Source: Leisingera caerulea DSM 24564 (GTDB taxonomy: Bacteria > Pseudomonadota > Alphaproteobacteria > Rhodobacterales > Rhodobacteraceae). Taken from it: 64,000 nucleotides of DNA. The position numbers and the translations under genes are program-made. The notes beneath the pieces are model-generated. The model saw only the letters and a list, made by a program, of their open reading frames with translations. It searched no databases and had not been told where the DNA came from. The stretch lies in contig NZ_AXBI01000019.1 of assembly GCF_000473325.1 (NCBI RefSeq), positions 181,601-245,600 of the forward strand. The letters are read 5' to 3'. Shown here piece by piece: positions 1 through 64,000 of the stretch (its first letter is position 1; every line of letters starts with the position of its first letter).

Positions 1-134
1 GCCGCGCCAATGGCGCGGAGCGTCTCGCTGAAGGGCGCCCGGTTCAGGCGCGTCCGGACGCTTAATTAACCTTAGTTCTTTTGTCAAGTTATCTGGCCGC
101 CCGGTCCGCAACTGAAACGGACGGCCTGCTGGTC
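1..134. other. Left edge, no assignable gene
   Basis: Bases 1-66 could be the last codons of a rightward gene stopping at TAA 67-69, but 22 arginine-rich residues are too few to identify it. Bases 2-18 form a perfect 7-bp hairpin (CCGCGCC, loop AAT, GGCGCGG). Bases 95-126 form an imperfect hairpin that might end the leftward dehydrogenase operon, but no T-run follows it on that strand. Confidence 0.3.
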
Positions 135-1493
135 TCAGATGTGCAGCGCGTGACCCAGCGCGCGCAGGCACGCTTCCTGGAGGCCTTCCGACTGGGTCGG
201 GTGCGCGTGGATGGTTGCGGCGATGTCCTCCAGGCAGGCGCCCATTTCGATGGCGAGCGAAAACGCCGCCGACAGTTCGGAGACACCGGCCCCGACCGCC
301 TGCAGCCCCAGCACCGCCTGGTCGGCATCGCGCCAGACAACGCGGATGAAGCCGTCCTCGCGCTCTGTCGTCATGGCGCGGCCATTGGCGGCAAAGGGGA
401 ATTCGGCGCTGCTGCTGCCCTCCACTTCGCCCGGCAGGGCGCCGCAAGTGACAATCTCGGGGTCGGTGAAACAGACGGCTGGGATCGCGCGCTTGTCCCA
501 TTCGACTGCGTGGCCTGCGATATGCTCGGCCACCATCTCACCCTGGGCCATGGCGCGGTGCGCCAGCATCGGCTCGCCGGTGACGTCGCCGATGGCGTAA
601 ATGCCCCGCATCGAGGTCTGGCAGGTCTTGTCGATCCGGATGTAGGGGCCGTTCAGGGTCAGCGCCAGCTCATCAACGCCGATGCCTTCGGTGCGCGGGC
701 GGCGACCGACGGTGACCAGGACTTTCTCTGCCTGAACCCCGCCCTGGCTGGTGGTCAGAACGCCATCGGCGAAACCTTCGGCCCTGGCGCCGGTCATCAC
801 CTTGACGCCCAGGGTGTCCAGCCGCTTGGCAACCGGCCGGGTCAGGGCCTGATCGTAGAGCGGCAGGATGCGGTCTTCGGCCTCGACCACGGTGACCTTG
901 GTGCCGAGCTTGGCAAAGGCGGTGCCCAGCTCAAGCCCGATATAGCCTGCGCCGACCACGGCGAGGCTGCCGGGCACGGCGTCCAGTGCCAGCGCCTCTG
1001 TCGAGGACAGGATATCACCGCCGAACGGCAGCGAGGGCAGCTCGACCGGGGCGGAGCCGGAGGCGATCACCACGAACTCGGCCCGGATCTGGTCCTCTTC
1101 GTCACCGCGTTTGACAGAGACGGTCTTGCCATCCAGGAACCGGGCGCGGCCCTGTACCAGACGCACGCCGGCTTTGCGCATCAGCCCGCTTACACCGGTG
1201 GTCAGGCGCGAGACGATGCCGTCCTTCCACGCGACAGTCCGGGCGAGGTCGATCTGCGGGCTGCCTGCAGAGATGCCAAGCGGCCCGTCGGAGGCATGGG
1301 CGATCTTGTGAAATTCGTCGGCGGCATGGATCAGCGCCTTGGAGGGGATGCAGCCGACGTTCAGGCAGGTGCCGCCGGGCTGGGCCTCGTCCACCACGAT
1401 GGTGTCGATCCCCAGCTGCCCGGCCCGGATGGCGCAGACATAGCCGCCGGGGCCTGCGCCGATGATCAGCAATTTACACTTCAGATCAGTCAT
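135..1493 (-). CDS. lpdA: Dihydrolipoyl dehydrogenase (E3) of a 2-oxoacid dehydrogenase complex
   Basis: This 452-residue flavoprotein reoxidises the dihydrolipoyl arm of the E2 subunit with NAD+. The sequence shows an N-terminal FAD motif GAGPGG (about residues 12-17), the redox-active disulfide motif GGTCLNVGC (Cys43 and Cys48), an NAD-binding motif GAGYIGLELG near residue 180, and the C-terminal active-site motif HAHPTQSE (His431, Glu436). Length is normal for the family. It is the last gene of a four-gene operon and follows directly on the E2 stop codon, so it most likely serves this branched-chain complex rather than pyruvate or 2-oxoglutarate dehydrogenase, although E3 subunits can be shared. 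Confidence 0.95.
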   Translation of the reverse strand: MTDLKCKLLIIGAGPGGYVCAIRAGQLGIDTIVVDEAQPGGTCLNVGCIPSKALIHAADEFHKIAHASDGPLGISAGSPQIDLARTVAWKDGIVSRLTTGVSGLMRKAGVRLVQGRARFLDGKTVSVKRGDEEDQIRAEFVVIASGSAPVELPSLPFGGDILSSTEALALDAVPGSLAVVGAGYIGLELGTAFAKLGTKVTVVEAEDRILPLYDQALTRPVAKRLDTLGVKVMTGARAEGFADGVLTTSQGGVQAEKVLVTVGRRPRTEGIGVDELALTLNGPYIRIDKTCQTSMRGIYAIGDVTGEPMLAHRAMAQGEMVAEHIAGHAVEWDKRAIPAVCFTDPEIVTCGALPGEVEGSSSAEFPFAANGRAMTTEREDGFIRVVWRDADQAVLGLQAVGAGVSELSAAFSLAIEMGACLEDIAATIHAHPTQSEGLQEACLRALGHALHI

Positions 1494-2780
1494 TCAGCCC
1501 TCGACAAACAGCATGGCCGGATTTTCCAGCAGGGATTTCAGTTTCTGCACAAAGACCGCCGCGTCCCAGCCGTCGATCACCCGGTGATCGAAGGAGCAGG
1601 AGATGTTCATCATCTTGCGCGGCCGGAACTGCTGGCCGTCCCAGACCGGGCGGATCTGCATCTTGTTCACCCCGACGATGGCCACTTCGGGGTGGTTGAT
1701 GATCGGCGTGGTGGCAATCGCGCCAAGCGGCCCCAGCGAAGTGATGGTGATGGTGCCGCCGGTCAGCTCTGCGCGCTGGATCGAGCCGTCGCGGGCGGCC
1801 TCGGCCAGGCGGGCAAGCTCGCCTGCGTTGTCCCACAGGCTGTTTGCCTCCGCATGGTGCAGCACCGGCACGTTGAGCCCCTGAGGGGTCTGGGTCGCGA
1901 CGCCGATATGCACACCGCCGTGGCGGTGGATCACACCTGCCTCATCGTCGAACCGCGCATTCAGCGCAGGCTGCTCCCGCACCGCCTCGACGATCGCGCG
2001 CATCAGGAACGGCAGCAGGGTCAGCTTGGGCCGCTCGCCCTCGTGCTTCTTGTTCAGCGCCGCGCGCAGGTCCTCCAGTGCGCCCATCTCCACCTCTTCG
2101 ACGATGGTGATATGCGGGATCTGCCGTTTCGACAGCGCCATCTTCTCCGCGATCTTGCGGCGCATGCCGACAACGCGGACTTCCTCGACGCCGGTGTTGC
2201 GGCCGCGGGTCACGCTGCCCTGCTGGATGCCGCCGGAGGCGATCCAGCTGTCCAGATCTTCATGGCTGATGCGCCCGGCCGGGCCGCTGCCGGGGACCTG
2301 GCGCAAATCGACGCCTTCCTCCCGGGCGCGGGCCCGCACCGACGGCGAGGCCAGCGGTTTGGTGCCATTTGCGCGCGGCACCGGAGCGGCGGGCGCGGCA
2401 GGGGGAACGGGCGCTGCCGGTTCCGGGGCCGGCGCAGGCTGTTCCGCCGCGGCAGCGCCCGCTTCGGGGCGTGTCTCAGCCTTGGGCTGCGGGGCCGGTT
2501 CCGCCTGTGCGGCGGCATCGGCGGATTCGTTGCCCTCTCCCTCCACCTCGATGCGGATCAGCACCGAGCCGATCGCCATCATTTGGCCGATCTCGCCGCC
2601 CAGCTCCAGCACCTTGCCGGACACCGCCGAGGGCACCTCGACCGCGGCCTTGTCGGTCATCACGGCCGCCAGGATATCGTCCTCGCGCACGATGTCGCCG
2701 GGCTTGACGTGCCACTCGGTCAGCTCCGCCTCGGCAATGCCTTCCCCTACATCGGGAAGACGCATGGCAAACACACCCAT
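1494..2780 (-). CDS. bkdB: Dihydrolipoyl acyltransferase (E2), branched-chain 2-oxoacid dehydrogenase
   Basis: This 428-residue core subunit carries acyl groups on lipoate and transfers them to CoA. An N-terminal lipoyl domain has the lipoylated lysine in MTDKAAVEVPS (Lys44). An Ala/Pro-rich swinging linker spans about residues 87-135. A peripheral-subunit-binding domain (SPSVRARAREEGVDLRQV) covers about 142-178. The C-terminal catalytic domain ends with DHRVIDGWD (His399, Asp403). There is one lipoyl domain, as in most Bkd E2 proteins. It lies 4 bp after the E1beta gene and abuts the E3 gene. Assignment to branched-chain rather than acetoin substrates rests on the separate E1alpha/E1beta genes and the adjacent Lrp-family regulator. 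Confidence 0.93.
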   Translation of the reverse strand: MGVFAMRLPDVGEGIAEAELTEWHVKPGDIVREDDILAAVMTDKAAVEVPSAVSGKVLELGGEIGQMMAIGSVLIRIEVEGEGNESADAAAQAEPAPQPKAETRPEAGAAAAEQPAPAPEPAAPVPPAAPAAPVPRANGTKPLASPSVRARAREEGVDLRQVPGSGPAGRISHEDLDSWIASGGIQQGSVTRGRNTGVEEVRVVGMRRKIAEKMALSKRQIPHITIVEEVEMGALEDLRAALNKKHEGERPKLTLLPFLMRAIVEAVREQPALNARFDDEAGVIHRHGGVHIGVATQTPQGLNVPVLHHAEANSLWDNAGELARLAEAARDGSIQRAELTGGTITITSLGPLGAIATTPIINHPEVAIVGVNKMQIRPVWDGQQFRPRKMMNISCSFDHRVIDGWDAAVFVQKLKSLLENPAMLFVEG

Positions 2781-2784
2781 CCGG

Positions 2785-3798
2785 TCAGCCCTCCATCACT
2801 TTTTTCAATGCCTCGCCGACCCGGGCGGGGCCGGGGAAATATTCCCATTCCTGCGCGTGCGGATAGGGCGTGTCCCAGCCGGTGACGCGGATGATCGGCG
2901 CCTCCAGGTGGTAAAAGCAGTTTTCCTGCACCAGGCTCATCAGTTCGGCGCCGAACCCGGAGGTGCGCGTCGCCTCATGCACGATCACGCAGCGGCCGGT
3001 CTTTTCAACGGATGCGGTGATTGTCTCCAGATCAAGGGGCAGCAGGGTGCGCAGGTCGATCACCTCGGCGTCGACTCCGGCGGCCTCTGCCGCAGCTTCC
3101 GCCACATAGACCATGGTGCCATAGGCCAGAACCGTGACGTCCGCACCCTCGCGGGTGATGCTGGCCTTGCCCAGCGGCACGGTCTCTGCGCCCTCCGGCA
3201 CGTCGCCCTTGGGGTGGGATTTCCAGCTGGTGACGGGGCGGTCGTGGTAGCCGTCGAAGGGGCCGTTATAAAGCCGCTTCGGCTCCAGAAAGATCACCGG
3301 ATCCGGGTCCTCGATGGCGGCCAGCAACAGCCCCTTGGCGTCGCGCGGATTGGAGGGCACCACCACCTTCAGCCCCGACACATGCGTGAACAGCGCCTCC
3401 GGGCTCTGGCTGTGGGTCTGGCCGCCGAAGATGCCGCCGCCGGTGGGCATGCGGATCACCAGCGGGCAGGTGAAATCGGCGTTGGAGCGGTGCCGCAGGC
3501 GCGCCGCCTCAGAGACGATCTGGTCATAGGCCGGATAGACATAATCGGCGAACTGGATCTCGATCACCGGCTTCAGCCCGTAAGCCGCCATGCCGATGGC
3601 GGTGCCGACGATGCCGGATTCGTTGATCGGCGCGTCAAAGCAGCGTGATTTTCCGTATTTCTCCTGCAATCCCGCGGTGCAGCGGAAGACGCCGCCGAAA
3701 AATCCCACATCCTCGCCAAAGACGACGACGCGGTCGTCTGCCGCCATCGCCACGTCATGGGCCTCGCGGATGGCCTCGATCATGGTCATGCTGGCCAT
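2785..3798 (-). CDS. bkdA2: 2-oxoisovalerate dehydrogenase E1 beta subunit
   Basis: This 337-residue transketolase-type beta subunit pairs with the adjacent E1 alpha to decarboxylate 2-oxoacids from valine, leucine and isoleucine with thiamine diphosphate. The N-terminal pyrimidine-binding segment VVVFGEDVGFFGGVFRCT and the region FDAPINESGIVGTAIGMAAYG are typical of the family, as is the C-terminal transketolase domain with IRVTGWDTPYPHAQEWEYFP. Length matches known E1beta proteins. One base separates it from the E1alpha gene and 4 bp from the E2 gene, so translation is probably coupled. The WEYFP segment favours a BCKDH or related branched-chain enzyme over pyruvate dehydrogenase. Confidence 0.93.
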   Translation of the reverse strand: MASMTMIEAIREAHDVAMAADDRVVVFGEDVGFFGGVFRCTAGLQEKYGKSRCFDAPINESGIVGTAIGMAAYGLKPVIEIQFADYVYPAYDQIVSEAARLRHRSNADFTCPLVIRMPTGGGIFGGQTHSQSPEALFTHVSGLKVVVPSNPRDAKGLLLAAIEDPDPVIFLEPKRLYNGPFDGYHDRPVTSWKSHPKGDVPEGAETVPLGKASITREGADVTVLAYGTMVYVAEAAAEAAGVDAEVIDLRTLLPLDLETITASVEKTGRCVIVHEATRTSGFGAELMSLVQENCFYHLEAPIIRVTGWDTPYPHAQEWEYFPGPARVGEALKKVMEG

Positions 3799-3799
3799 C

Positions 3800-5176
<1,377 letters not shown>

Positions 5177-5197
5177 TTACTCGGAAACGCAAAATTT

Positions 5198-5662
5198 ATG
5201 GTGGTTTTCGCTACAGATTCAGTTGATCGGGAGATACTTCGCGCGCTGCGTGATGACGGGCGGATTCCCCTGGTGCAGCTGGCGGCCCGAGTCGGCCTGT
5301 CCCAGACGCCCTGCAAGCGGCGCCTGCAGCGGCTGGAGGAAAGCGGCCTGATTTCCGGCTACAACGCCCGCATCGACCGCAAGGCGGCGGGGTTTGGCAT
5401 CACCGCCTTTGTGTCGGTGGAGCTGGAGCGCCAGGACGCGGACGAGATCGCCAGCTTCCAGAAGAAGATTGCTCAGTTCGAGGAAGTGGTGACCGGCACG
5501 CTGATGACCGGCGCGCAGGACTTTCTCTTGGAAATCGTGGTGGAAAGCCTGGAGGAATTCGAGACGTTCCTGCAGACCAAATTGCTGCGCATCTCCGGCA
5601 TCCGCGTGGTGCGGTCGCGCTTTGCGCTGCGCAAATTCATCGACCGGGCGCGGATTCCGTGA
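5198..5662 (+). CDS. Lrp/AsnC-family regulator, probably of the bkd operon
   Basis: 154 residues, the normal size for this family. An N-terminal AsnC-type helix-turn-helix (VDREILRALRDDGRIPLVQL through SQTPCKRRLQRLEESG) is followed by an RAM/Lrp_AsnC effector-binding domain (about 65-150). The ATG at 5198 was chosen because homology starts here; a longer reading from 5081 adds 39 residues without family resemblance. It is transcribed away from bkdA1 across an AT-rich gap. Lrp-family BkdR proteins activate bkd operons in pseudomonads in response to branched-chain amino acids; that role here is inferred from position. Confidence 0.9.
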   Translation: MVVFATDSVDREILRALRDDGRIPLVQLAARVGLSQTPCKRRLQRLEESGLISGYNARIDRKAAGFGITAFVSVELERQDADEIASFQKKIAQFEEVVTGTLMTGAQDFLLEIVVESLEEFETFLQTKLLRISGIRVVRSRFALRKFIDRARIP

Positions 5663-5683
5663 CCGCGGGGCGGTCAGCGGCCG

Positions 5684-6316
5684 TCAGCCGGCCTCGACCG
5701 CCAGAAGTTTCCGGTACATCTCCAGCAGGAACACCTCAGCCTCGGCATAGCGGTCCTGTGCCTTGGCGGGGGCGATTTCCTCGATCTGGACGTCGAAATC
5801 GGCGTAGTGCTGGGTGGTGGCCCAGATCGAATACAGCAGATGGTGCGGATCGACGGTTGCAATCCGGCCCTCGCGCATCCAGTCCTCCAGCACAGTGATC
5901 TTGGTGTTGTACAGCTCCTTCAGCGGGCCGAAGATCTCGCTGCGCGACTGCGGCAGGCCGCTCAGGATCTCATTGGCGAAGAACTTGCTTTCCTTTGGGA
6001 AATTCCGCGAGATTTCCAGCTTGCGGCGGATGTACTGGCAGATTTCGTCGATCGGGTCGCCATGCGGGCTCAGCATGTTCAGCGGCGCCATCCACAGCTG
6101 AAGGGTGCGGGCCAGAAGCTCCTTGCGGATCGCGTCCTTGCTTTCGAAATAATACAGCAGGTTCGGCGTGGTCAGCCCGGCGTTCTTGGCAATCAGGTTG
6201 ATCGACGCGCCGGAAGATCCGTGCTGGGCAAAAACCTCCAGCGCGGAGGCCAGGATTTGTTCAGTCTTTTTCCGCTGAATCCGGGTCTTCGGCTTTTCAG
6301 CTGCCATGCGCGCCAT
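5684..6316 (-). CDS. TetR-family regulator resembling RutR
   Basis: 210 residues starting at ATG 6316, with GGTGG/GGCGG-type ribosome-site bases upstream; an in-frame ATG at 6307 is also possible. The N-terminal TetR domain (KTEQILASALEVFAQHG to TPNLLYYFESKDAIRKELL, about 15-65) is clear. The C-terminal part (IDEICQYIRRKLEISRNFPK, FFANEILSG, WATTQHYADFDVQI) resembles RutR, the uracil-sensing regulator of pyrimidine utilisation. It follows the F420 operon on the same strand after a 226-bp gap that contains a hairpin. Since dihydropyrimidinase genes lie 12 kb away, a pyrimidine-responsive role is plausible but not shown. Effector identity is inference. Confidence 0.85.
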   Translation of the reverse strand: MARMAAEKPKTRIQRKKTEQILASALEVFAQHGSSGASINLIAKNAGLTTPNLLYYFESKDAIRKELLARTLQLWMAPLNMLSPHGDPIDEICQYIRRKLEISRNFPKESKFFANEILSGLPQSRSEIFGPLKELYNTKITVLEDWMREGRIATVDPHHLLYSIWATTQHYADFDVQIEEIAPAKAQDRYAEAEVFLLEMYRKLLAVEAG

Positions 6317-6542
6317 GTAAATTCCGCCACCTATAAAAATGTCTATCTGGCGCCCTATTGGCACAAGTCAAAGGCTGTTGCCAGCGGTCGCGCGCAAAAG
6401 GCCGGTTCAAATCAACGTGCGGCTGCGGGCGGGCCGCCCCGTGGGGCAAATGAGCGGGCAGCCAGAGCCGCCCGCCAATAGGCACCGTCCGCGGGGAGAT
6501 TTGTCCGGACGGTGCCGTTTCCGGGCCGGGGCCCGGTGCAGT
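6317..6542. other. Gap between TetR gene and F420 operon, with candidate operator
   Basis: 226 bp without a gene. Bases 6358-6371 (TTGGCACAAGTCAA) form an imperfect palindrome of the type TTGRC-N4-GYCAA about 40 bp upstream of the TetR start codon, a possible autoregulatory site. An 11-bp hairpin lies at 6481-6516. The rest is GC-rich with no convincing reading frame. Confidence 0.4.
6481..6516 (-). terminator. Hairpin after the F420 operon
   Basis: Perfect 11-bp stem, GGCACCGTCCG (6481-6491) and CGGACGGTGCC (6506-6516), with a 14-nt loop, 26 bp past the stop codon of the last gene of the leftward operon. No clear T-run follows, so it may act as an mRNA 3-prime end rather than a strong intrinsic terminator. 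Confidence 0.55.
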
Positions 6543-7544
6543 TCAGCGGAAGGCCGGGATGATCTTCTCGCCATAGTCGGCGATGATTTTCTCTTCGTCG
6601 CCGCTGTCGAGATAGATGTTGAACTGGGTGGTGCCGGCATCCTGCAGATCGCGGATCTTGGCGATATGTTCGTCCGGGGTGCCCAGCACGCAGAAGCTCT
6701 TGACGATGTCTTCGGTGATGAAGTCCAGGTACGGGTTATCGCTCTGGCCGTGCTTGGAATAGTCGTAGCCCTTGCGGTTCTTGATGTAGTCGGTCAGGCT
6801 GGTGGGGACGTGATCGCCGTCGGTGCCGTATTTCTCAACGATGTCAGCGACATGGTTGCCGACCATGGCGGGGAACCACTTGGTCTTCTCGATGCCTTCC
6901 TCGATCGGGCCGGTATGCGCGGGCGCTGCCGCCATCACGCGGTAGTTCGACATGTCGCGGCCTTCGGCCTCGCCGCCGGCCTTGGCCTGATCGGCCAGCC
7001 ATTTGATGATCTTGGGTTCGGCGATCTGCAGTACCACGCCGTCACCGACCTTGCCGGCCGAGGCCAGGGCCTTGGGACCATATGCGCCGATCCAGACCGG
7101 CAGTTCGTAGCCCTGGGCCCAGGGGAATTTCACCGGCTCGGGGCATTCGCCGTACTGCACTTCCTCGCCGCGGATCAGCGACTTCACGACGTGGGTGAAT
7201 TCTTCCATCCGCTTGATGGTCGACGGCTTCTTGCCCATCACCCGCACGGCGCTGTCCCCGCGGCCCAGGCCGATGTCGAAACGTCCGCCGGACTGTTTCG
7301 CCAGCGAGCCGAACAGCGAGGCTGCCACCGACCACTCGCGCGAGTTCGGGTTGGTCACCAGCGGGCCGAAGCGCATCTTGGTGGTGTGCTCCATGCACAT
7401 CGCCATCGCGACAAAGCTTTCGCGCCACAGGATGTGGCTGTCGTAGAACCAGCAGTAGGCAAAGCCTGCGTTTTCCGCCTGGCGGACCAGTGCGCGGGCG
7501 CGTTCGGGCTCAACGAAGCCCTTGAAGCAAATACCGAATTCCAT
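6543..7544 (-). CDS. F420-dependent LLM-family oxidoreductase (Mer-like), substrate unknown
   Basis: 333-residue TIM-barrel protein of the bacterial luciferase-like family. It resembles F420-dependent oxidoreductases close to methylene-tetrahydromethanopterin reductase: FYDSHILWRESF near residue 33, GRFDIGLGRGDSAVRVMG near 87-104, and PVWIGAYGPKALASAGKVGD near 150. The segment VVLQIAEP follows. It is the last gene of the cof operon, 24 bp after npdG, so its product is the obvious user of the F420H2 that the operon can make. The substrate cannot be read from sequence. Given the RutR-like regulator and nearby dihydropyrimidinase module, a pyrimidine or other N-heterocycle substrate is a hypothesis. 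No signal peptide, so cytoplasmic. Confidence 0.87.
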   Translation of the reverse strand: MEFGICFKGFVEPERARALVRQAENAGFAYCWFYDSHILWRESFVAMAMCMEHTTKMRFGPLVTNPNSREWSVAASLFGSLAKQSGGRFDIGLGRGDSAVRVMGKKPSTIKRMEEFTHVVKSLIRGEEVQYGECPEPVKFPWAQGYELPVWIGAYGPKALASAGKVGDGVVLQIAEPKIIKWLADQAKAGGEAEGRDMSNYRVMAAAPAHTGPIEEGIEKTKWFPAMVGNHVADIVEKYGTDGDHVPTSLTDYIKNRKGYDYSKHGQSDNPYLDFITEDIVKSFCVLGTPDEHIAKIRDLQDAGTTQFNIYLDSGDEEKIIADYGEKIIPAFR

Positions 7545-7568
7545 GTGTGTTTTCTCCCTGTTGGAATC

Positions 7569-8237
7569 TTAGTGTTCGGGGGCCCAGATGCGGATGCCCG
7601 CATGGGTGAAGGGCACCGCCTTGGAAATGTTCTGGCGGATCAGGATCGGGGTGATCGCCTCGATGCAGCGGGCGGCCTCGGCGTCGCCGGCGTTGTAGGC
7701 CTGAACATCCAGCGCGCCGACCAGCTCAATCACCTTCTTGCGGGCAGGCAGGCTGTTGCCGCAGACCAGGATGTCGCAGTTGATCGGCCAGTCGAGGTTG
7801 TTGAGCGTGGTCGCCGACACGTTGTGCAGCGCGCCGATCACCGGAATGTCGTCACCCAGCAGCGCCTGCGCGGCCTCGGTGGCGGAGCCTTCTGGCGGCA
7901 TTTCAACCTTCTTGGGGTCGCCTTCCTTCAGCGGCACCACGATGTCGACCAGGATCTTGCCTTCCAGCTGCGGCTTCAGCGCCTCCAGCGTGGCGTTGTG
8001 GGCAGAAAACGGCACCGCGAGGATGACCATTTCATCCGCCGCCGCGGTGGCGCCAGCATTGTCCAGCCCTTCGATCGGTGCGGCGCCTTCCGGCAGCTTT
8101 GCCATCAGGTCTGCCGCGATGCCGGCGCTGCGCTCGCCATCGCGCGAACCCAGTGCCACGGCGATCCCTGCGCGGGCAAAGCGCAGCGCCAGCCCCTGGC
8201 CCTGCGGCCCGGTGCCGCCAATGATTGCGATCTTCAT
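7569..8237 (-). CDS. npdG: NADPH-dependent F420 reductase
   Basis: 222 residues, the usual length. It transfers hydride between NADPH and coenzyme F420. The N-terminal dinucleotide motif [14 protein letters not shown] (about 6-19) and following SRD (about 31-33) are characteristic of F420:NADP oxidoreductases; the conserved [10 protein letters not shown] and ALHNVSA segments follow. Its start overlaps the cofE stop by 4 bp, so F420 synthesis and reduction are translationally coupled. In organisms that lack F420-dependent glucose-6-phosphate dehydrogenase this enzyme is the normal route to F420H2. The adjacent transhydrogenase genes could supply the NADPH. Confidence 0.92.
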
Positions 8238-9007
8238 CTGAACATATCCTCCTGTTTTTTTCTGAGTATGTCGGCGCCGCGGCTGTCGGCGGGCTGCCAG
8301 TCGAGCCCGCGCAGCAGCACCGCCGGTGTTTTTCCGTTCTTGCGCACCACCAGACCGGAGGCGGCGGAGATTTCATCGGCCAGCGCCGGTTCGGTCACCT
8401 GCAAGGGCCGCCCCCAGGCATCCAGGTTGCCCTGCTCCTGAATGGTGGCCGGGACCTTGCTCAGCCCGATGGCCACGTTGATCTGGCCCAGCCGCCAGGG
8501 GCGGCCGAAGGTGTCGGTCATCACCACGCCGATCTGCGCGCCGAAGCGGGCGGCCAGCGACGTGCGCAAACGCTCGCAGCTGGCGTCGGGGTCGCGCGGC
8601 AGCACCATCGCCGCGTCCTCCTCGCCGAAGTTCGACTCATCCACCGCGGCATTGGCGGAGATGAAACCCAGCCGGTGTTCGCAGATCATCGTGCCGGTGT
8701 TCTGATCCGGGCGGCGGAAGGCGCGCACCACCCGGGTGCTTTCGCGCAGGACGATCTCCACCTTGCGCGGGTCCTTGTTCAGCTCCTCGCCGTATTTGAC
8801 GGCCTCGTCCGAGGGCGTGACCGAGGCCAGCGGGATGATGCAGTCCTCGGCCTTGGAGAACACCTTCTGCGCGATGCACAGGATATCGCCGTCCTGCAGG
8901 CCAAGCCCGGCCTGCTCCAGGCAATCACCCAGGATCGCGCCCAGATCGTCGCCGTTCCGGATATCCGGCACGCCGGGCACGGCGGTGAGGGAGACGGACA
9001 GACTCAT
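8234..9007 (-). CDS. cofE: Coenzyme F420-0:L-glutamate ligase
   Basis: 257-residue GTP-dependent ligase that adds glutamate residues to F420-0. Visible family motifs are [10 protein letters not shown] (about 45-54), LRESTRVVR (about 87-95), [10 protein letters not shown] (about 116-125) and TDTFGRPWR (about 163-171). It is the short archaeal-type protein; the C-terminal nitroreductase-like domain present in mycobacterial FbiB is absent. Therefore a two-glutamate or short-tail F420 is possible, but tail length cannot be read from sequence. It overlaps cofC and npdG by 4 bp each. Confidence 0.93.
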
Positions 9008-9663
9008 CGCGCGCCCTCCCGCACCAGCGCCTGCGGGTCCTGCGCCAGCAGGCAGCTGAGATCCTCGGCGGTGTCGACATCAATACGCAGGCTGTCCAGC
9101 GGCAGCACCACCGGGCAAAGGCCCGCAATTTCTGCCGCACGCCGGTGGGCGATCAGCGACTTCTGCCCGTAGGCAAAGGCAAAGGGGCAGGGCAGCGGCA
9201 CCAAAAGCGCGTTGGTGCCAAGGTCGGTCGCCGGGCACAGCACCGCGCGGGTGCCGTCCAGCGGATAGGCCAGAAGCTGGGCCAGATCGTCCGGCGACGG
9301 GTCCGCCAGATCGCCCGGCAGCACGCACAGTGCCTCATACCCTTTGGCCGTTGCCCAATCCGCTGCTGCCTCCACCGCCAGCGACAGGGTGCCGGGGTCG
9401 TTGTCGTCGATGCAGATCAGCCCGGCCTGGCGCGCGATCCGCGCAATCACCGGGCTGTTGGACACCACGGCAATGTCGGCGGCGCCTTCGGGCAGCATGG
9501 CAACCGCCTCCTGCAGCCGCGTGATGGTGGAGCGGAACAGCCCCCGGGCCAGCGCTTCGCGGTCCCGCGGCGCCAGCGCCATGCTCAACCGCGTCTTGGC
9601 CCTGGAGGGGTCCTTCATCGGGATCACCGCCAGCCGCTTGCTGCATTTCACCGCCGCGCTCAT
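9004..9663 (-). CDS. cofC: 2-phospho-L-lactate (or PEP/phosphoglycerate) guanylyltransferase
   Basis: 219 residues. It activates the C3 phospho-acid with GTP to make the donor used by CofD. The nucleotidyltransferase signature VIPMKDPSRAKTRLS (about 13-27), LPGDLADPSPDD (about 115-126) and C-terminal LRIDVDTAEDL match CofC/FbiD. Which phospho-acid is used (2-phospholactate, phosphoenolpyruvate or 3-phosphoglycerate) differs among lineages and cannot be decided here. No separate FbiB or second guanylyltransferase is nearby. Overlaps both neighbours by 4 bp. Confidence 0.9.
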   Translation of the reverse strand: MSAAVKCSKRLAVIPMKDPSRAKTRLSMALAPRDREALARGLFRSTITRLQEAVAMLPEGAADIAVVSNSPVIARIARQAGLICIDDNDPGTLSLAVEAAADWATAKGYEALCVLPGDLADPSPDDLAQLLAYPLDGTRAVLCPATDLGTNALLVPLPCPFAFAYGQKSLIAHRRAAEIAGLCPVVLPLDSLRIDVDTAEDLSCLLAQDPQALVREGAR

Positions 9664-10625
9664 GCCGCCGTCTCCCGGTTTGTGCGGGCAAGGCCCAGAT
9701 CCGCAACTTCGCGTGCAAGGCGGGCCTTATCGTCCTGGGTCTTCATCAGAATGTCGCTGCAGACCGGCGCCAGCCCCATCGCGCGGATTTCGCCCGCCAG
9801 CCCGGCGTCCGCGTGGTCGATCACCAGCGTATCGGCCAGCCCGCGGTACCGCGCAGCCACACCGGCCGCATCGGCCCGTTCCCCCAGCGCCGCCATCATG
9901 CGGTCGGCCGGGCCCTTGACCACCTTGCCGCCGATGAACGGGCTGACAGCAACCTTCTGCGCACGCGCCGCGCGCAGCGCCGCGGTGATGCCCGGCACGC
10001 CCAGAATGGGGGCAATGCTGACCAGCGGGTTGGAGGGCGCAATCACGATCAAATCCGCCTGCCGGATCGCCGCCAGCGCCTCTGGCGCGGGGCGGGCCTG
10101 CGCCAGCCCGTCAAAGGCCAGCTCCCGCACGTCCGGGGCGCAGCGTTCGCGCACGAAATACTCCTGGAAGCTCAGCCAGCCCGCATCGGTGCGCACCCGT
10201 GTCTGCACCTTATTATCTGTCGGCAGCAGGATCTCCGCCCGCACCCCAAAGGCGCGCGCCACGTCGCGGGCGATATCGCTGGGCCGGTCGCCCTGCAGGC
10301 GGCGCATGGTGCGGTAGATGTGCAGGCCAAAGTCGCGGTCGCCCAGCGACATCCAGGTGTCCGCGCCCAGCTTGTTCAGCGTCTCCAGCGCCCGGTGGCC
10401 CTCATCCGCCACGCCCCAGCCCTGGTTGCGGTCGATCACATCACCCAGGCTGTAAGTCAGCGTGTCGATATCGGGCGAGACCCAGAGGCCGTGAAACTCA
10501 TCGTCATCCGCCACATTGCCGATCACCGACAGCGCCACATCCGGCAGCGCGGCCAGGCCCTCGGCCATCTTGGCACCGCCGACGCCACCCGCCAGCAGGG
10601 TGACCTTATGCTTCTGCGCGCTCAT
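9660..10625 (-). CDS. cofD: 2-phospho-L-lactate transferase (F420 assembly)
   Basis: 321 residues from ATG 10625. It joins the activated phospho-acid to the deazaflavin FO, giving F420-0 or its dehydro form. Family motifs: LLAGGVGGAKMAEGL at the N-terminus (about 10-24), VADDDEFHGLWVSPDIDTL (about 39-57) and IAPSNPLVSIAPIL in the C-terminal half. A longer in-frame reading to 11060 lies over cofH and shows no homology, so the ATG that overlaps the cofH stop (ATGA, 10622-10625) was taken. Length agrees with CofD/FbiA. Confidence 0.94.
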   Translation of the reverse strand: MSAQKHKVTLLAGGVGGAKMAEGLAALPDVALSVIGNVADDDEFHGLWVSPDIDTLTYSLGDVIDRNQGWGVADEGHRALETLNKLGADTWMSLGDRDFGLHIYRTMRRLQGDRPSDIARDVARAFGVRAEILLPTDNKVQTRVRTDAGWLSFQEYFVRERCAPDVRELAFDGLAQARPAPEALAAIRQADLIVIAPSNPLVSIAPILGVPGITAALRAARAQKVAVSPFIGGKVVKGPADRMMAALGERADAAGVAARYRGLADTLVIDHADAGLAGEIRAMGLAPVCSDILMKTQDDKARLAREVADLGLARTNRETAA

Positions 10626-11896
10626 TCTGCCGCCTCCAGCTTGGGCCCGCGTTCGGGGAACATTTCCAGAAACGCCAGCGGGTCGCTGCCCTGACGGTCC
10701 ACCAGTGGCGCGATCACCTCGGGATCGTGATCGACATAGACGTCGCGGATCTCGTAAATGGTGTTGCGGCGCACCGGCACCCGGCCCGCGGCGCGGATGA
10801 TCTCTGTCAGTTCGCGCGCTGTGATCTCCTGCCCGTGGGCAGACCCGGCCGAGCGCGAGATGCTTTCGTTCATCAGCGTGCCGCCCAGGTCGTTGACCCC
10901 GCGTGACAGCATCTGCTGTGCCCGCGCCGCGCCCAGCTTGGTCCAGCTCACTTGGATATTGTCGATCCAGCCGTGCAGCATGATGCGCGACACCGCGTGC
11001 ATCAGGTCCACCTCCAGCGCAGTCGGGCCGGGGCGCACTTTGTCCGGGTTCTGCGACCAAAGCGGCGATTCGGTATGCACAAAGGAGAGCGGCACCAGCT
11101 CGGTGAAGCCGCCGGTATCCTTCTGGATGTCGCGCAGTAGCCTGATGTGCGCGGCCCAGTGCTCAGGCCCGTCGATATGGCCGTACATGATGGTGGCGGT
11201 GGTGGGGATGCCGACCTCATGCGCGGCGCGGATGATCTCCACCCATTTTTCGGCGCTCAGCTTGTTCTTGGTCAGCTGCATCCGCACTTCGGTATCCAGG
11301 ATCTCCGCCGCGGTGCCGGGCATCGAGCCGAGACCGGCGTCTTTCAGATCCGCCAGGAAGTCGTGATAGGACATCTTGGTCTTGGACGCGCCATACCAGA
11401 TCTCAAACGGCGAGAAGGCATGGATATGCATGTCCGGCAGCGCTGCCTTGATGGCGCGGATAATGTCGCGGTAGTAGGTTCCCTCCATCTTGGGATGCAG
11501 GCCGCCCTGGATGCAGACCTCGGTCGCACCGCGGTCCCAGGCCTCCTGCGCGCGCTCGACGATCTGTTCGGGCTCCAGCCACTCGGCGTCCTTGTCCTCG
11601 CTGCGCTTGGCAAAACCGCAGAAGCGGCAGCCCATATAGCAGATGTTGGTGAAGTTGATGTTGCGGTTCACCACAAAGGAGACGCGGTCGCCATTGGCGC
11701 GGCGGCGCAGCTCGTCGGCCACGGCATAGACGGCCACGGCGTCAGCGCCGGTGGCGCGGAACAGCTCGACGCCTTCGGCTTCGGACACTTCGCCGCCCTC
11801 CAGCGCCATCTCCAGAATGGCGCGGACCGGGGCGGAGGCGGCGCCGACGGCAGCCGGGACCGCGGCAAAATTCTCGGCGGGGTGCTGGATGGTCAT
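10622..11896 (-). CDS. cofH: FO synthase subunit 2 (radical SAM)
   Basis: 424-residue radical SAM enzyme that couples 4-hydroxybenzyl-type radicals from tyrosine to the flavin precursor 5-amino-6-ribitylaminouracil. The iron-sulfur motif CYMGCRFC (Cys86, Cys90, Cys93) is followed by CIQGGLHPKMEGTYY and the C-terminal GGTLMNESISRSAGS typical of CofH and the related MqnC. Genome context (cofG, cofD, cofC, cofE) rules out menaquinone synthesis. Overlaps cofG and cofD by 4 bp each. Together with CofG it replaces the fused FbiC of actinobacteria. Confidence 0.95.
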   Translation of the reverse strand: MTIQHPAENFAAVPAAVGAASAPVRAILEMALEGGEVSEAEGVELFRATGADAVAVYAVADELRRRANGDRVSFVVNRNINFTNICYMGCRFCGFAKRSEDKDAEWLEPEQIVERAQEAWDRGATEVCIQGGLHPKMEGTYYRDIIRAIKAALPDMHIHAFSPFEIWYGASKTKMSYHDFLADLKDAGLGSMPGTAAEILDTEVRMQLTKNKLSAEKWVEIIRAAHEVGIPTTATIMYGHIDGPEHWAAHIRLLRDIQKDTGGFTELVPLSFVHTESPLWSQNPDKVRPGPTALEVDLMHAVSRIMLHGWIDNIQVSWTKLGAARAQQMLSRGVNDLGGTLMNESISRSAGSAHGQEITARELTEIIRAAGRVPVRRNTIYEIRDVYVDHDPEVIAPLVDRQGSDPLAFLEMFPERGPKLEAAE

Positions 11897-13035
11897 GCTG
11901 TCTCTCCGATGTGGCGCTGATCGCGGGCGAGGCCGTTTTCCTGGGCCATGCCGGCCGCACGGGCCAGCACGCCGGGGTTGATGAAGCCGCTGTCCCCGGT
12001 CAGGTAGCGGGGGTAAACGGTGAGCCGCTCGCGCAGGTCAAAACCGGCCCCGGTGCAGGAGCTTGCCAGCGCTCGGATCTCCGGCCATTCGTGCTGCGGG
12101 TTGATGAAGTCGATGGTCACGGGCGAAATGCCGCCCCAGTCGTTGATGCCTGCCTCCAGATAGGCGATGTGGCGGGCGCTGAGGTTCGGCGGCGCCTGCA
12201 GGCTGATCTCCGGTGCCAGGATGATGCGGGCGGCGGCGATGGTGCGCAGCATGTCCTCCAGCGCCGGTTCCGGGTGGTTCGCCATCTCGATATCCGGCTT
12301 GCGCTGGAAGTTCTGGATGATCACTTCCTGGATGTGGCCGTGGCGGGCGTGGGCGTTGTTGATGGCGTGCAGCGCCTCGATCCGCTCGGCAAATGTTTCG
12401 CCAATGCCGATCAGCAGGCCGGTGGTGAAGGGCACCTGTTTCTCGCCTGCGCGCTCCAGCGTGCGCAGCCGCTGCACCGGCACCTTGTCGGGGCAGGCAT
12501 AATGCGGCTGGCCCTTGCGGGTCAGGCGGCGGCTCACGGTTTCCAGCATCATCCCCATCGAGGCGGAGACCGGGCGCAGCACGTCGATCTCGTCATCGGT
12601 GAGGGTGCCCGCGTTCACATGCGGCAGCAGGCTGGTTTCCGTCAGCACCAGCTCGCACATGTCGCGCAGGTAATCGGTCAGGCGGGAATAGCCGAGCTTT
12701 TCCAGCCCCTTGCGGGCCTTCTCATAACGCAGTTCCGGCTTTTCACCGAGGCTGAAGAGGAGTTCCTTGCAGCCCTCGCGCTCACCCTTCTGTGCGGTGG
12801 CCAGCACCTGCTCCGGCGTCATGATATTGGCCTCCGGAGACTCCGGATGCTTGACGAAGGTGCAGTAGCCGCAGGTGTCGCGGCACATGTTGGTCAAAGG
12901 CACAAAGGCCTTGCGCGAATAGGTGACCGTGCGGCCCCAGTGGGCGTCGCGGATCCCGGCTGCGCGCATCATCAGGGCGCGCAAATCCCCGGTCTCCGCC
13001 CAGGCTGTGCCTGTGCTGAGCGATTGGGTGTTCAT
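11893..13035 (-). CDS. cofG: FO synthase subunit 1 (radical SAM)
   Basis: 380 residues; second half of FO synthase and first gene of the leftward F420 operon. The radical SAM motif CRDTCGYC gives Cys51, Cys55 and Cys58, and FSLGEKPE, HVNAGTLTDDE and GISPVTIDFINPQHEWPEI are characteristic CofG segments. The ATG at 13035 has a strong GGAGG site (AGGGAGGACACC) just upstream. Separate cofG and cofH genes are the arrangement of archaea and cyanobacteria; actinobacteria have a fused gene. Promoter elements should lie in the AT-rich gap shared with pntA. Confidence 0.95.
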   Translation of the reverse strand: MNTQSLSTGTAWAETGDLRALMMRAAGIRDAHWGRTVTYSRKAFVPLTNMCRDTCGYCTFVKHPESPEANIMTPEQVLATAQKGEREGCKELLFSLGEKPELRYEKARKGLEKLGYSRLTDYLRDMCELVLTETSLLPHVNAGTLTDDEIDVLRPVSASMGMMLETVSRRLTRKGQPHYACPDKVPVQRLRTLERAGEKQVPFTTGLLIGIGETFAERIEALHAINNAHARHGHIQEVIIQNFQRKPDIEMANHPEPALEDMLRTIAAARIILAPEISLQAPPNLSARHIAYLEAGINDWGGISPVTIDFINPQHEWPEIRALASSCTGAGFDLRERLTVYPRYLTGDSGFINPGVLARAAGMAQENGLARDQRHIGETA

Positions 13036-13273
13036 GGTGTCCTCCCTGCCTCAAAGACTGTGGAGGAGGGCGCGGCATGTCAAATATTTTTTTAGCTGTA
13101 AGTCAAAAAAAATACCGTGAAGGTGTGTTGATTGCAGATAATAGGCTGTTTTTAAACTGCAAAAAATATGAGCTGACAAAAATATTGACTACTAAGTAAA
13201 ACATCCAAATACTTCTTCCCAATCGCAGGCAGCCGGTTTGCCGGACGCTTCAGCGAAAAGGGAGGACATTGAA
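13036..13273. promoter_or_regulatory. Divergent cofG/pntA control region
   Basis: Strikingly AT-rich compared with the surrounding DNA. Two 16-bp elements share TTGACT-N3-A-N2-TAAA: one on the minus strand at 13091-13106 facing cofG, the other on the plus strand at 13185-13200 facing pntA. Both have the outline TTGAC-N6-(G/C)TAAA, reminiscent of the RutR operator TTGAC-N6-GTCAA but with mismatches. A looser inverted repeat, GTCAAATATTT (13079-13089) against AAATATTGAC (13180-13189), brackets most of the region. Binding by the RutR-like TetR protein is a guess. Confidence 0.45.
13185..13213 (+). promoter_or_regulatory. Candidate pntAB promoter
   Basis: TTGACT (13185-13190), 17-bp spacer, AATACT (13208-13213): five of six and four of six matches to the sigma-70 consensus with ideal spacing. 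It would give a leader of about 55 nt before the GTG at 13274. The -35 hexamer lies inside the palindrome-like element at 13185-13200. Confidence 0.5.
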
Positions 13274-14845
13274 GTGCTTATTGGAACGCCAAGGGAGTTG
13301 GCGGCTGGAGAGTCGCGCGTTGCGATGACGCCGGACTCTGCGCGTCAGCTGCAGAAGCTGGGGTATGATTGCGCGATCGAGGCCGGGGCCGGGGCGGCGG
13401 CGGGGTTTTCCGATGCCGCTTACGAAGCCGCCGGGGTCGAGATCATCAAGACACCGGCCGCGCTGTGGAAAGCCGCCGATATTGTCGCCAAGGTGCGCCA
13501 GCCGGACGCCACCGAGCTGAAGCGGCTGACCAAGGGCAAGACGCTGATTTCCTTCTTCAACCCGGCTGGGAACGAAGAAGGCATGGCGCTGGCCAAGGCC
13601 AAGGGCGCCAATGTGATCGCCATGGAAATGGTGCCGCGGATCAGCCGCGCGCAGAAGATGGATGCGCTGTCGTCGATGGCCAATATCGCGGGCTACCGCG
13701 CGGTCATCGAGGCGGGCAACAACTTCGGCCGCTTCTTCACTGGCCAGATCACCGCGGCAGGCAAGGTGCCGCCCGCCAAGGTGCTGGTGGTCGGCGCAGG
13801 CGTCGCGGGGCTTGCCGCGATCGGCACCTCGACCTCGCTGGGCGCGGTGACCTATGCCTTTGACGTGCGCCCCGAAGTGGCCGAGCAGGTGGAATCGATG
13901 GGCGCCGAATTCGTCTATCTCGATTTCGAGGAGGAGCAGCAGGACGGCAGCGCCTCGGGCGGCTATGCCTCTGTTTCCTCGCCGGAATTCCGCGAAGCGC
14001 AGCTGGCGAAGTTCCGCGAGCTGGCGCCGGAGATGGACATCGTCATCACCACCGCGCTGATCCCCAACCGCGAGGCGCCGGAGCTGTGGACCGAGGATAT
14101 GGTCGCGGCGATGAAGCCGGGCTCGGTCATCGTCGACCTGGCGGCGGAGAAGGGCGGCAACTGCAAGCTGACCGTGGCGGATGAGAAGATCGTGACCGAC
14201 AACGGCGTCACCATCATCGGCTACACTGATTTCCCCAGCCGGATGGCGGCGCAGTCCTCGACGCTTTATGCCACCAACATCCGCCACATGATGGCCGACC
14301 TCACGCCGGACAAGGACGGCCAGGTCAACCACGACATGGAGGACGACGTGATCCGCGGCGCCACCGTGGCGTTTGAGGGCGAGATCACCTTCCCGCCGCC
14401 GCCGCCCAAGGTGCAGGCGATTGCCGCCAAGCCCAAGGAGACGGTGCCGGAGCTGACGCCGGAGGAAAAACGCGCCCAGGAGGTTGCGGCCTTCAAGGCG
14501 CAGACCAAGAGCCAGGTCACCCTGCTGGCGGGCGGCGGTGCGCTGCTCTTGCTGGTGGGCCTCTTTGCGCCGGTCAGCTTCATGCAGCATTTCATCGTCT
14601 TTGCGCTGGCCTGTTTCGTGGGCTTCCAGGTGATCTGGGGCGTGGCGCACAGCCTGCACACGCCGCTGATGGCGGTGACCAACGCGATCTCCTCGATCAT
14701 CATCCTGGGCGCTTTGATGCAGATCGGCTCCGGCTCGTTCCTGGTGATCCTGCTGGCGGCGCTCAGCGTCTTCATGGCGGGTATCAACATCTTCGGCGGC
14801 TTCCTCGTCACCCGGCGCATGCTCGCCATGTTCCAGAAATCTTAA
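13274..14845 (+). CDS. pntA: NAD(P) transhydrogenase subunit alpha
   Basis: 523 residues. The start was set at GTG 13274, since GGAGGA (13261-13266) lies 7 bp upstream and family homology begins with (M)[18 protein letters not shown]; a TTG at 13238 would add 12 unrelated residues. The N-terminal NAD(H)-binding domain I includes [16 protein letters not shown] Pro/Lys-rich linker leads to four C-terminal membrane helices (from about residue 415). It is the fused E. coli-like alpha chain; many alphaproteobacteria instead split it into PntAA and PntAB. With PntB it uses the proton gradient to reduce NADP+ with NADH. Divergent from the F420 operon. Confidence 0.95.
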
Positions 14846-14860
14846 AGCGAGGCAGGTAAA

Positions 14861-16300
14861 ATGGATTACGGTTTCACCACCGCCGCCTATGTCGTTGCGG
14901 CTGTTCTTTTCATCCTGTCGCTTGGCGGCCTCTCCAACCAGGAAAGCGCCAAGCGCGCGGTCTGGTACGGCATTGCCGGCATGGGGCTGGCGGTTTTTGC
15001 CACCCTGATCGGCCCCGGCTCCGGCCTGTGGCTCTTGTCGGTCCTGCTGATCGCGGGCGGCGGCCTCATCGGCACCTATGTCGCCAAGCGGGTGCAGATG
15101 ACCGAGATGCCGCAGCTGGTCGCCGCGATGCACTCGCTGGTCGGCCTCGCCGCGGTGTTCGTCGGCTTCATCGCCCATTTCGAGATCGGCAATGTGGCGG
15201 CGGCCGTGGCTGCGGGCAGCACCGAGGACCTGGGCACCTTTGCCAAGCTGATCGCCAAGAAGACCCCGGCCGAGATCGCCTTCCTGCGCGTGGAACTCTT
15301 CCTCGGCATCTTCATCGGTGCGATCACCTTCACCGGCTCGGTCATCGCTTTCGGCAAGCTGGCGGGCAAGGTGACCTCGGCCGCGACCAAGCTGCCGGGC
15401 GGCCACATGCTGAACGCCAGCGCCGCGGGGCTCTCCTTTCTCTGCCTGATCTGGTACTTCAACTCGGGCGGCTTCCTGCCGCTCCTGCTGATGACGCTGG
15501 CGGCGCTGTTCATCGGCTACCACCTGATCATGGGCATCGGCGGCGCCGACATGCCGGTGGTGGTCTCGATGCTGAACAGCTACTCCGGCTGGGCCGCGGC
15601 GGCGATCGGCTTCTCGCTTGGCAATGACCTCTTGATCGTGGTCGGCGCGCTGGTCGGCTCCTCCGGTGCGATCCTCAGCTACATCATGTGCAAGGCGATG
15701 AACCGCTCCTTCATCAGCGTGATCCTGGGCGGCTTCGGCGGCACCACGGGGCCTGCGATGGAGATCGACGGCGAGCAGATCGCCATCGACGCCGACGGCG
15801 TGGCGGCGGCGCTGGAGGAGGCCGATTCTGTGGTGATCATCCCCGGCTACGGCATGGCGGTGGCGCAGGCGCAGCAGAACGTCGCCGAACTGACCCGGCG
15901 TTTGCGGGCAAAAGGGAAAGATGTGCGGTTTGCTATCCACCCGGTTGCAGGCCGCCTGCCGGGCCACATGAACGTCCTCTTGGCCGAGGCCAAGGTGCCT
16001 TACGACATCGTGCTGGAGATGGACGAGATCAACGAGGATTTCCCGGACACCGACGTGGCCATCGTCATCGGCTCCAACGACATCGTGAACCCTGCCGCGC
16101 AGGAGGACCCCAACTCCCCCATCGCCGGCATGCCGGTTCTGGAGTGCTGGAAGGCGAAACAGGTCTTCGTCTCCAAGCGCGGCCAGGGCACGGGCTACTC
16201 CGGCATCGAGAACCCCCTGTTCTTCAAGGAAAACACCCGCATGTTCTACGGCGATGCAAAGCAAAGCCTCGACACGCTGCTGAACCAGGTTGCGGCCTGA
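14861..16300 (+). CDS. pntB: NAD(P) transhydrogenase subunit beta
   Basis: 479 residues, normal length. An N-terminal set of eight or nine membrane helices carries the proton path. The C-terminal domain III binds NADP(H): [15 protein letters not shown] (about 325), [18 protein letters not shown], and [19 protein letters not shown] with the following [13 protein letters not shown]. It follows pntA by 15 bp with AGGCAGG-like ribosome-site bases. Together the two subunits form the inner-membrane proton-pumping transhydrogenase. Confidence 0.96.
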
Positions 16301-16325
16301 CCACTCTCAAGAAAAGGATTCGGAT

Positions 16326-17645
16326 ATGACCACTGATCCAAAACGCGCAAACGCGATGGACGCCTATTGGATGCCGTTCACGGCCAACCGGCAGTTCAAG
16401 CAAAACCCGCGCATGGTCGCTGCGGCGGAGGGGATGTATTACACCACCACCGACGGGCGGAAGGTGATGGATGGCACCGCGGGCCTGTGGTGCGTCAATG
16501 CAGGCCACGCCGCGCCGCGCATCACCGAAGCGGTGCAGAAACAGGTCACCGAACTGGACTATGCGCCCGCCTTCCAGATGGGCCACCCCAAGGCGTTTGA
16601 GCTGGCCAACCGACTTGCCGAGCTGGCGCCGGGCGATCTGAACCACGTGTTCTTCACCAACTCCGGCTCTGAATCGGTGGAGACCGCGCTGAAGATCGCG
16701 CTGGCCTATCACAAGGCCAAGGGCGAGCAGGGCCGCACCCGGCTGATCGGCCGCGAGAAGGGCTATCACGGGGTCAATTTCGGCGGCATTTCGGTGGGCG
16801 GGATCGTCAACAACCGCCGCCATTTCGGCAGCCTGCTGACCGGCGTCGACCACCTGCGCCACACCCATGATCCGGAGCGCAACGCCTTTACCAAGGGCCA
16901 GCCGGAGCATGGCGCGGAGCTGGCCGAAGACCTGGTGCGGCTCATTGACCTGCACGGGGCCGAAACCATCGCCGCGGTGATCGTCGAGCCGATGGCGGGC
17001 TCCGCCGGGGTGATCCTGCCGCCCAAGGGCTATTTGCAGCGGCTGCGCGAGATCACCCGCGAGCATGGCATCCTGCTGATCTTTGACGAGGTGATCACCG
17101 CCTATGGCCGCCTGGGCCGGGCGTTTGGCGCCGATTACTACGGCGTCGAGCCGGACATAATCACCACCGCCAAGGGCCTTACCAACGGGGTGATCCCGAT
17201 GGGTGCGGTGATGGTCAGCAGCGAAATCCACGACGCCTTCATGACCGGGCCGGAGCATATGATTGAGCTGTTCCACGGCTACACCTACTCCGGCAACCCG
17301 GTCGCCTGTGCGGCCGCCCTGGCGGCGCTGGACACCTACCGCGAGGAGGAGCTGTTCGAGCGCGCCGCGTCGCTGGAGGAATATTGGGCCGACGCGCTGT
17401 TCAGCCTCAAGGGGCTGCCGCATGTGAAGGACATCCGCTGCGCGGGCCTGGTCGGCGCGGTGGAGCTGGAGCCGGTGGCGGGCGTGCCGACCAAGCGCGC
17501 CTTCGACACCTACCTGCGCGCCTGGGACAAGGGGGCGCATCTGCGCACCACCGGCGACATCATCGCCATGTCGCCGCCGCTGATCATCGAAAAACGGGAA
17601 ATCGACGAGCTGATCGGCATTCTGGCCGAGTCGCTCATCGCGTGA
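16326..17645 (+). CDS. Class III omega-aminotransferase, probably beta-alanine:pyruvate
   Basis: 439 residues from ATG 16326, which has AAAAGGA upstream. PLP-dependent fold type I enzyme: GTAGLWCVNAGHA, FFTNSGSESVETALKIA and GYHGVNFGG are typical, and TAKGLTNGVIPMGAV carries the Schiff-base lysine (Lys283). It resembles beta-alanine:pyruvate transaminases. Directly downstream are an N-carbamoyl amidohydrolase and dihydropyrimidinase, so conversion of beta-alanine (from uracil) or 3-aminoisobutyrate (from thymine) to a semialdehyde is the likely role. Substrate choice is inferred from neighbours. Confidence 0.9.
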   Translation: MTTDPKRANAMDAYWMPFTANRQFKQNPRMVAAAEGMYYTTTDGRKVMDGTAGLWCVNAGHAAPRITEAVQKQVTELDYAPAFQMGHPKAFELANRLAELAPGDLNHVFFTNSGSESVETALKIALAYHKAKGEQGRTRLIGREKGYHGVNFGGISVGGIVNNRRHFGSLLTGVDHLRHTHDPERNAFTKGQPEHGAELAEDLVRLIDLHGAETIAAVIVEPMAGSAGVILPPKGYLQRLREITREHGILLIFDEVITAYGRLGRAFGADYYGVEPDIITTAKGLTNGVIPMGAVMVSSEIHDAFMTGPEHMIELFHGYTYSGNPVACAAALAALDTYREEELFERAASLEEYWADALFSLKGLPHVKDIRCAGLVGAVELEPVAGVPTKRAFDTYLRAWDKGAHLRTTGDIIAMSPPLIIEKREIDELIGILAESLIA

Positions 17646-17708
17646 GGACCTGCCCCTGGCCTGCGGCCCAAGCGGCGCGCGGGGCAGGGGCGGCAAAGGG
17701 AGAGAGAT

Positions 17709-18968
17709 ATGAAAGACGTGCAAAGCAACGCCCGCATCAACGGCAGCCGCCTGTGGGACTCGCTGATGGAGATGGCAACCAAGGGCCCGGGGGTGCGCGG
17801 CGGCAACAACCGCCAGACGCTGACCGATGCCGACAAGGAAGGCCGCGACCTGTTCAAGCGCTGGTGCGAAGAGGCCGGCATGACGGTGGGCGTGGACAGC
17901 ATGGGCAACATGTTTGCCCGCCTGGAAGGCACCGAGCCGGATCTGGATCCGGTGATGATGGGCAGCCATCTGGACACCCAGCCGACGGGCGGCAAATACG
18001 ACGGCGTCCTTGGCGTGCTGGCGGGGCTTGAGGTGGTGCGCTCGATCCGCGATCTGGGCATCACCCCGCGCCGCCCTATCGTGGTGGTGAACTGGACCAA
18101 CGAGGAGGGCACGCGGTTTGCCCCCGCCATGCTGTCCTCCGGCGTCTTTGCGGGCGTTCATACCCAGGACTGGGCCTATGCGCGTGAGGACGCGGAGGGC
18201 AAAAAGTTCGGCGAGGAGCTGTCCCGGATCGGCTACAAGGGCGATGAGCCGGTGGGCAACCGCAAGATGCACGCAATGTTCGAGCTGCATATCGAGCAAG
18301 GCCCCATTCTGGAGGCCGAGGGCAAGGACATCGGCGTCGTGACCCACGGTCAGGGCCTGAACTGGCTGCAGGTCACGCTGACCGGCCAGGAAGCGCATAC
18401 CGGCTCCACCCCGATGCCGATGCGCCGCAATGCGGGCCTTGGCGCCGCGCGGATCACCGATCTGGTGCATGAGATCGCGATGAGCCACCAGCCCGATGCG
18501 GTTGGTGCTGTCGGCCACTGCGACTATTACCCCAACAGCCGCAACATCGTGCCGGGCAAGGTCGTGTTCACCATCGACTTCCGCTCGCCCAGCTTTGACA
18601 CCCAGACCGACATGGAACAGCGCCTGCGCGAAGGTGCTGCCAGGATCGCAGGGGAGCTGGAACTGGGACTGGAGATCGAGCAGGTGGGCCATTTCGACCC
18701 GGTGACCTTTGACGAGGGCTGCGTGGAGGCGGTGCGCCGGGCGGCCGAAAAGCTGGGCTATTCGCACCGCAACATCATTTCTGGCGCGGGCCATGATGCC
18801 TGCTGGATCAACAAGGTGGCGCCGACCGCCATGGTGATGTGCCCCTGCGTTGACGGCCTCAGCCACAACGAGGACGAGGAAATCAGCCGCGAATGGGCGG
18901 CGGCGGGGACGGATGTGCTGCTGCACGCCGTTCTGGAAACCGCAGAGATTGTGGAGGAGCAGGCATGA
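17709..18968 (+). CDS. M20-family N-carbamoyl amidohydrolase (beta-ureidopropionase-type)
   Basis: 419-residue dinuclear metal hydrolase of the hydantoinase/carbamoylase branch of the M20 peptidase clan. Metal-binding and catalytic segments are MGSHLDTQPTGGKYDG (about 80-95), NWTNEEGTRFAPAM (about 128-141), ELHIEQGPILE (about 195-205) and SGAGHDACWINK near the C-terminus. It hydrolyses N-carbamoyl-beta-alanine or N-carbamoyl amino acids to the amine, CO2 and ammonia. It lies between the transaminase and dihydropyrimidinase genes and overlaps the latter by 4 bp, which supports the pyrimidine role over generic hydantoin cleavage. Confidence 0.9.
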   Translation: MKDVQSNARINGSRLWDSLMEMATKGPGVRGGNNRQTLTDADKEGRDLFKRWCEEAGMTVGVDSMGNMFARLEGTEPDLDPVMMGSHLDTQPTGGKYDGVLGVLAGLEVVRSIRDLGITPRRPIVVVNWTNEEGTRFAPAMLSSGVFAGVHTQDWAYAREDAEGKKFGEELSRIGYKGDEPVGNRKMHAMFELHIEQGPILEAEGKDIGVVTHGQGLNWLQVTLTGQEAHTGSTPMPMRRNAGLGAARITDLVHEIAMSHQPDAVGAVGHCDYYPNSRNIVPGKVVFTIDFRSPSFDTQTDMEQRLREGAARIAGELELGLEIEQVGHFDPVTFDEGCVEAVRRAAEKLGYSHRNIISGAGHDACWINKVAPTAMVMCPCVDGLSHNEDEEISREWAAAGTDVLLHAVLETAEIVEEQA

Positions 18969-20425
18969 GCCAGAGAACCGTAATCAAGGGCGGCACGATT
19001 GTTGCCGCTGACCGCAGCTATGCCGCCGATGTCGCCATCGAGGACGGCAAAATCGTCCAGATCGGCGCAAACCTCAGCGGCGACAAGGTGCTCGACGCCG
19101 AGGGCTGCTTTGTCATGCCCGGCGGCATCGACCCCCATGTGCATCTGGAAATGCCCTTCATGGGCACCCATTCGGCGGATGACTTTGAATCCGGCACCCG
19201 CGCGGGCCTTGCAGGCGGCACCACCATGGTGGTGGACTTCTGCCTGCCCAGCCCCGGCCAGTCGATGCTGGAGGCGCTGGAGGCCTGGCACGCCAAGTCG
19301 AAACGCGCCTGCGCCGACTATTCCTTCCACATGGCGGTGACCTGGTGGAGCGAGCAGGTGTTCAACGAGATGCAGCAGGTTGTGGAGCTGGGCATCAACT
19401 CCTTCAAGCACTTCATGGCCTATAAGGGCGCGCTGATGGTGGATGATGATGAGCTGTTCGACAGCTTCCGCCGCTGCGCCGCGCTGGGTGCGCTGCCGAT
19501 GGTGCATGCGGAAAACGGCGACGTGGTGGCCACCATGCAGCAGAAGCTGCTGGCCGACGGCATCCGCGGCCCCGAAGGCCACGGGCTGTCGCGCCCGCCC
19601 GAGGTAGAGGGCGAAGCCACCAACCGCGCCATTATGATCGCCGACATGGCGGGCGTGCCGCTGTACGTCGTGCACACCTCCTGCGAGCAGGCGCATGAGG
19701 CGATCCGCCGGGCGCGCCAGAAAGGCATGCGCGTCTTCGGCGAGCCGCTGATCCAGCATCTGGTGCTGGACGAAAGCGAATACCGCAACCCCAACTGGGA
19801 CCACGCCGCGCAGCGGGTGATGTCGCCGCCGTTCCGCGACAAGGCGCATCAGGACAGCCTCTGGGCCGGCCTTCAGGCAGGATCGCTGCAGGTGGTGGCG
19901 ACCGACCACTGCGCCTTCACCGTGGATCAGAAACGCTTTGGCATCGACGATTTCACCAAGATCCCGAACGGCACCGGCGGCCTTGAGGACCGGATGCCTG
20001 TCCTGTGGAGCGAGGGCGTGAACACCGGGCGGCTGACACCGAACGAGTTTGTGGCCGTGACCTCGACCAATATCGCGCGTATCCTCAACATATACCCGCG
20101 CAAAGGGGCCATCCTGGAAGGCTCCGACGCCGATCTGGTGGTGTGGGACCCGAAGAAGTCCAAGGTGATCTCGCCCGAAACCCAGCAGTCGGTGGTGGAG
20201 TACAACGTCTTCTCCGGCCGCGAGGTGACCGGCCTGCCGCGCTATACCCTCAGCCGCGGCGAACTGGCGGTGGACGACGGCACCGTCTGCGCCACTCCGG
20301 GGCACGGGCGTTTTGTTGAACGGCCCGCGTTCCCGGAAGTCAACAAGGCGCTGTCCAAGTGGAAAGAGGTCACCGCGCCGCGCCAGGTGGTGCGCTCGGC
20401 TGAAAACATGCCGGCCTGCGTCTGA
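18965..20425 (+). CDS. hydA: Dihydropyrimidinase (hydantoinase)
   Basis: 486 residues starting at the ATG that overlaps the preceding stop (ATGA). It opens dihydrouracil or dihydrothymine rings. The amidohydrolase metal motif PGGIDPHVHLEMPFMG (about 55-70), the lysine of FKHFMAYKG (Lys154) expected to be carboxylated and bridge two zinc ions, HAENGDVV, VHTSCEQA and VVATDHCAF (catalytic Asp) are all present. Length is standard for the family. The following NCS1 transporter gene lies 94 bp away, after a small hairpin. Confidence 0.94.
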   Translation: MSQRTVIKGGTIVAADRSYAADVAIEDGKIVQIGANLSGDKVLDAEGCFVMPGGIDPHVHLEMPFMGTHSADDFESGTRAGLAGGTTMVVDFCLPSPGQSMLEALEAWHAKSKRACADYSFHMAVTWWSEQVFNEMQQVVELGINSFKHFMAYKGALMVDDDELFDSFRRCAALGALPMVHAENGDVVATMQQKLLADGIRGPEGHGLSRPPEVEGEATNRAIMIADMAGVPLYVVHTSCEQAHEAIRRARQKGMRVFGEPLIQHLVLDESEYRNPNWDHAAQRVMSPPFRDKAHQDSLWAGLQAGSLQVVATDHCAFTVDQKRFGIDDFTKIPNGTGGLEDRMPVLWSEGVNTGRLTPNEFVAVTSTNIARILNIYPRKGAILEGSDADLVVWDPKKSKVISPETQQSVVEYNVFSGREVTGLPRYTLSRGELAVDDGTVCATPGHGRFVERPAFPEVNKALSKWKEVTAPRQVVRSAENMPACV

Positions 20426-20434
20426 TCATGATCC

Positions 20435-20452
20435 CCGGCGCAGGCCGGGGAC
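20435..20452 (+). terminator. Small intra-operon hairpin
   Basis: CCCCGGC, loop GCAG, GCCGGGG, 10 bp after the dihydropyrimidinase stop and before the transporter gene. No T-run follows, so it more likely tunes mRNA processing than ends transcription. Confidence 0.35.
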
Positions 20453-20519
20453 TCTTGCATGTGCTGCCTGCCGCAGAAGCAGGCGGCAACAAAGCCAAAT
20501 AACAGGGAGGAAACTCAAA

Positions 20520-22010
20520 ATGGCTGATGTAACCAGCGGGTATTCCGCGTCCGGCGCCGAGGCGCCGCCGCAGGTGGATCTGACCGGGATCGACCCCGAA
20601 CTATACAACGAGGACCAGCTGCCGACGACGGCTGCGGAACGCACCTGGGACTGGGTGGCGATTGCCGCGCTTTGGGTTGGCATGGTGGTCTGCATCCCGA
20701 CCTATCTGCTGGCCTCCTACCTGATCGGCTCGGGCATGAGCTGGGATCAGGCGGTGATGACCATTCTGGTCGCCAACGCGATCGTGCTGATCCCGATGGT
20801 GCTGGTGGGCCATGCCGGCACCAAATACGGCATCCCCTTCCCGGTACTGCTGCGGTCTTCCTTCGGACCCACCGGCGCAAAGATCCCGGCGGTGGCCCGC
20901 GGCATCGTTGCCTGCGGCTGGTTCGGCATCCAGACCTGGGTTGGCGGCTCTGCGATCTTTGTGATCCTTAACACCCTGACCGGCGGTGCGCTGGCGGGCG
21001 AGGCGCTGCCGGTGCTGGGCATCAGCGCGGGCGAGTTCATCTGCTTCCTCGCCTTCTGGGCGCTGCATCTCTACTTCATAGCCAACGGTACCGAGTCGAT
21101 CCGCTGGCTGGAGACCTATGCAGCCCCGTTCCTGCTGGCGATGGGCCTGGCGCTCCTGGCCTGGGCCTATGTCAACGCAGGCGGTTTCGGCGAGATGTTG
21201 TCGACCCCCAGCGCCTTTGATCCGGGCCAGCCGCAGGAAGGCCAGTTCTGGGTTGTCTTCTGGCCGAGCCTGACCGGCATGATCGGTTTCTGGGCGACGC
21301 TGGCGCTGAACATCCCCGACTTCACCCGCCACGCCAAAAGCCAGAAGGACCAGCTTTTGGGCCAGATGGTCGGCCTGCCGATCCCGATGGCGCTGTTTGC
21401 CTTCATCGCCTCCGCCGTGACCTCGGCCACTGTGGTGATCTATGGCGAGGCGATCTGGGATCCGATCCAGCTGTCTGAGAAGATGGGCGGGTTCTCGGTG
21501 ATCATCGCGCTGTTTGCGCTGATCGTTGCGACGCTGACCACCAACCTGGCGGCAAACGTGGTGGCACCGGCGCACGGGTTCTCGAACCTGGCCCCCAGCA
21601 AGATCAACCTCAAGCGCGGCGGCTATATCACCGCGGGCATCGGCATTGCCATGTTCCCCTGGATCCTGGTGAATCACATCATCGGCTGGCTGATCGCCTA
21701 TTCGGCGCTGCTGGGCCCGATTGCGGGCGTGATGCTGGCGGACTACTACCTGCTGCGCAAAACCAAGCTGGAAGTGGCGGATCTGTTCAAGATGAACGGC
21801 ATCTATTCCGGCAGCAACGGCACCAACTGGGCCGGTGTCTGGGCACTTGTGATCGGCATCCTGCCGAACCTGCCGGGCTTCCTGGCCGGTGTCGGCATCA
21901 CTGCGGGCACCTCGGACTTCTTTGCCACGATCTACACCTACGCCTGGTTCGTGGGACTGTTCGTGGCCGGCGCTGCCTATCTGGTGCTGGCGAAGATCCT
22001 GAATAAGTGA
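20520..22010 (+). CDS. NCS1-family nucleobase/hydantoin transporter
   Basis: 496 residues from ATG 20520 with a strong AGGGAGGAA ribosome site. Cation-coupled symporter of the NCS1 family (Mhp1, allantoin, uracil, cytosine permeases) with about 12 membrane helices. GTKYGIPFPVLLRSSFG and GWFGIQTWVGG match the substrate-contacting helices 1 and 3 of the family, and FWATLALNIPDFTR is the conserved helix 6 segment. Being the last gene of the pyrimidine module, it probably imports uracil, thymine or a dihydropyrimidine/hydantoin. Confidence 0.9.
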   Translation: MADVTSGYSASGAEAPPQVDLTGIDPELYNEDQLPTTAAERTWDWVAIAALWVGMVVCIPTYLLASYLIGSGMSWDQAVMTILVANAIVLIPMVLVGHAGTKYGIPFPVLLRSSFGPTGAKIPAVARGIVACGWFGIQTWVGGSAIFVILNTLTGGALAGEALPVLGISAGEFICFLAFWALHLYFIANGTESIRWLETYAAPFLLAMGLALLAWAYVNAGGFGEMLSTPSAFDPGQPQEGQFWVVFWPSLTGMIGFWATLALNIPDFTRHAKSQKDQLLGQMVGLPIPMALFAFIASAVTSATVVIYGEAIWDPIQLSEKMGGFSVIIALFALIVATLTTNLAANVVAPAHGFSNLAPSKINLKRGGYITAGIGIAMFPWILVNHIIGWLIAYSALLGPIAGVMLADYYLLRKTKLEVADLFKMNGIYSGSNGTNWAGVWALVIGILPNLPGFLAGVGITAGTSDFFATIYTYAWFVGLFVAGAAYLVLAKILNK

Positions 22011-22017
22011 CCTTTGG

Positions 22018-22050
22018 CCGGGGCGGCGCCTGCCGCCCCGGTTTCCTTTT
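22018..22050 (+). terminator. Intrinsic terminator of the pnt-pyrimidine operon
   Basis: Perfect 10-bp stem CCGGGGCGGC (22018-22027), loop GCCT, GCCGCCCCGG (22032-22041), then TTTCCTTTT. It starts 8 bp after the transporter stop codon. Confidence 0.8.
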
Positions 22051-22068
22051 CAGACCAGCGGAGTTCCC

Positions 22069-22362
22069 ATGCCCAAAGCCTATTGGATTGCCCATGTCAC
22101 CGTGACCAATCCCGACCCCTACAAGCTGTACGCTGAAGGCGCGACGGAGGCGTTCAAGACATTCGGCGCCCGCGTTCTGGCCCGCGGCGGCGCCTGCGAG
22201 CAGATGGAGGGCGACGGCCATCCGCGCAACGTGGTGATCGAGTTCGACTCGATGGAAGCCGCGCTTGGCTGCTACAACTCGCCGGAATACCAGGCCGCCA
22301 AAGCGCACCGCGAGGGCGCGGGGCTGGCCAATATCGTGATCGTCGAAGGCGCGCCTGGCTGA
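22069..22362 (+). CDS. DUF1330 family protein
   Basis: 97-residue ferredoxin-like fold protein of the DUF1330 family, whose members are small dimeric alpha/beta-barrel proteins without agreed function. The N-terminal KAYWIAHVTVTNPDPYKLYA and C-terminal VVIEFDSMEAALGCYNSPEY motifs define the family. GGAG precedes the ATG. It lies after the terminator of the pyrimidine operon, so it is read either by leak-through or by its own promoter. Confidence 0.85.
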   Translation: MPKAYWIAHVTVTNPDPYKLYAEGATEAFKTFGARVLARGGACEQMEGDGHPRNVVIEFDSMEAALGCYNSPEYQAAKAHREGAGLANIVIVEGAPG

Positions 22363-22474
22363 CCGGGCCTGCATTTGCACCGGTTGCTTGCCGCCATGCG
22401 AGACGCGGGGGGGGGCAAGTTGCCGGTCAAGTCTTTGTTTTCCCAGTTAAACCCTGAATCCCGGTTGCGCGCTG

Positions 22475-23587
22475 CTATGATCGTCCTTCAAAATTGTCAG
22501 CTGACAACGACGTCAATCCGGTTTGCGCCATGGCGATGCTCAGCTCTTCGCTCAGCGCCTCCCACAGCTGTTGCAGCCCTGCCTCACCCCCTGCGGCAAT
22601 GGCAAATTGCAGGATCCGCCCAAGGAAGGTGAAATCCGCCCCGGCTGACAGCGCCTTCAGCACGTCCTCGCCCGACCGGATGCCGCTGTCATAAAAAACC
22701 GGCACGTCCGGCCCGACCGCCGCCCGGATTTTCCTGAGCATCTCTATCGGCGCAGGCGCGGCCTCCAGCTGCCGGGCGCCGTGGCTGGAAACCTGGATCG
22801 CGTCCACGCCCGCCGGCACCAGAACGCGGGCGTCTTCAACGTCCAGCACACCCTTCACCACCAGCTTGCCGGGCCAGGCATCGCGCAGCCGGGCCAGCGT
22901 ATCCCAGGTGGCGCGGGCCCGGCTTTCGGTGCGGTCGAAGTCATAGCCCTCCATCTCGAAATTCGCCATCACCGGCTTGCCCTTCAGCAGGGTGGTCAGC
23001 GACCAGCGCGGGTGCAGGGCAAAATCGAGGAACTGCCGCGGGCCGATGCGGAACGGCATCTTGAAGCCATGGCGCAATTCCCGCGGGCGGCGGCCCACCT
23101 CCGGCACATCGACCGTGAGAACCAGCGTCTGATAGCCAGCGGCGCGGGCGCGCTCGGCCAGCTTAAAGGTGCCGCTGCCGTCGCCGCTGAAATAGAGCTG
23201 GAACCAGGCATAGCCCTCTGCCGCTTCCAGAATGGTTTCCAAAGGGGTGGAGGCGACGGTGGAAACCCCGTGCGGCACCCGGTAGCGCGCCGCCAGCCGG
23301 GCCAGCATCAGGTCGGCGCCGGGGGCCGACAGGTTGCACATCCCCATGGGGGCAATGCCAAAGGGCCGGTCGGCCTCGGCGCCTAAAATCCGGGTGGCGA
23401 GCGAGCGCCGGCTGACATCGCGCAGGATGCGGGGCCGCAGGGTGAGGGCATCCAGGGCCGCGCGGTTGCGCGCCGCCCCGGTTTCCTGCCCGGCGGCCCC
23501 GTCGATATAGTCAAACACCATCCAAGGCAGCCGCCGCCGGGCCAGGCGGCGGGCGTCCTCAGCCGAATGGATGGCGCCAGCGGCCAT
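22475..23587 (-). CDS. FMN-dependent alpha-hydroxyacid dehydrogenase, proposed sulfolactate dehydrogenase
   Basis: 370 residues from the ATG overlapping the comE stop. FMN-binding TIM barrel of the lactate/glycolate oxidase family: FDYIDGAAGQE (about 23-33), FGIAPMGMCNL, WFQLYFSGDG, and the catalytic histidine in VSSHGARQLE (canonical is VSNHGGRQLD). Its place right after the sulfopyruvate decarboxylase genes, in an operon with HpsN, suggests that it oxidises 3-sulfolactate to sulfopyruvate. Described roseobacter sulfolactate dehydrogenases (SlcD) belong to another flavoprotein family, so this would be an alternative enzyme. Function is inference; family assignment is firm. Confidence 0.85.
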   Translation of the reverse strand: MAAGAIHSAEDARRLARRRLPWMVFDYIDGAAGQETGAARNRAALDALTLRPRILRDVSRRSLATRILGAEADRPFGIAPMGMCNLSAPGADLMLARLAARYRVPHGVSTVASTPLETILEAAEGYAWFQLYFSGDGSGTFKLAERARAAGYQTLVLTVDVPEVGRRPRELRHGFKMPFRIGPRQFLDFALHPRWSLTTLLKGKPVMANFEMEGYDFDRTESRARATWDTLARLRDAWPGKLVVKGVLDVEDARVLVPAGVDAIQVSSHGARQLEAAPAPIEMLRKIRAAVGPDVPVFYDSGIRSGEDVLKALSAGADFTFLGRILQFAIAAGGEAGLQQLWEALSEELSIAMAQTGLTSLSADNFEGRS

Positions 23588-24141
23588 CAGCCGGCCACGG
23601 CCTTCATAAAGCGGTCGCGGATCACCACCGGATCCATTGTGATCACCGGCATCTTGGCGTTGCCGCTGTCGCATTTGACCACCAGCACTGTGGCCTCGCC
23701 GCTGGCCAGCGCCTCCTCCAGCGCCGCGCCGGTGTCCTTGTCCTGCACCTCCACCACCCGGGCGCAGCCGGCGGCGCGGGCCATGCCGGCCAGATCGGTG
23801 CGCTGGCTGGTGTAGGTCGGCTGATCGCCGGTGGAGCCATAGGAGCCGTTGTCGATGATCATCAGGACATAGTTGCCGGGCGCGTTGTTGCCGATGGTGG
23901 GCAAGGTGCCGAGGTTGGTCAGGATCGAGCCGTCGCCGTCGATCACGATCACCGGTTTCGGCTGCGCCAGCGCCAGCCCCAGCCCGATGGAGGACGCCAG
24001 CCCCATGGTGCCCAGCATGTAGAAATTGCTGGGCTGGTCGTCGATCGCGTGCAGCTCTTGCGACGGAATGCCGATGTTGCAGACCACCAGTTCGTCGCGC
24101 AGGATGGGCGCGATCTCTTTCAGGATTTCGGAACGGATCAT
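23587..24141 (-). CDS. comE: Sulfopyruvate decarboxylase beta subunit
   Basis: 184-residue thiamine-diphosphate-binding subunit. The TPP/Mg motif is VIDGDGSILTNLGTLPTIGN with NGSYGSTG further on (about residues 72-105), and the N-terminal part LRDELVVCNIGIPSQELHAI matches sulfopyruvate and phosphonopyruvate decarboxylases. ATG 24141 overlaps the comD stop. With ComD it would decarboxylate sulfopyruvate to sulfoacetaldehyde, as shown for Roseovarius nubinhibens in sulfolactate degradation. Phosphonopyruvate decarboxylase is the main alternative, but no phosphonate gene is nearby while hpsN is. Confidence 0.85.
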   Translation of the reverse strand: MIRSEILKEIAPILRDELVVCNIGIPSQELHAIDDQPSNFYMLGTMGLASSIGLGLALAQPKPVIVIDGDGSILTNLGTLPTIGNNAPGNYVLMIIDNGSYGSTGDQPTYTSQRTDLAGMARAAGCARVVEVQDKDTGAALEEALASGEATVLVVKCDSGNAKMPVITMDPVVIRDRFMKAVAG

Positions 24142-24644
24142 TGGTCGCCATAGCCTCCCCAGAAGTTGGCGTCGGTCAGAATGGCAACGGGCTTGTTGCA
24201 CATGAAGGTGTATTTCAGGATGTTGTCGAATTCCTCGACGTCCCGCTGCCAGTGGAAGTGGTAGGTGGGAATGTTGAGCTGCGCCAGAAGCGCCTTGGTA
24301 TGCACCGCCATTTCCACCTGGCAGGCCACCGGCTCGCGCAGCTCGCCGCGGTAGGAGATCAGCATCGGCAGCGGCATCCGGTAGTATTGGATCAGCGTTG
24401 CCAGCGTGTTGATGGTGACCCCGATGGCGGTGTTCTGCATGATGATGGCCGGGCGCTTGCCGCCCATCCAGGCGCCGGCGCACAGCCCCATGCCCTCATC
24501 CTCTTTGTTGGAGGGGATATGGAAGATGTCGTCGCGCTGGTCGATCTCCTCGATCACGCCGGCCAGCTGCTTACAGGGCACGGTCGTGACGAAGGAGACG
24601 CCGTTGGCCGCCAGATCGTCGGCGATCCTCTTGTCGATATTCAT
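24138..24644 (-). CDS. comD: Sulfopyruvate decarboxylase alpha subunit
   Basis: 168 residues from ATG 24644. It carries the pyrimidine-binding half of the thiamine enzyme: VSFVTTVPCKQLAGVIEEI (about 15-33), HIPSNKEDEGMGLCAGAWMGG with the catalytic glutamate region (about 40-60), and MQNTAIGVTINTLATL. Overlaps comE by 4 bp; split ComD and ComE subunits are the arrangement found in methanogens and in roseobacters. The product, sulfoacetaldehyde, would need Xsc, which is not in this window. Confidence 0.85.
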   Translation of the reverse strand: MNIDKRIADDLAANGVSFVTTVPCKQLAGVIEEIDQRDDIFHIPSNKEDEGMGLCAGAWMGGKRPAIIMQNTAIGVTINTLATLIQYYRMPLPMLISYRGELREPVACQVEMAVHTKALLAQLNIPTYHFHWQRDVEEFDNILKYTFMCNKPVAILTDANFWGGYGDQ

Positions 24645-24681
24645 GGTCGGTTGCCTTTGCTTCGGGGGTCTTGTTTCGGGG

Positions 24682-25092
24682 TCACGAGGTGCGGCAGACA
24701 TGCACCGCGCAGGGCGCGTGGCGGACCACGCGGGCGGCTGTCGAGCCGAGGAAAAAGTCGCTAAGCCCCGGTTTGTGGGAGCCGACGACGATGCAGTCCA
24801 TGCCGTGCTGCTCGGCGTATTCGACGATGGCGCGGTAGGACCGGCCCTTGATGATCTCTGCCGTGACATCGCCGTAGCCTGCGGTTTTTTCGGCCAGCGC
24901 CTCGCGGGCCTTGTCAAAGCCCTCGCGCACGGTGTCTTCGTCCAAGTAGGCGGTGACCGAACTGTGCGGCGGCTCATAGACATGGAGCGCGGTGATCTGC
25001 CCGCCGGGGTTGCACAGGGTGGCGGCGGCCTTCAGCGTTGTTCCGGACACCCCGTGATCCAGGGCCATGGGAACCAGGATATTGTCATACAT
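24682..25092 (-). CDS. Universal stress protein (UspA family)
   Basis: 136 residues. MYDNILVPMALDHGVSGT at the N-terminus and the nucleotide-binding C-terminal signature GSHKPGLSDFFLGSTAARVV mark an ATP-binding Usp. It is embedded in the sulfonate operon together with TRAP transporter genes. Usp proteins are repeatedly linked with TRAP systems (TeaD with the ectoine TRAP transporter TeaABC of Halomonas is a known regulator of transport), so control of the TRAP transporter upstream is possible. Confidence 0.9.
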   Translation of the reverse strand: MYDNILVPMALDHGVSGTTLKAAATLCNPGGQITALHVYEPPHSSVTAYLDEDTVREGFDKAREALAEKTAGYGDVTAEIIKGRSYRAIVEYAEQHGMDCIVVGSHKPGLSDFFLGSTAARVVRHAPCAVHVCRTS

Positions 25093-25122
25093 GGTTGCTC
25101 TCCGTTTGTTTGGGGCGCGCGG

Positions 25123-26103
25123 TCAGGCCCAGGGGTCGAGGATGATCTTGGGCGCCGCCACCGCGCCGCTGCGCAGGTCGCGAAAGGCAGCAGCGCCGTC
25201 TGACAGCGGCCGCGTTTCGGGCCAGTCCAGCAGCCCAAGGCGGCCGTCAAAGATCGCTTGCGCGGTGTCGCGGAAGTCCTGCGCGGTATAGGTGTAGGTG
25301 CCGATGAAGGTGATCTCCTGCAGGGTCATGCGGCGGATATCCAGGCCGCCGGTGTCCTCGCCCAGGCCGACATGGGCAATCACCCCGCCGGGCGCAGCAG
25401 CGGCTGAGGCGGCGGTGCGGGTGGCGGCATAGCCGACGGCGTCCACTACCAGCGGCACCATGCCCCGAAACTCCGCCACTGCCTGCTGGCCGCAGCGGTC
25501 TGTCAGGAAGGCCCGGCGCGCGGCGTTGGGTTCCTGGATCGTCACATCCTCCACCCCCATCGCCCTGAGCGCCAGTGCCGCCGCCAGCCCGATGGCACCG
25601 CCGCCGATCACCAGCGCGCGGCGTTCGGTGTCCGGATGCAGCGCCTCCAGCGCCAGCCGGGCGGCGTGCCAGCTGACTGCCAGCGGTTCGGCCAGCGCGG
25701 CCTTTGAAAGCGGCACATCGTCCGGCACGGTCACCAGGTTACGCTCCGGCAACGCCACAAACTGGGCAAAGGCGCCCGCGCGCGGGGGCATCGAGATGAT
25801 CTGGCGGCTGGCGCAGAGGTTTTCGCGCCCCGATGCGCAGGCAGCGCAACTGCCGCAGGTCACCAGCGGATTGATCGTCACCCGGCGGCCCGCCTGCGGG
25901 CCGTCCTCGATCACGCCCGCGGCTTCGTGGCCGAGGATCAGCGGTGCGGGCCTGCGGGCGTCGTGGCCCAGATAGGCGTGCATGTCCGAGCCGCAGATGC
26001 CGGAGGCATGGACGCGGATCAGCTGCTCGTCCGGCTGGCCTGCGGCCATCGGCACATCACGGACCGCCAGCGTCTCAACCCCTTCATAAACCAAGGCTTT
26101 CAT
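25123..26103 (-). CDS. Zinc-dependent medium-chain dehydrogenase
   Basis: 326 residues. GroES-like domain with catalytic zinc ligands in SGICGSDMH and LILGHEAAG, and a structural zinc loop with four cysteines (CGSCAACASGRENLC, about 80-94). The Rossmann motif is VIGGGAIGLAAAL. Family members oxidise polyols such as threonine, sorbitol or butanediol. In described DHPS loci two accessory dehydrogenases (HpsO, HpsP) interconvert DHPS enantiomers through a keto form; this gene and its SDR neighbour may do the same. It overlaps the SDR gene by 4 bp. Confidence 0.87.
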   Translation of the reverse strand: MKALVYEGVETLAVRDVPMAAGQPDEQLIRVHASGICGSDMHAYLGHDARRPAPLILGHEAAGVIEDGPQAGRRVTINPLVTCGSCAACASGRENLCASRQIISMPPRAGAFAQFVALPERNLVTVPDDVPLSKAALAEPLAVSWHAARLALEALHPDTERRALVIGGGAIGLAAALALRAMGVEDVTIQEPNAARRAFLTDRCGQQAVAEFRGMVPLVVDAVGYAATRTAASAAAAPGGVIAHVGLGEDTGGLDIRRMTLQEITFIGTYTYTAQDFRDTAQAIFDGRLGLLDWPETRPLSDGAAAFRDLRSGAVAAPKIILDPWA

Positions 26104-26861
26104 TTCGCGGTGAACCCCCCGTCAACCATCAGGATTTGCCCAGTGACATAGGCCGAGGCCTCGGAGCACAGGAACAGCAGCGGCCCGTCGAGATCCTCCA
26201 GCCGGCCGTTGCGGCCGATGCAGGTTTGCGCGGCGTTGCGGGCGGCGCGGGTGTCATCCCCGAACACCGCCTGGGTCAGCTCGGTCGGAAAAAACCCCGG
26301 CCCGATTGCGTTGGCGGTGATGCCATGGGACGACCAGGCCTCTGCCATGGCGCGGGTCAGCTGGCCGATCCCGCCCTTGCTGGCGCCATAGGCGATGCCG
26401 CCGGGAAAGGCGCGGGTGGTCTGCAGCGAGGCAAAGTTGACGATCCGCCCCCAGCCCTGCTTTTGCATCGCGGGCACAAACGCCTGGCTGAGGAAGAAGG
26501 GCGCCGACAGGTTCAGCGCCACAGTCTGATCCCAACCCTCTGCCGTCACTGCATCTGCGGGTTGCCGCGTGTTGACGCCGGCTGCGTGGATCAGGATGTC
26601 CGGCGCGCCGAAGGGGGCCGTGACGGTGTCCCGCAGCGCCTCCAGCGCGCTGCGGTCCGCCACATCCGCGACCGCATAAGCCGCAGCCGGGCCGATCTCG
26701 GCACAGAGGCTTTCCAGCGCCTCCGCCCGGCGGGCCACTGCGACCACCTGCGCCCCGGCGGCGGCCAGCGTGAGGGCCGCCCGCCGCCCCAGGCCGGAGC
26801 TGGCGCCGGTGATGCAGGCGGTCCGGCCTGTCAGATCGAACAGGGCGCGCGGGTCAGCCAT
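26100..26861 (-). CDS. Short-chain dehydrogenase/reductase
   Basis: 253 residues, classical SDR. The cofactor motif TGASSGLGRRAAL (about 18-30), NFASLQTT, and the catalytic YGASK (about 150) are present; the C-terminus LFLCSEASAYVTGQILMVDGG is typical. It overlaps hpsN by 8 bp and the zinc dehydrogenase by 4 bp. Proposed role by analogy with HpsO: oxidation of one DHPS enantiomer at C2, so that both enantiomers can reach HpsN. The motif AVARR after the second strand would suit NADP(H) as well as NAD(H). Confidence 0.88.
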   Translation of the reverse strand: MADPRALFDLTGRTACITGASSGLGRRAALTLAAAGAQVVAVARRAEALESLCAEIGPAAAYAVADVADRSALEALRDTVTAPFGAPDILIHAAGVNTRQPADAVTAEGWDQTVALNLSAPFFLSQAFVPAMQKQGWGRIVNFASLQTTRAFPGGIAYGASKGGIGQLTRAMAEAWSSHGITANAIGPGFFPTELTQAVFGDDTRAARNAAQTCIGRNGRLEDLDGPLLFLCSEASAYVTGQILMVDGGFTAK

Positions 26862-28161
26862 TGGCGGTCAGGTCAAAGGTTTCGTCCGGGAAATACTTGG
26901 CCAGCCGCACGTCGGCGGCGCGGGCGTGGCCCTCCATCCCTTCCAGCCGGGCGATCCGCGCCGTGGCCTCGGCCACCGGTTTGGAGCCTTCGCGGGTGGC
27001 GCGCTGCCAGGTGACGATCTTCATGTATTTGTGCACCGACAGCCCGCCGGTATAGCTGGCCGCGCGCGAGGTCGGCAGCACGTGGTTGGTGCCCGCCGCC
27101 TTGTCGCCGTAAGAAACCGTGGTCTCCTCGCCCAGGAACAGCGAGCCGTAGCAGGTGAGCCGCTGCAGCCACCAGTCCAGATCCGCGGCTTGCACCGTCA
27201 GATGCTCCGGCGCGTATTCGTCGGAACAGGCCGCCATGTCCTCGCGGTCCGCGCACAGGATCACCTCGGCATAGTCGCGCCATGCGGCGGTGGCGTTCTC
27301 GCGGTTCACCTCCGGCAGGTCGTCGATGTAGCCGGGCACCAGCCGCATCACCTCTTCCGCAAGGGTGCGGTCATCGGTCACCAGCCAGACCGGCGAGTTG
27401 TAGCCATGCTCTGCCTGGCTCACCAGATCGGTGGCGACGATGTGCGCATCCGCCGTGCCGTCGGCCAGGATCAGGCTGTCGGTGGGGCCTGCGATCATGT
27501 CGATGCCGACACGGCCGAACAGGATGCGCTTGGCCTCGGCCACAAACTGGTTGCCGGGGCCGACCAGGATATTGGCCTTGGGCAGGCCAAAGAGGCCGAA
27601 TGTCATGGCCGCCACACCCTGCACGCCGCCCATCGCCATGATCTGGTCCGCGCCGCAGATATGGGCGGCATAGACGATGGCGGGGGCCACGCCCACCCCG
27701 GGGCGCGGCGGCGAGCAGGCGGCGATGTGCTTGCAGCCCGCAACCTTGGCGGTGGTCACCGTCATGATGGCGCTGGCGATATGGCTGTAGCGCCCGCCGG
27801 GCACATAGCAGCCCGCCGCATCCACAGGGATCACCTTTTGCCCGGTGATGAAGCCGGGAGAGATTTCGGTTTCCACATTCTGCATCGTGCTTTTCTGCAG
27901 CTCCGCAAAGCGGCGCACATTGTCGTGGGCGAACCGGATGTCGGCCTTCAGTTTCTCCGGCACTTGCGCACAGGCGGCCTCGATCTCCTCTTCCGTCAGC
28001 AGCACATTGCCTTCGTACCGGTCGAACTTGGCGGCGTATTCCAGCGCCTTGGCGTCGCCGCCGGCTTCGATGTCGTCCAGGATGCCCTGCACGGTCTTAT
28101 GGGTCTCGGAGGCATCCGACTTGGGGGTCAGGTCGGCCTTCTTGAGGTATTCTCGGGTCAT
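26854..28161 (-). CDS. hpsN: Sulfopropanediol 3-dehydrogenase (HisD-like)
   Basis: 435 residues, homologous to histidinol dehydrogenase. HpsN oxidises (R)-DHPS in two NAD+ steps to (R)-sulfolactate. HisD landmarks kept: VDAAGCYVPGGRYSHIASA, GPGNQFVAEAKRILFG, SQAEHGYNSPV (zinc Gln/His), YAPEHLTVQ (catalytic Glu-His), SYGDKAAGTNHVLPT and EGMEGHARAAD near the C-terminus. A role in histidine synthesis is unlikely because it sits with TRAP transport, ComDE and two other dehydrogenases and no other his gene. Sequence alone cannot fully separate it from other HisD-like dehydrogenases, but the set of neighbours is that of DHPS loci. Confidence 0.88.
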   Translation of the reverse strand: MTREYLKKADLTPKSDASETHKTVQGILDDIEAGGDAKALEYAAKFDRYEGNVLLTEEEIEAACAQVPEKLKADIRFAHDNVRRFAELQKSTMQNVETEISPGFITGQKVIPVDAAGCYVPGGRYSHIASAIMTVTTAKVAGCKHIAACSPPRPGVGVAPAIVYAAHICGADQIMAMGGVQGVAAMTFGLFGLPKANILVGPGNQFVAEAKRILFGRVGIDMIAGPTDSLILADGTADAHIVATDLVSQAEHGYNSPVWLVTDDRTLAEEVMRLVPGYIDDLPEVNRENATAAWRDYAEVILCADREDMAACSDEYAPEHLTVQAADLDWWLQRLTCYGSLFLGEETTVSYGDKAAGTNHVLPTSRAASYTGGLSVHKYMKIVTWQRATREGSKPVAEATARIARLEGMEGHARAADVRLAKYFPDETFDLTANG

Positions 28162-28173
28162 TTCCAGGGGGTC

Positions 28174-29502
28174 CTATTTGAAGATATCAGGAAGCAGCGT
28201 GGTCGAGATCGGCGGAATGTAGGCGATCAGCAGCACCACGATCAGCATGGTCAGAACAAAGGGGATGGCGCGGGCGGCGATCTTGAGGATGGACTCGCCG
28301 GTGATGCCGGAGACAACGAACAGGTTCAGGCCCAGCGGCGGGGTGATGAAGCCCACCCCCAAGGCGGTGATCATCATGATGCAGAACTGGATTTCGTTCA
28401 TGCCGATGTTGTCCGCGAGCGGCTTCAGGATCGGTGCCAGGATCACGATGTTGGGGGTCGTCTCCATTACGCAGCCCGCGGCGATCAGGATGCAGATCAT
28501 CAGCAGGATCAGCACCGAGGGATCATCGGTCAGCCCGGTAACCGCGGTCACGAACCCCTGCGGCACGCCCATGATGGCCAGTGCCTCTGCCAGCGGGGCG
28601 GAAAAGGCGATGATCGGCAGGATCACCCCGTTCACCTTGGCGGAGCTGACCAGCATCGCCGGGAAGTCCGACAGTTTCAGGGTGCCGAGCAGGAAGCCCA
28701 TCAGGATGGTGACGACCACGGCGGTGGCGCCGGCCTCGGTCGGGGTCAGGCGGCCGGAGAAGATGCCGTAGAAGATGATGCCCGGCACGATGAAGGCATA
28801 CCACCCGGATTTCAGCGCATGGCCCAGGTTGCCCAGCCACTCGCCCAGCCCCATGTTGCCGCCGGTCTCATAGGTATAAAGCCGGTTCATGATGATGTTG
28901 GTGATCAGGATCGACACCAGGATCGCGAGGCCGGGGATCAGCGCCGCCAGAAACAGGGTGGAGGCGGAAATACCCAGCACCAGGCCGATGATGATATAGG
29001 CGATGGAGGGCGGGATCAGGATGCCGGTGCAGGCACCCGCGGCCACCAGGGCGCAGGCATAGGGGCGCGGATAGCCGCTTTCGACCAGCCGGGTGATGGT
29101 CATCCGCCCGACTGCCGCCGCACCCGCGGCGTCAGAGCCGGAGATTGCGGCAAACATGCCGCAGACCAGCACCGTGGCAGAGCCGAAGCCGCCCCGCGTC
29201 CAGCAGGTCAGCGCCTCGGCCACATCGAGGAACTTCTTGCTGAGCCCGGTGCGCACCAGCACGTCGCCGGTCAGGATGAACAGCGGCACCGCGGTCAGGG
29301 CAAAGGCGTCGATGCCGGTGAACAGGCTTTCGCCGATGGCGCTGAGCGGCAGGTCGCCCGACATCACCAGCATGGTGATCGCCGCCGCGCCGATAGCGGC
29401 CCAGACCGGCACCGCCAGCGCAATCAGCGCCACGAACATGATCACCGGCAGATAGAAGTCCCAGCCCAGTTCGACTGTTTGGTTGAGTGAATTCCACAGC
29501 AT
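28174..29502 (-). CDS. TRAP transporter large permease (DctM type)
   Basis: 442 residues with about 12 predicted membrane helices, the sodium-coupled transport subunit. Typical DctM segments: FALTAVPLFILTGDVLVRTGL, GSATVLVCGMFAAISGSDAA, YACALVAAGACTGILIPPS and GVGFITPPLGLNLFVVSGI. It lies 13 bp before the DctQ gene in transcription order and 12 bp from hpsN. Together with the DctQ and DctP genes it should import the C3 sulfonate, the counterpart of the HpsKLM TRAP system of other roseobacters. Confidence 0.93.
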   Translation of the reverse strand: MLWNSLNQTVELGWDFYLPVIMFVALIALAVPVWAAIGAAAITMLVMSGDLPLSAIGESLFTGIDAFALTAVPLFILTGDVLVRTGLSKKFLDVAEALTCWTRGGFGSATVLVCGMFAAISGSDAAGAAAVGRMTITRLVESGYPRPYACALVAAGACTGILIPPSIAYIIIGLVLGISASTLFLAALIPGLAILVSILITNIIMNRLYTYETGGNMGLGEWLGNLGHALKSGWYAFIVPGIIFYGIFSGRLTPTEAGATAVVVTILMGFLLGTLKLSDFPAMLVSSAKVNGVILPIIAFSAPLAEALAIMGVPQGFVTAVTGLTDDPSVLILLMICILIAAGCVMETTPNIVILAPILKPLADNIGMNEIQFCIMMITALGVGFITPPLGLNLFVVSGITGESILKIAARAIPFVLTMLIVVLLIAYIPPISTTLLPDIFK

Positions 29503-29515
29503 CGCTTAAGGCCCC

Positions 29516-30028
29516 TCAATCAAACAGCTTGTCGCCTTCAAAGACGGGGGTGCCGTCGCGAAGGCTGCGGTAGTCGCGCAGGAAGGATTGCAGCAGGCGC
29601 CAGACCATCAGGGTGAACCCCGCGGGCACCGCCATCAGGAACCAGACCATGGAGACCCGCAGCCCGTGGCTGACCGATCCGAACTTGGCCGAGACCAGCA
29701 CCGTCTCAAACGACCAGTAGAGCGCCACCAGGGCGACGATGAACATCACCAGATCGCCGAAGATGTAGAGCAGCGCCTTGGGCCGGGGGCCGAGGTAGTG
29801 CATCAGCACGTCAATGCGGATATGGGCGCGTTCCTTGACCGCAGCCGCGGCGCCGATCCAGGCCAGGTAGATAAAGGAATAGCGGACGATCTCCTCGCCC
29901 CAGATCGAGGAATAGGCAAACAGCTCGCGCCGGATCACCTCGATCGCCATGGTGATGACCAGCATCACGTAGAAGGTCAGCAGCAGCCAGCGCTCTGCGT
30001 TCTTGTCTATCGTTTGCAGGATCTTCAT
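29516..30028 (-). CDS. TRAP transporter small permease (DctQ type)
   Basis: 170 residues with four predicted membrane helices. The segment EIVRYSFIYLAWIGAAAAVKERAHIRIDVL is the conserved DctQ motif (W-x-G-A-A and the following RxHIxxD). It bridges the large permease and the substrate-binding protein. 111 bp separate it from the binding protein gene, a gap that holds only weak hairpins (for example GCAGCC at 30058-30063 against GGCTGC at 30072-30077). Confidence 0.92.
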   Translation of the reverse strand: MKILQTIDKNAERWLLLTFYVMLVITMAIEVIRRELFAYSSIWGEEIVRYSFIYLAWIGAAAAVKERAHIRIDVLMHYLGPRPKALLYIFGDLVMFIVALVALYWSFETVLVSAKFGSVSHGLRVSMVWFLMAVPAGFTLMVWRLLQSFLRDYRSLRDGTPVFEGDKLFD

Positions 30029-30139
30029 CGCTATTCCCGGGGTTCAGGCACACCCCCGCAGCCAGCCGGCAGGCTGCTGCAGAAGCGGCGATTTCGAAAG
30101 CGGGCGGCCGCCGGTGTCCGGCGCGCGCCCCTGCAGCGC

Positions 30140-31285
30140 TCAGGCGTCGTGGACGTAGTATTTGCCCTGGGTGCCTGCGGCCTCTTCCAGCTTGGCGAAA
30201 TTGTCCATCGACCCGGCAAGTTCGGTCTTGAAGGCATCCCACTCGCTGCGCTGATAGCCGCCGGCGTCCTTCCACTCGGCCAGCTGGTCATCGCTCAGCG
30301 TATGGAATTCGACGCCCGCCTTGGCCAGTTCCGCCATTGCATAGGCGCGGGCGGAGGGCACCTTGGACAGGTTCTGATGCGCGGTCATTTCCGAGCCCCA
30401 CATCACACCGTCCTGCACGTCCGCCGGCAATGAGTTGAACCACTCAAGATTGCAGGAATAGACCTGGCTGTCCGGCACCGCCTGGGTAAAAGTCACGTGG
30501 CTGAGAATGTCCTTGAAGCCAAAGACATAAAGCGCCCCGACGGACGGATCGAGCGCATCCGCCACCCCCTGTTTGATCGCCGAGGGAGTCTCGCCCCAGG
30601 CCACCGGCGTGGGGTTGGCGCCGACCATGCGGTAATACTGCTGCAGCATCTTCGAGCCCGGCACCCGGAATTTCACGCCCGCCATGTCGCCCGGCGACAT
30701 CACCGCGTTGCCGCCCTTGCGCACCGCGACCACACGGGGGTCGATGTTGACATAAAACAGCGCTTTGAAACCGGCGGCCTCGACCTTGGGATGCACCTCG
30801 GTCTTCCAGAAACCGGAGTTCACCAGATTGGTGAACCGCTGGTTGGAGCCGCAAAGATAGGGCATGTTGATCAGGTCAACGGTGGAGGCGAAGGGCGCGA
30901 AGTTCGACAGCGAATGCTGCGCGGCCTGGATGGTGCCGCCTTGAACCTTCTGCACCAGCGCGCCGCCCGCACCAAGCTGGCCGCCAGGGGCAAGCTTGAC
31001 GTAGATCTTGCCGTTGGTGGCGTTCTGGATGTTCTCTTTTAAATCCAGCTGCATGATCGGATAGCTGCGGGAGGCGCCGAGCACATAAGCGGTCGCCACC
31101 GTCATGATATGCTCCGCTGCGCGCTCGCGCTCTTTCTCTTCCTTGGCAGTCTGCGCGGCGGCCTCCGATGACCACAGAATGCCGCCCGCACCCGCCACCA
31201 GCGCCGCGGTGAAGGAGCCGGTTGAGGCCAGTTTCAGAAAATTACGGCGCTCCGCAGATTTGGGGCCATCCTTGTCAGTCGTCAT
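30140..31285 (-). CDS. TRAP transporter substrate-binding protein (DctP type), Tat-exported
   Basis: 381 residues. The N-terminus has a twin-arginine signal (ERRNFLKLASTGSFTAALV, about 12-30), so folding before export is likely. The mature part has DctP hallmarks: PIMQLDLKENIQNATNGKIYV, GGALVQKVQGGTIQAAQH, and GVKFRVPGSKMLQQYYRMVG, which includes the conserved substrate-carboxylate/sulfonate arginine. It is a longer variant than ordinary DctP (about 330). High expression of the binding protein is expected since it is one of the first genes after the twin LacI-type operators. Confidence 0.92.
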   Translation of the reverse strand: MTTDKDGPKSAERRNFLKLASTGSFTAALVAGAGGILWSSEAAAQTAKEEKERERAAEHIMTVATAYVLGASRSYPIMQLDLKENIQNATNGKIYVKLAPGGQLGAGGALVQKVQGGTIQAAQHSLSNFAPFASTVDLINMPYLCGSNQRFTNLVNSGFWKTEVHPKVEAAGFKALFYVNIDPRVVAVRKGGNAVMSPGDMAGVKFRVPGSKMLQQYYRMVGANPTPVAWGETPSAIKQGVADALDPSVGALYVFGFKDILSHVTFTQAVPDSQVYSCNLEWFNSLPADVQDGVMWGSEMTAHQNLSKVPSARAYAMAELAKAGVEFHTLSDDQLAEWKDAGGYQRSEWDAFKTELAGSMDNFAKLEEAAGTQGKYYVHDA

Positions 31286-31308
31286 TGTCTTCCTCCCTTG
31301 GAAATCCG

Positions 31309-31494
31309 TCAGCTGCCGTTGTTTTTCTTGTGGTCAGCCTCGCGCTTGAGGATCGCGGCCACGAACAGGACCGAGGCCGCAAACAGGACCAGCATCTCTC
31401 CCACGTCGTTCAGAAAGCCGCCGCCGCCAAACGCGCCCAGGGCGACATTGGCAAAGAACACGGCAAAGACGGCAACGGCAGCGAGGAGAAACAT
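31309..31494 (-). CDS. Small two-helix membrane protein, first gene of the sulfonate operon
   Basis: 61 residues: MFLLAAVAVFAVFFANVALG forms a first hydrophobic helix, GEMLVLFAASVLFVAAIL a second, and the tail KREADHKKNNGS is charged. A glycine-rich turn (AFGGGGF) separates the helices. GGGA lies a few bases before the ATG. It ends 23 bp before the binding-protein gene and begins 34 bp downstream of the first palindromic operator, hence is probably the promoter-proximal gene of the operon. No family was recognised; a role as an extra TRAP subunit or assembly factor is only suggested by position. Confidence 0.6.
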   Translation of the reverse strand: MFLLAAVAVFAVFFANVALGAFGGGGFLNDVGEMLVLFAASVLFVAAILKREADHKKNNGS

Positions 31495-31527
31495 CGTTTA
31501 ATCCCGTTTTTTGATCCCAACACCATT

Positions 31528-31562
31528 TGTAAGCGCTTACATCATTAATGCAAGCGCTTACA
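31528..31562. promoter_or_regulatory. Twin LacI-type operators
   Basis: TGTAAGCGCTTACA (31528-31541) is a perfect 14-bp palindrome; TGCAAGCGCTTACA (31549-31562) differs at one position of symmetry. Both contain the LacI/CcpA/PurR-like core AAGCGCTT. Their centres are exactly 21 bp apart, two helical turns, so two dimers would bind on the same face. They lie between the divergent lacI gene and the small membrane protein gene, in position to control both. Confidence 0.85.
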
Positions 31563-31625
31563 TGGGCGGATGGCAATGGCTGCGATTTGTGCTAAGACAG
31601 GGGCCAATGGAATGGCAGGCATGAT

Positions 31626-32654
31626 ATGGGAAAAACCCGCTCAGCTCCGACACTTACCGATGTTGCACGGGAGGCCGGCGTCTCGACCGCGACGGTGTCG
31701 CGCTGCCTCAACACGCCGGAACGGGTGATCGAATCGACCCGTCAGCGGGTCCTGCAGGCGGTCGAATCACTGGGCTACACCCCGAATTTTGCGGCCCGGG
31801 TGATGGCGGCCAAGCGCAGCTTTACCATCGGGGCGATCATTCCCACCATGGATAATGCGATCTTTGCCCGCGGCCTGCAGGCCTTCCAGGACGAGCTGCG
31901 GGAGCGCGGCTATACGCTGCTGGTGTCCAGCTCGGCCTATGATCCGGAGGCCGAACGCGAGCAGATCCGCACCCTGGTTGCGCGCGGCGCGGACGGGCTG
32001 CTGCTGATCGGGCACGCGCGCGACCCGCAGATTTACGAATACCTCGACCGGCATCAGGTGCCGTCGCTGGTCGCCTGGTCCTATGTGCCGGAGGCCAGGC
32101 GGCCCTCGGTCGGGTTCAGCAATGCCTGCGCCATGCGCGCGCTGGCGGAGAGCGTTCTGGCGGCGGGCCACCGGCGGATTGCGATGATTTCCGGCCTGAC
32201 GGAGGGCAACGACCGGGCGCTGAGCCGGGTGGAGGGTGTCAGGCAGGCATTGCAGGCGGCCGGCCTGGGGGAGGGGGCGCTGACCCTGATCGAAACCCCG
32301 TATGAAATCGACAAGGGGGCAGAGGCGTTCCGCCAGCTGATGGCGCTGGAGCCGCGCCCGACGGTGGTGATGTGCGGCAACGACGTGCTGGCGGCGGGCG
32401 CCTTGCGCAAGGCGAAAGGGATGGGCATCGCGGTGCCGGAGCAGGTCTCTGTCACCGGGTTCGACGACATCGAATTGGCGGCAATTGTCAGCCCGGCGCT
32501 GACCACGGTGCATGTTCCGCACCGCGAAATGGGCCGCAAGGCCGCGCGGGAGCTGGTGGCGATGGTTGAAGGCACATCGGCGGGGCAGCCGGAGTGCATC
32601 AGCACGCATGTCGTGACGCGGCAGTCGCTGGCTGCGCCGCCTGACCCGTCGTGA
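31626..32654 (+). CDS. LacI-family repressor of the sulfonate operon
   Basis: 342 residues. N-terminal LacI helix-turn-helix TLTDVAREAGVSTATVSRCL (about 9-28) with hinge YTPNFAARVMAAKRS, followed by a periplasmic-binding-protein-like effector domain (GAIIPTMDNAIFARGL to GFDDIELAAIVSPALTTV). Divergent from the DHPS operon, and the intervening 131 bp hold two matching palindromes, so it very likely represses the operon and itself. The effector is unknown; a pathway sulfonate such as DHPS or sulfolactate is a reasonable guess. Confidence 0.93.
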   Translation: MGKTRSAPTLTDVAREAGVSTATVSRCLNTPERVIESTRQRVLQAVESLGYTPNFAARVMAAKRSFTIGAIIPTMDNAIFARGLQAFQDELRERGYTLLVSSSAYDPEAEREQIRTLVARGADGLLLIGHARDPQIYEYLDRHQVPSLVAWSYVPEARRPSVGFSNACAMRALAESVLAAGHRRIAMISGLTEGNDRALSRVEGVRQALQAAGLGEGALTLIETPYEIDKGAEAFRQLMALEPRPTVVMCGNDVLAAGALRKAKGMGIAVPEQVSVTGFDDIELAAIVSPALTTVHVPHREMGRKAARELVAMVEGTSAGQPECISTHVVTRQSLAAPPDPS

Positions 32655-32718
32655 AAACGGTCAAAATCAGCGGTTGAACACGAAAGCTGCGCGCAGCGGG
32701 CGCTGTCCGGGCACATGT

Positions 32719-32748
32719 GGACACCGGCAAGCGGGCCTGCCGGTGTCC
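32719..32748. terminator. Bidirectional hairpin between lacI and dabA
   Basis: Perfect 11-bp stem GGACACCGGCA (32719-32729) and TGCCGGTGTCC (32738-32748) with an 8-nt loop, followed by TTT on the plus strand. It sits between two converging genes. Confidence 0.65.
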
Positions 32749-32777
32749 TTTGCATGTCTGGGGCTTGCCGCCCGCGC

Positions 32778-35186
32778 TTACTCCGCCGCGATTGCGCGGT
32801 TGCCGCGGTCTTCCGGCTGGAACGGCGACCATTCAAGTTCGCCGTCATACCGCCAGGCCAGCTTGCCTTCGCTGTCCATCGCAATCAGCGACAGCCAGCG
32901 GTTGTCGAACAGCGCCCTGACATTGGCGTGCCGTTTCAAGACATCGGTCATCGCCTCGCGCGGGGCTTCGATGATGACGGTCAGGCGCAGCGGGTCATGC
33001 TGGAAGCCGTCGCCATCGTGCACCGACTGCCAGGGCAGCCCGGGGCGCAGGGCGCCGCCGTTGCCTTCCAGCACGCCGATGCCGCCCGCAACATTGTGCA
33101 GCAGCTTGTTGCCGCCGCCGAACAGCTCCGGCGCCACGGTGGAACCGTAGTACTGCAGGCTGATCCAGCTGGCGACCTGCACCGGGGCGGTCATGATCAG
33201 CTCCAGCACGCCAAAGCCCTCGTCGGTCTGCCAATCGTAGTTGTGCAGGAAGGTGTTGCCGGACAGGTCCGCGCCCTCCGTCCGCTGACGCGGGGCGGCG
33301 ATCAGCGCCTGGCAGCCGGCCAGGCCCCATTCGGGGCGCAGCTCGGCCCAGTCGCTTGCCCGGCGGGCAATGTCCGCTTCCCCCTTGGCCCGCGGCAGCC
33401 GGATCGCGCGTTCGCTGCGGGCCAGCCGCCCGGCATCGTCCAGCCAGCGCTTCAGCCGGGCGACATCCGCCTTCCACTCCTGCCCCGGCAGATCCTGCTC
33501 ATAGAGCGTGACCGCGTCGGTGGTGGTGTGGTGCAGCGCCGGCAGGAACAGCGTATCGGCGGGGATGCTGATGCCTTCGCCCCGCAGCCCCTCGCGCACC
33601 TGGGCGTCATTCAGCAGCCCGGCCAGCAGGCGCGCGTTCACATCGCCGGCATGGCCGCCGCAGGCGCCGCACTGCAGGGCGCTTTCATGCGGGTTGTTGG
33701 TGACATCGGCGCCGTGGCCCGTAAGCATCACGATCCGCGCGAAATTCTCTGTCAGGGACATCGCGGCCAGCACGGATTTGGCCATGCCGACGCGGGTTTC
33801 CAGACCGATCGCAGGGTCAAGCTGCGGGGCGGGGTCCGGCTTGGCGCCAGCGGGGCGGCCAAGCGAGTCCCGCAGCAGCTTGCTGACATACAGCGGGCCG
33901 GTGGCCTCGACAAAGGCAAAGGAGGAGACCGCCGCCAGTTTGAACCGGCCCCAGGCGCGCTTGGCCCGCGCCGCATAGCGCCGCTTCCGGTCAATGTCGT
34001 CCGCTTCGGCGGCCTGCGAGGTTACACCGGGCTGCAGCAGGACCGGGCCGCGGATCTCGGTCACGTCCGAACCGGCGGCGCGGTGCGCGCTGGCAAGGCC
34101 GAAGAAGCCCGCGAAGCCGATGGTTTCGATCCCGGCGTCCTGGGCTTCCAGCATCCGGCGGAACACCTCGGAGCGCACGTCGATGCAGAAGGCGGCCTGC
34201 ACCGCAGGGCGTCCCTCAGTCCGGCGCGGCTGGCGGGAGGCCAGGACAGCGGAAAGCTTGCGCTGCTGCGCCCGCTCGGCGGCGTCCTGAAGCACCGCGT
34301 CGATGACCAGATCCCGGCTGGGGGTCACCGGCATTTCATGCTGTGCGGCAACCTCTGCCCAGCGGCTGGCAATCTGCTCCTTGTAGAGATGGAACAGCGC
34401 CTCGTCGAAGACCATCCGGACCGCCAGCAGCTCAGCCGCGGTGTTGTCGGCCTTGCCGTCCAGTTCCGCCTGCCACAGCAGATAGCGCGCATACTGCGCC
34501 CAGCCGCCCAGGGTGATCAGCCACCTGTGGTAGGCGGTGCCGGCGGCCCCGGCCGACACGCCGAGGGCCTCGGACGCACGGCCGATGGCCCGCCAGTGGG
34601 ACCGGTTGGTGGCGGCAACGAAGGCGCCGAAGCCCTTGAGGCCGTGAATTTCCGGGGTCAGATCGCGGGAGGCGAATTCGCGCCAGGCGCTGAACGCGCC
34701 GCCGGTGCGGTTGGGCTGCCACAGCGCCTGTCCCTGATCGAAGTGGCTGGACGCCCAAACGCCGATCCGCTCCTCGATCAGGCCGGGCCAGTCGATGCCG
34801 GACACATCCGCCGCCAGTTCCGCCACCGTGGGCAGCGCGCTCAGCGGTGCGCTTTCGGTCCTGAGCGCCGCCTTGACGGTGTCCAGATCCGGCTGGCCAA
34901 AGCGGGTTTCGGCACTGGCAAGCGCATCGCGCAGATCCTCCACGCCGATCTCTCCGGCGTCGAATTTGGCCGCCCAATGCGCGCGCTCCGGCGTGATCCG
35001 TGCACCGGCGACCCGCGCCATGCGCGCGGCCGCCACTGCCAGGGGTTCACCGGTCTGGCCAAGGAAAGGGTTGACCGCAACGCTGGATGAGAGCGGGAAC
35101 AGCGGCGGGATGGCTTTCACCGCCTTGTTCGCCTCAGCCACAAATTCCAGCAGGGCAGCGGGGTAGGTTTCGTGCTTGGTAAACAT
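32778..35186 (-). CDS. dabA: DabA-type inorganic carbon transporter subunit (DUF2309)
   Basis: 802 residues from ATG 35186 with GGAG upstream; a longer reading to 35342 overlaps dabB without homology. DabA is a large, beta-carbonic-anhydrase-like cytoplasmic protein that with DabB turns CO2 into bicarbonate in an energy-coupled way. The zinc ligands of characterised DabA are all present: Cys334 and Asp336 in CIDVRSE, His491 in [11 protein letters not shown], and Cys506 in [11 protein letters not shown], with the same 15-residue spacing between the last two as in Halothiobacillus. No RuBisCO gene is in the window, so the bicarbonate may serve carboxylases of a heterotroph. Confidence 0.92.
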
Positions 35187-35199
35187 GTCTCGCTCCGTT

Positions 35200-36750
35200 T
35201 CAGGCGGTTTTCCGGTTCGACCAGCCGTCCAGCAGCCTGTCGAAGATCGCGTTTGCGTAAAGCCCGTTGGACAGATGCACGCGCAGGCCGGAGGCGGCCG
35301 GATGCGTGGCCCAGAGCGGGAAGGTTGCCTGCGCCACGGCAACCGCGCCGAAGCTGAGCAGCGCCAGAACGATCAGTGCCCATTCCAGCGGGCCCGGGGC
35401 GGGGGCCGGGGGCAGCGTGCCGGCCGTCATGTGCAGGGCTGCAGATTGCAGCAGGAAGTAGCCCACCGAGGTTGCGGAGGCATAGATCACGGTGCGGCGG
35501 GTCAGCGCGCCGGGGGCTGCATCGGCAAAACCTTGTGCCAGGATGTAGGCGACGCCGAAGATCAGGATCACACCCAGGGCGATGGCCTGAACCGACTTGC
35601 CGTCAAAGCCGAAGACCGCGCCGATCAGCCCGTACATCACAATGCCGATGGCAAAGGCCTGCAGCACGTTGCGGGCGCTTGGCACCGCGACCGGGCCAGG
35701 GCGGCGGATGGCGGCAACATTGCGGACCGCCTCGCCCGCGCTGAGGAAGGCGTGCGCCTTATACAGCGAATGCGCCACGATGTGCAGCAGGGCCAGCGGG
35801 AACAGTGCCAGGCCGCATTGCATGACCATAAAGCCCATCTGCGCGATCGTGGACCACGCCAGCGAGGTCTTGACCGCGGCTTGGGTCAGCATCACCAGCC
35901 CGCCGAACAGCGCGGTGAAGCCGCCCAGCATCACCAGCAGCGCCATAACACCCGGCGCGGCCAGCATCACATCGGCAAACCGGATCAGCAGGAAGCCGCC
36001 CGCGTTGATGACACCCGCATGCAGCAGCGCCGAAACCGGGGTCGGGGCCTCCATCACCTCGGTCAGCCAGCCGTGGGCCGGAAACTGCGCCGAGGCCAGC
36101 ACCGCCGCCAGGGCAACCAGCAGCGCCGCGGCAACCGTCGCCGGGCCCGGCTGCGCGGCGGCCAGGATCGCGGAGATGTCGGACGTGCCGTAGCCCAGCA
36201 CCAGCAGCAGCACCGCGCCTGCCAGCGCGAATTCGCTTGCCCGCGCAACAACGGCCTTTTTGCGTGCGGCGCGCCGGGCGGTGGTGCGCTCCGGATAAAA
36301 CAGAAGCAGGCGGTTCAGCAGCAGGCTGGTTGCCACCCAGGCCGCCAGAAGCTGAATAAGGTTGCCCGACATCACCAGCAGCAGAACCGCGGCCAAGGTC
36401 GCCGACATCCAGCCGGTAAACGCGCCCTGGCGCGCTTCGCCGTCCATATAGGTGGCCGCGTAGCGCATGACGATCCAGCCGATGAAGCTTACCAGCACCA
36501 GCATGGTGGCACTGACCGCGTCCAGCCGGACGGAAATCCCCACGCCCCACAGGCCGATCAGCGCCGAGTTTCCCGGGCCGTGAAGCAGCAGCAGGACGGC
36601 TGAGAGGGCCGAGACGGCAAAGGCGGCAAGCGCGGACCATTCGGCCAAGCGGGGCAGCAGGGCGGGGCGGCGGCCAGGTGTCTGGCGCGCATAGACCGCG
36701 GCGGCCAGCAGGATAAGCGGGCTTAGAAGTGGCAGAAACAGGTGACTCAT
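35200..36750 (-). CDS. dabB: DabB-type membrane subunit (NuoL-like)
   Basis: 516 residues with about 14 membrane helices, homologous to the proton-translocating NuoL/MrpA antiporter family. Motifs: [19 protein letters not shown] and the region around [17 protein letters not shown] with conserved Lys/His of the proton channel. It precedes dabA by 13 bp in the same operon; the pair forms the two-component DAB pump. It is not part of a complex I or Mrp cluster, since no other nuo or mrp genes are near. Confidence 0.9.
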
Positions 36751-36808
36751 GGTTCAATTTCCTTGGTCTCAGCAGGCGGAATCGCGTTCCAGAAGGAGAT
36801 AGGGCAAG

Positions 36809-36862
36809 TTTTTAGTTATAAAAAATTCATTGTTTGTTTGATTGTGTTCTAATAAATAGAAC
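36809..36862. promoter_or_regulatory. LysR-type operator region between dabB and the LysR gene
   Basis: An inverted repeat GTTCTA-N5-TAGAAC (36846-36862) ends three bases before the LysR start codon and overlaps its ribosome site, an ideal place for autoregulation. A second, AT-only repeat TTTTTA-N4-TAAAAA lies at 36809-36824. The gap is 115 bp and AT-rich, and dabB is transcribed the other way. Confidence 0.5.
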
Positions 36863-36865
36863 GAT

Positions 36866-37756
36866 ATGCCGCTGAACTATCACCACCTCCGCTATTTCTG
36901 GGCGGTTGCGCACGACGGGAACCTGACCCGGACCGCGCAGCAGCTGAACCTGTCGCAATCTGCCTTGTCCGTTCAGATCAAGCAGCTGGAGGAACGTCTG
37001 GGCCATGCCCTGTTCGAGCGCCGCGGGCGGCAATTGCATCTGACCGAGGCGGGCCGGATCGCCCTGGACCATGCGGATGCGATCTTTACCGCCGGGCAGG
37101 AACTGGTCGCCACATTGCAGGAGACAGGCCGCACCCGTCAGGCGCTGCGCGTGGGGGCGCTGGCCACCTTGTCCCGTAATTTCCAGATCGGTTTCCTGCG
37201 CCCGATCCTGGCGCGGACGGATGTTGAGGTGATCCTGCGCTCCGGCAGCCCGGCGGAACTGCTGGAGGGGCTGGGCACGCTCAACCTGGATCTGGTGCTG
37301 ATGAACCGGGAGCCGCCGGACGACAGTCTGGCGCCCTATGAAACCCATCAGATCGCCGAACAGGCCGTCAGCATCGTTGGCTCCCCGGAACGGTTCGACC
37401 CGGACCGGCCTATCCGTGAACTGCTTGGCGAACACCCGTTTATTCTGCCCACCACCGACAACACCCTGCGCACAGCCTTCGATGCCATGGCCAGCCGGCT
37501 GTCGGTGCGCCCGCAAGTGGCGGCAGAGGTGGATGATATGGCGATGATGCGCCTGCTGGCGCGGGAAAACATCGGCCTGGCCCTGGTGGCGCCGATTGTG
37601 GTTCAGGATGAGTTGACCTCCGGGCGGCTGGTGGAAGCCCGGGAGCATCCGCGGATCAGGGAGACGTTTTACGCCATCACCCTGCGCCGCCGGTTTCCCA
37701 ACCCGGTTGTGCAGGAGCTGCTGGCGAGCAGCTTTGATCCGGCACCGCTGCCCTGA
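36866..37756 (+). CDS. LysR-family regulator, probably of dabBA
   Basis: 296 residues. The N-terminal winged HTH (LNYHHLRYFWAVAHDGNLTR to SQSALSVQIKQLEERLG) is unmistakable; the remainder is a LysR substrate-binding domain. It resembles the NhaR-like branch (YHHLRYFW) more than CbbR or CynR types. The divergent arrangement with dabB suggests that it controls the DAB pump, perhaps in response to CO2/bicarbonate status, sodium or pH. No palindrome besides those in the shared gap was seen. Confidence 0.88.
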   Translation: MPLNYHHLRYFWAVAHDGNLTRTAQQLNLSQSALSVQIKQLEERLGHALFERRGRQLHLTEAGRIALDHADAIFTAGQELVATLQETGRTRQALRVGALATLSRNFQIGFLRPILARTDVEVILRSGSPAELLEGLGTLNLDLVLMNREPPDDSLAPYETHQIAEQAVSIVGSPERFDPDRPIRELLGEHPFILPTTDNTLRTAFDAMASRLSVRPQVAAEVDDMAMMRLLARENIGLALVAPIVVQDELTSGRLVEAREHPRIRETFYAITLRRRFPNPVVQELLASSFDPAPLP

Positions 37757-38018
37757 GCCTCTGACCGGTCAGGGCCGCTGCGGGGATTCGTCACGTTTGA
37801 AAAAATGCTTCACTCTGGCAATCCGCTGCCGGATACGAGGCCGCGGGCCCGCAGCGCTGTGCCGGGGCAGGGCGCGTGGGTCAACTTGCCACTCACCGCC
37901 ATATTGCCAAGCCGGATCTTTTCGTATACCGCGGCATACAAATAGCATCCGGGGTGTTGGCAGCGGCTGCCGGACCCGGGGTGCAAGCTTCTTATAACGC
38001 TTACTCGCCGGGACAGCC
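37757..38018. promoter_or_regulatory. acnB upstream region with palindrome
   Basis: 262 bp without a gene. GTATACCGCGGCATAC (37924-37939) is a 14/16 palindrome that overlaps a possible -10 (TATACC), preceded by TTGCCA at 37904-37909 with a short 15-bp spacer. The GTATNC half-sites resemble GntR-family operators. No terminator was found after the LysR gene. Confidence 0.4.
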
Positions 38019-40811
38019 ATGAGCCTTTACACAGACTACCTCAATGAGATCGAAACCCGCAAAGAGCAGGGTTTGAACCCCAAGCCCATCGACGATGGCG
38101 CGCTGGTTGAAGAGCTGATCGCGCAAATCAGGGACACCGGAAACGCGCACCGCGACGACTCCCTGAACTATCTGATCTACAACACCCTGCCCGGCACCAC
38201 GAGCGCCGCAGGCGTCAAGGCGAAGTTCCTGAAAGAGATCATCCTGGGCCAGGCCGAGGTTCCGGAAATCTCCACCGGTTTCGCGTTCGAGCTGCTGTCC
38301 CACATGAAAGGCGGCCCGTCGGTTGAGGTGCTGCTGGATCTGGCGCTTGGCGAGGATGCCGCGGTGGCGGAACAGGCGGCTGAGGTGCTGAAGACGCAGG
38401 TCTTCCTGTATGAGGCAGACACCGACCGTCTGAAGCAGGCGTATGCAGCCGGGAACGGCATCGCCAAGGACATTCTGGAAAGCTATGCAAAGGCAGAGTT
38501 TTTCACCAAGCTTCCGGACATTGACGAAAAGATCGACGTCGTCACCTATGTCGCTGCCGAGGGCGATATCTCCACCGACCTGCTGTCGCCGGGCAATCAG
38601 GCGCACAGCCGTTCGGACCGGGAACTGCACGGCAAATGCCTGATTTCCGAGAAGGCCCAGCAGGAAATCGAGGCGCTGAAGCTGCAGCACCCGGGCAAGC
38701 GCGTGATGCTGGTTGCGGAGAAGGGCACGATGGGCGTCGGGTCCTCCCGCATGTCCGGGGTCAACAACGTCGCCCTGTGGACCGGCAAGAAGGCCAGCCC
38801 CTATGTGCCGTTCGTGAACATTGCGCCGGTTGTCGCAGGCACCAATGGCATCTCTCCCATTTTCCTGACCACCGTCGGCGTGACCGGCGGCATCGGGCTC
38901 GACCTGAAGAACTGGGTCAAGAAAACGGACTCCGACGGCAATCCGATTCTGAACAACGACGGCAACCCGATCCTGGAGCAGAAGTACTCTGTCGAAACGG
39001 GCACCGTTCTGTCGATCAACACCAAGACCAAGAAGCTCTGCCGCGCTGAGACCGGCGAAGAGCTGGCGGATGTCTCCTCTGCCTTCACCCCGCAGAAGGT
39101 CGAATTCATGAAGGCCGGCGGCTCCTATGCCATCGTGTTCGGCAAGAAGCTGCAAAGCTTTGCGGCCGAGACCCTGGGCGTTGAGCCGGCACAGGTCTTT
39201 GCGCCGTCCAAGGTGGTGTCGCATGAGGGCCAGGGCCTGACCGCGGTCGAGAAGATCTTTAACAAGAACGCTGTTGGCGTGGCTGGGGATACGGTCCTGC
39301 ACGCAGGGTCTGACGCCCGCGTGAAGGTCAACATCGTCGGCTCCCAGGACACCACCGGCCTGATGACCGCGCAGGAGCTGGAGTCGATGGCCGCGACCGT
39401 CATCTCGCCGACCGTGGACGGGGCCTATCAGTCCGGCTGCCACACCGCCTCGGTCTGGGATCTGAAAGCGCAGGCCAACATTCCCAAGCTCATGAAATTC
39501 ATGAACAAGTTCGGCCTGATCACGGCGCGGGACCCGAAGGGCGTCTATCACTCGATGACCGACGTGATCCACAAGGTGCTGAACGACATCACCGTGGATG
39601 ACTGGGACATCACCATCGGCGGCGACAGCCACACCCGCATGTCCAAGGGCGTGGCCTTCGGTGCCGACTCCGGCACCGTGGCGCTGGCGCTGGCAACCGG
39701 CGAGGCCACCATGCCGATCCCCGAGTCCGTCAAGGTGACGTTCAAGGGCCGTATGAAGGACCACATGGACTTCCGCGACGTGGTGCACGCCACCCAGGCG
39801 CAGATGCTGCAGCAGCACGGCGACAACGTTTTTCAGGGCCGCGTGATCGAGGTGCACATCGGCACCCTGCTGGCTGACCAGGCGTTCACCTTTACCGACT
39901 GGACCGCAGAGATGAAGGCGAAGGCCTCCATCTGCATCTCCAACGACGACACGCTGGTGGGCTCGCTGGAACTGGCAAAGTCGCGCATCCAGGTGATGAT
40001 CGACAAGGGCATGGACAACGAGGCCGGCACCCTGCAGGGCCTGATCGACAAGGCCGACAAGCGCATCGCCGAAATCAAGTCCGGCGAAAACCCGGCCCTG
40101 GCGCCGGACGGCAATGCCAAGTATTTCGCCGAAGTCGTCGTGGACCTGGACGCAATCGACGAGCCGATGATCGCGGACCCCGACGTGAACAACGCGGATG
40201 TCTCCAAGCGCTACACCCACGACACCATCCGCCCCGTGTCCTATTACGGCGGCGACAAGAAGGTCGACCTGGGCTTTGTCGGCTCCTGCATGGTGCACAA
40301 GGGCGACATGAAGATCGTCGCGCAAATGCTGAAGAACCTGGAGAAGAAATCCGGCAAGGTCGCATTCAACGCGCCGCTGGTTGTCGCGGCGCCGACCTAC
40401 AACATCATTGATGAGCTGAAGGAAGAGGGCGACTGGGAAATCCTGCAGCGCTACTCGGGCTTTGAGTTCGACGACCTGATGCCGAAAAGCAAGGCGCGCA
40501 CCGAATACGAGAACATCCTGTATCTGGAGCGTCCGGGCTGCAACCTCTGCATGGGCAACCAGGAGAAGGCCGCCAAGGGCGACACGGTTCTGGCCACGTC
40601 CACGCGCCTGTTCCAGGGCCGCGTCGTGGAAGACAGCGCAGACAAGAAGGGCGAGTCCCTGCTGGCCTCGACGCCGGTTGTTGTCCTGTCGGCGATCCTG
40701 GGCAGAACCCCGAGCATGGACGAGTACAAGTCCGCCGTGGAGGGGATCGACCTGACCAAGTTCGCACCGCCGCTGGAAAAACCCGCTGGCGCGCGCTCGG
40801 TTCATTTCTGA
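38019..40811 (+). CDS. acnB: Aconitate hydratase B
   Basis: 930 residues. TCA cycle enzyme that isomerises citrate and isocitrate (and hydrates 2-methyl-cis-aconitate in some bacteria). N-terminal HEAT-like domain (SLYTDYLNEIETRKEQGLNP), then the swivelling domain 4 and the catalytic core. Iron-sulfur ligands: Cys757 in VGSCMVHKGDMK and Cys841/Cys844 in RPGCNLCMGNQEKA. Length and domain order match E. coli AcnB. It is a single-gene unit with a strong hairpin after it. AcnB can also bind mRNA when its cluster is lost, in E. coli. Confidence 0.97.
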   Translation: MSLYTDYLNEIETRKEQGLNPKPIDDGALVEELIAQIRDTGNAHRDDSLNYLIYNTLPGTTSAAGVKAKFLKEIILGQAEVPEISTGFAFELLSHMKGGPSVEVLLDLALGEDAAVAEQAAEVLKTQVFLYEADTDRLKQAYAAGNGIAKDILESYAKAEFFTKLPDIDEKIDVVTYVAAEGDISTDLLSPGNQAHSRSDRELHGKCLISEKAQQEIEALKLQHPGKRVMLVAEKGTMGVGSSRMSGVNNVALWTGKKASPYVPFVNIAPVVAGTNGISPIFLTTVGVTGGIGLDLKNWVKKTDSDGNPILNNDGNPILEQKYSVETGTVLSINTKTKKLCRAETGEELADVSSAFTPQKVEFMKAGGSYAIVFGKKLQSFAAETLGVEPAQVFAPSKVVSHEGQGLTAVEKIFNKNAVGVAGDTVLHAGSDARVKVNIVGSQDTTGLMTAQELESMAATVISPTVDGAYQSGCHTASVWDLKAQANIPKLMKFMNKFGLITARDPKGVYHSMTDVIHKVLNDITVDDWDITIGGDSHTRMSKGVAFGADSGTVALALATGEATMPIPESVKVTFKGRMKDHMDFRDVVHATQAQMLQQHGDNVFQGRVIEVHIGTLLADQAFTFTDWTAEMKAKASICISNDDTLVGSLELAKSRIQVMIDKGMDNEAGTLQGLIDKADKRIAEIKSGENPALAPDGNAKYFAEVVVDLDAIDEPMIADPDVNNADVSKRYTHDTIRPVSYYGGDKKVDLGFVGSCMVHKGDMKIVAQMLKNLEKKSGKVAFNAPLVVAAPTYNIIDELKEEGDWEILQRYSGFEFDDLMPKSKARTEYENILYLERPGCNLCMGNQEKAAKGDTVLATSTRLFQGRVVEDSADKKGESLLASTPVVVLSAILGRTPSMDEYKSAVEGIDLTKFAPPLEKPAGARSVHF

Positions 40812-41213
40812 CGCCGGCTGTTACCTTTGGGCTTCAGCCGCCGCGGTTCGCGGCGGCTGAAAACCCCCGCGCCGCCGGGCAGGTGCAAACCCTTGCCCTG
40901 CGGCGAGACTTTCAGGAACCGGCCGGGTTTGACCTCCACCCGCCGCGGCCTCGGGCGCCTGTAATCATGATTATGTTAATTGATGAGTGAAGACTGACTG
41001 GCGCGGCTTTGCCGGATTGCGGCAGGTGCCGGGCCCGACTCGCGCAAAGGTGTGCTGCTAAGTGTATGAAATAACATAGTTAGTTTGGTCGAGCGGCACT
41101 GGACTCTGCAGCAGGCCCGGGCGCTGGCCCCCGTGGAAGCAATACACGTTAAACGGTAATTGCTTTTTCATACTCCTTCTTTAAGGTGAAAAAGGTCCAA
41201 CGAGGTACAGCTC
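40812..41213. other. Intergenic region acnB-bphP
   Basis: 402 bp. It starts with the 13-bp hairpin after acnB. From about 40960 the base composition turns AT-richer (AATCATGATTATGTTAATTG near 40962-40981, then TGAAATAACATAGTTAGTTT near 41067), the likely promoter zone for bphP. Just before bphP, TTTTTCATACTCCTTCTTTA is pyrimidine-rich. No reading frame of interest was seen. Confidence 0.5.
40833..40861 (+). terminator. acnB hairpin
   Basis: Perfect 13-bp stem, TTCAGCCGCCGCG (40833-40845) and CGCGGCGGCTGAA (40849-40861), loop GTT, 22 bp after the stop codon. It lacks a T-run downstream. Confidence 0.65.
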
Positions 41214-43439
41214 ATGAACCTTTCTCTCTCCAGATTCTTTGAACGGACCCCGGCGACCAATCTCGACACCTGCGACCGTGAACCGGTCCATATGATCGGA
41301 ATGATCCAGAAGGGCACCGGCCTGCTGGTTCTGGACCATGCCGATGGCCGCATCGTTGGCGTGTCAGAAAACCTCCATGAAATCATTGGAATGCCAGCTG
41401 ACGCCTTGCTTGGCGCGGGTATCGAGACCGTTTCGGAGGATATCTCCGGGCAGCTGGCCGAATTGACGGACAGCCCGCACATTTCCCACGAAATCCTTGA
41501 TGCGCAGTTTGAGGCGGATGGCGCTGTCTATGATGTCGTCACCCACACGCACGCGGGCCGCCGCTTTGTCGAGTTCATCCGCAACGAAGCGCCGTCGGCG
41601 TCCCTGGTGCGGAAACGGATGCGGCGCTGCGGTTCGGCCTGTTCGCAGATCATGGGCGCTGTGACCTTCGAGGAGGCGATGCAGGTTGCCGCCAATGCGG
41701 TGCGCGATCTGACAGGCATGTCCCGGGTCAAGATCTACCGCTTCCTGCCCGACTGGTCAGGTTCAACAATCGCGGAATCGCGGGACGACCGGATGGAGTC
41801 GATGCTGGGAATGCACTTTCCCGATACCGATATCCCCAAGCAGGTCCGGGAACTGATGACCATCGTGCCCCACCGGTTCGTCGGGTCGGTCCAGGACGAA
41901 AACGTGCCGATCCGCGCGCTGGCCGGTCACGCCGGTGAGCTGGACATGACCTGGTCGATGGGGCGCGCAGTCTCTGCGATGCACACCGCCTATCTTCGCA
42001 ACATCGGGGCGTTCTCGTCATTTTCCTGCAGTCTGATGGACAAGGGCAAGCTGTGGGGCCTGATTGCCTGCCACCACGTCGACGAGGCGATTGTGCCTTC
42101 GGACAGCTGGGCCCTGGCACAGGAAATCGGAACCGCGCTGATGCTGCGCTACGACCAGGCGCAGCGCACGGAAACCGCGGACATGATCTCGCAGCTGCGG
42201 CGGATCGAAAGCAACTTTGCGGCCGAACTGCGCCAGACCGGCGACGTCGAGGACGTGATCAAAACGCTGGTCCCGGTGCTGCAGAAATTCCTGCGCGCCG
42301 ACGGGTTCGCCTTCCAGTACGGGCTTAACCTGCACACATCCGGTGAAACGCCGCCGCCGGAGTTTATCCGCAATCTGATCCGGTGGACCAAGGACAATCT
42401 GACCGGGGAGGATCAGTTTCAGACGATCTCGCTGCAGTCGATCTATCCGGACTCGGCGCCCTACAAGGACGTCGCCTGCGGGGTGCTGGTGCAGCCGATT
42501 GTGGTGCACCGGGTCTGCCAGCTCATTTGGTTCCGCGGGCCGATCACGCAAAAGGTGACCTGGGCCGGGCGCCCGGATGCCAAGATGGTGGCGGATGAAA
42601 AGACGGGTGTCACCCTGGGGCCGCGGACGTCGTTCGACAAATGGGTCGAAGAGCATAGCGACCAGAGCCTGCCCTGGGAGGAGGCTGAGCTGCAGGCCGC
42701 GCGCGAAATCTTCCAGGAGTTTCTGGACATCATCTCTTCCCAGTTGCTCCTGAAGGAGGAAAACTCATCGCTGCGCCGCTTTGCGCATATGGCGGCGCAT
42801 GACCTCAAGGCGCCGCTGCGGGGCATAAGCTCGGCGCTGCAATGGATGGAAGAGGATGAGGCCGACCCCGCAAGCGTTGAAGAGCATCGCCACCTGGCCG
42901 CGCAGCAGGCGAAAAAGCTGCAGCGCCTGACCGAAAGCCTGCTGGAACTCGCCGTCCTGCAGGAGCAAAAGCCGAAAATGGTGACTGTGGACCTGGGCCT
43001 GCTGGCGCAGCAAGCGATTGAGTTGCTGGGGCATGACATCGCGGCGGCGGACGCCGAGGTCCGGATAGACGGCCTGCCGTCCTGCGTCGCCGCGCCGGAC
43101 CTGCTGATCCGGGTGTTCCTGAACCTGATCGGAAATGCGCTTAAATACGGCCGCTCTGCGGATCGGCCGCTTCGGATTGCGGTCTCGTCAGAGGATGACG
43201 GCAGCTGGCACCGCATTGTGATTAAGGACAACGGCCCCGGCATCCCGCCGCAATACGCGGAGCGGATTTTCGAGCCGTCCCAGCGGCTGGTGACAGATGA
43301 CAAGGCCGAAGGATCCGGCTTTGGCCTGTCGATCTGCGCCGAGATCGTCAAGTTGCACAACGGGCGCATCTTTGCCGACAAGACCTCCGAGACCGGCGCG
43401 CGGTTTGTCATGGAGTTGCCGAAAGCTCCGCTGCAATGA
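41214..43439 (+). CDS. bphP: Bacteriophytochrome histidine kinase
   Basis: 741 residues. Red/far-red sensor: PAS (about 20-125), GAF (about 140-310), PHY (about 320-495), HisKA (about 515-590) and ATPase (about 625-740). Biliverdin would be bound by Cys20 in LDTCDREPVHMIGMIQ. The GAF has FPDTDIPKQVR and MHTAYLRNIG with LWGLIACHH; the PHY tongue shows PRTSFDKWVEEH. The phosphorylated histidine is His529 (AAHDLKAPLRGI), and the ATPase has NLIGNALKYG, DNGPGIPP and GSGFGLS. Odd: the PAS segment after EPVH reads MIGMIQKGTG instead of the usual PGxIQPHG. GAGG precedes the ATG. No response regulator gene is adjacent. Confidence 0.95.
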   Translation: MNLSLSRFFERTPATNLDTCDREPVHMIGMIQKGTGLLVLDHADGRIVGVSENLHEIIGMPADALLGAGIETVSEDISGQLAELTDSPHISHEILDAQFEADGAVYDVVTHTHAGRRFVEFIRNEAPSASLVRKRMRRCGSACSQIMGAVTFEEAMQVAANAVRDLTGMSRVKIYRFLPDWSGSTIAESRDDRMESMLGMHFPDTDIPKQVRELMTIVPHRFVGSVQDENVPIRALAGHAGELDMTWSMGRAVSAMHTAYLRNIGAFSSFSCSLMDKGKLWGLIACHHVDEAIVPSDSWALAQEIGTALMLRYDQAQRTETADMISQLRRIESNFAAELRQTGDVEDVIKTLVPVLQKFLRADGFAFQYGLNLHTSGETPPPEFIRNLIRWTKDNLTGEDQFQTISLQSIYPDSAPYKDVACGVLVQPIVVHRVCQLIWFRGPITQKVTWAGRPDAKMVADEKTGVTLGPRTSFDKWVEEHSDQSLPWEEAELQAAREIFQEFLDIISSQLLLKEENSSLRRFAHMAAHDLKAPLRGISSALQWMEEDEADPASVEEHRHLAAQQAKKLQRLTESLLELAVLQEQKPKMVTVDLGLLAQQAIELLGHDIAAADAEVRIDGLPSCVAAPDLLIRVFLNLIGNALKYGRSADRPLRIAVSSEDDGSWHRIVIKDNGPGIPPQYAERIFEPSQRLVTDDKAEGSGFGLSICAEIVKLHNGRIFADKTSETGARFVMELPKAPLQ

Positions 43440-44074
43440 CGCGCCCGAAGGACGCCGCCCGGCGGTCCGCGCGCGTGTGGCTTCGTGAGGCCACGCACCG
43501 TCTGCATCTGGACCTGCACAAGCATCCGCTCTACCGGCGCTTGCCGGAACCGGATCTGACCTGCCAGGAACTGAGGGCAACCGCGGCAATAACCTATTCA
43601 GCCGCGGCGGTGGTCGAGTCCAGCCGGGCCAGCCGGCAGATCTGGCCGGAGATTTCTTTGTCGGACCATCTTCAGGACCTGGCGAGGGATCTGGGTGATC
43701 AGGCGTGCCTGCCGCCGCCGCCGGGACAAGCGCATCTGACAACCGAAGCGGGCCTGCTTGGCGCGCTTTACGTCATTCATGGCTCCGCATTCGGGGCTGC
43801 CTCGCTCGCTAAGTCGGTCAGGCGCGCTGTGCCCTCGGCTCCCCGGTCCTTTCTTATGCCCCGCAACACGGAGGCCTGGCAGTACCTGTGCCGGCTGCTT
43901 GATGCGGTACCGGCGGCCGAGTTGCCGCTGCTTGCGCAGGGTGCCAAGGAAGTTTTCCGCAATTATAAACTGCTCGCCGATTTTCAGCTGGAGATTTGCC
44001 GGGCCGCCATTCCCTCCGGGGCTATCAAAATCCCGCCTGCCAGCCGCCAAGCCTGGCAATCGGCCTCAAGGTAG
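43436..44074 (+). CDS. bphO: Biliverdin-producing heme oxygenase
   Basis: 212 residues; overlaps bphP by 4 bp (ATGA), so chromophore enzyme and apoprotein are made together. The N-terminus has LREATHRLHLDLH with the probable heme-ligand histidine, and GLLGALYVIHGSAFGAASL matches the distal helix (usually YVxEGSxLGG). The EGS glutamate is replaced by His and the second glycine of the GG pair by Ala, so it is a divergent member. Heme oxygenase splits heme to biliverdin, CO and iron. No ferredoxin or reductase gene is next to it. Confidence 0.85.
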   Translation: MTRPKDAARRSARVWLREATHRLHLDLHKHPLYRRLPEPDLTCQELRATAAITYSAAAVVESSRASRQIWPEISLSDHLQDLARDLGDQACLPPPPGQAHLTTEAGLLGALYVIHGSAFGAASLAKSVRRAVPSAPRSFLMPRNTEAWQYLCRLLDAVPAAELPLLAQGAKEVFRNYKLLADFQLEICRAAIPSGAIKIPPASRQAWQSASR

Positions 44075-44204
44075 GCGTCGGCTGCGGCCGGCCTGCCGGA
44101 ACGGGGCCAAGCGCAGCTGCGTCTTCAGTCTGTGAGCCGCCTGTCCGGATCCAGGTTGCGCGCCGGGACCCCGGACTGTGGCCCGAAGCGGCGGGCTTTT
44201 AATC

Positions 44205-44228
44205 CCGGCGGTGCAGGGCGGCCGCCGG
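44205..44228. terminator. Weak hairpin between bphO and chemoreceptor gene
   Basis: CCGGCGG (44205-44211) and CCGCCGG (44222-44228) with a 10-nt loop, in the 183-bp gap between converging genes. No T-run; low confidence as a terminator. Confidence 0.3.
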
Positions 44229-44257
44229 ACAAGCCCGCGGGGCTGCGGCCGGCTGCA

Positions 44258-46501
44258 TCAGGCACTCAGACGCTGCGGGGCAGCGTGACGGGCTGCGGGG
44301 CCGACAGCGCCCAGTTCGAAGCTGCCGACAATCCCTGTCAGGCTGTGGGATTCGTTCTGCAGCAGCTGGCTGGCCGCCGCGGCTTCTTCTGACATGGCCG
44401 CGTTCTGCTGGGTCATGCTGTCAAGCTGATGCATGGCGCCATCAATCTTTTCCAGCCCGCGGGACTGGGCGCGCACGCCGTCAGCAATGTCGGTAACCAG
44501 GCCGGACACCGCCGACACCTGCTCGATGATGCTGGTCAGGGCATCACCGGCACGGCCGACCATCGAGACCCCATTGGCCACATGCTCCTCGCTGGCGCTG
44601 GTCAGCCCCTTGATCTGCCCGGCCGCATTGGAGGCTCGCTGCGCCAGGGCCCGCACTTCGGAGGCGACCACGGCAAACCCGGCTCCGGCCGGACCCGCCC
44701 GTGCGGCCTCTACCCCGGCGTTCAGCGCCAGCAGGTTGGTCTGGAAGGCAATGTCGTCGATCATGTTGATGATCTTGGAGATTTCCGACGAGGCTTCCTG
44801 AATCTGGTCCATCGCCTCCACAGCTGACGTCACCACCTCGGTGCTCTGTTCCGCCTCGCTGCGGGCGCCGCGCATGGTTTCATCCATCTTGCCCGCCCGT
44901 TCCGCGGTCGAGCGGATGCCTTCCGTCAGTTCGCGGATCGCGCCGGCGGTTTCCTCCAGCGTCGCCGCCTGGCTTTCGGTCCGGTGCGCCATTTCCGTGG
45001 CGGCGCCGCGCTGCTCTTCGGAGAAACGGCCGACATTCTCCGCAGCGCCGACAACCTGAGCCATTGAACTGCGCAGTTTCTCGAGGCTGCGGTTGAAGTT
45101 TTCCCGCAGCGCCTCGTACTGGCCCGCAAACGGGGCCTGGATGTCACAGGCCAGGTTGCCGCGCTGCAATTCGGACAGCGCCGCGCTCATGCTGTCGACC
45201 ACCGCCGCGGTATGGCGCGCCGCCTCCACCTCGCGCGCGGCGGCCTCGTCCGCGTCTTTCAGCTTGCCGCGGAAGCTGTCGAGGCTTCGCGCCAGGTCGC
45301 CCAGTTCGTCGCCGCGGTCGCGGCCGCTGATTGCAGTCTCGTAATTGCTGTCCGCCAGCGCATTGGTGGCTTCGCGCAGCGCGTGGATCGGCCGGGTGAC
45401 GCTGCGGGCCGCAAGCCAGGATACGCCAATGGCCGCCAGCAGCGCCGCGCCGATCAGCCCGGCGGCCGTCAGGCGGATCCGTTCGACCACGGCAAAGGCG
45501 GTATGCTCATCCGTTTCCAGCACCAGTGACCAGTCAAACCCCGGCAGATCCAGCGGCATCACCAAGGCTAAGGCGCGCTCGCCAAGCGAGGAGGCCACGC
45601 CTTCGAACTGGCCGGCTTCCCGTGCCCTGGCGGCCTGGATCTGCGGTGTGTCCGGCATTGCCTGCAGCACCGGGAACAGCCCTGCCGCGGACGACGGGCT
45701 GCGGGCCAGACCATCGCTGCTGACCACAAAGATATTCTGATGGCTGCCGCCCGACAGGTTGCTGGTCAGCGCGTTGACAACCCCCGCCGTTCCCAGCTGC
45801 ACCGCGATCACCCCGACCACCTCCTTGCGTTTGGAGAACACCGGGGCGGCCATGAAGGCTGCGACGCCCTCTGCGCTGTGGCTGTAGGCGGCATAATCCG
45901 CTGCCACAACGGTGCCGGCCTCGGCCTGCAGGGCGGCCTGAAACACCTGGGCCAGCCCGCTGTCCGAACCAGGCTGAATATCCGTCAGGAAATCGCCCTG
46001 CTTTTTCACCGAATACACCACCTGCCCCTTGGCGCTGATCAGGTAGAGGTCCTGATAGCCGTTGAGGCGCAGGCTTTGCAGAAAGGTGGGGTGATAGGTG
46101 GTATGCGACTGGTTGTAATAGCTGCCGTCGCCTGCGTCCGTCAGTTCCTCCCGCTGGTCCGCGGGATGCGGGTTCGCCTCTGCGTAGGTCTGTTTCAGAT
46201 AGGCGACGGGGTCGTCTTCCTCGACCATGCCGATCACCCGCTCGAAGTTGCCGATCGCCCGGAACACGGCCGGCTGTCCGGCCAGGCTCGACACATCTGA
46301 CCGTGCGGCCTTGATCAGGAACTCCAGCGCCTGGGCGCCGGACTTGGCCTCAATCTCCTGCGCGGCAAAGGCGTTTTCCCGGATGCTGCGCTCTGCCATT
46401 GAATAGACCAGCAGGGACACGGTGACGAGAAACGCGCCCGTCAGCGCCACCATGATCATCGGCAGTTTCAGTTTCAGCGGCAGTTTCGTGGTCCGGGGCA
46501 T
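44258..46501 (-). CDS. Methyl-accepting chemotaxis protein with large periplasmic sensor
   Basis: 747 residues from ATG 46501; upstream in-frame starts add basic sequence without homology. TM1 about 15-36, a Cache-type extracellular sensor (about 40-340, with LYLISAKGQVVYSVKKQGDF and AAPVFSKRKEVVGVIAVQLG), TM2 about 342-362, HAMP, a second HAMP-like helix pair, and the signalling domain. The kinase-contacting tip reads NLLALNAGVEAARAG then PAGAGFAVVASEVR, where nearly all receptors have E(Q/A)G(R/K)GFAVVA; see findings. No C-terminal CheR-binding pentapeptide. No che gene is adjacent. Confidence 0.92.
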   Translation of the reverse strand: MPRTTKLPLKLKLPMIMVALTGAFLVTVSLLVYSMAERSIRENAFAAQEIEAKSGAQALEFLIKAARSDVSSLAGQPAVFRAIGNFERVIGMVEEDDPVAYLKQTYAEANPHPADQREELTDAGDGSYYNQSHTTYHPTFLQSLRLNGYQDLYLISAKGQVVYSVKKQGDFLTDIQPGSDSGLAQVFQAALQAEAGTVVAADYAAYSHSAEGVAAFMAAPVFSKRKEVVGVIAVQLGTAGVVNALTSNLSGGSHQNIFVVSSDGLARSPSSAAGLFPVLQAMPDTPQIQAARAREAGQFEGVASSLGERALALVMPLDLPGFDWSLVLETDEHTAFAVVERIRLTAAGLIGAALLAAIGVSWLAARSVTRPIHALREATNALADSNYETAISGRDRGDELGDLARSLDSFRGKLKDADEAAAREVEAARHTAAVVDSMSAALSELQRGNLACDIQAPFAGQYEALRENFNRSLEKLRSSMAQVVGAAENVGRFSEEQRGAATEMAHRTESQAATLEETAGAIRELTEGIRSTAERAGKMDETMRGARSEAEQSTEVVTSAVEAMDQIQEASSEISKIINMIDDIAFQTNLLALNAGVEAARAGPAGAGFAVVASEVRALAQRASNAAGQIKGLTSASEEHVANGVSMVGRAGDALTSIIEQVSAVSGLVTDIADGVRAQSRGLEKIDGAMHQLDSMTQQNAAMSEEAAAASQLLQNESHSLTGIVGSFELGAVGPAARHAAPQRLSA

Positions 46502-47039
46502 TGGCGAAAGTCTCCTGCAATCGGCGTCGCGCCCTGGTCTGAGAGGGGCGCATACAGGAGTGTTAATCAGCAAAGTCCTGAAAAAGTGTGTACCGCAATG
46601 GCACCATAAATGAAGTTTTCCGGAAATGAGTGGAAATTTATGCCGCAAATTTGAAGTGCGGCAGAATGCGCAGAACAGGAGGTGATACCCTATATTATTA
46701 TCGGCATTCCGTTTGCATCTTTTCGAAACGTCCGGAGGATGGTGACGCAAAACGGCTAGTCTGGTCATATTCAGATTTGATGATCTTGCAAAAGCAGTCC
46801 GCGGAGACTGGGGGCCGGCGGATAGGCTGCGGCTGCGCAAGGGGTAACCTTCTGGCGGATGCTTGTTTGCAGTCGGCATCGTTAAGGGGGCGAACATTGC
46901 CGCGGGTCTGGCCAAGAGTGGCCGCCGGGCGCAGGCCTGCGTCACTGATGCCTGCGCCCAAGCGCGGGCCGTTTGATTGTCCGGGCTGGTGCAGCGCGGA
47001 GGTGACCGCTGGCAGCAGCAGGCGGGGCTGGGCTGCGGT
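46502..47039. other. Intergenic region between the two chemoreceptor genes
   Basis: 538 bp with no supported gene. A rightward open frame at 46630-47043 has no recognisable domain and a random-looking composition. The part near 46560-46790 is AT-richer (AAATTTATGCCGCAAATTTG, TATATTATTATCGG) and probably contains the promoter of the leftward receptor gene at 46501. A hairpin at 46927-46959 lies behind the second receptor gene. Confidence 0.5.
46927..46959 (-). terminator. Hairpin after the second chemoreceptor gene
   Basis: 10-bp stem GGGCGCAGGC (46927-46936) and GCCTGCGCCC (46950-46959), 13-nt loop, 80 bp beyond the stop codon at 47040. No T-run on the minus strand. Confidence 0.45.
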
Positions 47040-48836
47040 TTAAAAATCCTGCCAGAGATTGCGGGCGGCGGCTGCCGCCGCTGCAGGGGCCGGGCTGGCC
47101 TGGACCTCCCAGGTGTCCTCCCCGTGCGCCGTTGGCGGAGGCGGAGCGGCGGGTGCGGCGGCAGGGGCCGCCTGGCCGTCTGCGGCCTGGAAGCCCGCCA
47201 CCAGTTCTGCCAGCTTGGCGGCATCGGAGTTCAGCATGTGGCCGGCCGCGGTGGCCTGTTCCACCATCGCGGCATTCTGCTGGGTCACCTGATCAAGCTG
47301 GGTGACGCCGGCGTTGATCTCACTCAGCCCGGTCGATTGTTCCGCCGCGCCCTGGGCAATGCCGGAGACCAGCTGGGAAATCTGGGTCACCCGCTCGACA
47401 ATGCTTTGCAGCGCGCCGCCGGCCTTGCCGACCAGATCGACCCCCTGCTGCACATGGCTGGAGCTGTCGCCGATCAATGTCTTGATCTCGGTGGCGGCAT
47501 CGGCAGAGCGCTGTGCCAGCGCCCGCACTTCGGCGGCGACCACGGCAAAGCCCTTGCCCGCCTCGCCTGCGCGGGCCGCCTCGACGCCTGCGTTGAGCGC
47601 AAGCAGGCTGGTCTGAAAGGCGATGTCGTCGATCACGCCGAGGATCTTGGAAATCCGGTTCGAGCTCTGCTCGATCTCTGCCATTGCGGCCACGGCGTCC
47701 TGCACAACCTCGTGGTTGCCCTCGGCTTCGGTGCGGGCCTCTTCCATCGTGGCCTCGACACTGCGGGCGCCTTCGGCGGCGGATTTGACCGATGCCGTCA
47801 GCTGATCCAGCGCCGCGGCGGTCTGCTCCAGCGTCGCGGCCTGGCTTTCGGTGCGGTGCGACAGGTCGTCGGAGGCCTGGCTGATTTCAGCGGCGCCGCT
47901 GCGGATGCTTCTGGACGCTTCGACAACCTGGGCCACGGTGGAGCTCAACGTGCTGGCGGTCAGGTTGAAGTCCGTGCGCAGCCCGTCATGCTCTGCCGGG
48001 AAGGGGTCTGTGATCTGATAGCTGAAATCCCCCCTGGACAGGCGGGACAGCCCGGTGCGCAGGGCATCGACCACTTCCTGCTGCTGCGCCTGCTGCACCT
48101 TCGCCCCGCGCCGGTCCTCTTGTGCAGAGCGGGCGGCCTTCAGGCTCTCTTGCATCTCCGCGATGGCGCGCCCGATGGCGCCGATCTCGTCCTTGCGGCC
48201 TGTCTGCCCGATGTCCCGGTCCAGATCGCCCGCGTTGACGGCTTGGAGGCCCGCGCCGATCTGCCGGAGAGGGAGGATGGCCGAGCGCGCCGCAACGGCG
48301 AGCGCTGCCAGCAGGACCGCGCCTGCGAGTGTCAGAGCGGCGAGGATCTGATGCGCAAGGCTTGCGGCGGCCGCCAGCGGGCCGGTGATGGTTTGCCGGA
48401 GTTCGATAACGACGGGCGCACTGCTGCCCTCTGCCGCGATCCGGCCGGCCGCCGCAGCCCGCAACAAGGTTTCCCCGTCCCGCGCCTTGGTGCGGACGTA
48501 GGTACCGCCGGGATTGCTGCTCAGGTAATCCCGGGCTGCCTGCATGAACTCATCCGTGTTCGGGCCGGAACTGGCGCTGTAGACGAACAGGGTGCGCGGA
48601 TCGCCGCCGGTTACGGCGCCTGAGACGATTGCGTCCGGGCTGTCAAAACGGGGGGCATTCCCCAAAAGCGGTTTGATCTGGTCGAGCGCTTGGACCGCAG
48701 CCGTTGATGCGGCCGCAACAGCGTTGCGTTCAACCGCCCGCGGAATAACCAGCCAGCCGGCCGCGAGGCACAGCGTCAGAACCGCGGCGACCGGGATGGT
48801 CAGCCTGAACAGGAGGGACTTGGAACCGGTACCCAT
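47040..48836 (-). CDS. Methyl-accepting chemotaxis protein with C-terminal tether
   Basis: 598 residues from ATG 48836 (GGAG upstream; a start 14 codons earlier is less likely). TM1 about 11-33, a compact periplasmic domain of about 120 residues (DPRTLFVYSASSGPNTDEF), TM2 about 155-180, HAMP, a second HAMP-like segment, then a full signalling domain with canonical tip EAARAGEAGKGFAVVAAEVR. The C-terminus has an Ala/Pro-rich linker of about 40 residues ending in NLWQDF. LWQDF fits the xWxxF pentapeptide that docks CheR/CheB methylation enzymes on flexible tethers. Confidence 0.93.
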   Translation of the reverse strand: MGTGSKSLLFRLTIPVAAVLTLCLAAGWLVIPRAVERNAVAAASTAAVQALDQIKPLLGNAPRFDSPDAIVSGAVTGGDPRTLFVYSASSGPNTDEFMQAARDYLSSNPGGTYVRTKARDGETLLRAAAAGRIAAEGSSAPVVIELRQTITGPLAAAASLAHQILAALTLAGAVLLAALAVAARSAILPLRQIGAGLQAVNAGDLDRDIGQTGRKDEIGAIGRAIAEMQESLKAARSAQEDRRGAKVQQAQQQEVVDALRTGLSRLSRGDFSYQITDPFPAEHDGLRTDFNLTASTLSSTVAQVVEASRSIRSGAAEISQASDDLSHRTESQAATLEQTAAALDQLTASVKSAAEGARSVEATMEEARTEAEGNHEVVQDAVAAMAEIEQSSNRISKILGVIDDIAFQTSLLALNAGVEAARAGEAGKGFAVVAAEVRALAQRSADAATEIKTLIGDSSSHVQQGVDLVGKAGGALQSIVERVTQISQLVSGIAQGAAEQSTGLSEINAGVTQLDQVTQQNAAMVEQATAAGHMLNSDAAKLAELVAGFQAADGQAAPAAAPAAPPPPTAHGEDTWEVQASPAPAAAAAAARNLWQDF

Positions 48837-49161
48837 AAAACACTCCGCAACAACCGCTAACCACTGTTTGCGCCGCACAGGACCGGCACCCGGCCCGCGC
48901 CGGAAAGCCGGGCACCTGCCCGTTGACGGGACAAGTGTTCCGCGGATGCCCTAAGGATCCGGTAACAAAGACCGGACCGGGGTGCCGGATCGCGTTAAAA
49001 GAGCAGAAAATCCGGCCTTGCGAACGACGGTTCAGGTCATCTCCGTCGCTGCACGGTTCCGGCGCCGCCTGGCGTGCGCCCGCACGGGGGTGGCGGCACA
49101 ATTGCAAGGAAATTTGACGAAACAAGTTGTCAAATCCGCCGCGCCGGTCAAAAACTCGGCC
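48837..49161. promoter_or_regulatory. Divergent region chemoreceptor-Lrp gene
   Basis: 325 bp without a gene. Near the Lrp-type gene, ATTTGAC (49112-49118) and GTCAAAT (49129-49135) make a perfect 7-bp inverted repeat with a 10-bp spacer, 27 bp before the start codon, a likely autoregulatory AsnC/Lrp site. The rest is GC-rich; short repeats of CCGG are present but no open frame is convincing. Confidence 0.45.
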
Positions 49162-49611
49162 ATGGATGATAAAGACCACGACATTCTGCGGCTGATACAG
49201 TCCAACGCGCAGCTGACTGCTGAGGCGATCAGTCAAGAGGTGGGGCTGTCCGCGCCCGCGGTTCAGAAACGGCTGAAAAAGCTGCGGGACTCCGGGGTGA
49301 TCGAGAAGGAAATCGCCATCCTCTCCCCGGCCCGGCTGGGGCGGGAGATGACCGTGATTGTCCAGGTAGTGCTGGAGCGGGAAAGCCGGATGCATCTGGA
49401 TGCCTTCAAGCGCAAGATGTGCAAGGCGCCGCAGGTGCAGCAGTGCTATTACACCACCGGTGAGGCCGATTTCATCCTGATGGTCATCGTCAAGGACATC
49501 AAGGAATACGAGGCCTTCACCCAGGAGCATTTCTTTGATGAATCCAACGTCAGCCGCTTTACTTCCTCGGTGGTGATGGACCGGGTCAAGGTGTCCTTGG
49601 ACATTATCTGA
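49162..49611 (+). CDS. Lrp/AsnC-family regulator
   Basis: 149 residues from ATG 49162. AsnC-type HTH at the N-terminus (DDKDHDILRLIQSNAQLTAE, APAVQKRLKKLRDSGVIEKE) and an RAM effector domain (YYTTGEADFILMVIVKDIKEY). No strong Shine-Dalgarno is seen, but a longer reading from 48982 lies outside the homology and crosses the palindrome. Its target is unknown; it converges on a LysR gene, and no obvious amino acid operon is adjacent. Confidence 0.88.
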   Translation: MDDKDHDILRLIQSNAQLTAEAISQEVGLSAPAVQKRLKKLRDSGVIEKEIAILSPARLGREMTVIVQVVLERESRMHLDAFKRKMCKAPQVQQCYYTTGEADFILMVIVKDIKEYEAFTQEHFFDESNVSRFTSSVVMDRVKVSLDII

Positions 49612-49626
49612 CCGCCCGCTTCAGCG

Positions 49627-50562
49627 TTACTCCTTGGGGGGCGGGCCTGAGTGGGCCGCAACCAAAGTGTCCAGGAACAGCTTGGTGATCCGGTTCATCG
49701 CCGGGCGCTTGCGGGTGACGGCGGCAAATTGGGATCTGTAGGAAATGGACTCCGGAAGCACTTTCCTCATCATGCCGCTGCGGACAAATTCGTCGGCCAG
49801 ATGGTCCGGCAGGAACCCCAGGTAGCTGCCGGACATAACGAGGATCGCCAGCGCCTGTTCGTTCTGCACTTTGGCGGCGCGGCGGAAGCCGAGAGTCTGG
49901 CCGACAAACAGGTTGGGGGAGTTCACCCGGATGCCGGCGTAATTCGCCGCCTGCACATCCGCAAGACTGAGGCTGGAGTGGTCGCAATCCATGAACGGAT
50001 GCCCCTTGCCGCAGTACAGGAACATGTCCTCGCCATAAAGCGGCGCGTAGTCCAGACTGGGGGAAGGCCGGTGCAGCGCCAGGATGCCGACATCAATCTT
50101 GCCGCCGATTACATTGGTTTCGATCACATTGGGCGGCTCCAGCGACAGGTCGATCTCAACCGCGGGGGCGGCCTTGTTAAAGGCGCGGATGGCTCCGGCG
50201 ACATAGGCCTCGGGGTTGGAAGCGCATTGATCGAACAGCGCAATGCGCAGCGTGCCGGCCAGCTGCTGCTTGATTTCATTCACTTCCGCCCGGAAGTCGG
50301 CAACCGACACCAGAAGGGCCTCTGATGATTTCAGCACTTTGCTGCCCTCATCGGTCAGTGAAAACCCGGCCGGGCCGCGGTTGCACAGCTTCAGATCCAG
50401 CCGCAGCTCCAGATCCGCGATGTATTTGGAAATCGTGGATTTGCCGATGTTCAGCTCAGTTTCCGCCGCCGCCAGGCCGCCGCTTTCGGCCACGGCCTTG
50501 AACACGCGGAGCAATTTCAGATCGGCATCGGCAACATGCTGGAGGTGGGACTTGCGGTTCAT
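49627..50562 (-). CDS. LysR-family regulator, probably of the TRAP operon
   Basis: 311 residues. HTH: ADLKLLRVFKAVAESGGLAA to GKSTISKYIADLELRLDLKL (about 13-55), then an effector domain. It is divergent from the TRAP operon starting at 50731. The shared 168-bp gap has AAACTTT (50583-50589) and AAAGTTT (50597-50603), an inverted repeat with 7-bp spacer of the kind LysR proteins bind. The effector is presumably the transported organic acid, not identified. Confidence 0.9.
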   Translation of the reverse strand: MNRKSHLQHVADADLKLLRVFKAVAESGGLAAAETELNIGKSTISKYIADLELRLDLKLCNRGPAGFSLTDEGSKVLKSSEALLVSVADFRAEVNEIKQQLAGTLRIALFDQCASNPEAYVAGAIRAFNKAAPAVEIDLSLEPPNVIETNVIGGKIDVGILALHRPSPSLDYAPLYGEDMFLYCGKGHPFMDCDHSSLSLADVQAANYAGIRVNSPNLFVGQTLGFRRAAKVQNEQALAILVMSGSYLGFLPDHLADEFVRSGMMRKVLPESISYRSQFAAVTRKRPAMNRITKLFLDTLVAAHSGPPPKE

Positions 50563-50582
50563 CTATAGGTTCGTGATATGTG

Positions 50583-50603
50583 AAACTTTGCTTTCAAAAG
50601 TTT
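50583..50603. promoter_or_regulatory. Inverted repeat in LysR/TRAP gap
   Basis: AAACTTT-N7-AAAGTTT, 21 bp upstream of the LysR start codon and about 130 bp before the TRAP binding-protein gene. The pattern and location suit a LysR recognition site for autoregulation. Confidence 0.4.
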
Positions 50604-50730
50604 ACATTCAAGAAACAAAGAACGCAATGTAGCTTCCCGCAGACCAAGGACGGATCGGACTGGCAATGACGCTGTGGAGGGCGGGCCAGCGCGCGCCTTG
50701 GACCCCAGAATGACAATACGGGAGGATATT

Positions 50731-51744
50731 ATGTCATTTCTCAAGAAGGTCTGCACGCTGACCGCAGCCGTTTCTGCCGCCGCGATGCTGACGACCGGTG
50801 CGGTATCCGCCAAAAACTTCAAGATCGCCGTGGGCGACAGCGCGGGCAGCTCGCAGGAAGGCACCGGCAAATTCTTTATCGAAGCACTGGAGGAAAAATC
50901 CGGCGGCAAGCACACTGGCACCATGTTCCTGAACGGCCAGCTTGGCTCCGAGCAGGACACCGTGAACGAGGCTGCAATCGGCACCCTGGACATGTCGCTG
51001 CTGGCAATCAATAACGTCACCCCGTTCTCGCCGACCGTTGGCGTATTTACCTTGCCCTATGTCATCCTGAGCCTGGAAGACGCCGAGAAACTGACCCAGG
51101 GCCCGATTGGCCAGGAGCTGACCGAAAACACCATCCGGGACGCAGGCGTGCGCATCCTGGCGTGGACCTATACCGGCTTCCGCCGTCTGACCAACTCCAA
51201 GAAGCCGGTTACCACAGTTGCCGACCTGCAGGATCTGATCATCCGTGTTCCCAAGAACGAGATCATGATCGAAACCTACAAGTCCTGGGGCATCAACCCG
51301 ACCCCGATGGCCTGGTCCGAGACCTTTACCGGCCTGCAGACCAAGGTGGTCGACGGTCAGGACAACCCTTACACCACCATCAACTCCATGAAGTTCTACG
51401 AAGTGCAGGAATATGTGACCAACCTGCGCTACATCTTCTCGATCGAGCCGCTGATTGTCTCTGAGGCGGTGTTCCAGGACCTGTCCGAAGAAGACCAGCA
51501 GATCCTGATCGAAGCGGGCAAGGAGGCCACCCTGAAATCGGCCCAGTACCTGCGCGACATCGAAGCCGAGATCAAGGATGAACTGGTCGCCAAGGGCATG
51601 CAGATCGACGATCCGGAAAATGACGAGGCGGAGTTCATCAAGCTGGCAACCGAAGCCGTTTGGCCGAAGTTCTATGACTCCATCGGCGGCGTTGAGAAAA
51701 TGAATGCGGTGCTGACCGCCATCGGCCGCGACCCGGTTCAGTAA
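50731..51744 (+). CDS. TRAP transporter substrate-binding protein (DctP type)
   Basis: 337 residues from ATG 50731 with GGAGG 10 bp upstream. Sec-type signal peptide (MSFLKKVCTLTAAVSAAAML, cleavage near AVSA-KNF). DctP features: FFIEALEEKSGGKHTGTMF, NGQLGSEQDTVNEAAIGTLD, and LIIRVPKNEIMIETYKSWG with the substrate-binding arginine. Family members bind organic acids such as C4-dicarboxylates, sugar acids or keto acids. The substrate is not identifiable. A strong hairpin follows the gene. Confidence 0.93.
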   Translation: MSFLKKVCTLTAAVSAAAMLTTGAVSAKNFKIAVGDSAGSSQEGTGKFFIEALEEKSGGKHTGTMFLNGQLGSEQDTVNEAAIGTLDMSLLAINNVTPFSPTVGVFTLPYVILSLEDAEKLTQGPIGQELTENTIRDAGVRILAWTYTGFRRLTNSKKPVTTVADLQDLIIRVPKNEIMIETYKSWGINPTPMAWSETFTGLQTKVVDGQDNPYTTINSMKFYEVQEYVTNLRYIFSIEPLIVSEAVFQDLSEEDQQILIEAGKEATLKSAQYLRDIEAEIKDELVAKGMQIDDPENDEAEFIKLATEAVWPKFYDSIGGVEKMNAVLTAIGRDPVQ

Positions 51745-51769
51745 GCCTCTGGCAAACCTATAAAAAAAA

Positions 51770-51795
51770 CGAAGCAGCGCTGCGGCGCTGCTTCG
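51770..51795 (+). terminator. Intercistronic hairpin after dctP
   Basis: Perfect 11-bp stem CGAAGCAGCGC (51770-51780), loop TGCG, GCGCTGCTTCG (51785-51795), between the binding protein and small permease genes. It probably protects the upstream mRNA and lowers downstream expression, so more binding protein than permease is made. Confidence 0.6.
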
Positions 51796-51814
51796 CACAG
51801 GGGAGGAGTGCATC

Positions 51815-52351
51815 ATGTTCTGGAAATTTCTGGACAATATAGAAAGCTACATCTGCCGCCTATTGCTGTCCGGCTTTGTCATTCTGCTGTTTGTGCAGAT
51901 CGTCTCACGCGAGGTGTTCGGCCATTCATTCTCGTGGATCGAGGAGCTGTCGGTCTACATGTTCGTCTGGTTCGTCTACTTCGGGGCCTCTTATGCGGCG
52001 CTGAAGGGGGCGCACAACCGGGTCACTTTCCAGTTCAAATTCCTGCCCTCGGGGTGGATCAAGTACATTGAGGCCTTTGCCGACCTCTTCTGGCTGTTCT
52101 TCAACTGTTACTTCCTGTGGCTGGCCACCGATTTTGTCTTCAACAAGATGAACAAGTTCTGGAAGTCGCAGACCTTGGGCATCGAGATGAAGTACATCTA
52201 CATGGTGCTGCCCATCGCCTTTGCCCTGATGACGATCCGCATTCTGCAGGTGAATTACCGCAAGCTGATCCGCGGCGAAGACATCCACGATCCCGACCAG
52301 ATCGACCTTGATGAAATCAAGGCCGCCGCTGGCGCGGACAACCGCACGTAA
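51815..52351 (+). CDS. TRAP transporter small permease (DctQ type)
   Basis: 178 residues with four predicted membrane helices. The segment EELSVYMFVWFVYFGASYAALKGAHNRV carries the conserved DctQ W-x-x-x-x-G-A pattern. GGGGAGGAG lies before the ATG. It links the binding protein to the large permease that follows 17 bp downstream. Confidence 0.92.
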   Translation: MFWKFLDNIESYICRLLLSGFVILLFVQIVSREVFGHSFSWIEELSVYMFVWFVYFGASYAALKGAHNRVTFQFKFLPSGWIKYIEAFADLFWLFFNCYFLWLATDFVFNKMNKFWKSQTLGIEMKYIYMVLPIAFALMTIRILQVNYRKLIRGEDIHDPDQIDLDEIKAAAGADNRT

Positions 52352-52368
52352 CCGGGAGGGACAGGACT

Positions 52369-53709
52369 ATGGAAACCGAAATCGTCACGATCCTGTTTGG
52401 ATCCTTTTTGCTGCTGCTGCTTTTGGGCGCGCCGATCACCGTTGCGCTGGGGGTGTCGTCGCTGATCTCGTTCCTCTATCTGGACGAAAACCCGATCAAA
52501 TTCGTGCAGATCGCCTTTACCTCTGTCGGGTCGTTCCCGCTGATGGCGCTGCCTGCCTTTATCCTGGCCGGTGCGCTGATGGAGGCCGCGGGGATCTCCA
52601 AGCGCCTGATCAACGTGGCCGAAAGCCTGGCGGGACCGTTCACCGGCGGGATTTCCGCCGCAACCGTGATGGCCTGCCTGTTCTTTGGCGCCATCTCCGG
52701 CTCCGGCCCGGCCACCACCGCGGCCGTCGGCATGCTGATGATCCCGGCCATGATCAACCGCGGTTACGAAAAGGGTTATGCTTCTGCTATCACGGCGTCC
52801 TCCGGCGGCCTGGGTATCATCATTCCCCCGTCGATCCCGATGGTGATCTTCGGCATCGCGGCGCTTGGCTTTACGGCACCGCCCGAAGCGGTCGAGAAGT
52901 TCGGCACCTTCCAGTCGGTTTCGATCTCGAAACTCTTCATTGCCGGCTTCGTGCCTGCCTTCCTGATCGCCACCAGCCTGCTGATCCTGAACTTCTTCAT
53001 GTCGAAGAAACGCGGGTACAAAGGATCTGCCGATGGCTGGTCAATCCGCAATGTCGGCTGCGAGATGTACCGCGGGTTCTGGTCGCTGATGGCACCACTG
53101 GTCATCCTGGGCGGTATCTACACCGGGTTCTTCACCCCGACTGAGGCGGCCATCGTGGCGATCTTCTATACCCTGGTGGTTGGCGTCTTTATCTACCGCG
53201 AACTGACCTGGTCGTCGCTGTTCCAGTCGCTGGAAGCCACGACCTGGCTGACGGGCCGCGTGCTCTTGATCCTGTTCACCGCGACCGTGTTCGGCCGCCT
53301 GCTGGTGGAAAACCAGATCCCGGCGCTGATTGCGGACAGCATGCTGAGCTTTACCCAGAATCTCTATGTGATCTGGGCGCTGATCATCTTCTTCCTGCTG
53401 TTTGTCGGCATGTTCATGGAGACGCTGGCGACGATCCTGATCCTGGTGCCAGTGATGCTGCCGGTGGCTTACTCGGTGGGTATCGACCCGATCCATTTCG
53501 GCGTGGTGATGGTCTGCACCCTGGGCATCGGCTTCCAGACGCCGCCCTTGGGGGAGAACCTGTTCATCGCTTCGGGCATCTCCAACATCTCGATCGAGAC
53601 GATCTCGCTGCGCGCCCTGCCCTTTGCGGCGGTGAACACGATTGCGATCTTCATCATCGCCTTCTTCCCGGAACTCTCGCTGTGGCTGCCGCGGCTGTTC
53701 GGCTATTGA
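52369..53709 (+). CDS. TRAP transporter large permease (DctM type)
   Basis: 446 residues, about 12 membrane helices. MALPAFILAGALMEAAGISKRL, ACLFFGAISGSGPATTAAVG, SSGGLGIIIPPSIPMVIFG and GIGFQTPPLGENLFIASGI are DctM signatures. With the DctQ and DctP proteins it forms a sodium-driven importer. It is followed 16 bp later by a Usp gene, as in other TRAP operons. Confidence 0.93.
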   Translation: METEIVTILFGSFLLLLLLGAPITVALGVSSLISFLYLDENPIKFVQIAFTSVGSFPLMALPAFILAGALMEAAGISKRLINVAESLAGPFTGGISAATVMACLFFGAISGSGPATTAAVGMLMIPAMINRGYEKGYASAITASSGGLGIIIPPSIPMVIFGIAALGFTAPPEAVEKFGTFQSVSISKLFIAGFVPAFLIATSLLILNFFMSKKRGYKGSADGWSIRNVGCEMYRGFWSLMAPLVILGGIYTGFFTPTEAAIVAIFYTLVVGVFIYRELTWSSLFQSLEATTWLTGRVLLILFTATVFGRLLVENQIPALIADSMLSFTQNLYVIWALIIFFLLFVGMFMETLATILILVPVMLPVAYSVGIDPIHFGVVMVCTLGIGFQTPPLGENLFIASGISNISIETISLRALPFAAVNTIAIFIIAFFPELSLWLPRLFGY

Positions 53710-53725
53710 TCAGAAAGGATCCGAT

Positions 53726-54229
53726 ATGAAACCGATGATCACCAGCATCCTGTTTGCCACCGATCTGTCGCATAACTCCACCCTGGCGCTGCGGCATGCC
53801 GCCAGCCTGGCCCATGCGACCGGGGCGGAAATCCATGTGCTGCATGTGAATGAGCCGATTTCCGAGGATGCCCGCATCACCTTTGAGATGTTTGTGCTGA
53901 ACGAAGAGACCCGCAAGTCCGCGGCCCGGCGGCGGCATGAGATGGTCAAGCAGATCCTGGCCGAGCGGCAGGCGCGGTTCTGGGCGTCTTTTGAAGGCGA
54001 CGAGGCCAAGATCCGCGATCAGGTCACCTCTGTCGAGGTGACCGACGGCCACCCGGCAGAGGTGATCCTGCGCCGCTCGGTCGAACTGGGCTGCGATCTG
54101 ATCGTGCTGGGCGCCCATGACCACGGGTTTTCCCACACCTTCCTGGGCACCGTGGCCAAGCGCGTCCTGCGCCGGTCGCAGATCCCGACGCTGGTAGTGC
54201 CCTACCAGAACGGCGAAGACGAGGACTGA
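53726..54229 (+). CDS. Universal stress protein (UspA family), TRAP-linked
   Basis: 167 residues from ATG 53726 (AAAGGAT upstream). MITSILFATDLSHNSTLALR at the N-terminus and GAHDHGFSHTFLGTVAKRVL at the C-terminus give the Usp fold with an ATP-type site. The middle is longer than in UspA, with a charged helical insert (RRRHEMVKQILAERQARFW). As with the Usp in the sulfonate operon, it may regulate its TRAP transporter; TeaD is the known precedent. Confidence 0.9.
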   Translation: MKPMITSILFATDLSHNSTLALRHAASLAHATGAEIHVLHVNEPISEDARITFEMFVLNEETRKSAARRRHEMVKQILAERQARFWASFEGDEAKIRDQVTSVEVTDGHPAEVILRRSVELGCDLIVLGAHDHGFSHTFLGTVAKRVLRRSQIPTLVVPYQNGEDED

Positions 54230-54270
54230 TCCTCCCCGCGGGCGGCAGCCCCCTGGCCGCCTGCGAAAGG

Positions 54271-54308
54271 CCATCCCTGCAGAAGGTCTCAACCCTTTGC
54301 AGGGATGG
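54271..54308. terminator. Convergent hairpin Usp / M81 gene
   Basis: 11-bp stem CCATCCCTGCA (54271-54281) and TGCAGGGATGG (54298-54308), loop 16 nt that contains the stop codon of the leftward M81 gene. Located between two converging genes. Confidence 0.55.
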
Positions 54309-55788
54309 TTCTGACGTCCGGGTGCAGGTTTTCGTAGGGGAAGGTTCCCAGATCGCAGGGAAACACACCGGGAGCGGCAACCGGATAGACCGCGCTGGCA
54401 ACGGGCTCGAAGTCGGCGCGGAAATGGGCGGTGCTTTTCACGCAGACCGTGCGGTATGCGGCGGGGTCCAGTCCGATATGGGTGAAATGCGCCAGATCCA
54501 GGCATTGGTTGCGGATACTGGTGACGACAAGGGTGATACCCGCCTGTGTCCCGTGCAGTTTCAACACCGCCGTGAGGCCCAGCGTCGCGGTCCCGCCGCC
54601 GTACATTTCCCCGGTGTAACGGCAGCTGCCGCCGCCTAGCGCAACCACCTGAAATTCAGCGTCAAACGGCTGGTCTCCCGCCGCGCCGGAACGCCCGCCA
54701 AGGGCGATGCGGAAGACGCTGCCCTGTCCCGCCTCATGCGCCGCTGCGGCGGCCTGGGGATCATGGAACAGGCCCATCAGCACGTCTTGCGCTCCGGCGT
54801 TTGCCAGCGCCGCCAGCAGCCCGGTGGTGTCAGAGGTGCCGCCCGCGCCGGGGTTGTCCTGCACGTCGGCCAGCACCACCGGCTTGCGCGTGCGCGGCTG
54901 GCAGGCGGTCTCTGCCGCTTGTCCGGGCGTCAGCATCGGGTGGTCCGAGTGCGCTTCCATCCTTTCGAACAGTCCGGCGATATGGTCCGCCGCCCGCGCT
55001 GCGGCGGCGGCAGCCCGGGCATAGGCGACGCAGGAGGGCCGGGTGTCCGGGAAATCCGCCGCGGTGAACCCCAGCGCGATGTCCGCCAGAACACCCGCCT
55101 GTTCCAGCGGCGGCAGCGCGTCATAGAGCTCCCGCCCCGGTGTGGCGCCGGTATACTGCGCGTGCAGCGGGATCAGGTAGTCCATCTGCCGGAATGCCTT
55201 GTGCAGCGTCCCGCCCGCCAGCAGGTGCCGCAGCACCGGCACGCAGCGGGCACCGGTTTCGGCCATATCCAGATGCGGATAGGTGCGGTAGATCGCGATG
55301 TAGTCTGCCAGCTCCACCGAGGCGGCTGAAATATTGGCGTGCAGGTCGAGACTGACCGCGATGGGCAGCCCCGGCCCGGCCCAGGCGCGCAGCCGCCGCA
55401 GGATTTCGCCTTCGCCGTCCGGGTGGCTTTCGGTCACCATCGCCCCGTGCAGATCAAGAAAGATGCCATTGAGCGGCCCGGCAGCGTGCAGCCCGTCCAG
55501 GATCTTGGCGCAGATGGTGTCAAATGCGTGATCGGTCACATGCGCCGAAGGTTCCGCCGCGCACCACAGGATGGGGGCCAGCTCCATCCCGGCTTCCTCC
55601 GCCGCCTTGGCAAATCCCGCGATGGGCAGGTTCATGCCGCGGGTTTCGCGGATCACCGCGTCCCCGTCCAGCATGGCGGGCCAGGAATCCGCCATCTCGA
55701 ACTCTGCCAGCCCGGCCTTGGTGGTGCCGAAGCAGTTGGTTTCATGCTGAAAGCCTGCAATGGCGATCCGCGGTTTGGCCTGCATCAA
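54289..55788 (-). CDS. M81-family metallopeptidase (MlrC-like)
   Basis: 499 residues. The family is named after MlrC (microcystinase C) but most members act on unknown small peptides or amides. N-terminal GFQHETNCFGTTKAGL (zinc His), FLDLHGAMVTES and VSLDLHANIS are the conserved metal-binding and catalytic segments, and VVLADVQDNPGAGGTSDTT heads the C-terminal domain. No signal peptide, so cytoplasmic. It overlaps the amidohydrolase gene by 4 bp and ends an operon with an Opp-like importer, which suggests intracellular hydrolysis of what is imported. Microcystin as substrate is not implied. Confidence 0.9.
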   Translation of the reverse strand: MMQAKPRIAIAGFQHETNCFGTTKAGLAEFEMADSWPAMLDGDAVIRETRGMNLPIAGFAKAAEEAGMELAPILWCAAEPSAHVTDHAFDTICAKILDGLHAAGPLNGIFLDLHGAMVTESHPDGEGEILRRLRAWAGPGLPIAVSLDLHANISAASVELADYIAIYRTYPHLDMAETGARCVPVLRHLLAGGTLHKAFRQMDYLIPLHAQYTGATPGRELYDALPPLEQAGVLADIALGFTAADFPDTRPSCVAYARAAAAAARAADHIAGLFERMEAHSDHPMLTPGQAAETACQPRTRKPVVLADVQDNPGAGGTSDTTGLLAALANAGAQDVLMGLFHDPQAAAAAHEAGQGSVFRIALGGRSGAAGDQPFDAEFQVVALGGGSCRYTGEMYGGGTATLGLTAVLKLHGTQAGITLVVTSIRNQCLDLAHFTHIGLDPAAYRTVCVKSTAHFRADFEPVASAVYPVAAPGVFPCDLGTFPYENLHPDVRTIPAKG

Positions 55789-57410
55789 TTCTGCTCCTGC
55801 GCCCAGACGGTCCGCCCGCGGCGGATGGTGCGGGTGACTTTGGTGGTGTCGATCAGGTCCGGATCGTCAAGCGGATTGCGGTTCAGCACCGCAAAATCCG
55901 CCAGTTTGCCGGGTTCGATGGAACCGCGGGTGTCTTCCTGAAACACCTGCCAGGCGGCCTCGATGGTCTGGGCGCGCAAGGCTGACAGGGTGCTGATCCG
56001 CTGCGCCTCGCCCAGCCGCCGTCCGCTGGCGGTCAGCCGGTTCACCGCGCAATGGGCCAGGTGGATCGGCCGCGTCGGCGTGACGGATGCGTCGTTGTGG
56101 ATGGTGTAGCGCACGCCGTAACGCTCAGCCGAGGCGCAGGGGGAAATCCGTTCCGCCCGCTCCGGCCCCAGGAAGGTATCGTAATGGCGGTCGCCCCAGA
56201 AATGCACATGTGCCGGGAAGAAACTTACGGTGATGCCGAGCTTCGCCATCTGCTGCAATTGGTCGTCGCGCAAGGCTTGCCCGTGGATGATGGTGTGGCG
56301 GTGATCGGCGCGCGGGTTGTCCTTTAGCGCCGCCGCCACCGCGTCGATGAACATCTGCGCACCTGCGTCGCCGTTGCAGTGGCAGTGGATCTGAACGCCC
56401 AGATCATGCAGTTTTTTCACCTCGCGCCGGTGTTCGGCAGCATCCGCATAAGGCATCCCGCAGGGGTGCGCCGGATCCACCGGCTTGTGGTAAGGCGCGC
56501 TGAGCAAGGCGGTCTGCAATTGGAACGCCCCGTCGGTGAACAGCTTGCGCGGCCCAAGAGTGAAATGCGGGTTGCCAGGCCACTTCAGCGCATCCGGGCC
56601 GCGGCTCAGCTCAGGCTCCAGTTCCCCGATTGGCAGCAGCATCAGGTCATAGCCGGGGTCCTGATCGGCTGGCAGCGAGGCGAAATGCTCCAGCATCGCC
56701 CGCGTGGCCCAGGCGTTCTGGGCGTAAGTGACGCCATGCGCCAGGTATTCATCGCGGCAGCTGTCGAACCCGGCCCAGAACCGTTCGCGGTCAATCAGGA
56801 AATCGGTATCGCCCATCTCTCCCATCGCTGACAGGCCTTCGATCAGCCCGGTCAGCGCGCCGGTCTCCGGGTTGCGTCCAAATCGCCCGCCCAGAGGGTC
56901 CGGCGTGTCGCGGTTCACGCCGTGGCGCTTCAGCGCCAGCGAGTTTGCAGATCCGTTGTGGCCTGAGGCATGGATCACCCAGATGGGATGTTCGTTTGAG
57001 ACATTGTCCAACTCGGCGCGTGTGGGCATCCTGCCCTCGGCAATGGCGGTATTGTCGAACAGCACCCCCATCACCCATTCCCCCGCAGGGGTTTCCGCTG
57101 CTTTGGCCCGCAGCCGGTCCAGCGCGGTGGGGATGTCAGGGCAGTCGCCACTGGGGGCAGAGGCGAGGTTGACCCGGAACAACCGGATGAAGCCGGGATC
57201 GGGGAAATGCCCGTGCGGGTCGATGAAGGCGGGGATCAGGGACTGGCCTTGCAAATCCACCTCATGAGTGCCCGCAGGCATCTGCGCGCGCAGTTCACCC
57301 TCGGCGCCAACAGCGCGGATAGCTTCACCTTCGGTCAGCACCGCCTGGGCGCAGGAATTGGCCGCGTCCATCGTCAGGACAGCGCCGTTGAAATACAATG
57401 TGCTGGTCAT
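55785..57410 (-). CDS. YtcJ-like metal-dependent amidohydrolase
   Basis: 541-residue amidohydrolase 3 family protein (YtcJ/NfdA group). LIPAFIDPHGHFPDPG contains the metal-binding HxH-type site, GVLFDNTAIAEGRMPTRAELD and WVIHASGHNGSANSLAL are typical, and HCNGDAGAQ and HNDASVTP carry later metal or catalytic residues. Family members hydrolyse N-formyl or N-acyl amides and cyclic imides; the substrate here is unknown. It follows the ATPase gene by 36 bp in the same operon. Confidence 0.9.
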   Translation of the reverse strand: MTSTLYFNGAVLTMDAANSCAQAVLTEGEAIRAVGAEGELRAQMPAGTHEVDLQGQSLIPAFIDPHGHFPDPGFIRLFRVNLASAPSGDCPDIPTALDRLRAKAAETPAGEWVMGVLFDNTAIAEGRMPTRAELDNVSNEHPIWVIHASGHNGSANSLALKRHGVNRDTPDPLGGRFGRNPETGALTGLIEGLSAMGEMGDTDFLIDRERFWAGFDSCRDEYLAHGVTYAQNAWATRAMLEHFASLPADQDPGYDLMLLPIGELEPELSRGPDALKWPGNPHFTLGPRKLFTDGAFQLQTALLSAPYHKPVDPAHPCGMPYADAAEHRREVKKLHDLGVQIHCHCNGDAGAQMFIDAVAAALKDNPRADHRHTIIHGQALRDDQLQQMAKLGITVSFFPAHVHFWGDRHYDTFLGPERAERISPCASAERYGVRYTIHNDASVTPTRPIHLAHCAVNRLTASGRRLGEAQRISTLSALRAQTIEAAWQVFQEDTRGSIEPGKLADFAVLNRNPLDDPDLIDTTKVTRTIRRGRTVWAQEQN

Positions 57411-57446
57411 GGTCTTTCAGATTTTGAGGGGTTTCGAACGGGGCCG

Positions 57447-58370
57447 TCAGTTTAGCGGTGCCAAGCAGCGCAGGCCGTGGCCGTTTTCGGTCTCCCACCG
57501 CGGGGTTTGCATGCAGATGTCCTGGGCAAACGGGCAGCGCTCGCGGAACTCGCAACCCTTGGGGCGGCGCAGCAGGCTGGGCGGCTCGCCCTTCAGGGCA
57601 ATGCGTTCCAGCCGGGCGTCGGGGTCGGGTTCCGGGTTCGCCGACAGCAGGCAGCGGGTATAGGGATGGCGGGGTTCCTTGAAGATCGCCTCGGTGGTGC
57701 CTTCCTCGACCAGCCGGCCCAGGTACATGATGCCCATCCGGTCGGCCACGTGGCGCACGACGTTCAGGTTGTGGGTGATGATCACCATTGCCAGCCCCAG
57801 CCGTTCACGCAGGTCGTTCATCAGATTCAGAAGCTCCCCCTGCACCGACACGTCCAGGCCCGCGGTGGGCTCATCCGCCAGGATCAGCTTGGGCTCCAGC
57901 GCCAGCGCGCGGGCGACGCCCACCCGCCGCGCCTGCCCGCCCGACAGCTGATAGGGATAGCGGTCGGCGAAATGCGCAGGCAGGTTCACCATCTCCAAGA
58001 GGCGCTTGGCCTCGGCGGCCAGATCGCGGTCCTTCATGCCTTGGATGCGGTAGGGCTCGGTGATCAGGCTGCGGATCGTGAGGCGCGGCGACAGCGAGCC
58101 GACCGGGTCCTGGAACATCATCGCGATGTCCTTGCGCAGGGGGCGCAGTTCCCGTTCCGAGGCGCCGCGGATCTCCCGGCCCTCGAATTTCACAGATCCC
58201 TCCTGCGCCGGCGCCAGCCCGGCAATCGCGCGGATCACCGTGGTCTTGCCGGAGCCGCTCTCGCCCACCAGCGCATAGGTTTCGCCGGGTTCGACGGTGA
58301 AGCTGACACCGGCCAGCACGTTGACCGGTCCATAGCTGGTCTTGAGGTTGTTTACATCCAGCAGGCTCAT
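57447..58370 (-). CDS. ABC transporter ATP-binding protein (OppF type)
   Basis: 307 residues from ATG 58370, which overlaps the preceding gene by 4 bp; the 35-residue extension to 58475 has no homology. Walker A ALVGESGSGKTT (about 34-45), ABC signature LSGGQARRVGVARAL, Walker B LILADEPTAGLD and the C-terminal oligopeptide-transporter domain with cysteines (GCEFRERCPFAQDIC) are present. It energises import of peptides or similar solutes together with the OppD-type partner. Confidence 0.93.
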   Translation of the reverse strand: MSLLDVNNLKTSYGPVNVLAGVSFTVEPGETYALVGESGSGKTTVIRAIAGLAPAQEGSVKFEGREIRGASERELRPLRKDIAMMFQDPVGSLSPRLTIRSLITEPYRIQGMKDRDLAAEAKRLLEMVNLPAHFADRYPYQLSGGQARRVGVARALALEPKLILADEPTAGLDVSVQGELLNLMNDLRERLGLAMVIITHNLNVVRHVADRMGIMYLGRLVEEGTTEAIFKEPRHPYTRCLLSANPEPDPDARLERIALKGEPPSLLRRPKGCEFRERCPFAQDICMQTPRWETENGHGLRCLAPLN

Positions 58371-59347
58371 TCCGCGGCCTCCTTGTGGTTCAGCCAGCAG
58401 GCGGCGTGGTGGCCGTCCTTCAGCTGTGTCAGCGGTGGGACTTCTGCCGCGCAGCGCGGCATGGCCTGGTCGCAACGGTCGCGGAAGATGCAGCCGCCGG
58501 GCAGGTTGGCCAGATCCGGCACCTCGCCCGGGATGGTGGGCAGCACGCGGGCACGCTCCTTGATGTGGCCCGGGTCGCAGTCGATCAGGCGGCGGGTGTA
58601 GGGGTGCTTGGGATCGTGGAAGATCTCGCGCACCTCGCCGCTTTCGACCACGGCCCCCGCATACATCACCACCACCCGGTCGCAGAGTTCTGCAATCACC
58701 CCCAGATGATGCGAGATGAACAGGATGGCGCAGTCGAATTCCTGCTGCAGCTCTTGCAGGCGCTCGATGATCTGCACCTCCAGCGTGGCATCCAGCGCCG
58801 TGGTCGGCTCATCCGCGATCAGCAGGTCCGGTTCCGACATCAGCGCCATGGCGATGGCAATCCGCTGCCGCATGCCGCCGGAGAACTCATGCGGGAACTG
58901 GTCCAGCCGCGCCTCCGGGTCCGGGATGCCGACGGCACCCAGCATCTGCGCGGCGCGCGCCCGTTTCTCGGCCTTGGACGCCTTGGAGCGGTGCTGGATA
59001 TCCAGCATCTGCTGGCCGATGGACAGCACCGGGTTGTGGGTCTGCATCGGGTCCTGGAACACGATGGAAATATCGGCGCCGCGCAAGGCCCGCATCCTGC
59101 GCTCCGGCAGTTGCAGCAGATCGTCCCCCTTGAACCGCACCTCGCCCTGCCGGAACCGGGTGTTCGGGGCGGTCAGCCGCAGGATCGAGGAGATCAGGGT
59201 GGACTTGCCGCATCCCGACTCGCCGACGATGCCGACAATCTCGCCCTTGCGGACGTCGAAGGAGATATCGCGCAAGGCTTTCAAGTCGCCGCGGGCGGTC
59301 TCGTAGTCGACGCTGAGGCGGTCGATTTCCAGAAGCGTATCACTCAT
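58367..59347 (-). CDS. ABC transporter ATP-binding protein (OppD type)
   Basis: 326 residues. Walker A GIVGESGCGKSTL, signature FSGGMRQRIAIAMAL, Walker B LLIADEPTTALD, and the C-terminal iron-sulfur-type cysteine segment GGCIFRDRCDQAMPRC shared with OppD/DppD proteins. It overlaps both neighbouring genes by 4 bp. Second nucleotide-binding subunit of the importer. Confidence 0.94.
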   Translation of the reverse strand: MSDTLLEIDRLSVDYETARGDLKALRDISFDVRKGEIVGIVGESGCGKSTLISSILRLTAPNTRFRQGEVRFKGDDLLQLPERRMRALRGADISIVFQDPMQTHNPVLSIGQQMLDIQHRSKASKAEKRARAAQMLGAVGIPDPEARLDQFPHEFSGGMRQRIAIAMALMSEPDLLIADEPTTALDATLEVQIIERLQELQQEFDCAILFISHHLGVIAELCDRVVVMYAGAVVESGEVREIFHDPKHPYTRRLIDCDPGHIKERARVLPTIPGEVPDLANLPGGCIFRDRCDQAMPRCAAEVPPLTQLKDGHHAACWLNHKEAAE

Positions 59348-60249
59348 CTCTGTTTCCTCAGTTTCGGGTCAACCACGTCACGCAGGGACTCGCCCAGGAA
59401 GGTGAAGCCCAGCGTTGCCAGGATGATCGGCAGCCCGCCGCCCACCACCAGCCAAGGGGTCTGGCGGATCAGCGAATAGCCGTCTTTCAGCAGCGCGCCC
59501 CAGCTTGGCGTCGGCGGTTTCACCCCGAGGCCGAGGAAGGACAGTCCCGCCTCCAGCGCGATCACCGTGGGAATATCCATCGCCGCCAGCACCGCCAGCA
59601 CGCCAACGATGTTGGGCAGCATGTGCACGCCCAGGATGCGTTTCATGCTGGCGCCCATGGAGCGTTCGGCCAGGATAAACTCTGAATTGCGCAAGGTGAG
59701 CGTCTGGGTCCGTGCCACCCGGCCATAGGTCGGGATCGAGGTTGCCATCACCACAAACACCACGGTTTGCAGGCTCGGCCCTACCAGCGCCACCACCGCC
59801 AGGGCAAACATCACCGTCGGGAAGGAGCGGATGGTGTCGAAGAACAGCATCAGCAGGTTGTCGAGCCACTTCGGCCCGTAGCCGGCGATCATGCCCAGCG
59901 TGAGGCCGATGGCCATGGCGCCGAAGACCGCGGGCAGCGCGACTTTCAGCGCAACCTGACCGCCCATCACGACGCGCGAAAACGTGTCGCGGCCCAGCTG
60001 GTCGGTGCCCAGAAGATGCGCGGCGGAGGGGCCTTGCAGGCGGTCCTTGATGTTCATCGCGACCGGATCGTAAGGAACGATCCAGACAGCAAAGATGGCA
60101 CAGAAAACGATGGTGCCGACGATGATCAGCCCCATCAGCCCCAACGGGTCGCGGGCGACGCCGTGGAGGATCTGGCCCAGCTCGGACCGGGATTTGTGGG
60201 TGCGGCCGGGCGCAGCGGCCGGCTGTGTTCCGGATTGAACCTCAGACAT
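59344..60249 (-). CDS. ABC transporter permease (OppC type)
   Basis: 301 residues with about six membrane helices. The segment HLLGTDQLGRDTFSRVVMGG is the OppC/DppC hallmark, and GASMKRILGVHMLPN with AALDIPTVIALEAGLSFLG-like EAA loop residues contacts the ATPases. It overlaps the OppD-type gene by 4 bp and lies 10 bp after the OppB-type gene. Confidence 0.93.
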   Translation of the reverse strand: MSEVQSGTQPAAAPGRTHKSRSELGQILHGVARDPLGLMGLIIVGTIVFCAIFAVWIVPYDPVAMNIKDRLQGPSAAHLLGTDQLGRDTFSRVVMGGQVALKVALPAVFGAMAIGLTLGMIAGYGPKWLDNLLMLFFDTIRSFPTVMFALAVVALVGPSLQTVVFVVMATSIPTYGRVARTQTLTLRNSEFILAERSMGASMKRILGVHMLPNIVGVLAVLAAMDIPTVIALEAGLSFLGLGVKPPTPSWGALLKDGYSLIRQTPWLVVGGGLPIILATLGFTFLGESLRDVVDPKLRKQR

Positions 60250-60259
60250 TACAGTCTCC

Positions 60260-61198
60260 TCAAGCCGCCGTGCGGGCGCGGGGATCGAGCCAGGCGTTGA
60301 TCAGGTCAGCCAGCGCGGTGGACACCACGAACAGGCCGGTCGAAATCAGCACCGATCCCATCACGATCGGGTAGTTGCGGGTGGTGATGCTGTCGATCAC
60401 CAGCTTGCCCAGGCCGGGGCGGGCAAAGACGATCTCGGCAAAGACGGCGGAGCTGAGCAGAAAGCCCATGCCGACGCCGATTACCGTGACCACCGGCAGG
60501 ATGGCGATGCGGAGCGCATAAACCATCACAACGCGGCGTTCATGAATGCCGAAGGCGCGGGCGGTGCGGATGTGGCTCTCGCCCATCACCTCCAGCATCG
60601 AGGCGCGCACCAGCCGGGCGATATAGCCCACCCAGCTGAGACCGATGGCAAAGGCGGGCAGCACCAGGTGATTGAGGCGGTCCCAGAAACCTTCGCCTGC
60701 GCCGATGGCCGGGAACCATTGCAGGTGCACCGCAAAGATCAGCAGCGACAGCAGCGCGACGACAAAGGCGGGCGCGGCGACGAAACTGACGGAAATGGCG
60801 GCTGTGATCCGGTCGATCACCGTATTGGGATGCGCAGCCGCATATGCGCCAAGCGCAATGCCAAGCGTGGCGGACCAGGTGATCGACCCCAGGATCAGCC
60901 ACAGTGTGTGAGGCAGCTGCTGGAATACAATCTCGGTCACCGACCGGCCCGAGAACACATCAATCCCCAGATCGCCCTGCATCAGGTTGCCATAGAAGAT
61001 CAGCAGCTGTTTCCAGATCGGCTGATCCAGCGCCAGCTCTGCCGTCAGCCGCGCCTGCAGCTCTGGCGTGGCGCGCGGGCCCAGCATGATCTGGACCGGA
61101 TCGCCGGGGACGGCGCGGATCATCAGGAACATGACGGTGACCGCCACGATCAGGATCAGCAGTGCCAGCCCGAACCGCCGGGTTGCATAAAGTAACAT
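60260..61198 (-). CDS. ABC transporter permease (OppB type)
   Basis: 312 residues from ATG 61198 (MLLYATRRFGLALLILIVAV); earlier starts give a hydrophilic extension. Six membrane helices. N-terminal domain RAVPGDPVQIMLGPRATPE and EAA-type loop VRASMLEVMGESHIRTARAFG are those of OppB/DppB. The tandem hairpins between this gene and the binding-protein gene may reduce its expression relative to the binding protein. Confidence 0.93.
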   Translation of the reverse strand: MLLYATRRFGLALLILIVAVTVMFLMIRAVPGDPVQIMLGPRATPELQARLTAELALDQPIWKQLLIFYGNLMQGDLGIDVFSGRSVTEIVFQQLPHTLWLILGSITWSATLGIALGAYAAAHPNTVIDRITAAISVSFVAAPAFVVALLSLLIFAVHLQWFPAIGAGEGFWDRLNHLVLPAFAIGLSWVGYIARLVRASMLEVMGESHIRTARAFGIHERRVVMVYALRIAILPVVTVIGVGMGFLLSSAVFAEIVFARPGLGKLVIDSITTRNYPIVMGSVLISTGLFVVSTALADLINAWLDPRARTAA

Positions 61199-61238
61199 GG
61201 CCGCATGGCCCCCTTGTCTTCGCTGTGCGGATGAAAAC

Positions 61239-61301
61239 GGCACGGCTGCGCCGCATTATGCAGCCGTGCCAAGTCAGGCCCGGCGGGAGGACCGGGCCTG
61301 A
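61239..61301 (-). terminator. Two tandem hairpins between binding-protein and permease genes
   Basis: Hairpin 1: TCAGGCCCGG (61274-61283) with CCGGGCCTGA (61292-61301). Hairpin 2: GGCACGGCTGC (61239-61249) with GCAGCCGTGCC (61260-61270), followed on the minus strand by GTTTTCATC. Both are perfect. They lie directly after the substrate-binding-protein gene and probably attenuate transcription or protect its mRNA. Confidence 0.7.
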
Positions 61302-61309
61302 GGGGAGTG

Positions 61310-62872
61310 TCAGGCCTTGCCGAAGTAGCGCAAGAGCGCCAGCCCGTCGGGCCTCAATGCAGGCACTACTCCGGCGGAATGCACCACTGGCGTCGCCTCA
61401 TGGGTCAGGAAACGGTAGGCCCCGCTTTCCTCCATCAGGTCCTGCGCCCGCCGGTACATCTCGTCCCGCTTGGCCTGGTCGGTCAGCTGCGCGGCCTCGG
61501 CATGGATCTTGTCGAACTCGTCGTTGCTGAACTGTTCCCAATTCCAGTGGCCGACCTGTTCGGTGGTGAACCAGGAAGTCGCGTAATACGGGTCCGGGGT
61601 CATCGAGTAGCGGTTCAGCACCAGCTGCAGATCCTCGTTATCCGCGCTGGCCCAGAAGGCGCCGGATTCCAGCACGTTCACCTCTACCGTGATGCCGATC
61701 TGCGCCAGTGTCGCCTGGATCACCTGCGCCGCGGTGGTGAAGGTGGTTTTGTTCAGCGTGTCGAGCTTCAGCGTGACGTTGGTTTCACCGGATTCCGCCA
61801 ACAGGTCCGCGGCCTTGGCAAAATCCGCTTGCGGCGGCACCAGCGATTGCGGTCGGTTCCCGACCAGACCCGGTGCGATGATGCCGGTGGAGGGTTCCAC
61901 GGCGCCGAAATAGGCCGCTTCCAGGACCGAGGGCACGTCGATGGCATGCTGAATCGCCTGGCGCAGTTTTTTGTTCTGCAGTTTGGGGTGATCCAGGTTC
62001 ATGCCCAGCCAGGCGTAATAGAGTGACGGGTACTCCAGCAGCGTGCCGCCGTTCGGCACCCCGTCCCGGTAGCGCGCGACCGAGCCGAGTGAGACGCGGG
62101 TAAAGTCCAGTTCTCCGGCCTCGAATGCGATCTCGGCGGTGTTCTCGTCGTCGATCGGCAGGATCTCGATCGTGTCCCAGGCGGGGGCTTCGCCCTTCCA
62201 GTCCGGGTTGCGCTTCAGCACGGTCTTTTCCTTGGGCGACCAGCTGTCGCGCAAGTAAGGGCCGGATTCTGCCAGCGGATCGGTTGTTGCCTTGCCGCCT
62301 GCGGCCTCCCAGGCCTTTTTGGACACGATATTGCCGGTGATATAGGGCAGCGCGATGCTCCACAGCGGGGCAAACGGCTCTTTCAGCACGATGGTGCCTT
62401 CACGCTCGCTGGTCACCTCGACATGGCTTAGCGGGCCCATGTCAGGTTTGTTCGGGCTTTCGGTCTCTTCCGCAACGATCCGCTCAAAGCTGAATTTCAC
62501 GTCTTCGGCGGTCATTGCGCCGAAGCCGTTTGTGAACCCGATGTCATCGCGCAGTGCGAATTTGATGTGGGTTTCGTCGCCTTGCTCGATCATCGCGGCA
62601 GCGTCCATCTGCCAGTCCCATTCGCGGCCCGGCTTATACTGGATCAGCTTGTTGTAGATCGAGGCATGGATCTCCTCGTCGATCACACCCTTGGAAAAGG
62701 CCGGGTCGATGCTTTGCAGGTCGCCATAGGAGCGCACCCGCAGGGTACCGTCCGCGGTTGCCATCGCGCGGCTGCCCAGGCCCATCGGCAAGACGGCGGC
62801 CGCCCCCAGCGCGGTGGCGCCCTTCAGAAAATTGCGCCGTCCCACCGGCGCCTTGGTCCATTCGATCCTCAT
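61310..62872 (-). CDS. ABC transporter substrate-binding protein (family 5, peptide/opine type), Tat-exported
   Basis: 520 residues from ATG 62872 with GGGAGGA upstream. Twin-arginine signal VGRRNFLKGATALGAAAV (about 10-27). Mature protein is an SBP family 5 (DppA/OppA) protein: GTLRVRSYGDLQSIDPAF, VKFSFERIV, and WDTIEILPIDDENTAEIAF. The Tat signal is less common for DppA-like proteins. First gene of the operon SBP-OppB-OppC-OppD-OppF-amidohydrolase-M81. The substrate is presumably a peptide or N-acyl compound then hydrolysed by the last two enzymes. Confidence 0.93.
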   Translation of the reverse strand: MRIEWTKAPVGRRNFLKGATALGAAAVLPMGLGSRAMATADGTLRVRSYGDLQSIDPAFSKGVIDEEIHASIYNKLIQYKPGREWDWQMDAAAMIEQGDETHIKFALRDDIGFTNGFGAMTAEDVKFSFERIVAEETESPNKPDMGPLSHVEVTSEREGTIVLKEPFAPLWSIALPYITGNIVSKKAWEAAGGKATTDPLAESGPYLRDSWSPKEKTVLKRNPDWKGEAPAWDTIEILPIDDENTAEIAFEAGELDFTRVSLGSVARYRDGVPNGGTLLEYPSLYYAWLGMNLDHPKLQNKKLRQAIQHAIDVPSVLEAAYFGAVEPSTGIIAPGLVGNRPQSLVPPQADFAKAADLLAESGETNVTLKLDTLNKTTFTTAAQVIQATLAQIGITVEVNVLESGAFWASADNEDLQLVLNRYSMTPDPYYATSWFTTEQVGHWNWEQFSNDEFDKIHAEAAQLTDQAKRDEMYRRAQDLMEESGAYRFLTHEATPVVHSAGVVPALRPDGLALLRYFGKA

Positions 62873-63102
62873 AGTGTCCTCCCTTGGATCAGATCCACTG
62901 AGCCCGCGAACCGGGGCCCTCTCCTGCTGCCGCTCGGTTTGCCGCCTCCACTCTCCAGCCCTCCCGGCCGGACCGCGGCTTGCCATACTCACGCGGCTTG
63001 GCTCCAGAAACGCCGGTTTCGCCGGATTCAAAACTGTGCAAACATGCGCGAACTGACACGGGATGATCCACACTCGCGTCAGAACGCGAAGGATATTGAC
63101 GC

Positions 63103-63906
63103 TTGTCTGGGAATTTTTCAGAAAATCTGCGCTCGCTCTGCGCTGAGCATGGCAGCATTGCGCAGATCTGCCGCGAGATCGGCCTCAACCGCCAGCAGTT
63201 CAACCGCTACCTCAATGGCAGCAGCCTGCCCTCCGCGCACAACCTGCGCCGGATTGCCCGGTATTTCGCGATCCCGGAATCGCAGCTGTTTGCCGCGCAG
63301 TCAGAGTTTGAAGCCCGCCTCGCCGAGGCAGCCGGTCCCGCCACGCACAGCCCGGGCGAGGAATTCCTGGCGCCCTTCCGCGGACAGCAGCGCAATCTGA
63401 AACGCTACCTCGGCTTCTACCACGCCTATTTCCACACCCCCTCCTGGGGCGACGGCATCTTCTGCGCGCTGACCCGGTTCATAGAACAGGACGGGCTGAT
63501 TCTGTCCCGCAACCTGGAAATTGCCCATGACCCGGAGCAGAGCATCCGGCAGATCTCGCGCTATCGGGGGCTGGTGGCGATGCGGGGCAACCGGCTGTTC
63601 ATCACCGAGCACGAGCGTGCCCGTGAAGGCAGCGTGGCGCAGACCATCCTATTTTCGGCCCACCGGCAGCAGCTGAAATACCTGCGCGGCATGACCATGG
63701 GGCTGGCCTGGCGGCCGTTCCCCCGCCCCTATGCTGCGCGGACGATCTGGAAACGGCTGGATGAGCGGGTCACAGCGCGCGAGGCGATTGCCGCCTGCGG
63801 CGTTCACCCGGTGCGCAGCCCGCGGATTGACCCGACAGTCAGGAAATATCTGGAAACCCCGGCCAAGGAAGATCTGCCGGACATCAACGGCAGCTACCTG
63901 CTTTAA
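63103..63906 (+). CDS. HTH (XRE-like) transcriptional regulator, divergent from the Opp operon
   Basis: 267 residues, starting at TTG 63103 with AAGGA about 9 bp upstream. N-terminal HTH: LRSLCAEHGSIAQICREIGL, NRQQFNRYLNGSSLPSAHNL (about 9-48). The rest, with YLGFYHAYFHTPSWGDGIF and RGLVAMRGNRLFI, looks like an unassigned effector-binding domain; no named family recognised. It lies 230 bp from the Opp binding-protein gene in the opposite direction, so it may control that operon. A strong terminator follows. Confidence 0.8.
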   Translation: MSGNFSENLRSLCAEHGSIAQICREIGLNRQQFNRYLNGSSLPSAHNLRRIARYFAIPESQLFAAQSEFEARLAEAAGPATHSPGEEFLAPFRGQQRNLKRYLGFYHAYFHTPSWGDGIFCALTRFIEQDGLILSRNLEIAHDPEQSIRQISRYRGLVAMRGNRLFITEHERAREGSVAQTILFSAHRQQLKYLRGMTMGLAWRPFPRPYAARTIWKRLDERVTAREAIAACGVHPVRSPRIDPTVRKYLETPAKEDLPDINGSYLL

Positions 63907-63924
63907 GGCTGCAACCCCGGTGAG

Positions 63925-63959
63925 AAAGGCGGCCCTTCGGCCGCCTTTTCTGTTTTATT
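63925..63959 (+). terminator. Intrinsic terminator of the HTH regulator gene
   Basis: AAAGGCGGCC (63925-63934), loop CTTC, GGCCGCCTTT (63939-63948), then TTCTGTTTTATTT: a textbook hairpin plus T-run. Confidence 0.9.
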
Positions 63960-63966
63960 TCCGGTT

Positions 63967-64000
63967 TCAGTTGCCTGAGCTGCTGTCATCGCTGCCGCCG
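63967..64000 (-). CDS. Possible C-terminus of a gene entering from the right edge
   Basis: On the minus strand the last bases read ...GSDDSSSGN followed by a TGA stop at 63967-63969. The Ser/Asp/Gly-rich tail could end a leftward gene, and the terminator just beyond could serve both genes. Too short to identify or to be sure. Confidence 0.3.
   Translation of the reverse strand, partial: GGSDDSSSGN

Follow-up and report, generated by a model that had tools for sequence, protein, structure and literature searches.

Within the window, by which we mean the whole 64,000-nucleotide stretch of Leisingera caerulea DSM 24564 DNA that was analysed, a cof-LLM operon is encoded on the minus strand. Its first gene is cofG (11893..13035; TIGR03550, 454 bits versus a cut-off of 213), which like the adjacent cofH (10622..11896; TIGR03551, 513 versus 374) encodes an FO synthase subunit. 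These are followed by cofD for 2-phospho-L-lactate transferase (9660..10619; TIGR01819, 290 versus 257), cofC for the guanylyltransferase of F420 synthesis (9004..9663; TIGR03552, 140 versus 105), cofE for a F420-0 glutamate ligase with a single Pfam domain (8234..9007; TIGR01916, 221 versus 181), npdG (Fno) for an NADPH-dependent F420 reductase (7569..8237; TIGR01915, 191 versus 150) and the gene of an LLM-class F420-dependent oxidoreductase (6543..7544). All five proteins of the F420 biosynthesis set (CofG, CofH, CofC, CofD and CofE) scored above their family cut-offs, as did NpdG, which bears out the proposal, made from the letters alone, that F420 synthesis and an F420 reductase lie beside the LLM gene. 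On the same strand, a TetR-family regulator (5684..6316) matched PF08362 with 147 bits and the RutR model TIGR03613 with 194 bits, under the cut-off of 368; it is RutR-like in sequence and may work in a RutR-like manner.

The cofGHDCE-npdG-LLM genes run divergently from a pntAB-aminotransferase-hyuC-hydA-NCS1 series on the plus strand. The transhydrogenase alpha and beta subunit genes, pntA (about 13274..14845) and pntB (14870..about 16300), are open frames with 99.6% and 98.5% matches, respectively, to the annotated genes of a near-identical L. caerulea plasmid, from which both names and the start of pntA were taken. Next is a class III omega-aminotransferase (about 16323..17645; NF052567 AptA, 750 versus 500), which would serve the beta-alanine or beta-aminoisobutyrate step. 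The HyuC/PydC-type N-carbamoyl amidohydrolase (17709..18968) has as its best model NF006769 (696 versus 452), a subfamily named allantoate amidohydrolase, and its nearest solved sequences are 8apz, 8aq0 and 8c46, the last being an N-carbamoyl-beta-alanine amidohydrolase. The dihydropyrimidinase gene hydA (18965..20425; TIGR02033, 616 versus 393) has the dihydropyrimidinase 3dc8 as the nearest solved sequence in the PDB (844 bits). An NCS1-family nucleobase transporter (about 20520..22010, start per the plasmid annotation; TIGR00800, 364 versus 353) is followed by a small DUF1330 protein (22069-22362) that recurs only in two plasmid loci and is absent from the 80 LLM loci described below. Family-model scores and open frames thus agree with the gene content and order given in the sequence-only reading. 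The cof-LLM cluster sits on a plasmid in Leisingera and likewise in Paracoccus alcaliphilus, and the cof-LLM and catabolic module of L. caerulea is probably plasmid-borne.

The LLM protein scored 506 bits against TIGR03842, well above the curated cut-off of 295. Its closest relative in sequence and in the fold of the AF2 model is the F420 enzyme Mer, F420-dependent methylene-tetrahydromethanopterin reductase; in this model, residues 37-39 and 97-102, which fall in likely active-site loops, are poorly predicted (pLDDT under 50). However, the protein misses both Mer equivalog cut-offs (134 bits versus 276 and 349), and the gene context of Mer is unlike its own. Based on the linked cof and npdG/Fgd-type genes and the Mer-like fold, F420 would be its cofactor. 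RutA, a flavin-dependent enzyme that opens the uracil ring oxidatively, is only 15% identical to it, and the RutA family TIGR03612 was not among the 22 NCBIfam families matched at E <= 0.001. Residues W40 and D97 align with a Trp and a Glu of Fgd-type proteins and are invariant in five TIGR03842 members, Streptomyces included. A catalytic histidine at position 37 was also considered and dropped because Streptomyces has a serine there.

To compare neighbourhoods, 80 TIGR03842 loci were retained from 303 genome-contig relatives. A hyuC or hydA gene lies near the LLM gene in 45 of the 80, under 22 different labels of genus or MAG/SAG, which may include close kin; a further 16 have only a RutR-like TetR or a pyrimidine-type binding protein, and 19 have none of the linked pyrimidine genes. 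Each cof gene was found in 69-76 loci, NpdG in 72, an Fgd-type protein as the linked F420 reductase in seven (one was scanned, with 490 bits versus 420) and pntA in six. By coordinate, hydA lies within 12 kb of the LLM gene in 32/49 genomes. This is the scripted count of 35/49 minus L058, L060 and L111, whose coordinates belong to a different contig, as shown by the PreA contig in two cases and by overlapping intervals in one. The count rests on coordinates; that of L057 also falls on the PreA contig, yet hydA is present in the L057 locus itself. The link between LLM and pyrimidine genes is preserved in relatives from other genera, another class and, in one case, another phylum, and the arrangement is therefore more than chance. 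In Streptomyces sp. BHT-5-2 the LLM gene (590 bits, 43% identical) stands immediately 3' of a dihydropyrimidinase gene (554 versus 393), with a nitrilase-type carbamoyl-amidase-like gene and an aminotransferase-like gene further upstream. A cytosine deaminase gene (742 versus 438) adjoins the LLM gene on the opposite strand in one Cohaesibacter locus. No hydA was found within 14 kb of the cluster in P. alcaliphilus. Next to this cluster are isochorismate, isochorismatase and SDR genes; their order presumably resembles that of siderophore genes, and they were set aside as siderophore-like. The ABC genes after the LLM gene, with a binding protein that is 25% identical, differ from the pyrimidine type.

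The sequence-only reading had started from a pathway that lacks dihydropyrimidine dehydrogenase. This is true of the window as far as PreA is concerned, since the whole-genome PreA searches gave no match on its contig, but the premise fails genome-wide. L. caerulea DSM 24564 has a preT-preA locus on another contig that includes a separate regulator, a hyuC, a hydA and an ABC transporter; PreA matches dihydroorotate dehydrogenase models and the PreT-like protein matches glutamate synthase small-subunit models. The weakness conceded at the time, that such a pair might lie elsewhere in the genome, was thus a real one, and the presence of PreTA counts against reading the LLM protein as a uracil reductase. 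In other genomes, PreA was not seen in 60 of the 78 LLM genomes searched at E <= 1e-40, a threshold (1e-100 within the order) that more distant reductases would escape. Paracoccus denitrificans, which has an LLM gene, likewise gave no PreA match. Of the 49 LLM genomes searched for all three genes, 35 combine a hydA above its cut-off with the absence of PreA and of any RutA that passes its cut-off; the L088 genome has no PreA, no hydA and two RutA-like genes below the cut-off. The expectation that this LLM subfamily would accompany hydA and cof genes and be anti-correlated with PreTA held for the linkage and for these PreA-free genomes but not within the order of the host, where we found no anti-correlation and LLM and PreA are not exclusive. 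In that sample any TIGR03842 match occurs in 250/292 genomes and a match above the cut-off in only 4, the weak ones being superfamily matches that were not counted. A phylum-wide draw gave the LLM protein in 2/398 genomes, one being L. caerulea itself, and in the order of G444 LLM (2/76) and PreA (4/76) show zero overlap, numbers too small to judge.

The PreTA locus and the LLM module are proposed to serve the same step and have similar partners (HydA, HyuC, a transporter and a RutR-like regulator). The LLM protein itself is unrelated to PreTA, with one Bac_luciferase domain (only PF00296 in Pfam) and no NCBIfam PreA match, and its module brings its own cofactor genes and would use F420H2 in place of NAD(P)H. 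The binding protein of the L. caerulea PreTA locus has 65-80% relatives in 14 LLM loci of species without PreA, and its HyuC and HydA have relatives of up to 81% (L074) and up to 76%, respectively, in such loci. By sequence, these close relatives argue for a swap between LLM and PreTA.

Two predicted RutR-type operators lie between the divergent gene sets, one before cofG (13089..13108; 11.0 bits, the best place in the 64 kb, versus a maximum of 6.3 among 10 simulated windows) and one before pntA (13183..13202; 9.4 bits, the second best place). Both scores are low, which we counted against the proposal. The matrix was learned before cofG in other species. Because a RutR-like sequence seeded the learning, shuffled upstream regions and loci outside training served as checks. 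At least 15 bits was reached by 15/20 representative cofG upstream regions, compared with a mean of 0.55 and a maximum of 2 in 100 shuffles; L074, L075, L077, L088 and L090 failed. Outside training, the hyuC/tetR and preT promoters of L. caerulea scored 23.3 and 23.1 bits, and the PreTA locus thus has the same type of predicted operator as the LLM module. The matrix also places the operator in seven further loci outside training whose cof cluster is of a different type; there it sits 70-110 bp upstream of the LLM gene, within the gap between that gene and cofD (18.5-25.5 bits in six, 11.2 in one). In 11 of the 19 LLM loci without linked genes, a site resembling the operator reaches 16.8 bits or more, although four of the 11 (L078, L080, L081 and L083) belonged to the training set; the site of L088 is barely above its null (15.2) and away from the LLM gene. 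Roseibium-type loci have lost the linkage and still have the operator. A search of the window with what we take to be the exact E. coli RutR box gave 2 matches with up to three mismatches versus 1.34 expected, none in the cofG/pntA gap; the predicted window operator is a degenerate variant, detected only after learning from other species. A genome-wide pattern, written to cover site 13183 and both PreTA-locus sites, had six matches, of which only the three others are new; site 13089 is not among them. Behind one of the matches stands a cytidine deaminase gene. The regulators would pair with these operators and respond to pyrimidines.

Taken together, the sequence-only reading is partly supported, and we consider it probable that the LLM protein of family TIGR03842 reduces uracil and thymine with F420H2, as a counterpart of PreTA/PydA to which it is not homologous; its reaction, substrate, direction and use of F420 are read from gene context and homology. 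NCS1, or often an ABC transporter in other species, would bring the base in. PntAB would give NADPH to NpdG, the proposed supplier of F420H2, and the LLM protein would transfer a hydride to ring C6 with protonation of C5, yielding dihydrouracil or dihydrothymine. HydA would then open the ring, HyuC would remove the carbamoyl group and the aminotransferase would take the amino group from beta-alanine or beta-aminoisobutyrate. RutR-type repressors would control the catabolic genes as well as the cof-LLM operon, so that cofactor and pathway are made together, and in L. caerulea the module would exist side by side with a second version of the pathway based on PreTA.

It is unlikely, in our estimate, that the LLM protein belongs to this regulon but acts on another ring substrate, such as a modified pyrimidine, hydantoin or ureide, with PreTA or an unknown enzyme reducing uracil and thymine. 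L. caerulea does have both systems, each with separate HydA and HyuC copies, and HydA-type enzymes also open the rings of hydantoins. A study of Chloroflexota uric acid clusters moreover proposes a putative F420-dependent LLM dehydrogenase for the yanthine step (PMC12507026). Against this substrate assignment stand the many LLM genomes in which PreA was not seen, and the cytosine deaminase beside one LLM gene and the cytidine deaminase behind one operator match point to uracil. Oxidation of a dihydropyrimidine or other substrate with electrons passing to F420 would be in keeping with LLM relatives such as Fgd and Adf, which act as F420-reducing dehydrogenases (PMC8498797), and with the Fgd-type alignment of W40 and D97, but the nearly constant company of an F420 reductase, and of pntA in the six loci, fits consumption of F420H2 and makes this direction very improbable.

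A RutA-like opening of uracil with flavin and oxygen, the F420 genes being incidental, is more improbable still: Mer rather than RutA is closest in sequence and fold, the cof genes are present in most loci and HydA would be left without a role. Plasmid hitch-hiking, by which an operon of unrelated F420 function came to lie near pyrimidine genes, would suit the plasmid location in Leisingera and P. alcaliphilus and the 19 loci without a linked pyrimidine gene. The recurrence of the linkage under 22 labels, its occurrence in a Streptomyces whose carbamoyl-amidase is of a different kind and the persistence of the operator in Roseibium-type loci leave it little credence.

No report of F420-dependent uracil reduction was found in the open-licence papers searched. 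As the study of Chloroflexota presents it, the LLM dehydrogenase there occupies the place of a YgfK or PydA-like reductase in other genomes, which is the same idea as ours for the TIGR03842 protein; it is putative and differs in pathway (yanthine) and phylum (PMC12507026). We lean slightly towards a broader view, in which many marine alpha- and gammaproteobacteria use F420 mainly for pyrimidine reduction, with a pyrimidine-inducible cofactor pathway, and TIGR03842 is a widespread unrecognised class of dihydropyrimidine-forming reductases, also in actinobacteria. Against the reductase reading itself we counted that F420 is reported from P. denitrificans in trace amounts only (PMC8498797). If F420H2-dependent reduction by the LLM protein is true, reductive pyrimidine breakdown would gain a non-homologous enzyme for its first step, and several bacterial groups would start uracil and thymine breakdown with F420, the cofactor genes being co-controlled with the pathway.

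Two divergent gene sets flank the region at approximately 13.04–13.27 kb of the window. The leftward set comprises, in order, cofG, cofH, cofD, cofC, cofE, npdG, the gene for the LLM-class protein (hereafter LLM; 6543–7544, minus strand) and a gene for a RutR-like TetR regulator; from cofG to the LLM gene, neighbours overlap or are separated by small gaps. The rightward set consists, in order, of pntA, pntB and genes for a class III aminotransferase, HyuC, HydA and an NCS1 transporter. Scores exceeded the curated profile cut-offs for all five cof proteins, for NpdG and HydA, for HyuC (with a subfamily model), and for the aminotransferase and the NCS1 transporter; LLM matched TIGR03842, a model of the hypothetical equivalog type (506 versus 295 bits). 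The TetR regulator did not reach the RutR cut-off (194 versus 368 bits). Frames and profile scores thus confirmed the F420 module beside late pyrimidine genes described in the sequence-only reading. A domain scan found no dehydro-F420 reductase domain in CofE, whose gene lies within 8234–9663, and no source of phospholactate was seen within the window's cof operon. According to excerpts of PMC8764529, CofC of Paracoccus denitrificans was among those assayed and phospholactate was the best substrate for all, a preference that its authors note may depend on the CofD chosen. The NCS1 gene is followed by a gene for a DUF1330 protein (22069–22362); a 76% identical relative precedes cofG on a Paracoccus alcaliphilus plasmid, and the protein was not found in the other LLM loci compared (best 80 of 303 relatives). 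Frames at 22475–24983 match by position the sulfopyruvate decarboxylase subunits and alpha-hydroxy acid oxidase of an annotated Leisingera plasmid, and are outside the pyrimidine/F420 finding.

The same reading proposed that LLM takes the place of a missing PreT–PreA dihydropyrimidine dehydrogenase (PreTA) in the step before HydA, and gave a possible PreTA pair elsewhere in the genome as its main weakness. That weakness is real, as a whole-genome search for PreA showed that PreTA is not missing from this genome: PreA (434 residues; NF006183, 727 versus 335 bits) is encoded on another contig, C8. The adjoining 462-residue protein is named PreT by position and family because its best model, NF009410, scored below cut-off (313 versus 516). 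The pair shares its locus with HyuC and HydA, a TetR gene, and an ABC transporter whose binding protein is of the NMT1/THI5 type. The cell therefore has the late pathway twice, once alongside PreTA and once alongside the F420 module; between the two copies, HyuC is 74%, HydA 73% and the regulator 47% identical.

In species without PreA, the LLM loci contain close relatives of the PreTA-locus proteins (binding protein 65–80% identical in 14 loci; HyuC, HydA and regulator up to 81, 76 and 61%, respectively). Judged by these similarities, the LLM loci of such species would represent the same pathway with the reductase swapped. With PreA presence called at E ≤ 1e-40, 49 LLM genomes included 11 with PreA, 47 with dihydropyrimidinase above cut-off and one with RutA above cut-off. 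Dihydropyrimidinase was above cut-off in 36 of the 38 without PreA, 35 of which had no above-cut-off RutA. The PreA-free genomes include P. denitrificans DSM 413, six Pseudovibrio, three Cohaesibacter, six Marinomonas, Oceanospirillum and Pseudomonas saudimassiliensis. Another 29 LLM genomes contained seven with PreA, giving 18 of 78 with PreA and 60 in which it was not found, absence counts that are to be read in light of some genomes being partial single-cell or metagenome assemblies. The two systems are not mutually exclusive within the window's order, where 292 genomes included 262 with PreA, four with LLM above cut-off and three with both.

Relatives of LLM numbered 303 on named genome contigs, and the best 80 were taken as loci. 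Among these, cofE was found in 76, cofD in 75, npdG in 72, cofH and cofC in 71 each and cofG in 69, together with the RutR-like TetR in 47, hyuC in 42, NCS1 in 26, hydA in 24, the aminotransferase in 14 and pntA in six, counts that are lowered by genes cut at locus ends. By identity thresholds, 45 of the 80 carried hyuC or hydA, a further 16 only the RutR-like TetR or a pyrimidine-type binding protein, and 19 none of these. The 45 loci span 22 genus or MAG/SAG labels across alpha- and gammaproteobacteria, although independent lineages may be fewer because some labels may be close kin. Whole-genome coordinates placed hydA within 12 kb of LLM in 32 of 49 genomes, leaving out three false coordinate matches. 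Since 48 of the 49 genomes (1.2–6.2 Mb) have one to three hydA matches, we estimate chance proximity at approximately 1–2%. Cohaesibacter loci run in the order hydA, ABC genes, cofGHDCE, npdG and LLM, and in C. celericrescens LLM has a cytosine deaminase gene beside it on the opposite strand. SAR116 loci combine hydA with ABC and cof genes, npdG, LLM and an aminotransferase. A second cof-cluster type, divergent from the LLM gene (loci L082, L084, L089, L091, L096, L106 and L111), carries an Fgd-type protein together with one long frame that spans cofG and cofH and may encode a fused FO synthase. At five loci (L088, L100, L102, L113 and L114) neither a pyrimidine gene nor a convincing operator lies near the LLM gene; npdG is retained in L100 and L102, with cof genes not seen at the locus.

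Ahead of cofG lies a 20-bp palindrome resembling TTTTGACC-N4-GGTAAAA. We learned an operator matrix from 47 upstream regions, all outside the Leisingera group, 35 of which scored at least 18 bits. Among 20 representatives, 15 scored at least 15 bits (100 shuffles: mean 0.55, maximum 2); the test failed in L074, L075, L077, L088 and L090, and in L075 and L077, where cofG continues a same-strand run of hydA-ABC genes, the promoter may be elsewhere. Outside the training set, the PreTA locus of the L. caerulea genome gave 23.3 bits in the hyuC–tetR gap and 23.1 ahead of preT. The cofG/pntA gap holds the two best places of the 64-kb window, at 11.0 and 9.4 bits, against at most 6.3 in ten simulated windows. 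In the seven loci of the second cof-cluster type, also outside training, the LLM gene diverges from cofD and the best site lies in their shared gap, 70–110 bp before the LLM gene, scoring 18.5–25.5 bits in six and 11.2 in one (simulated-locus maxima up to 10.5). A genome-wide pattern, drawn up to include the two sites of the PreTA locus and the one at 13183 in the window, matched six places in the L. caerulea genome; its reversed control matched none. Of the three matches elsewhere, one is 18 bases upstream of a cytidine deaminase frame (L134, 1090–1482) and another is 45 bases upstream of a frame (L131, 1562–2836) for a class III aminotransferase resembling glutamate-1-semialdehyde aminomutase; both are perhaps further members of the predicted operator's regulon. 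The sixth match (L130, 1501–1516; G000:C5:248259) had no evident gene at its place.

The one locus seen from another phylum, the actinobacterial Streptomyces sp. BHT-5-2, encodes a TIGR03842 protein that scored 590 bits and shares 43% identity with the window's LLM; its gene begins 11 bases downstream of one for a dihydropyrimidinase (554 versus 393). Beyond two minus-strand frames, the upstream region holds an aminotransferase-like frame, with 29% identity to that of the window, and a nitrilase-type amidase. At 257 bits the amidase falls short of the TIGR03381 cut-off of 410, and the solved proteins nearest to it are N-carbamoylputrescine amidase and beta-ureidopropionases. Because this amidase differs in type from HyuC, LLM is associated with the pathway and not with one gene set. 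LLM matches in PLSDB comprised 12 records (10 Leisingera, one Paracoccus, one Streptomyces). The cluster is plasmid-borne in Leisingera aquaemixtae (~175 kb), L. caerulea (~250 kb) and P. alcaliphilus (403 kb). The LLM of locus L050 shares 98% identity with that of the window, and the name of its source record, Nocardioides marinus, is probably wrong.

We found no report of F420-dependent uracil reduction in the open-licence literature, and excerpts of PMC10143877, PMC8397731, PMC12855090 and PMC8305020 do not report it. For Chloroflexota uric acid clusters without YgfK and a PydA-like reductase, an F420-dependent LLM dehydrogenase is suggested in an excerpt of PMC12507026. Excerpts of PMC8498797 describe trace F420 in P. 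denitrificans and pose why Proteobacteria make F420 as an unanswered question. As a predicted function, F420-dependent reduction of uracil/thymine by LLM is well supported, by evidence beyond that of the sequence-only reading.
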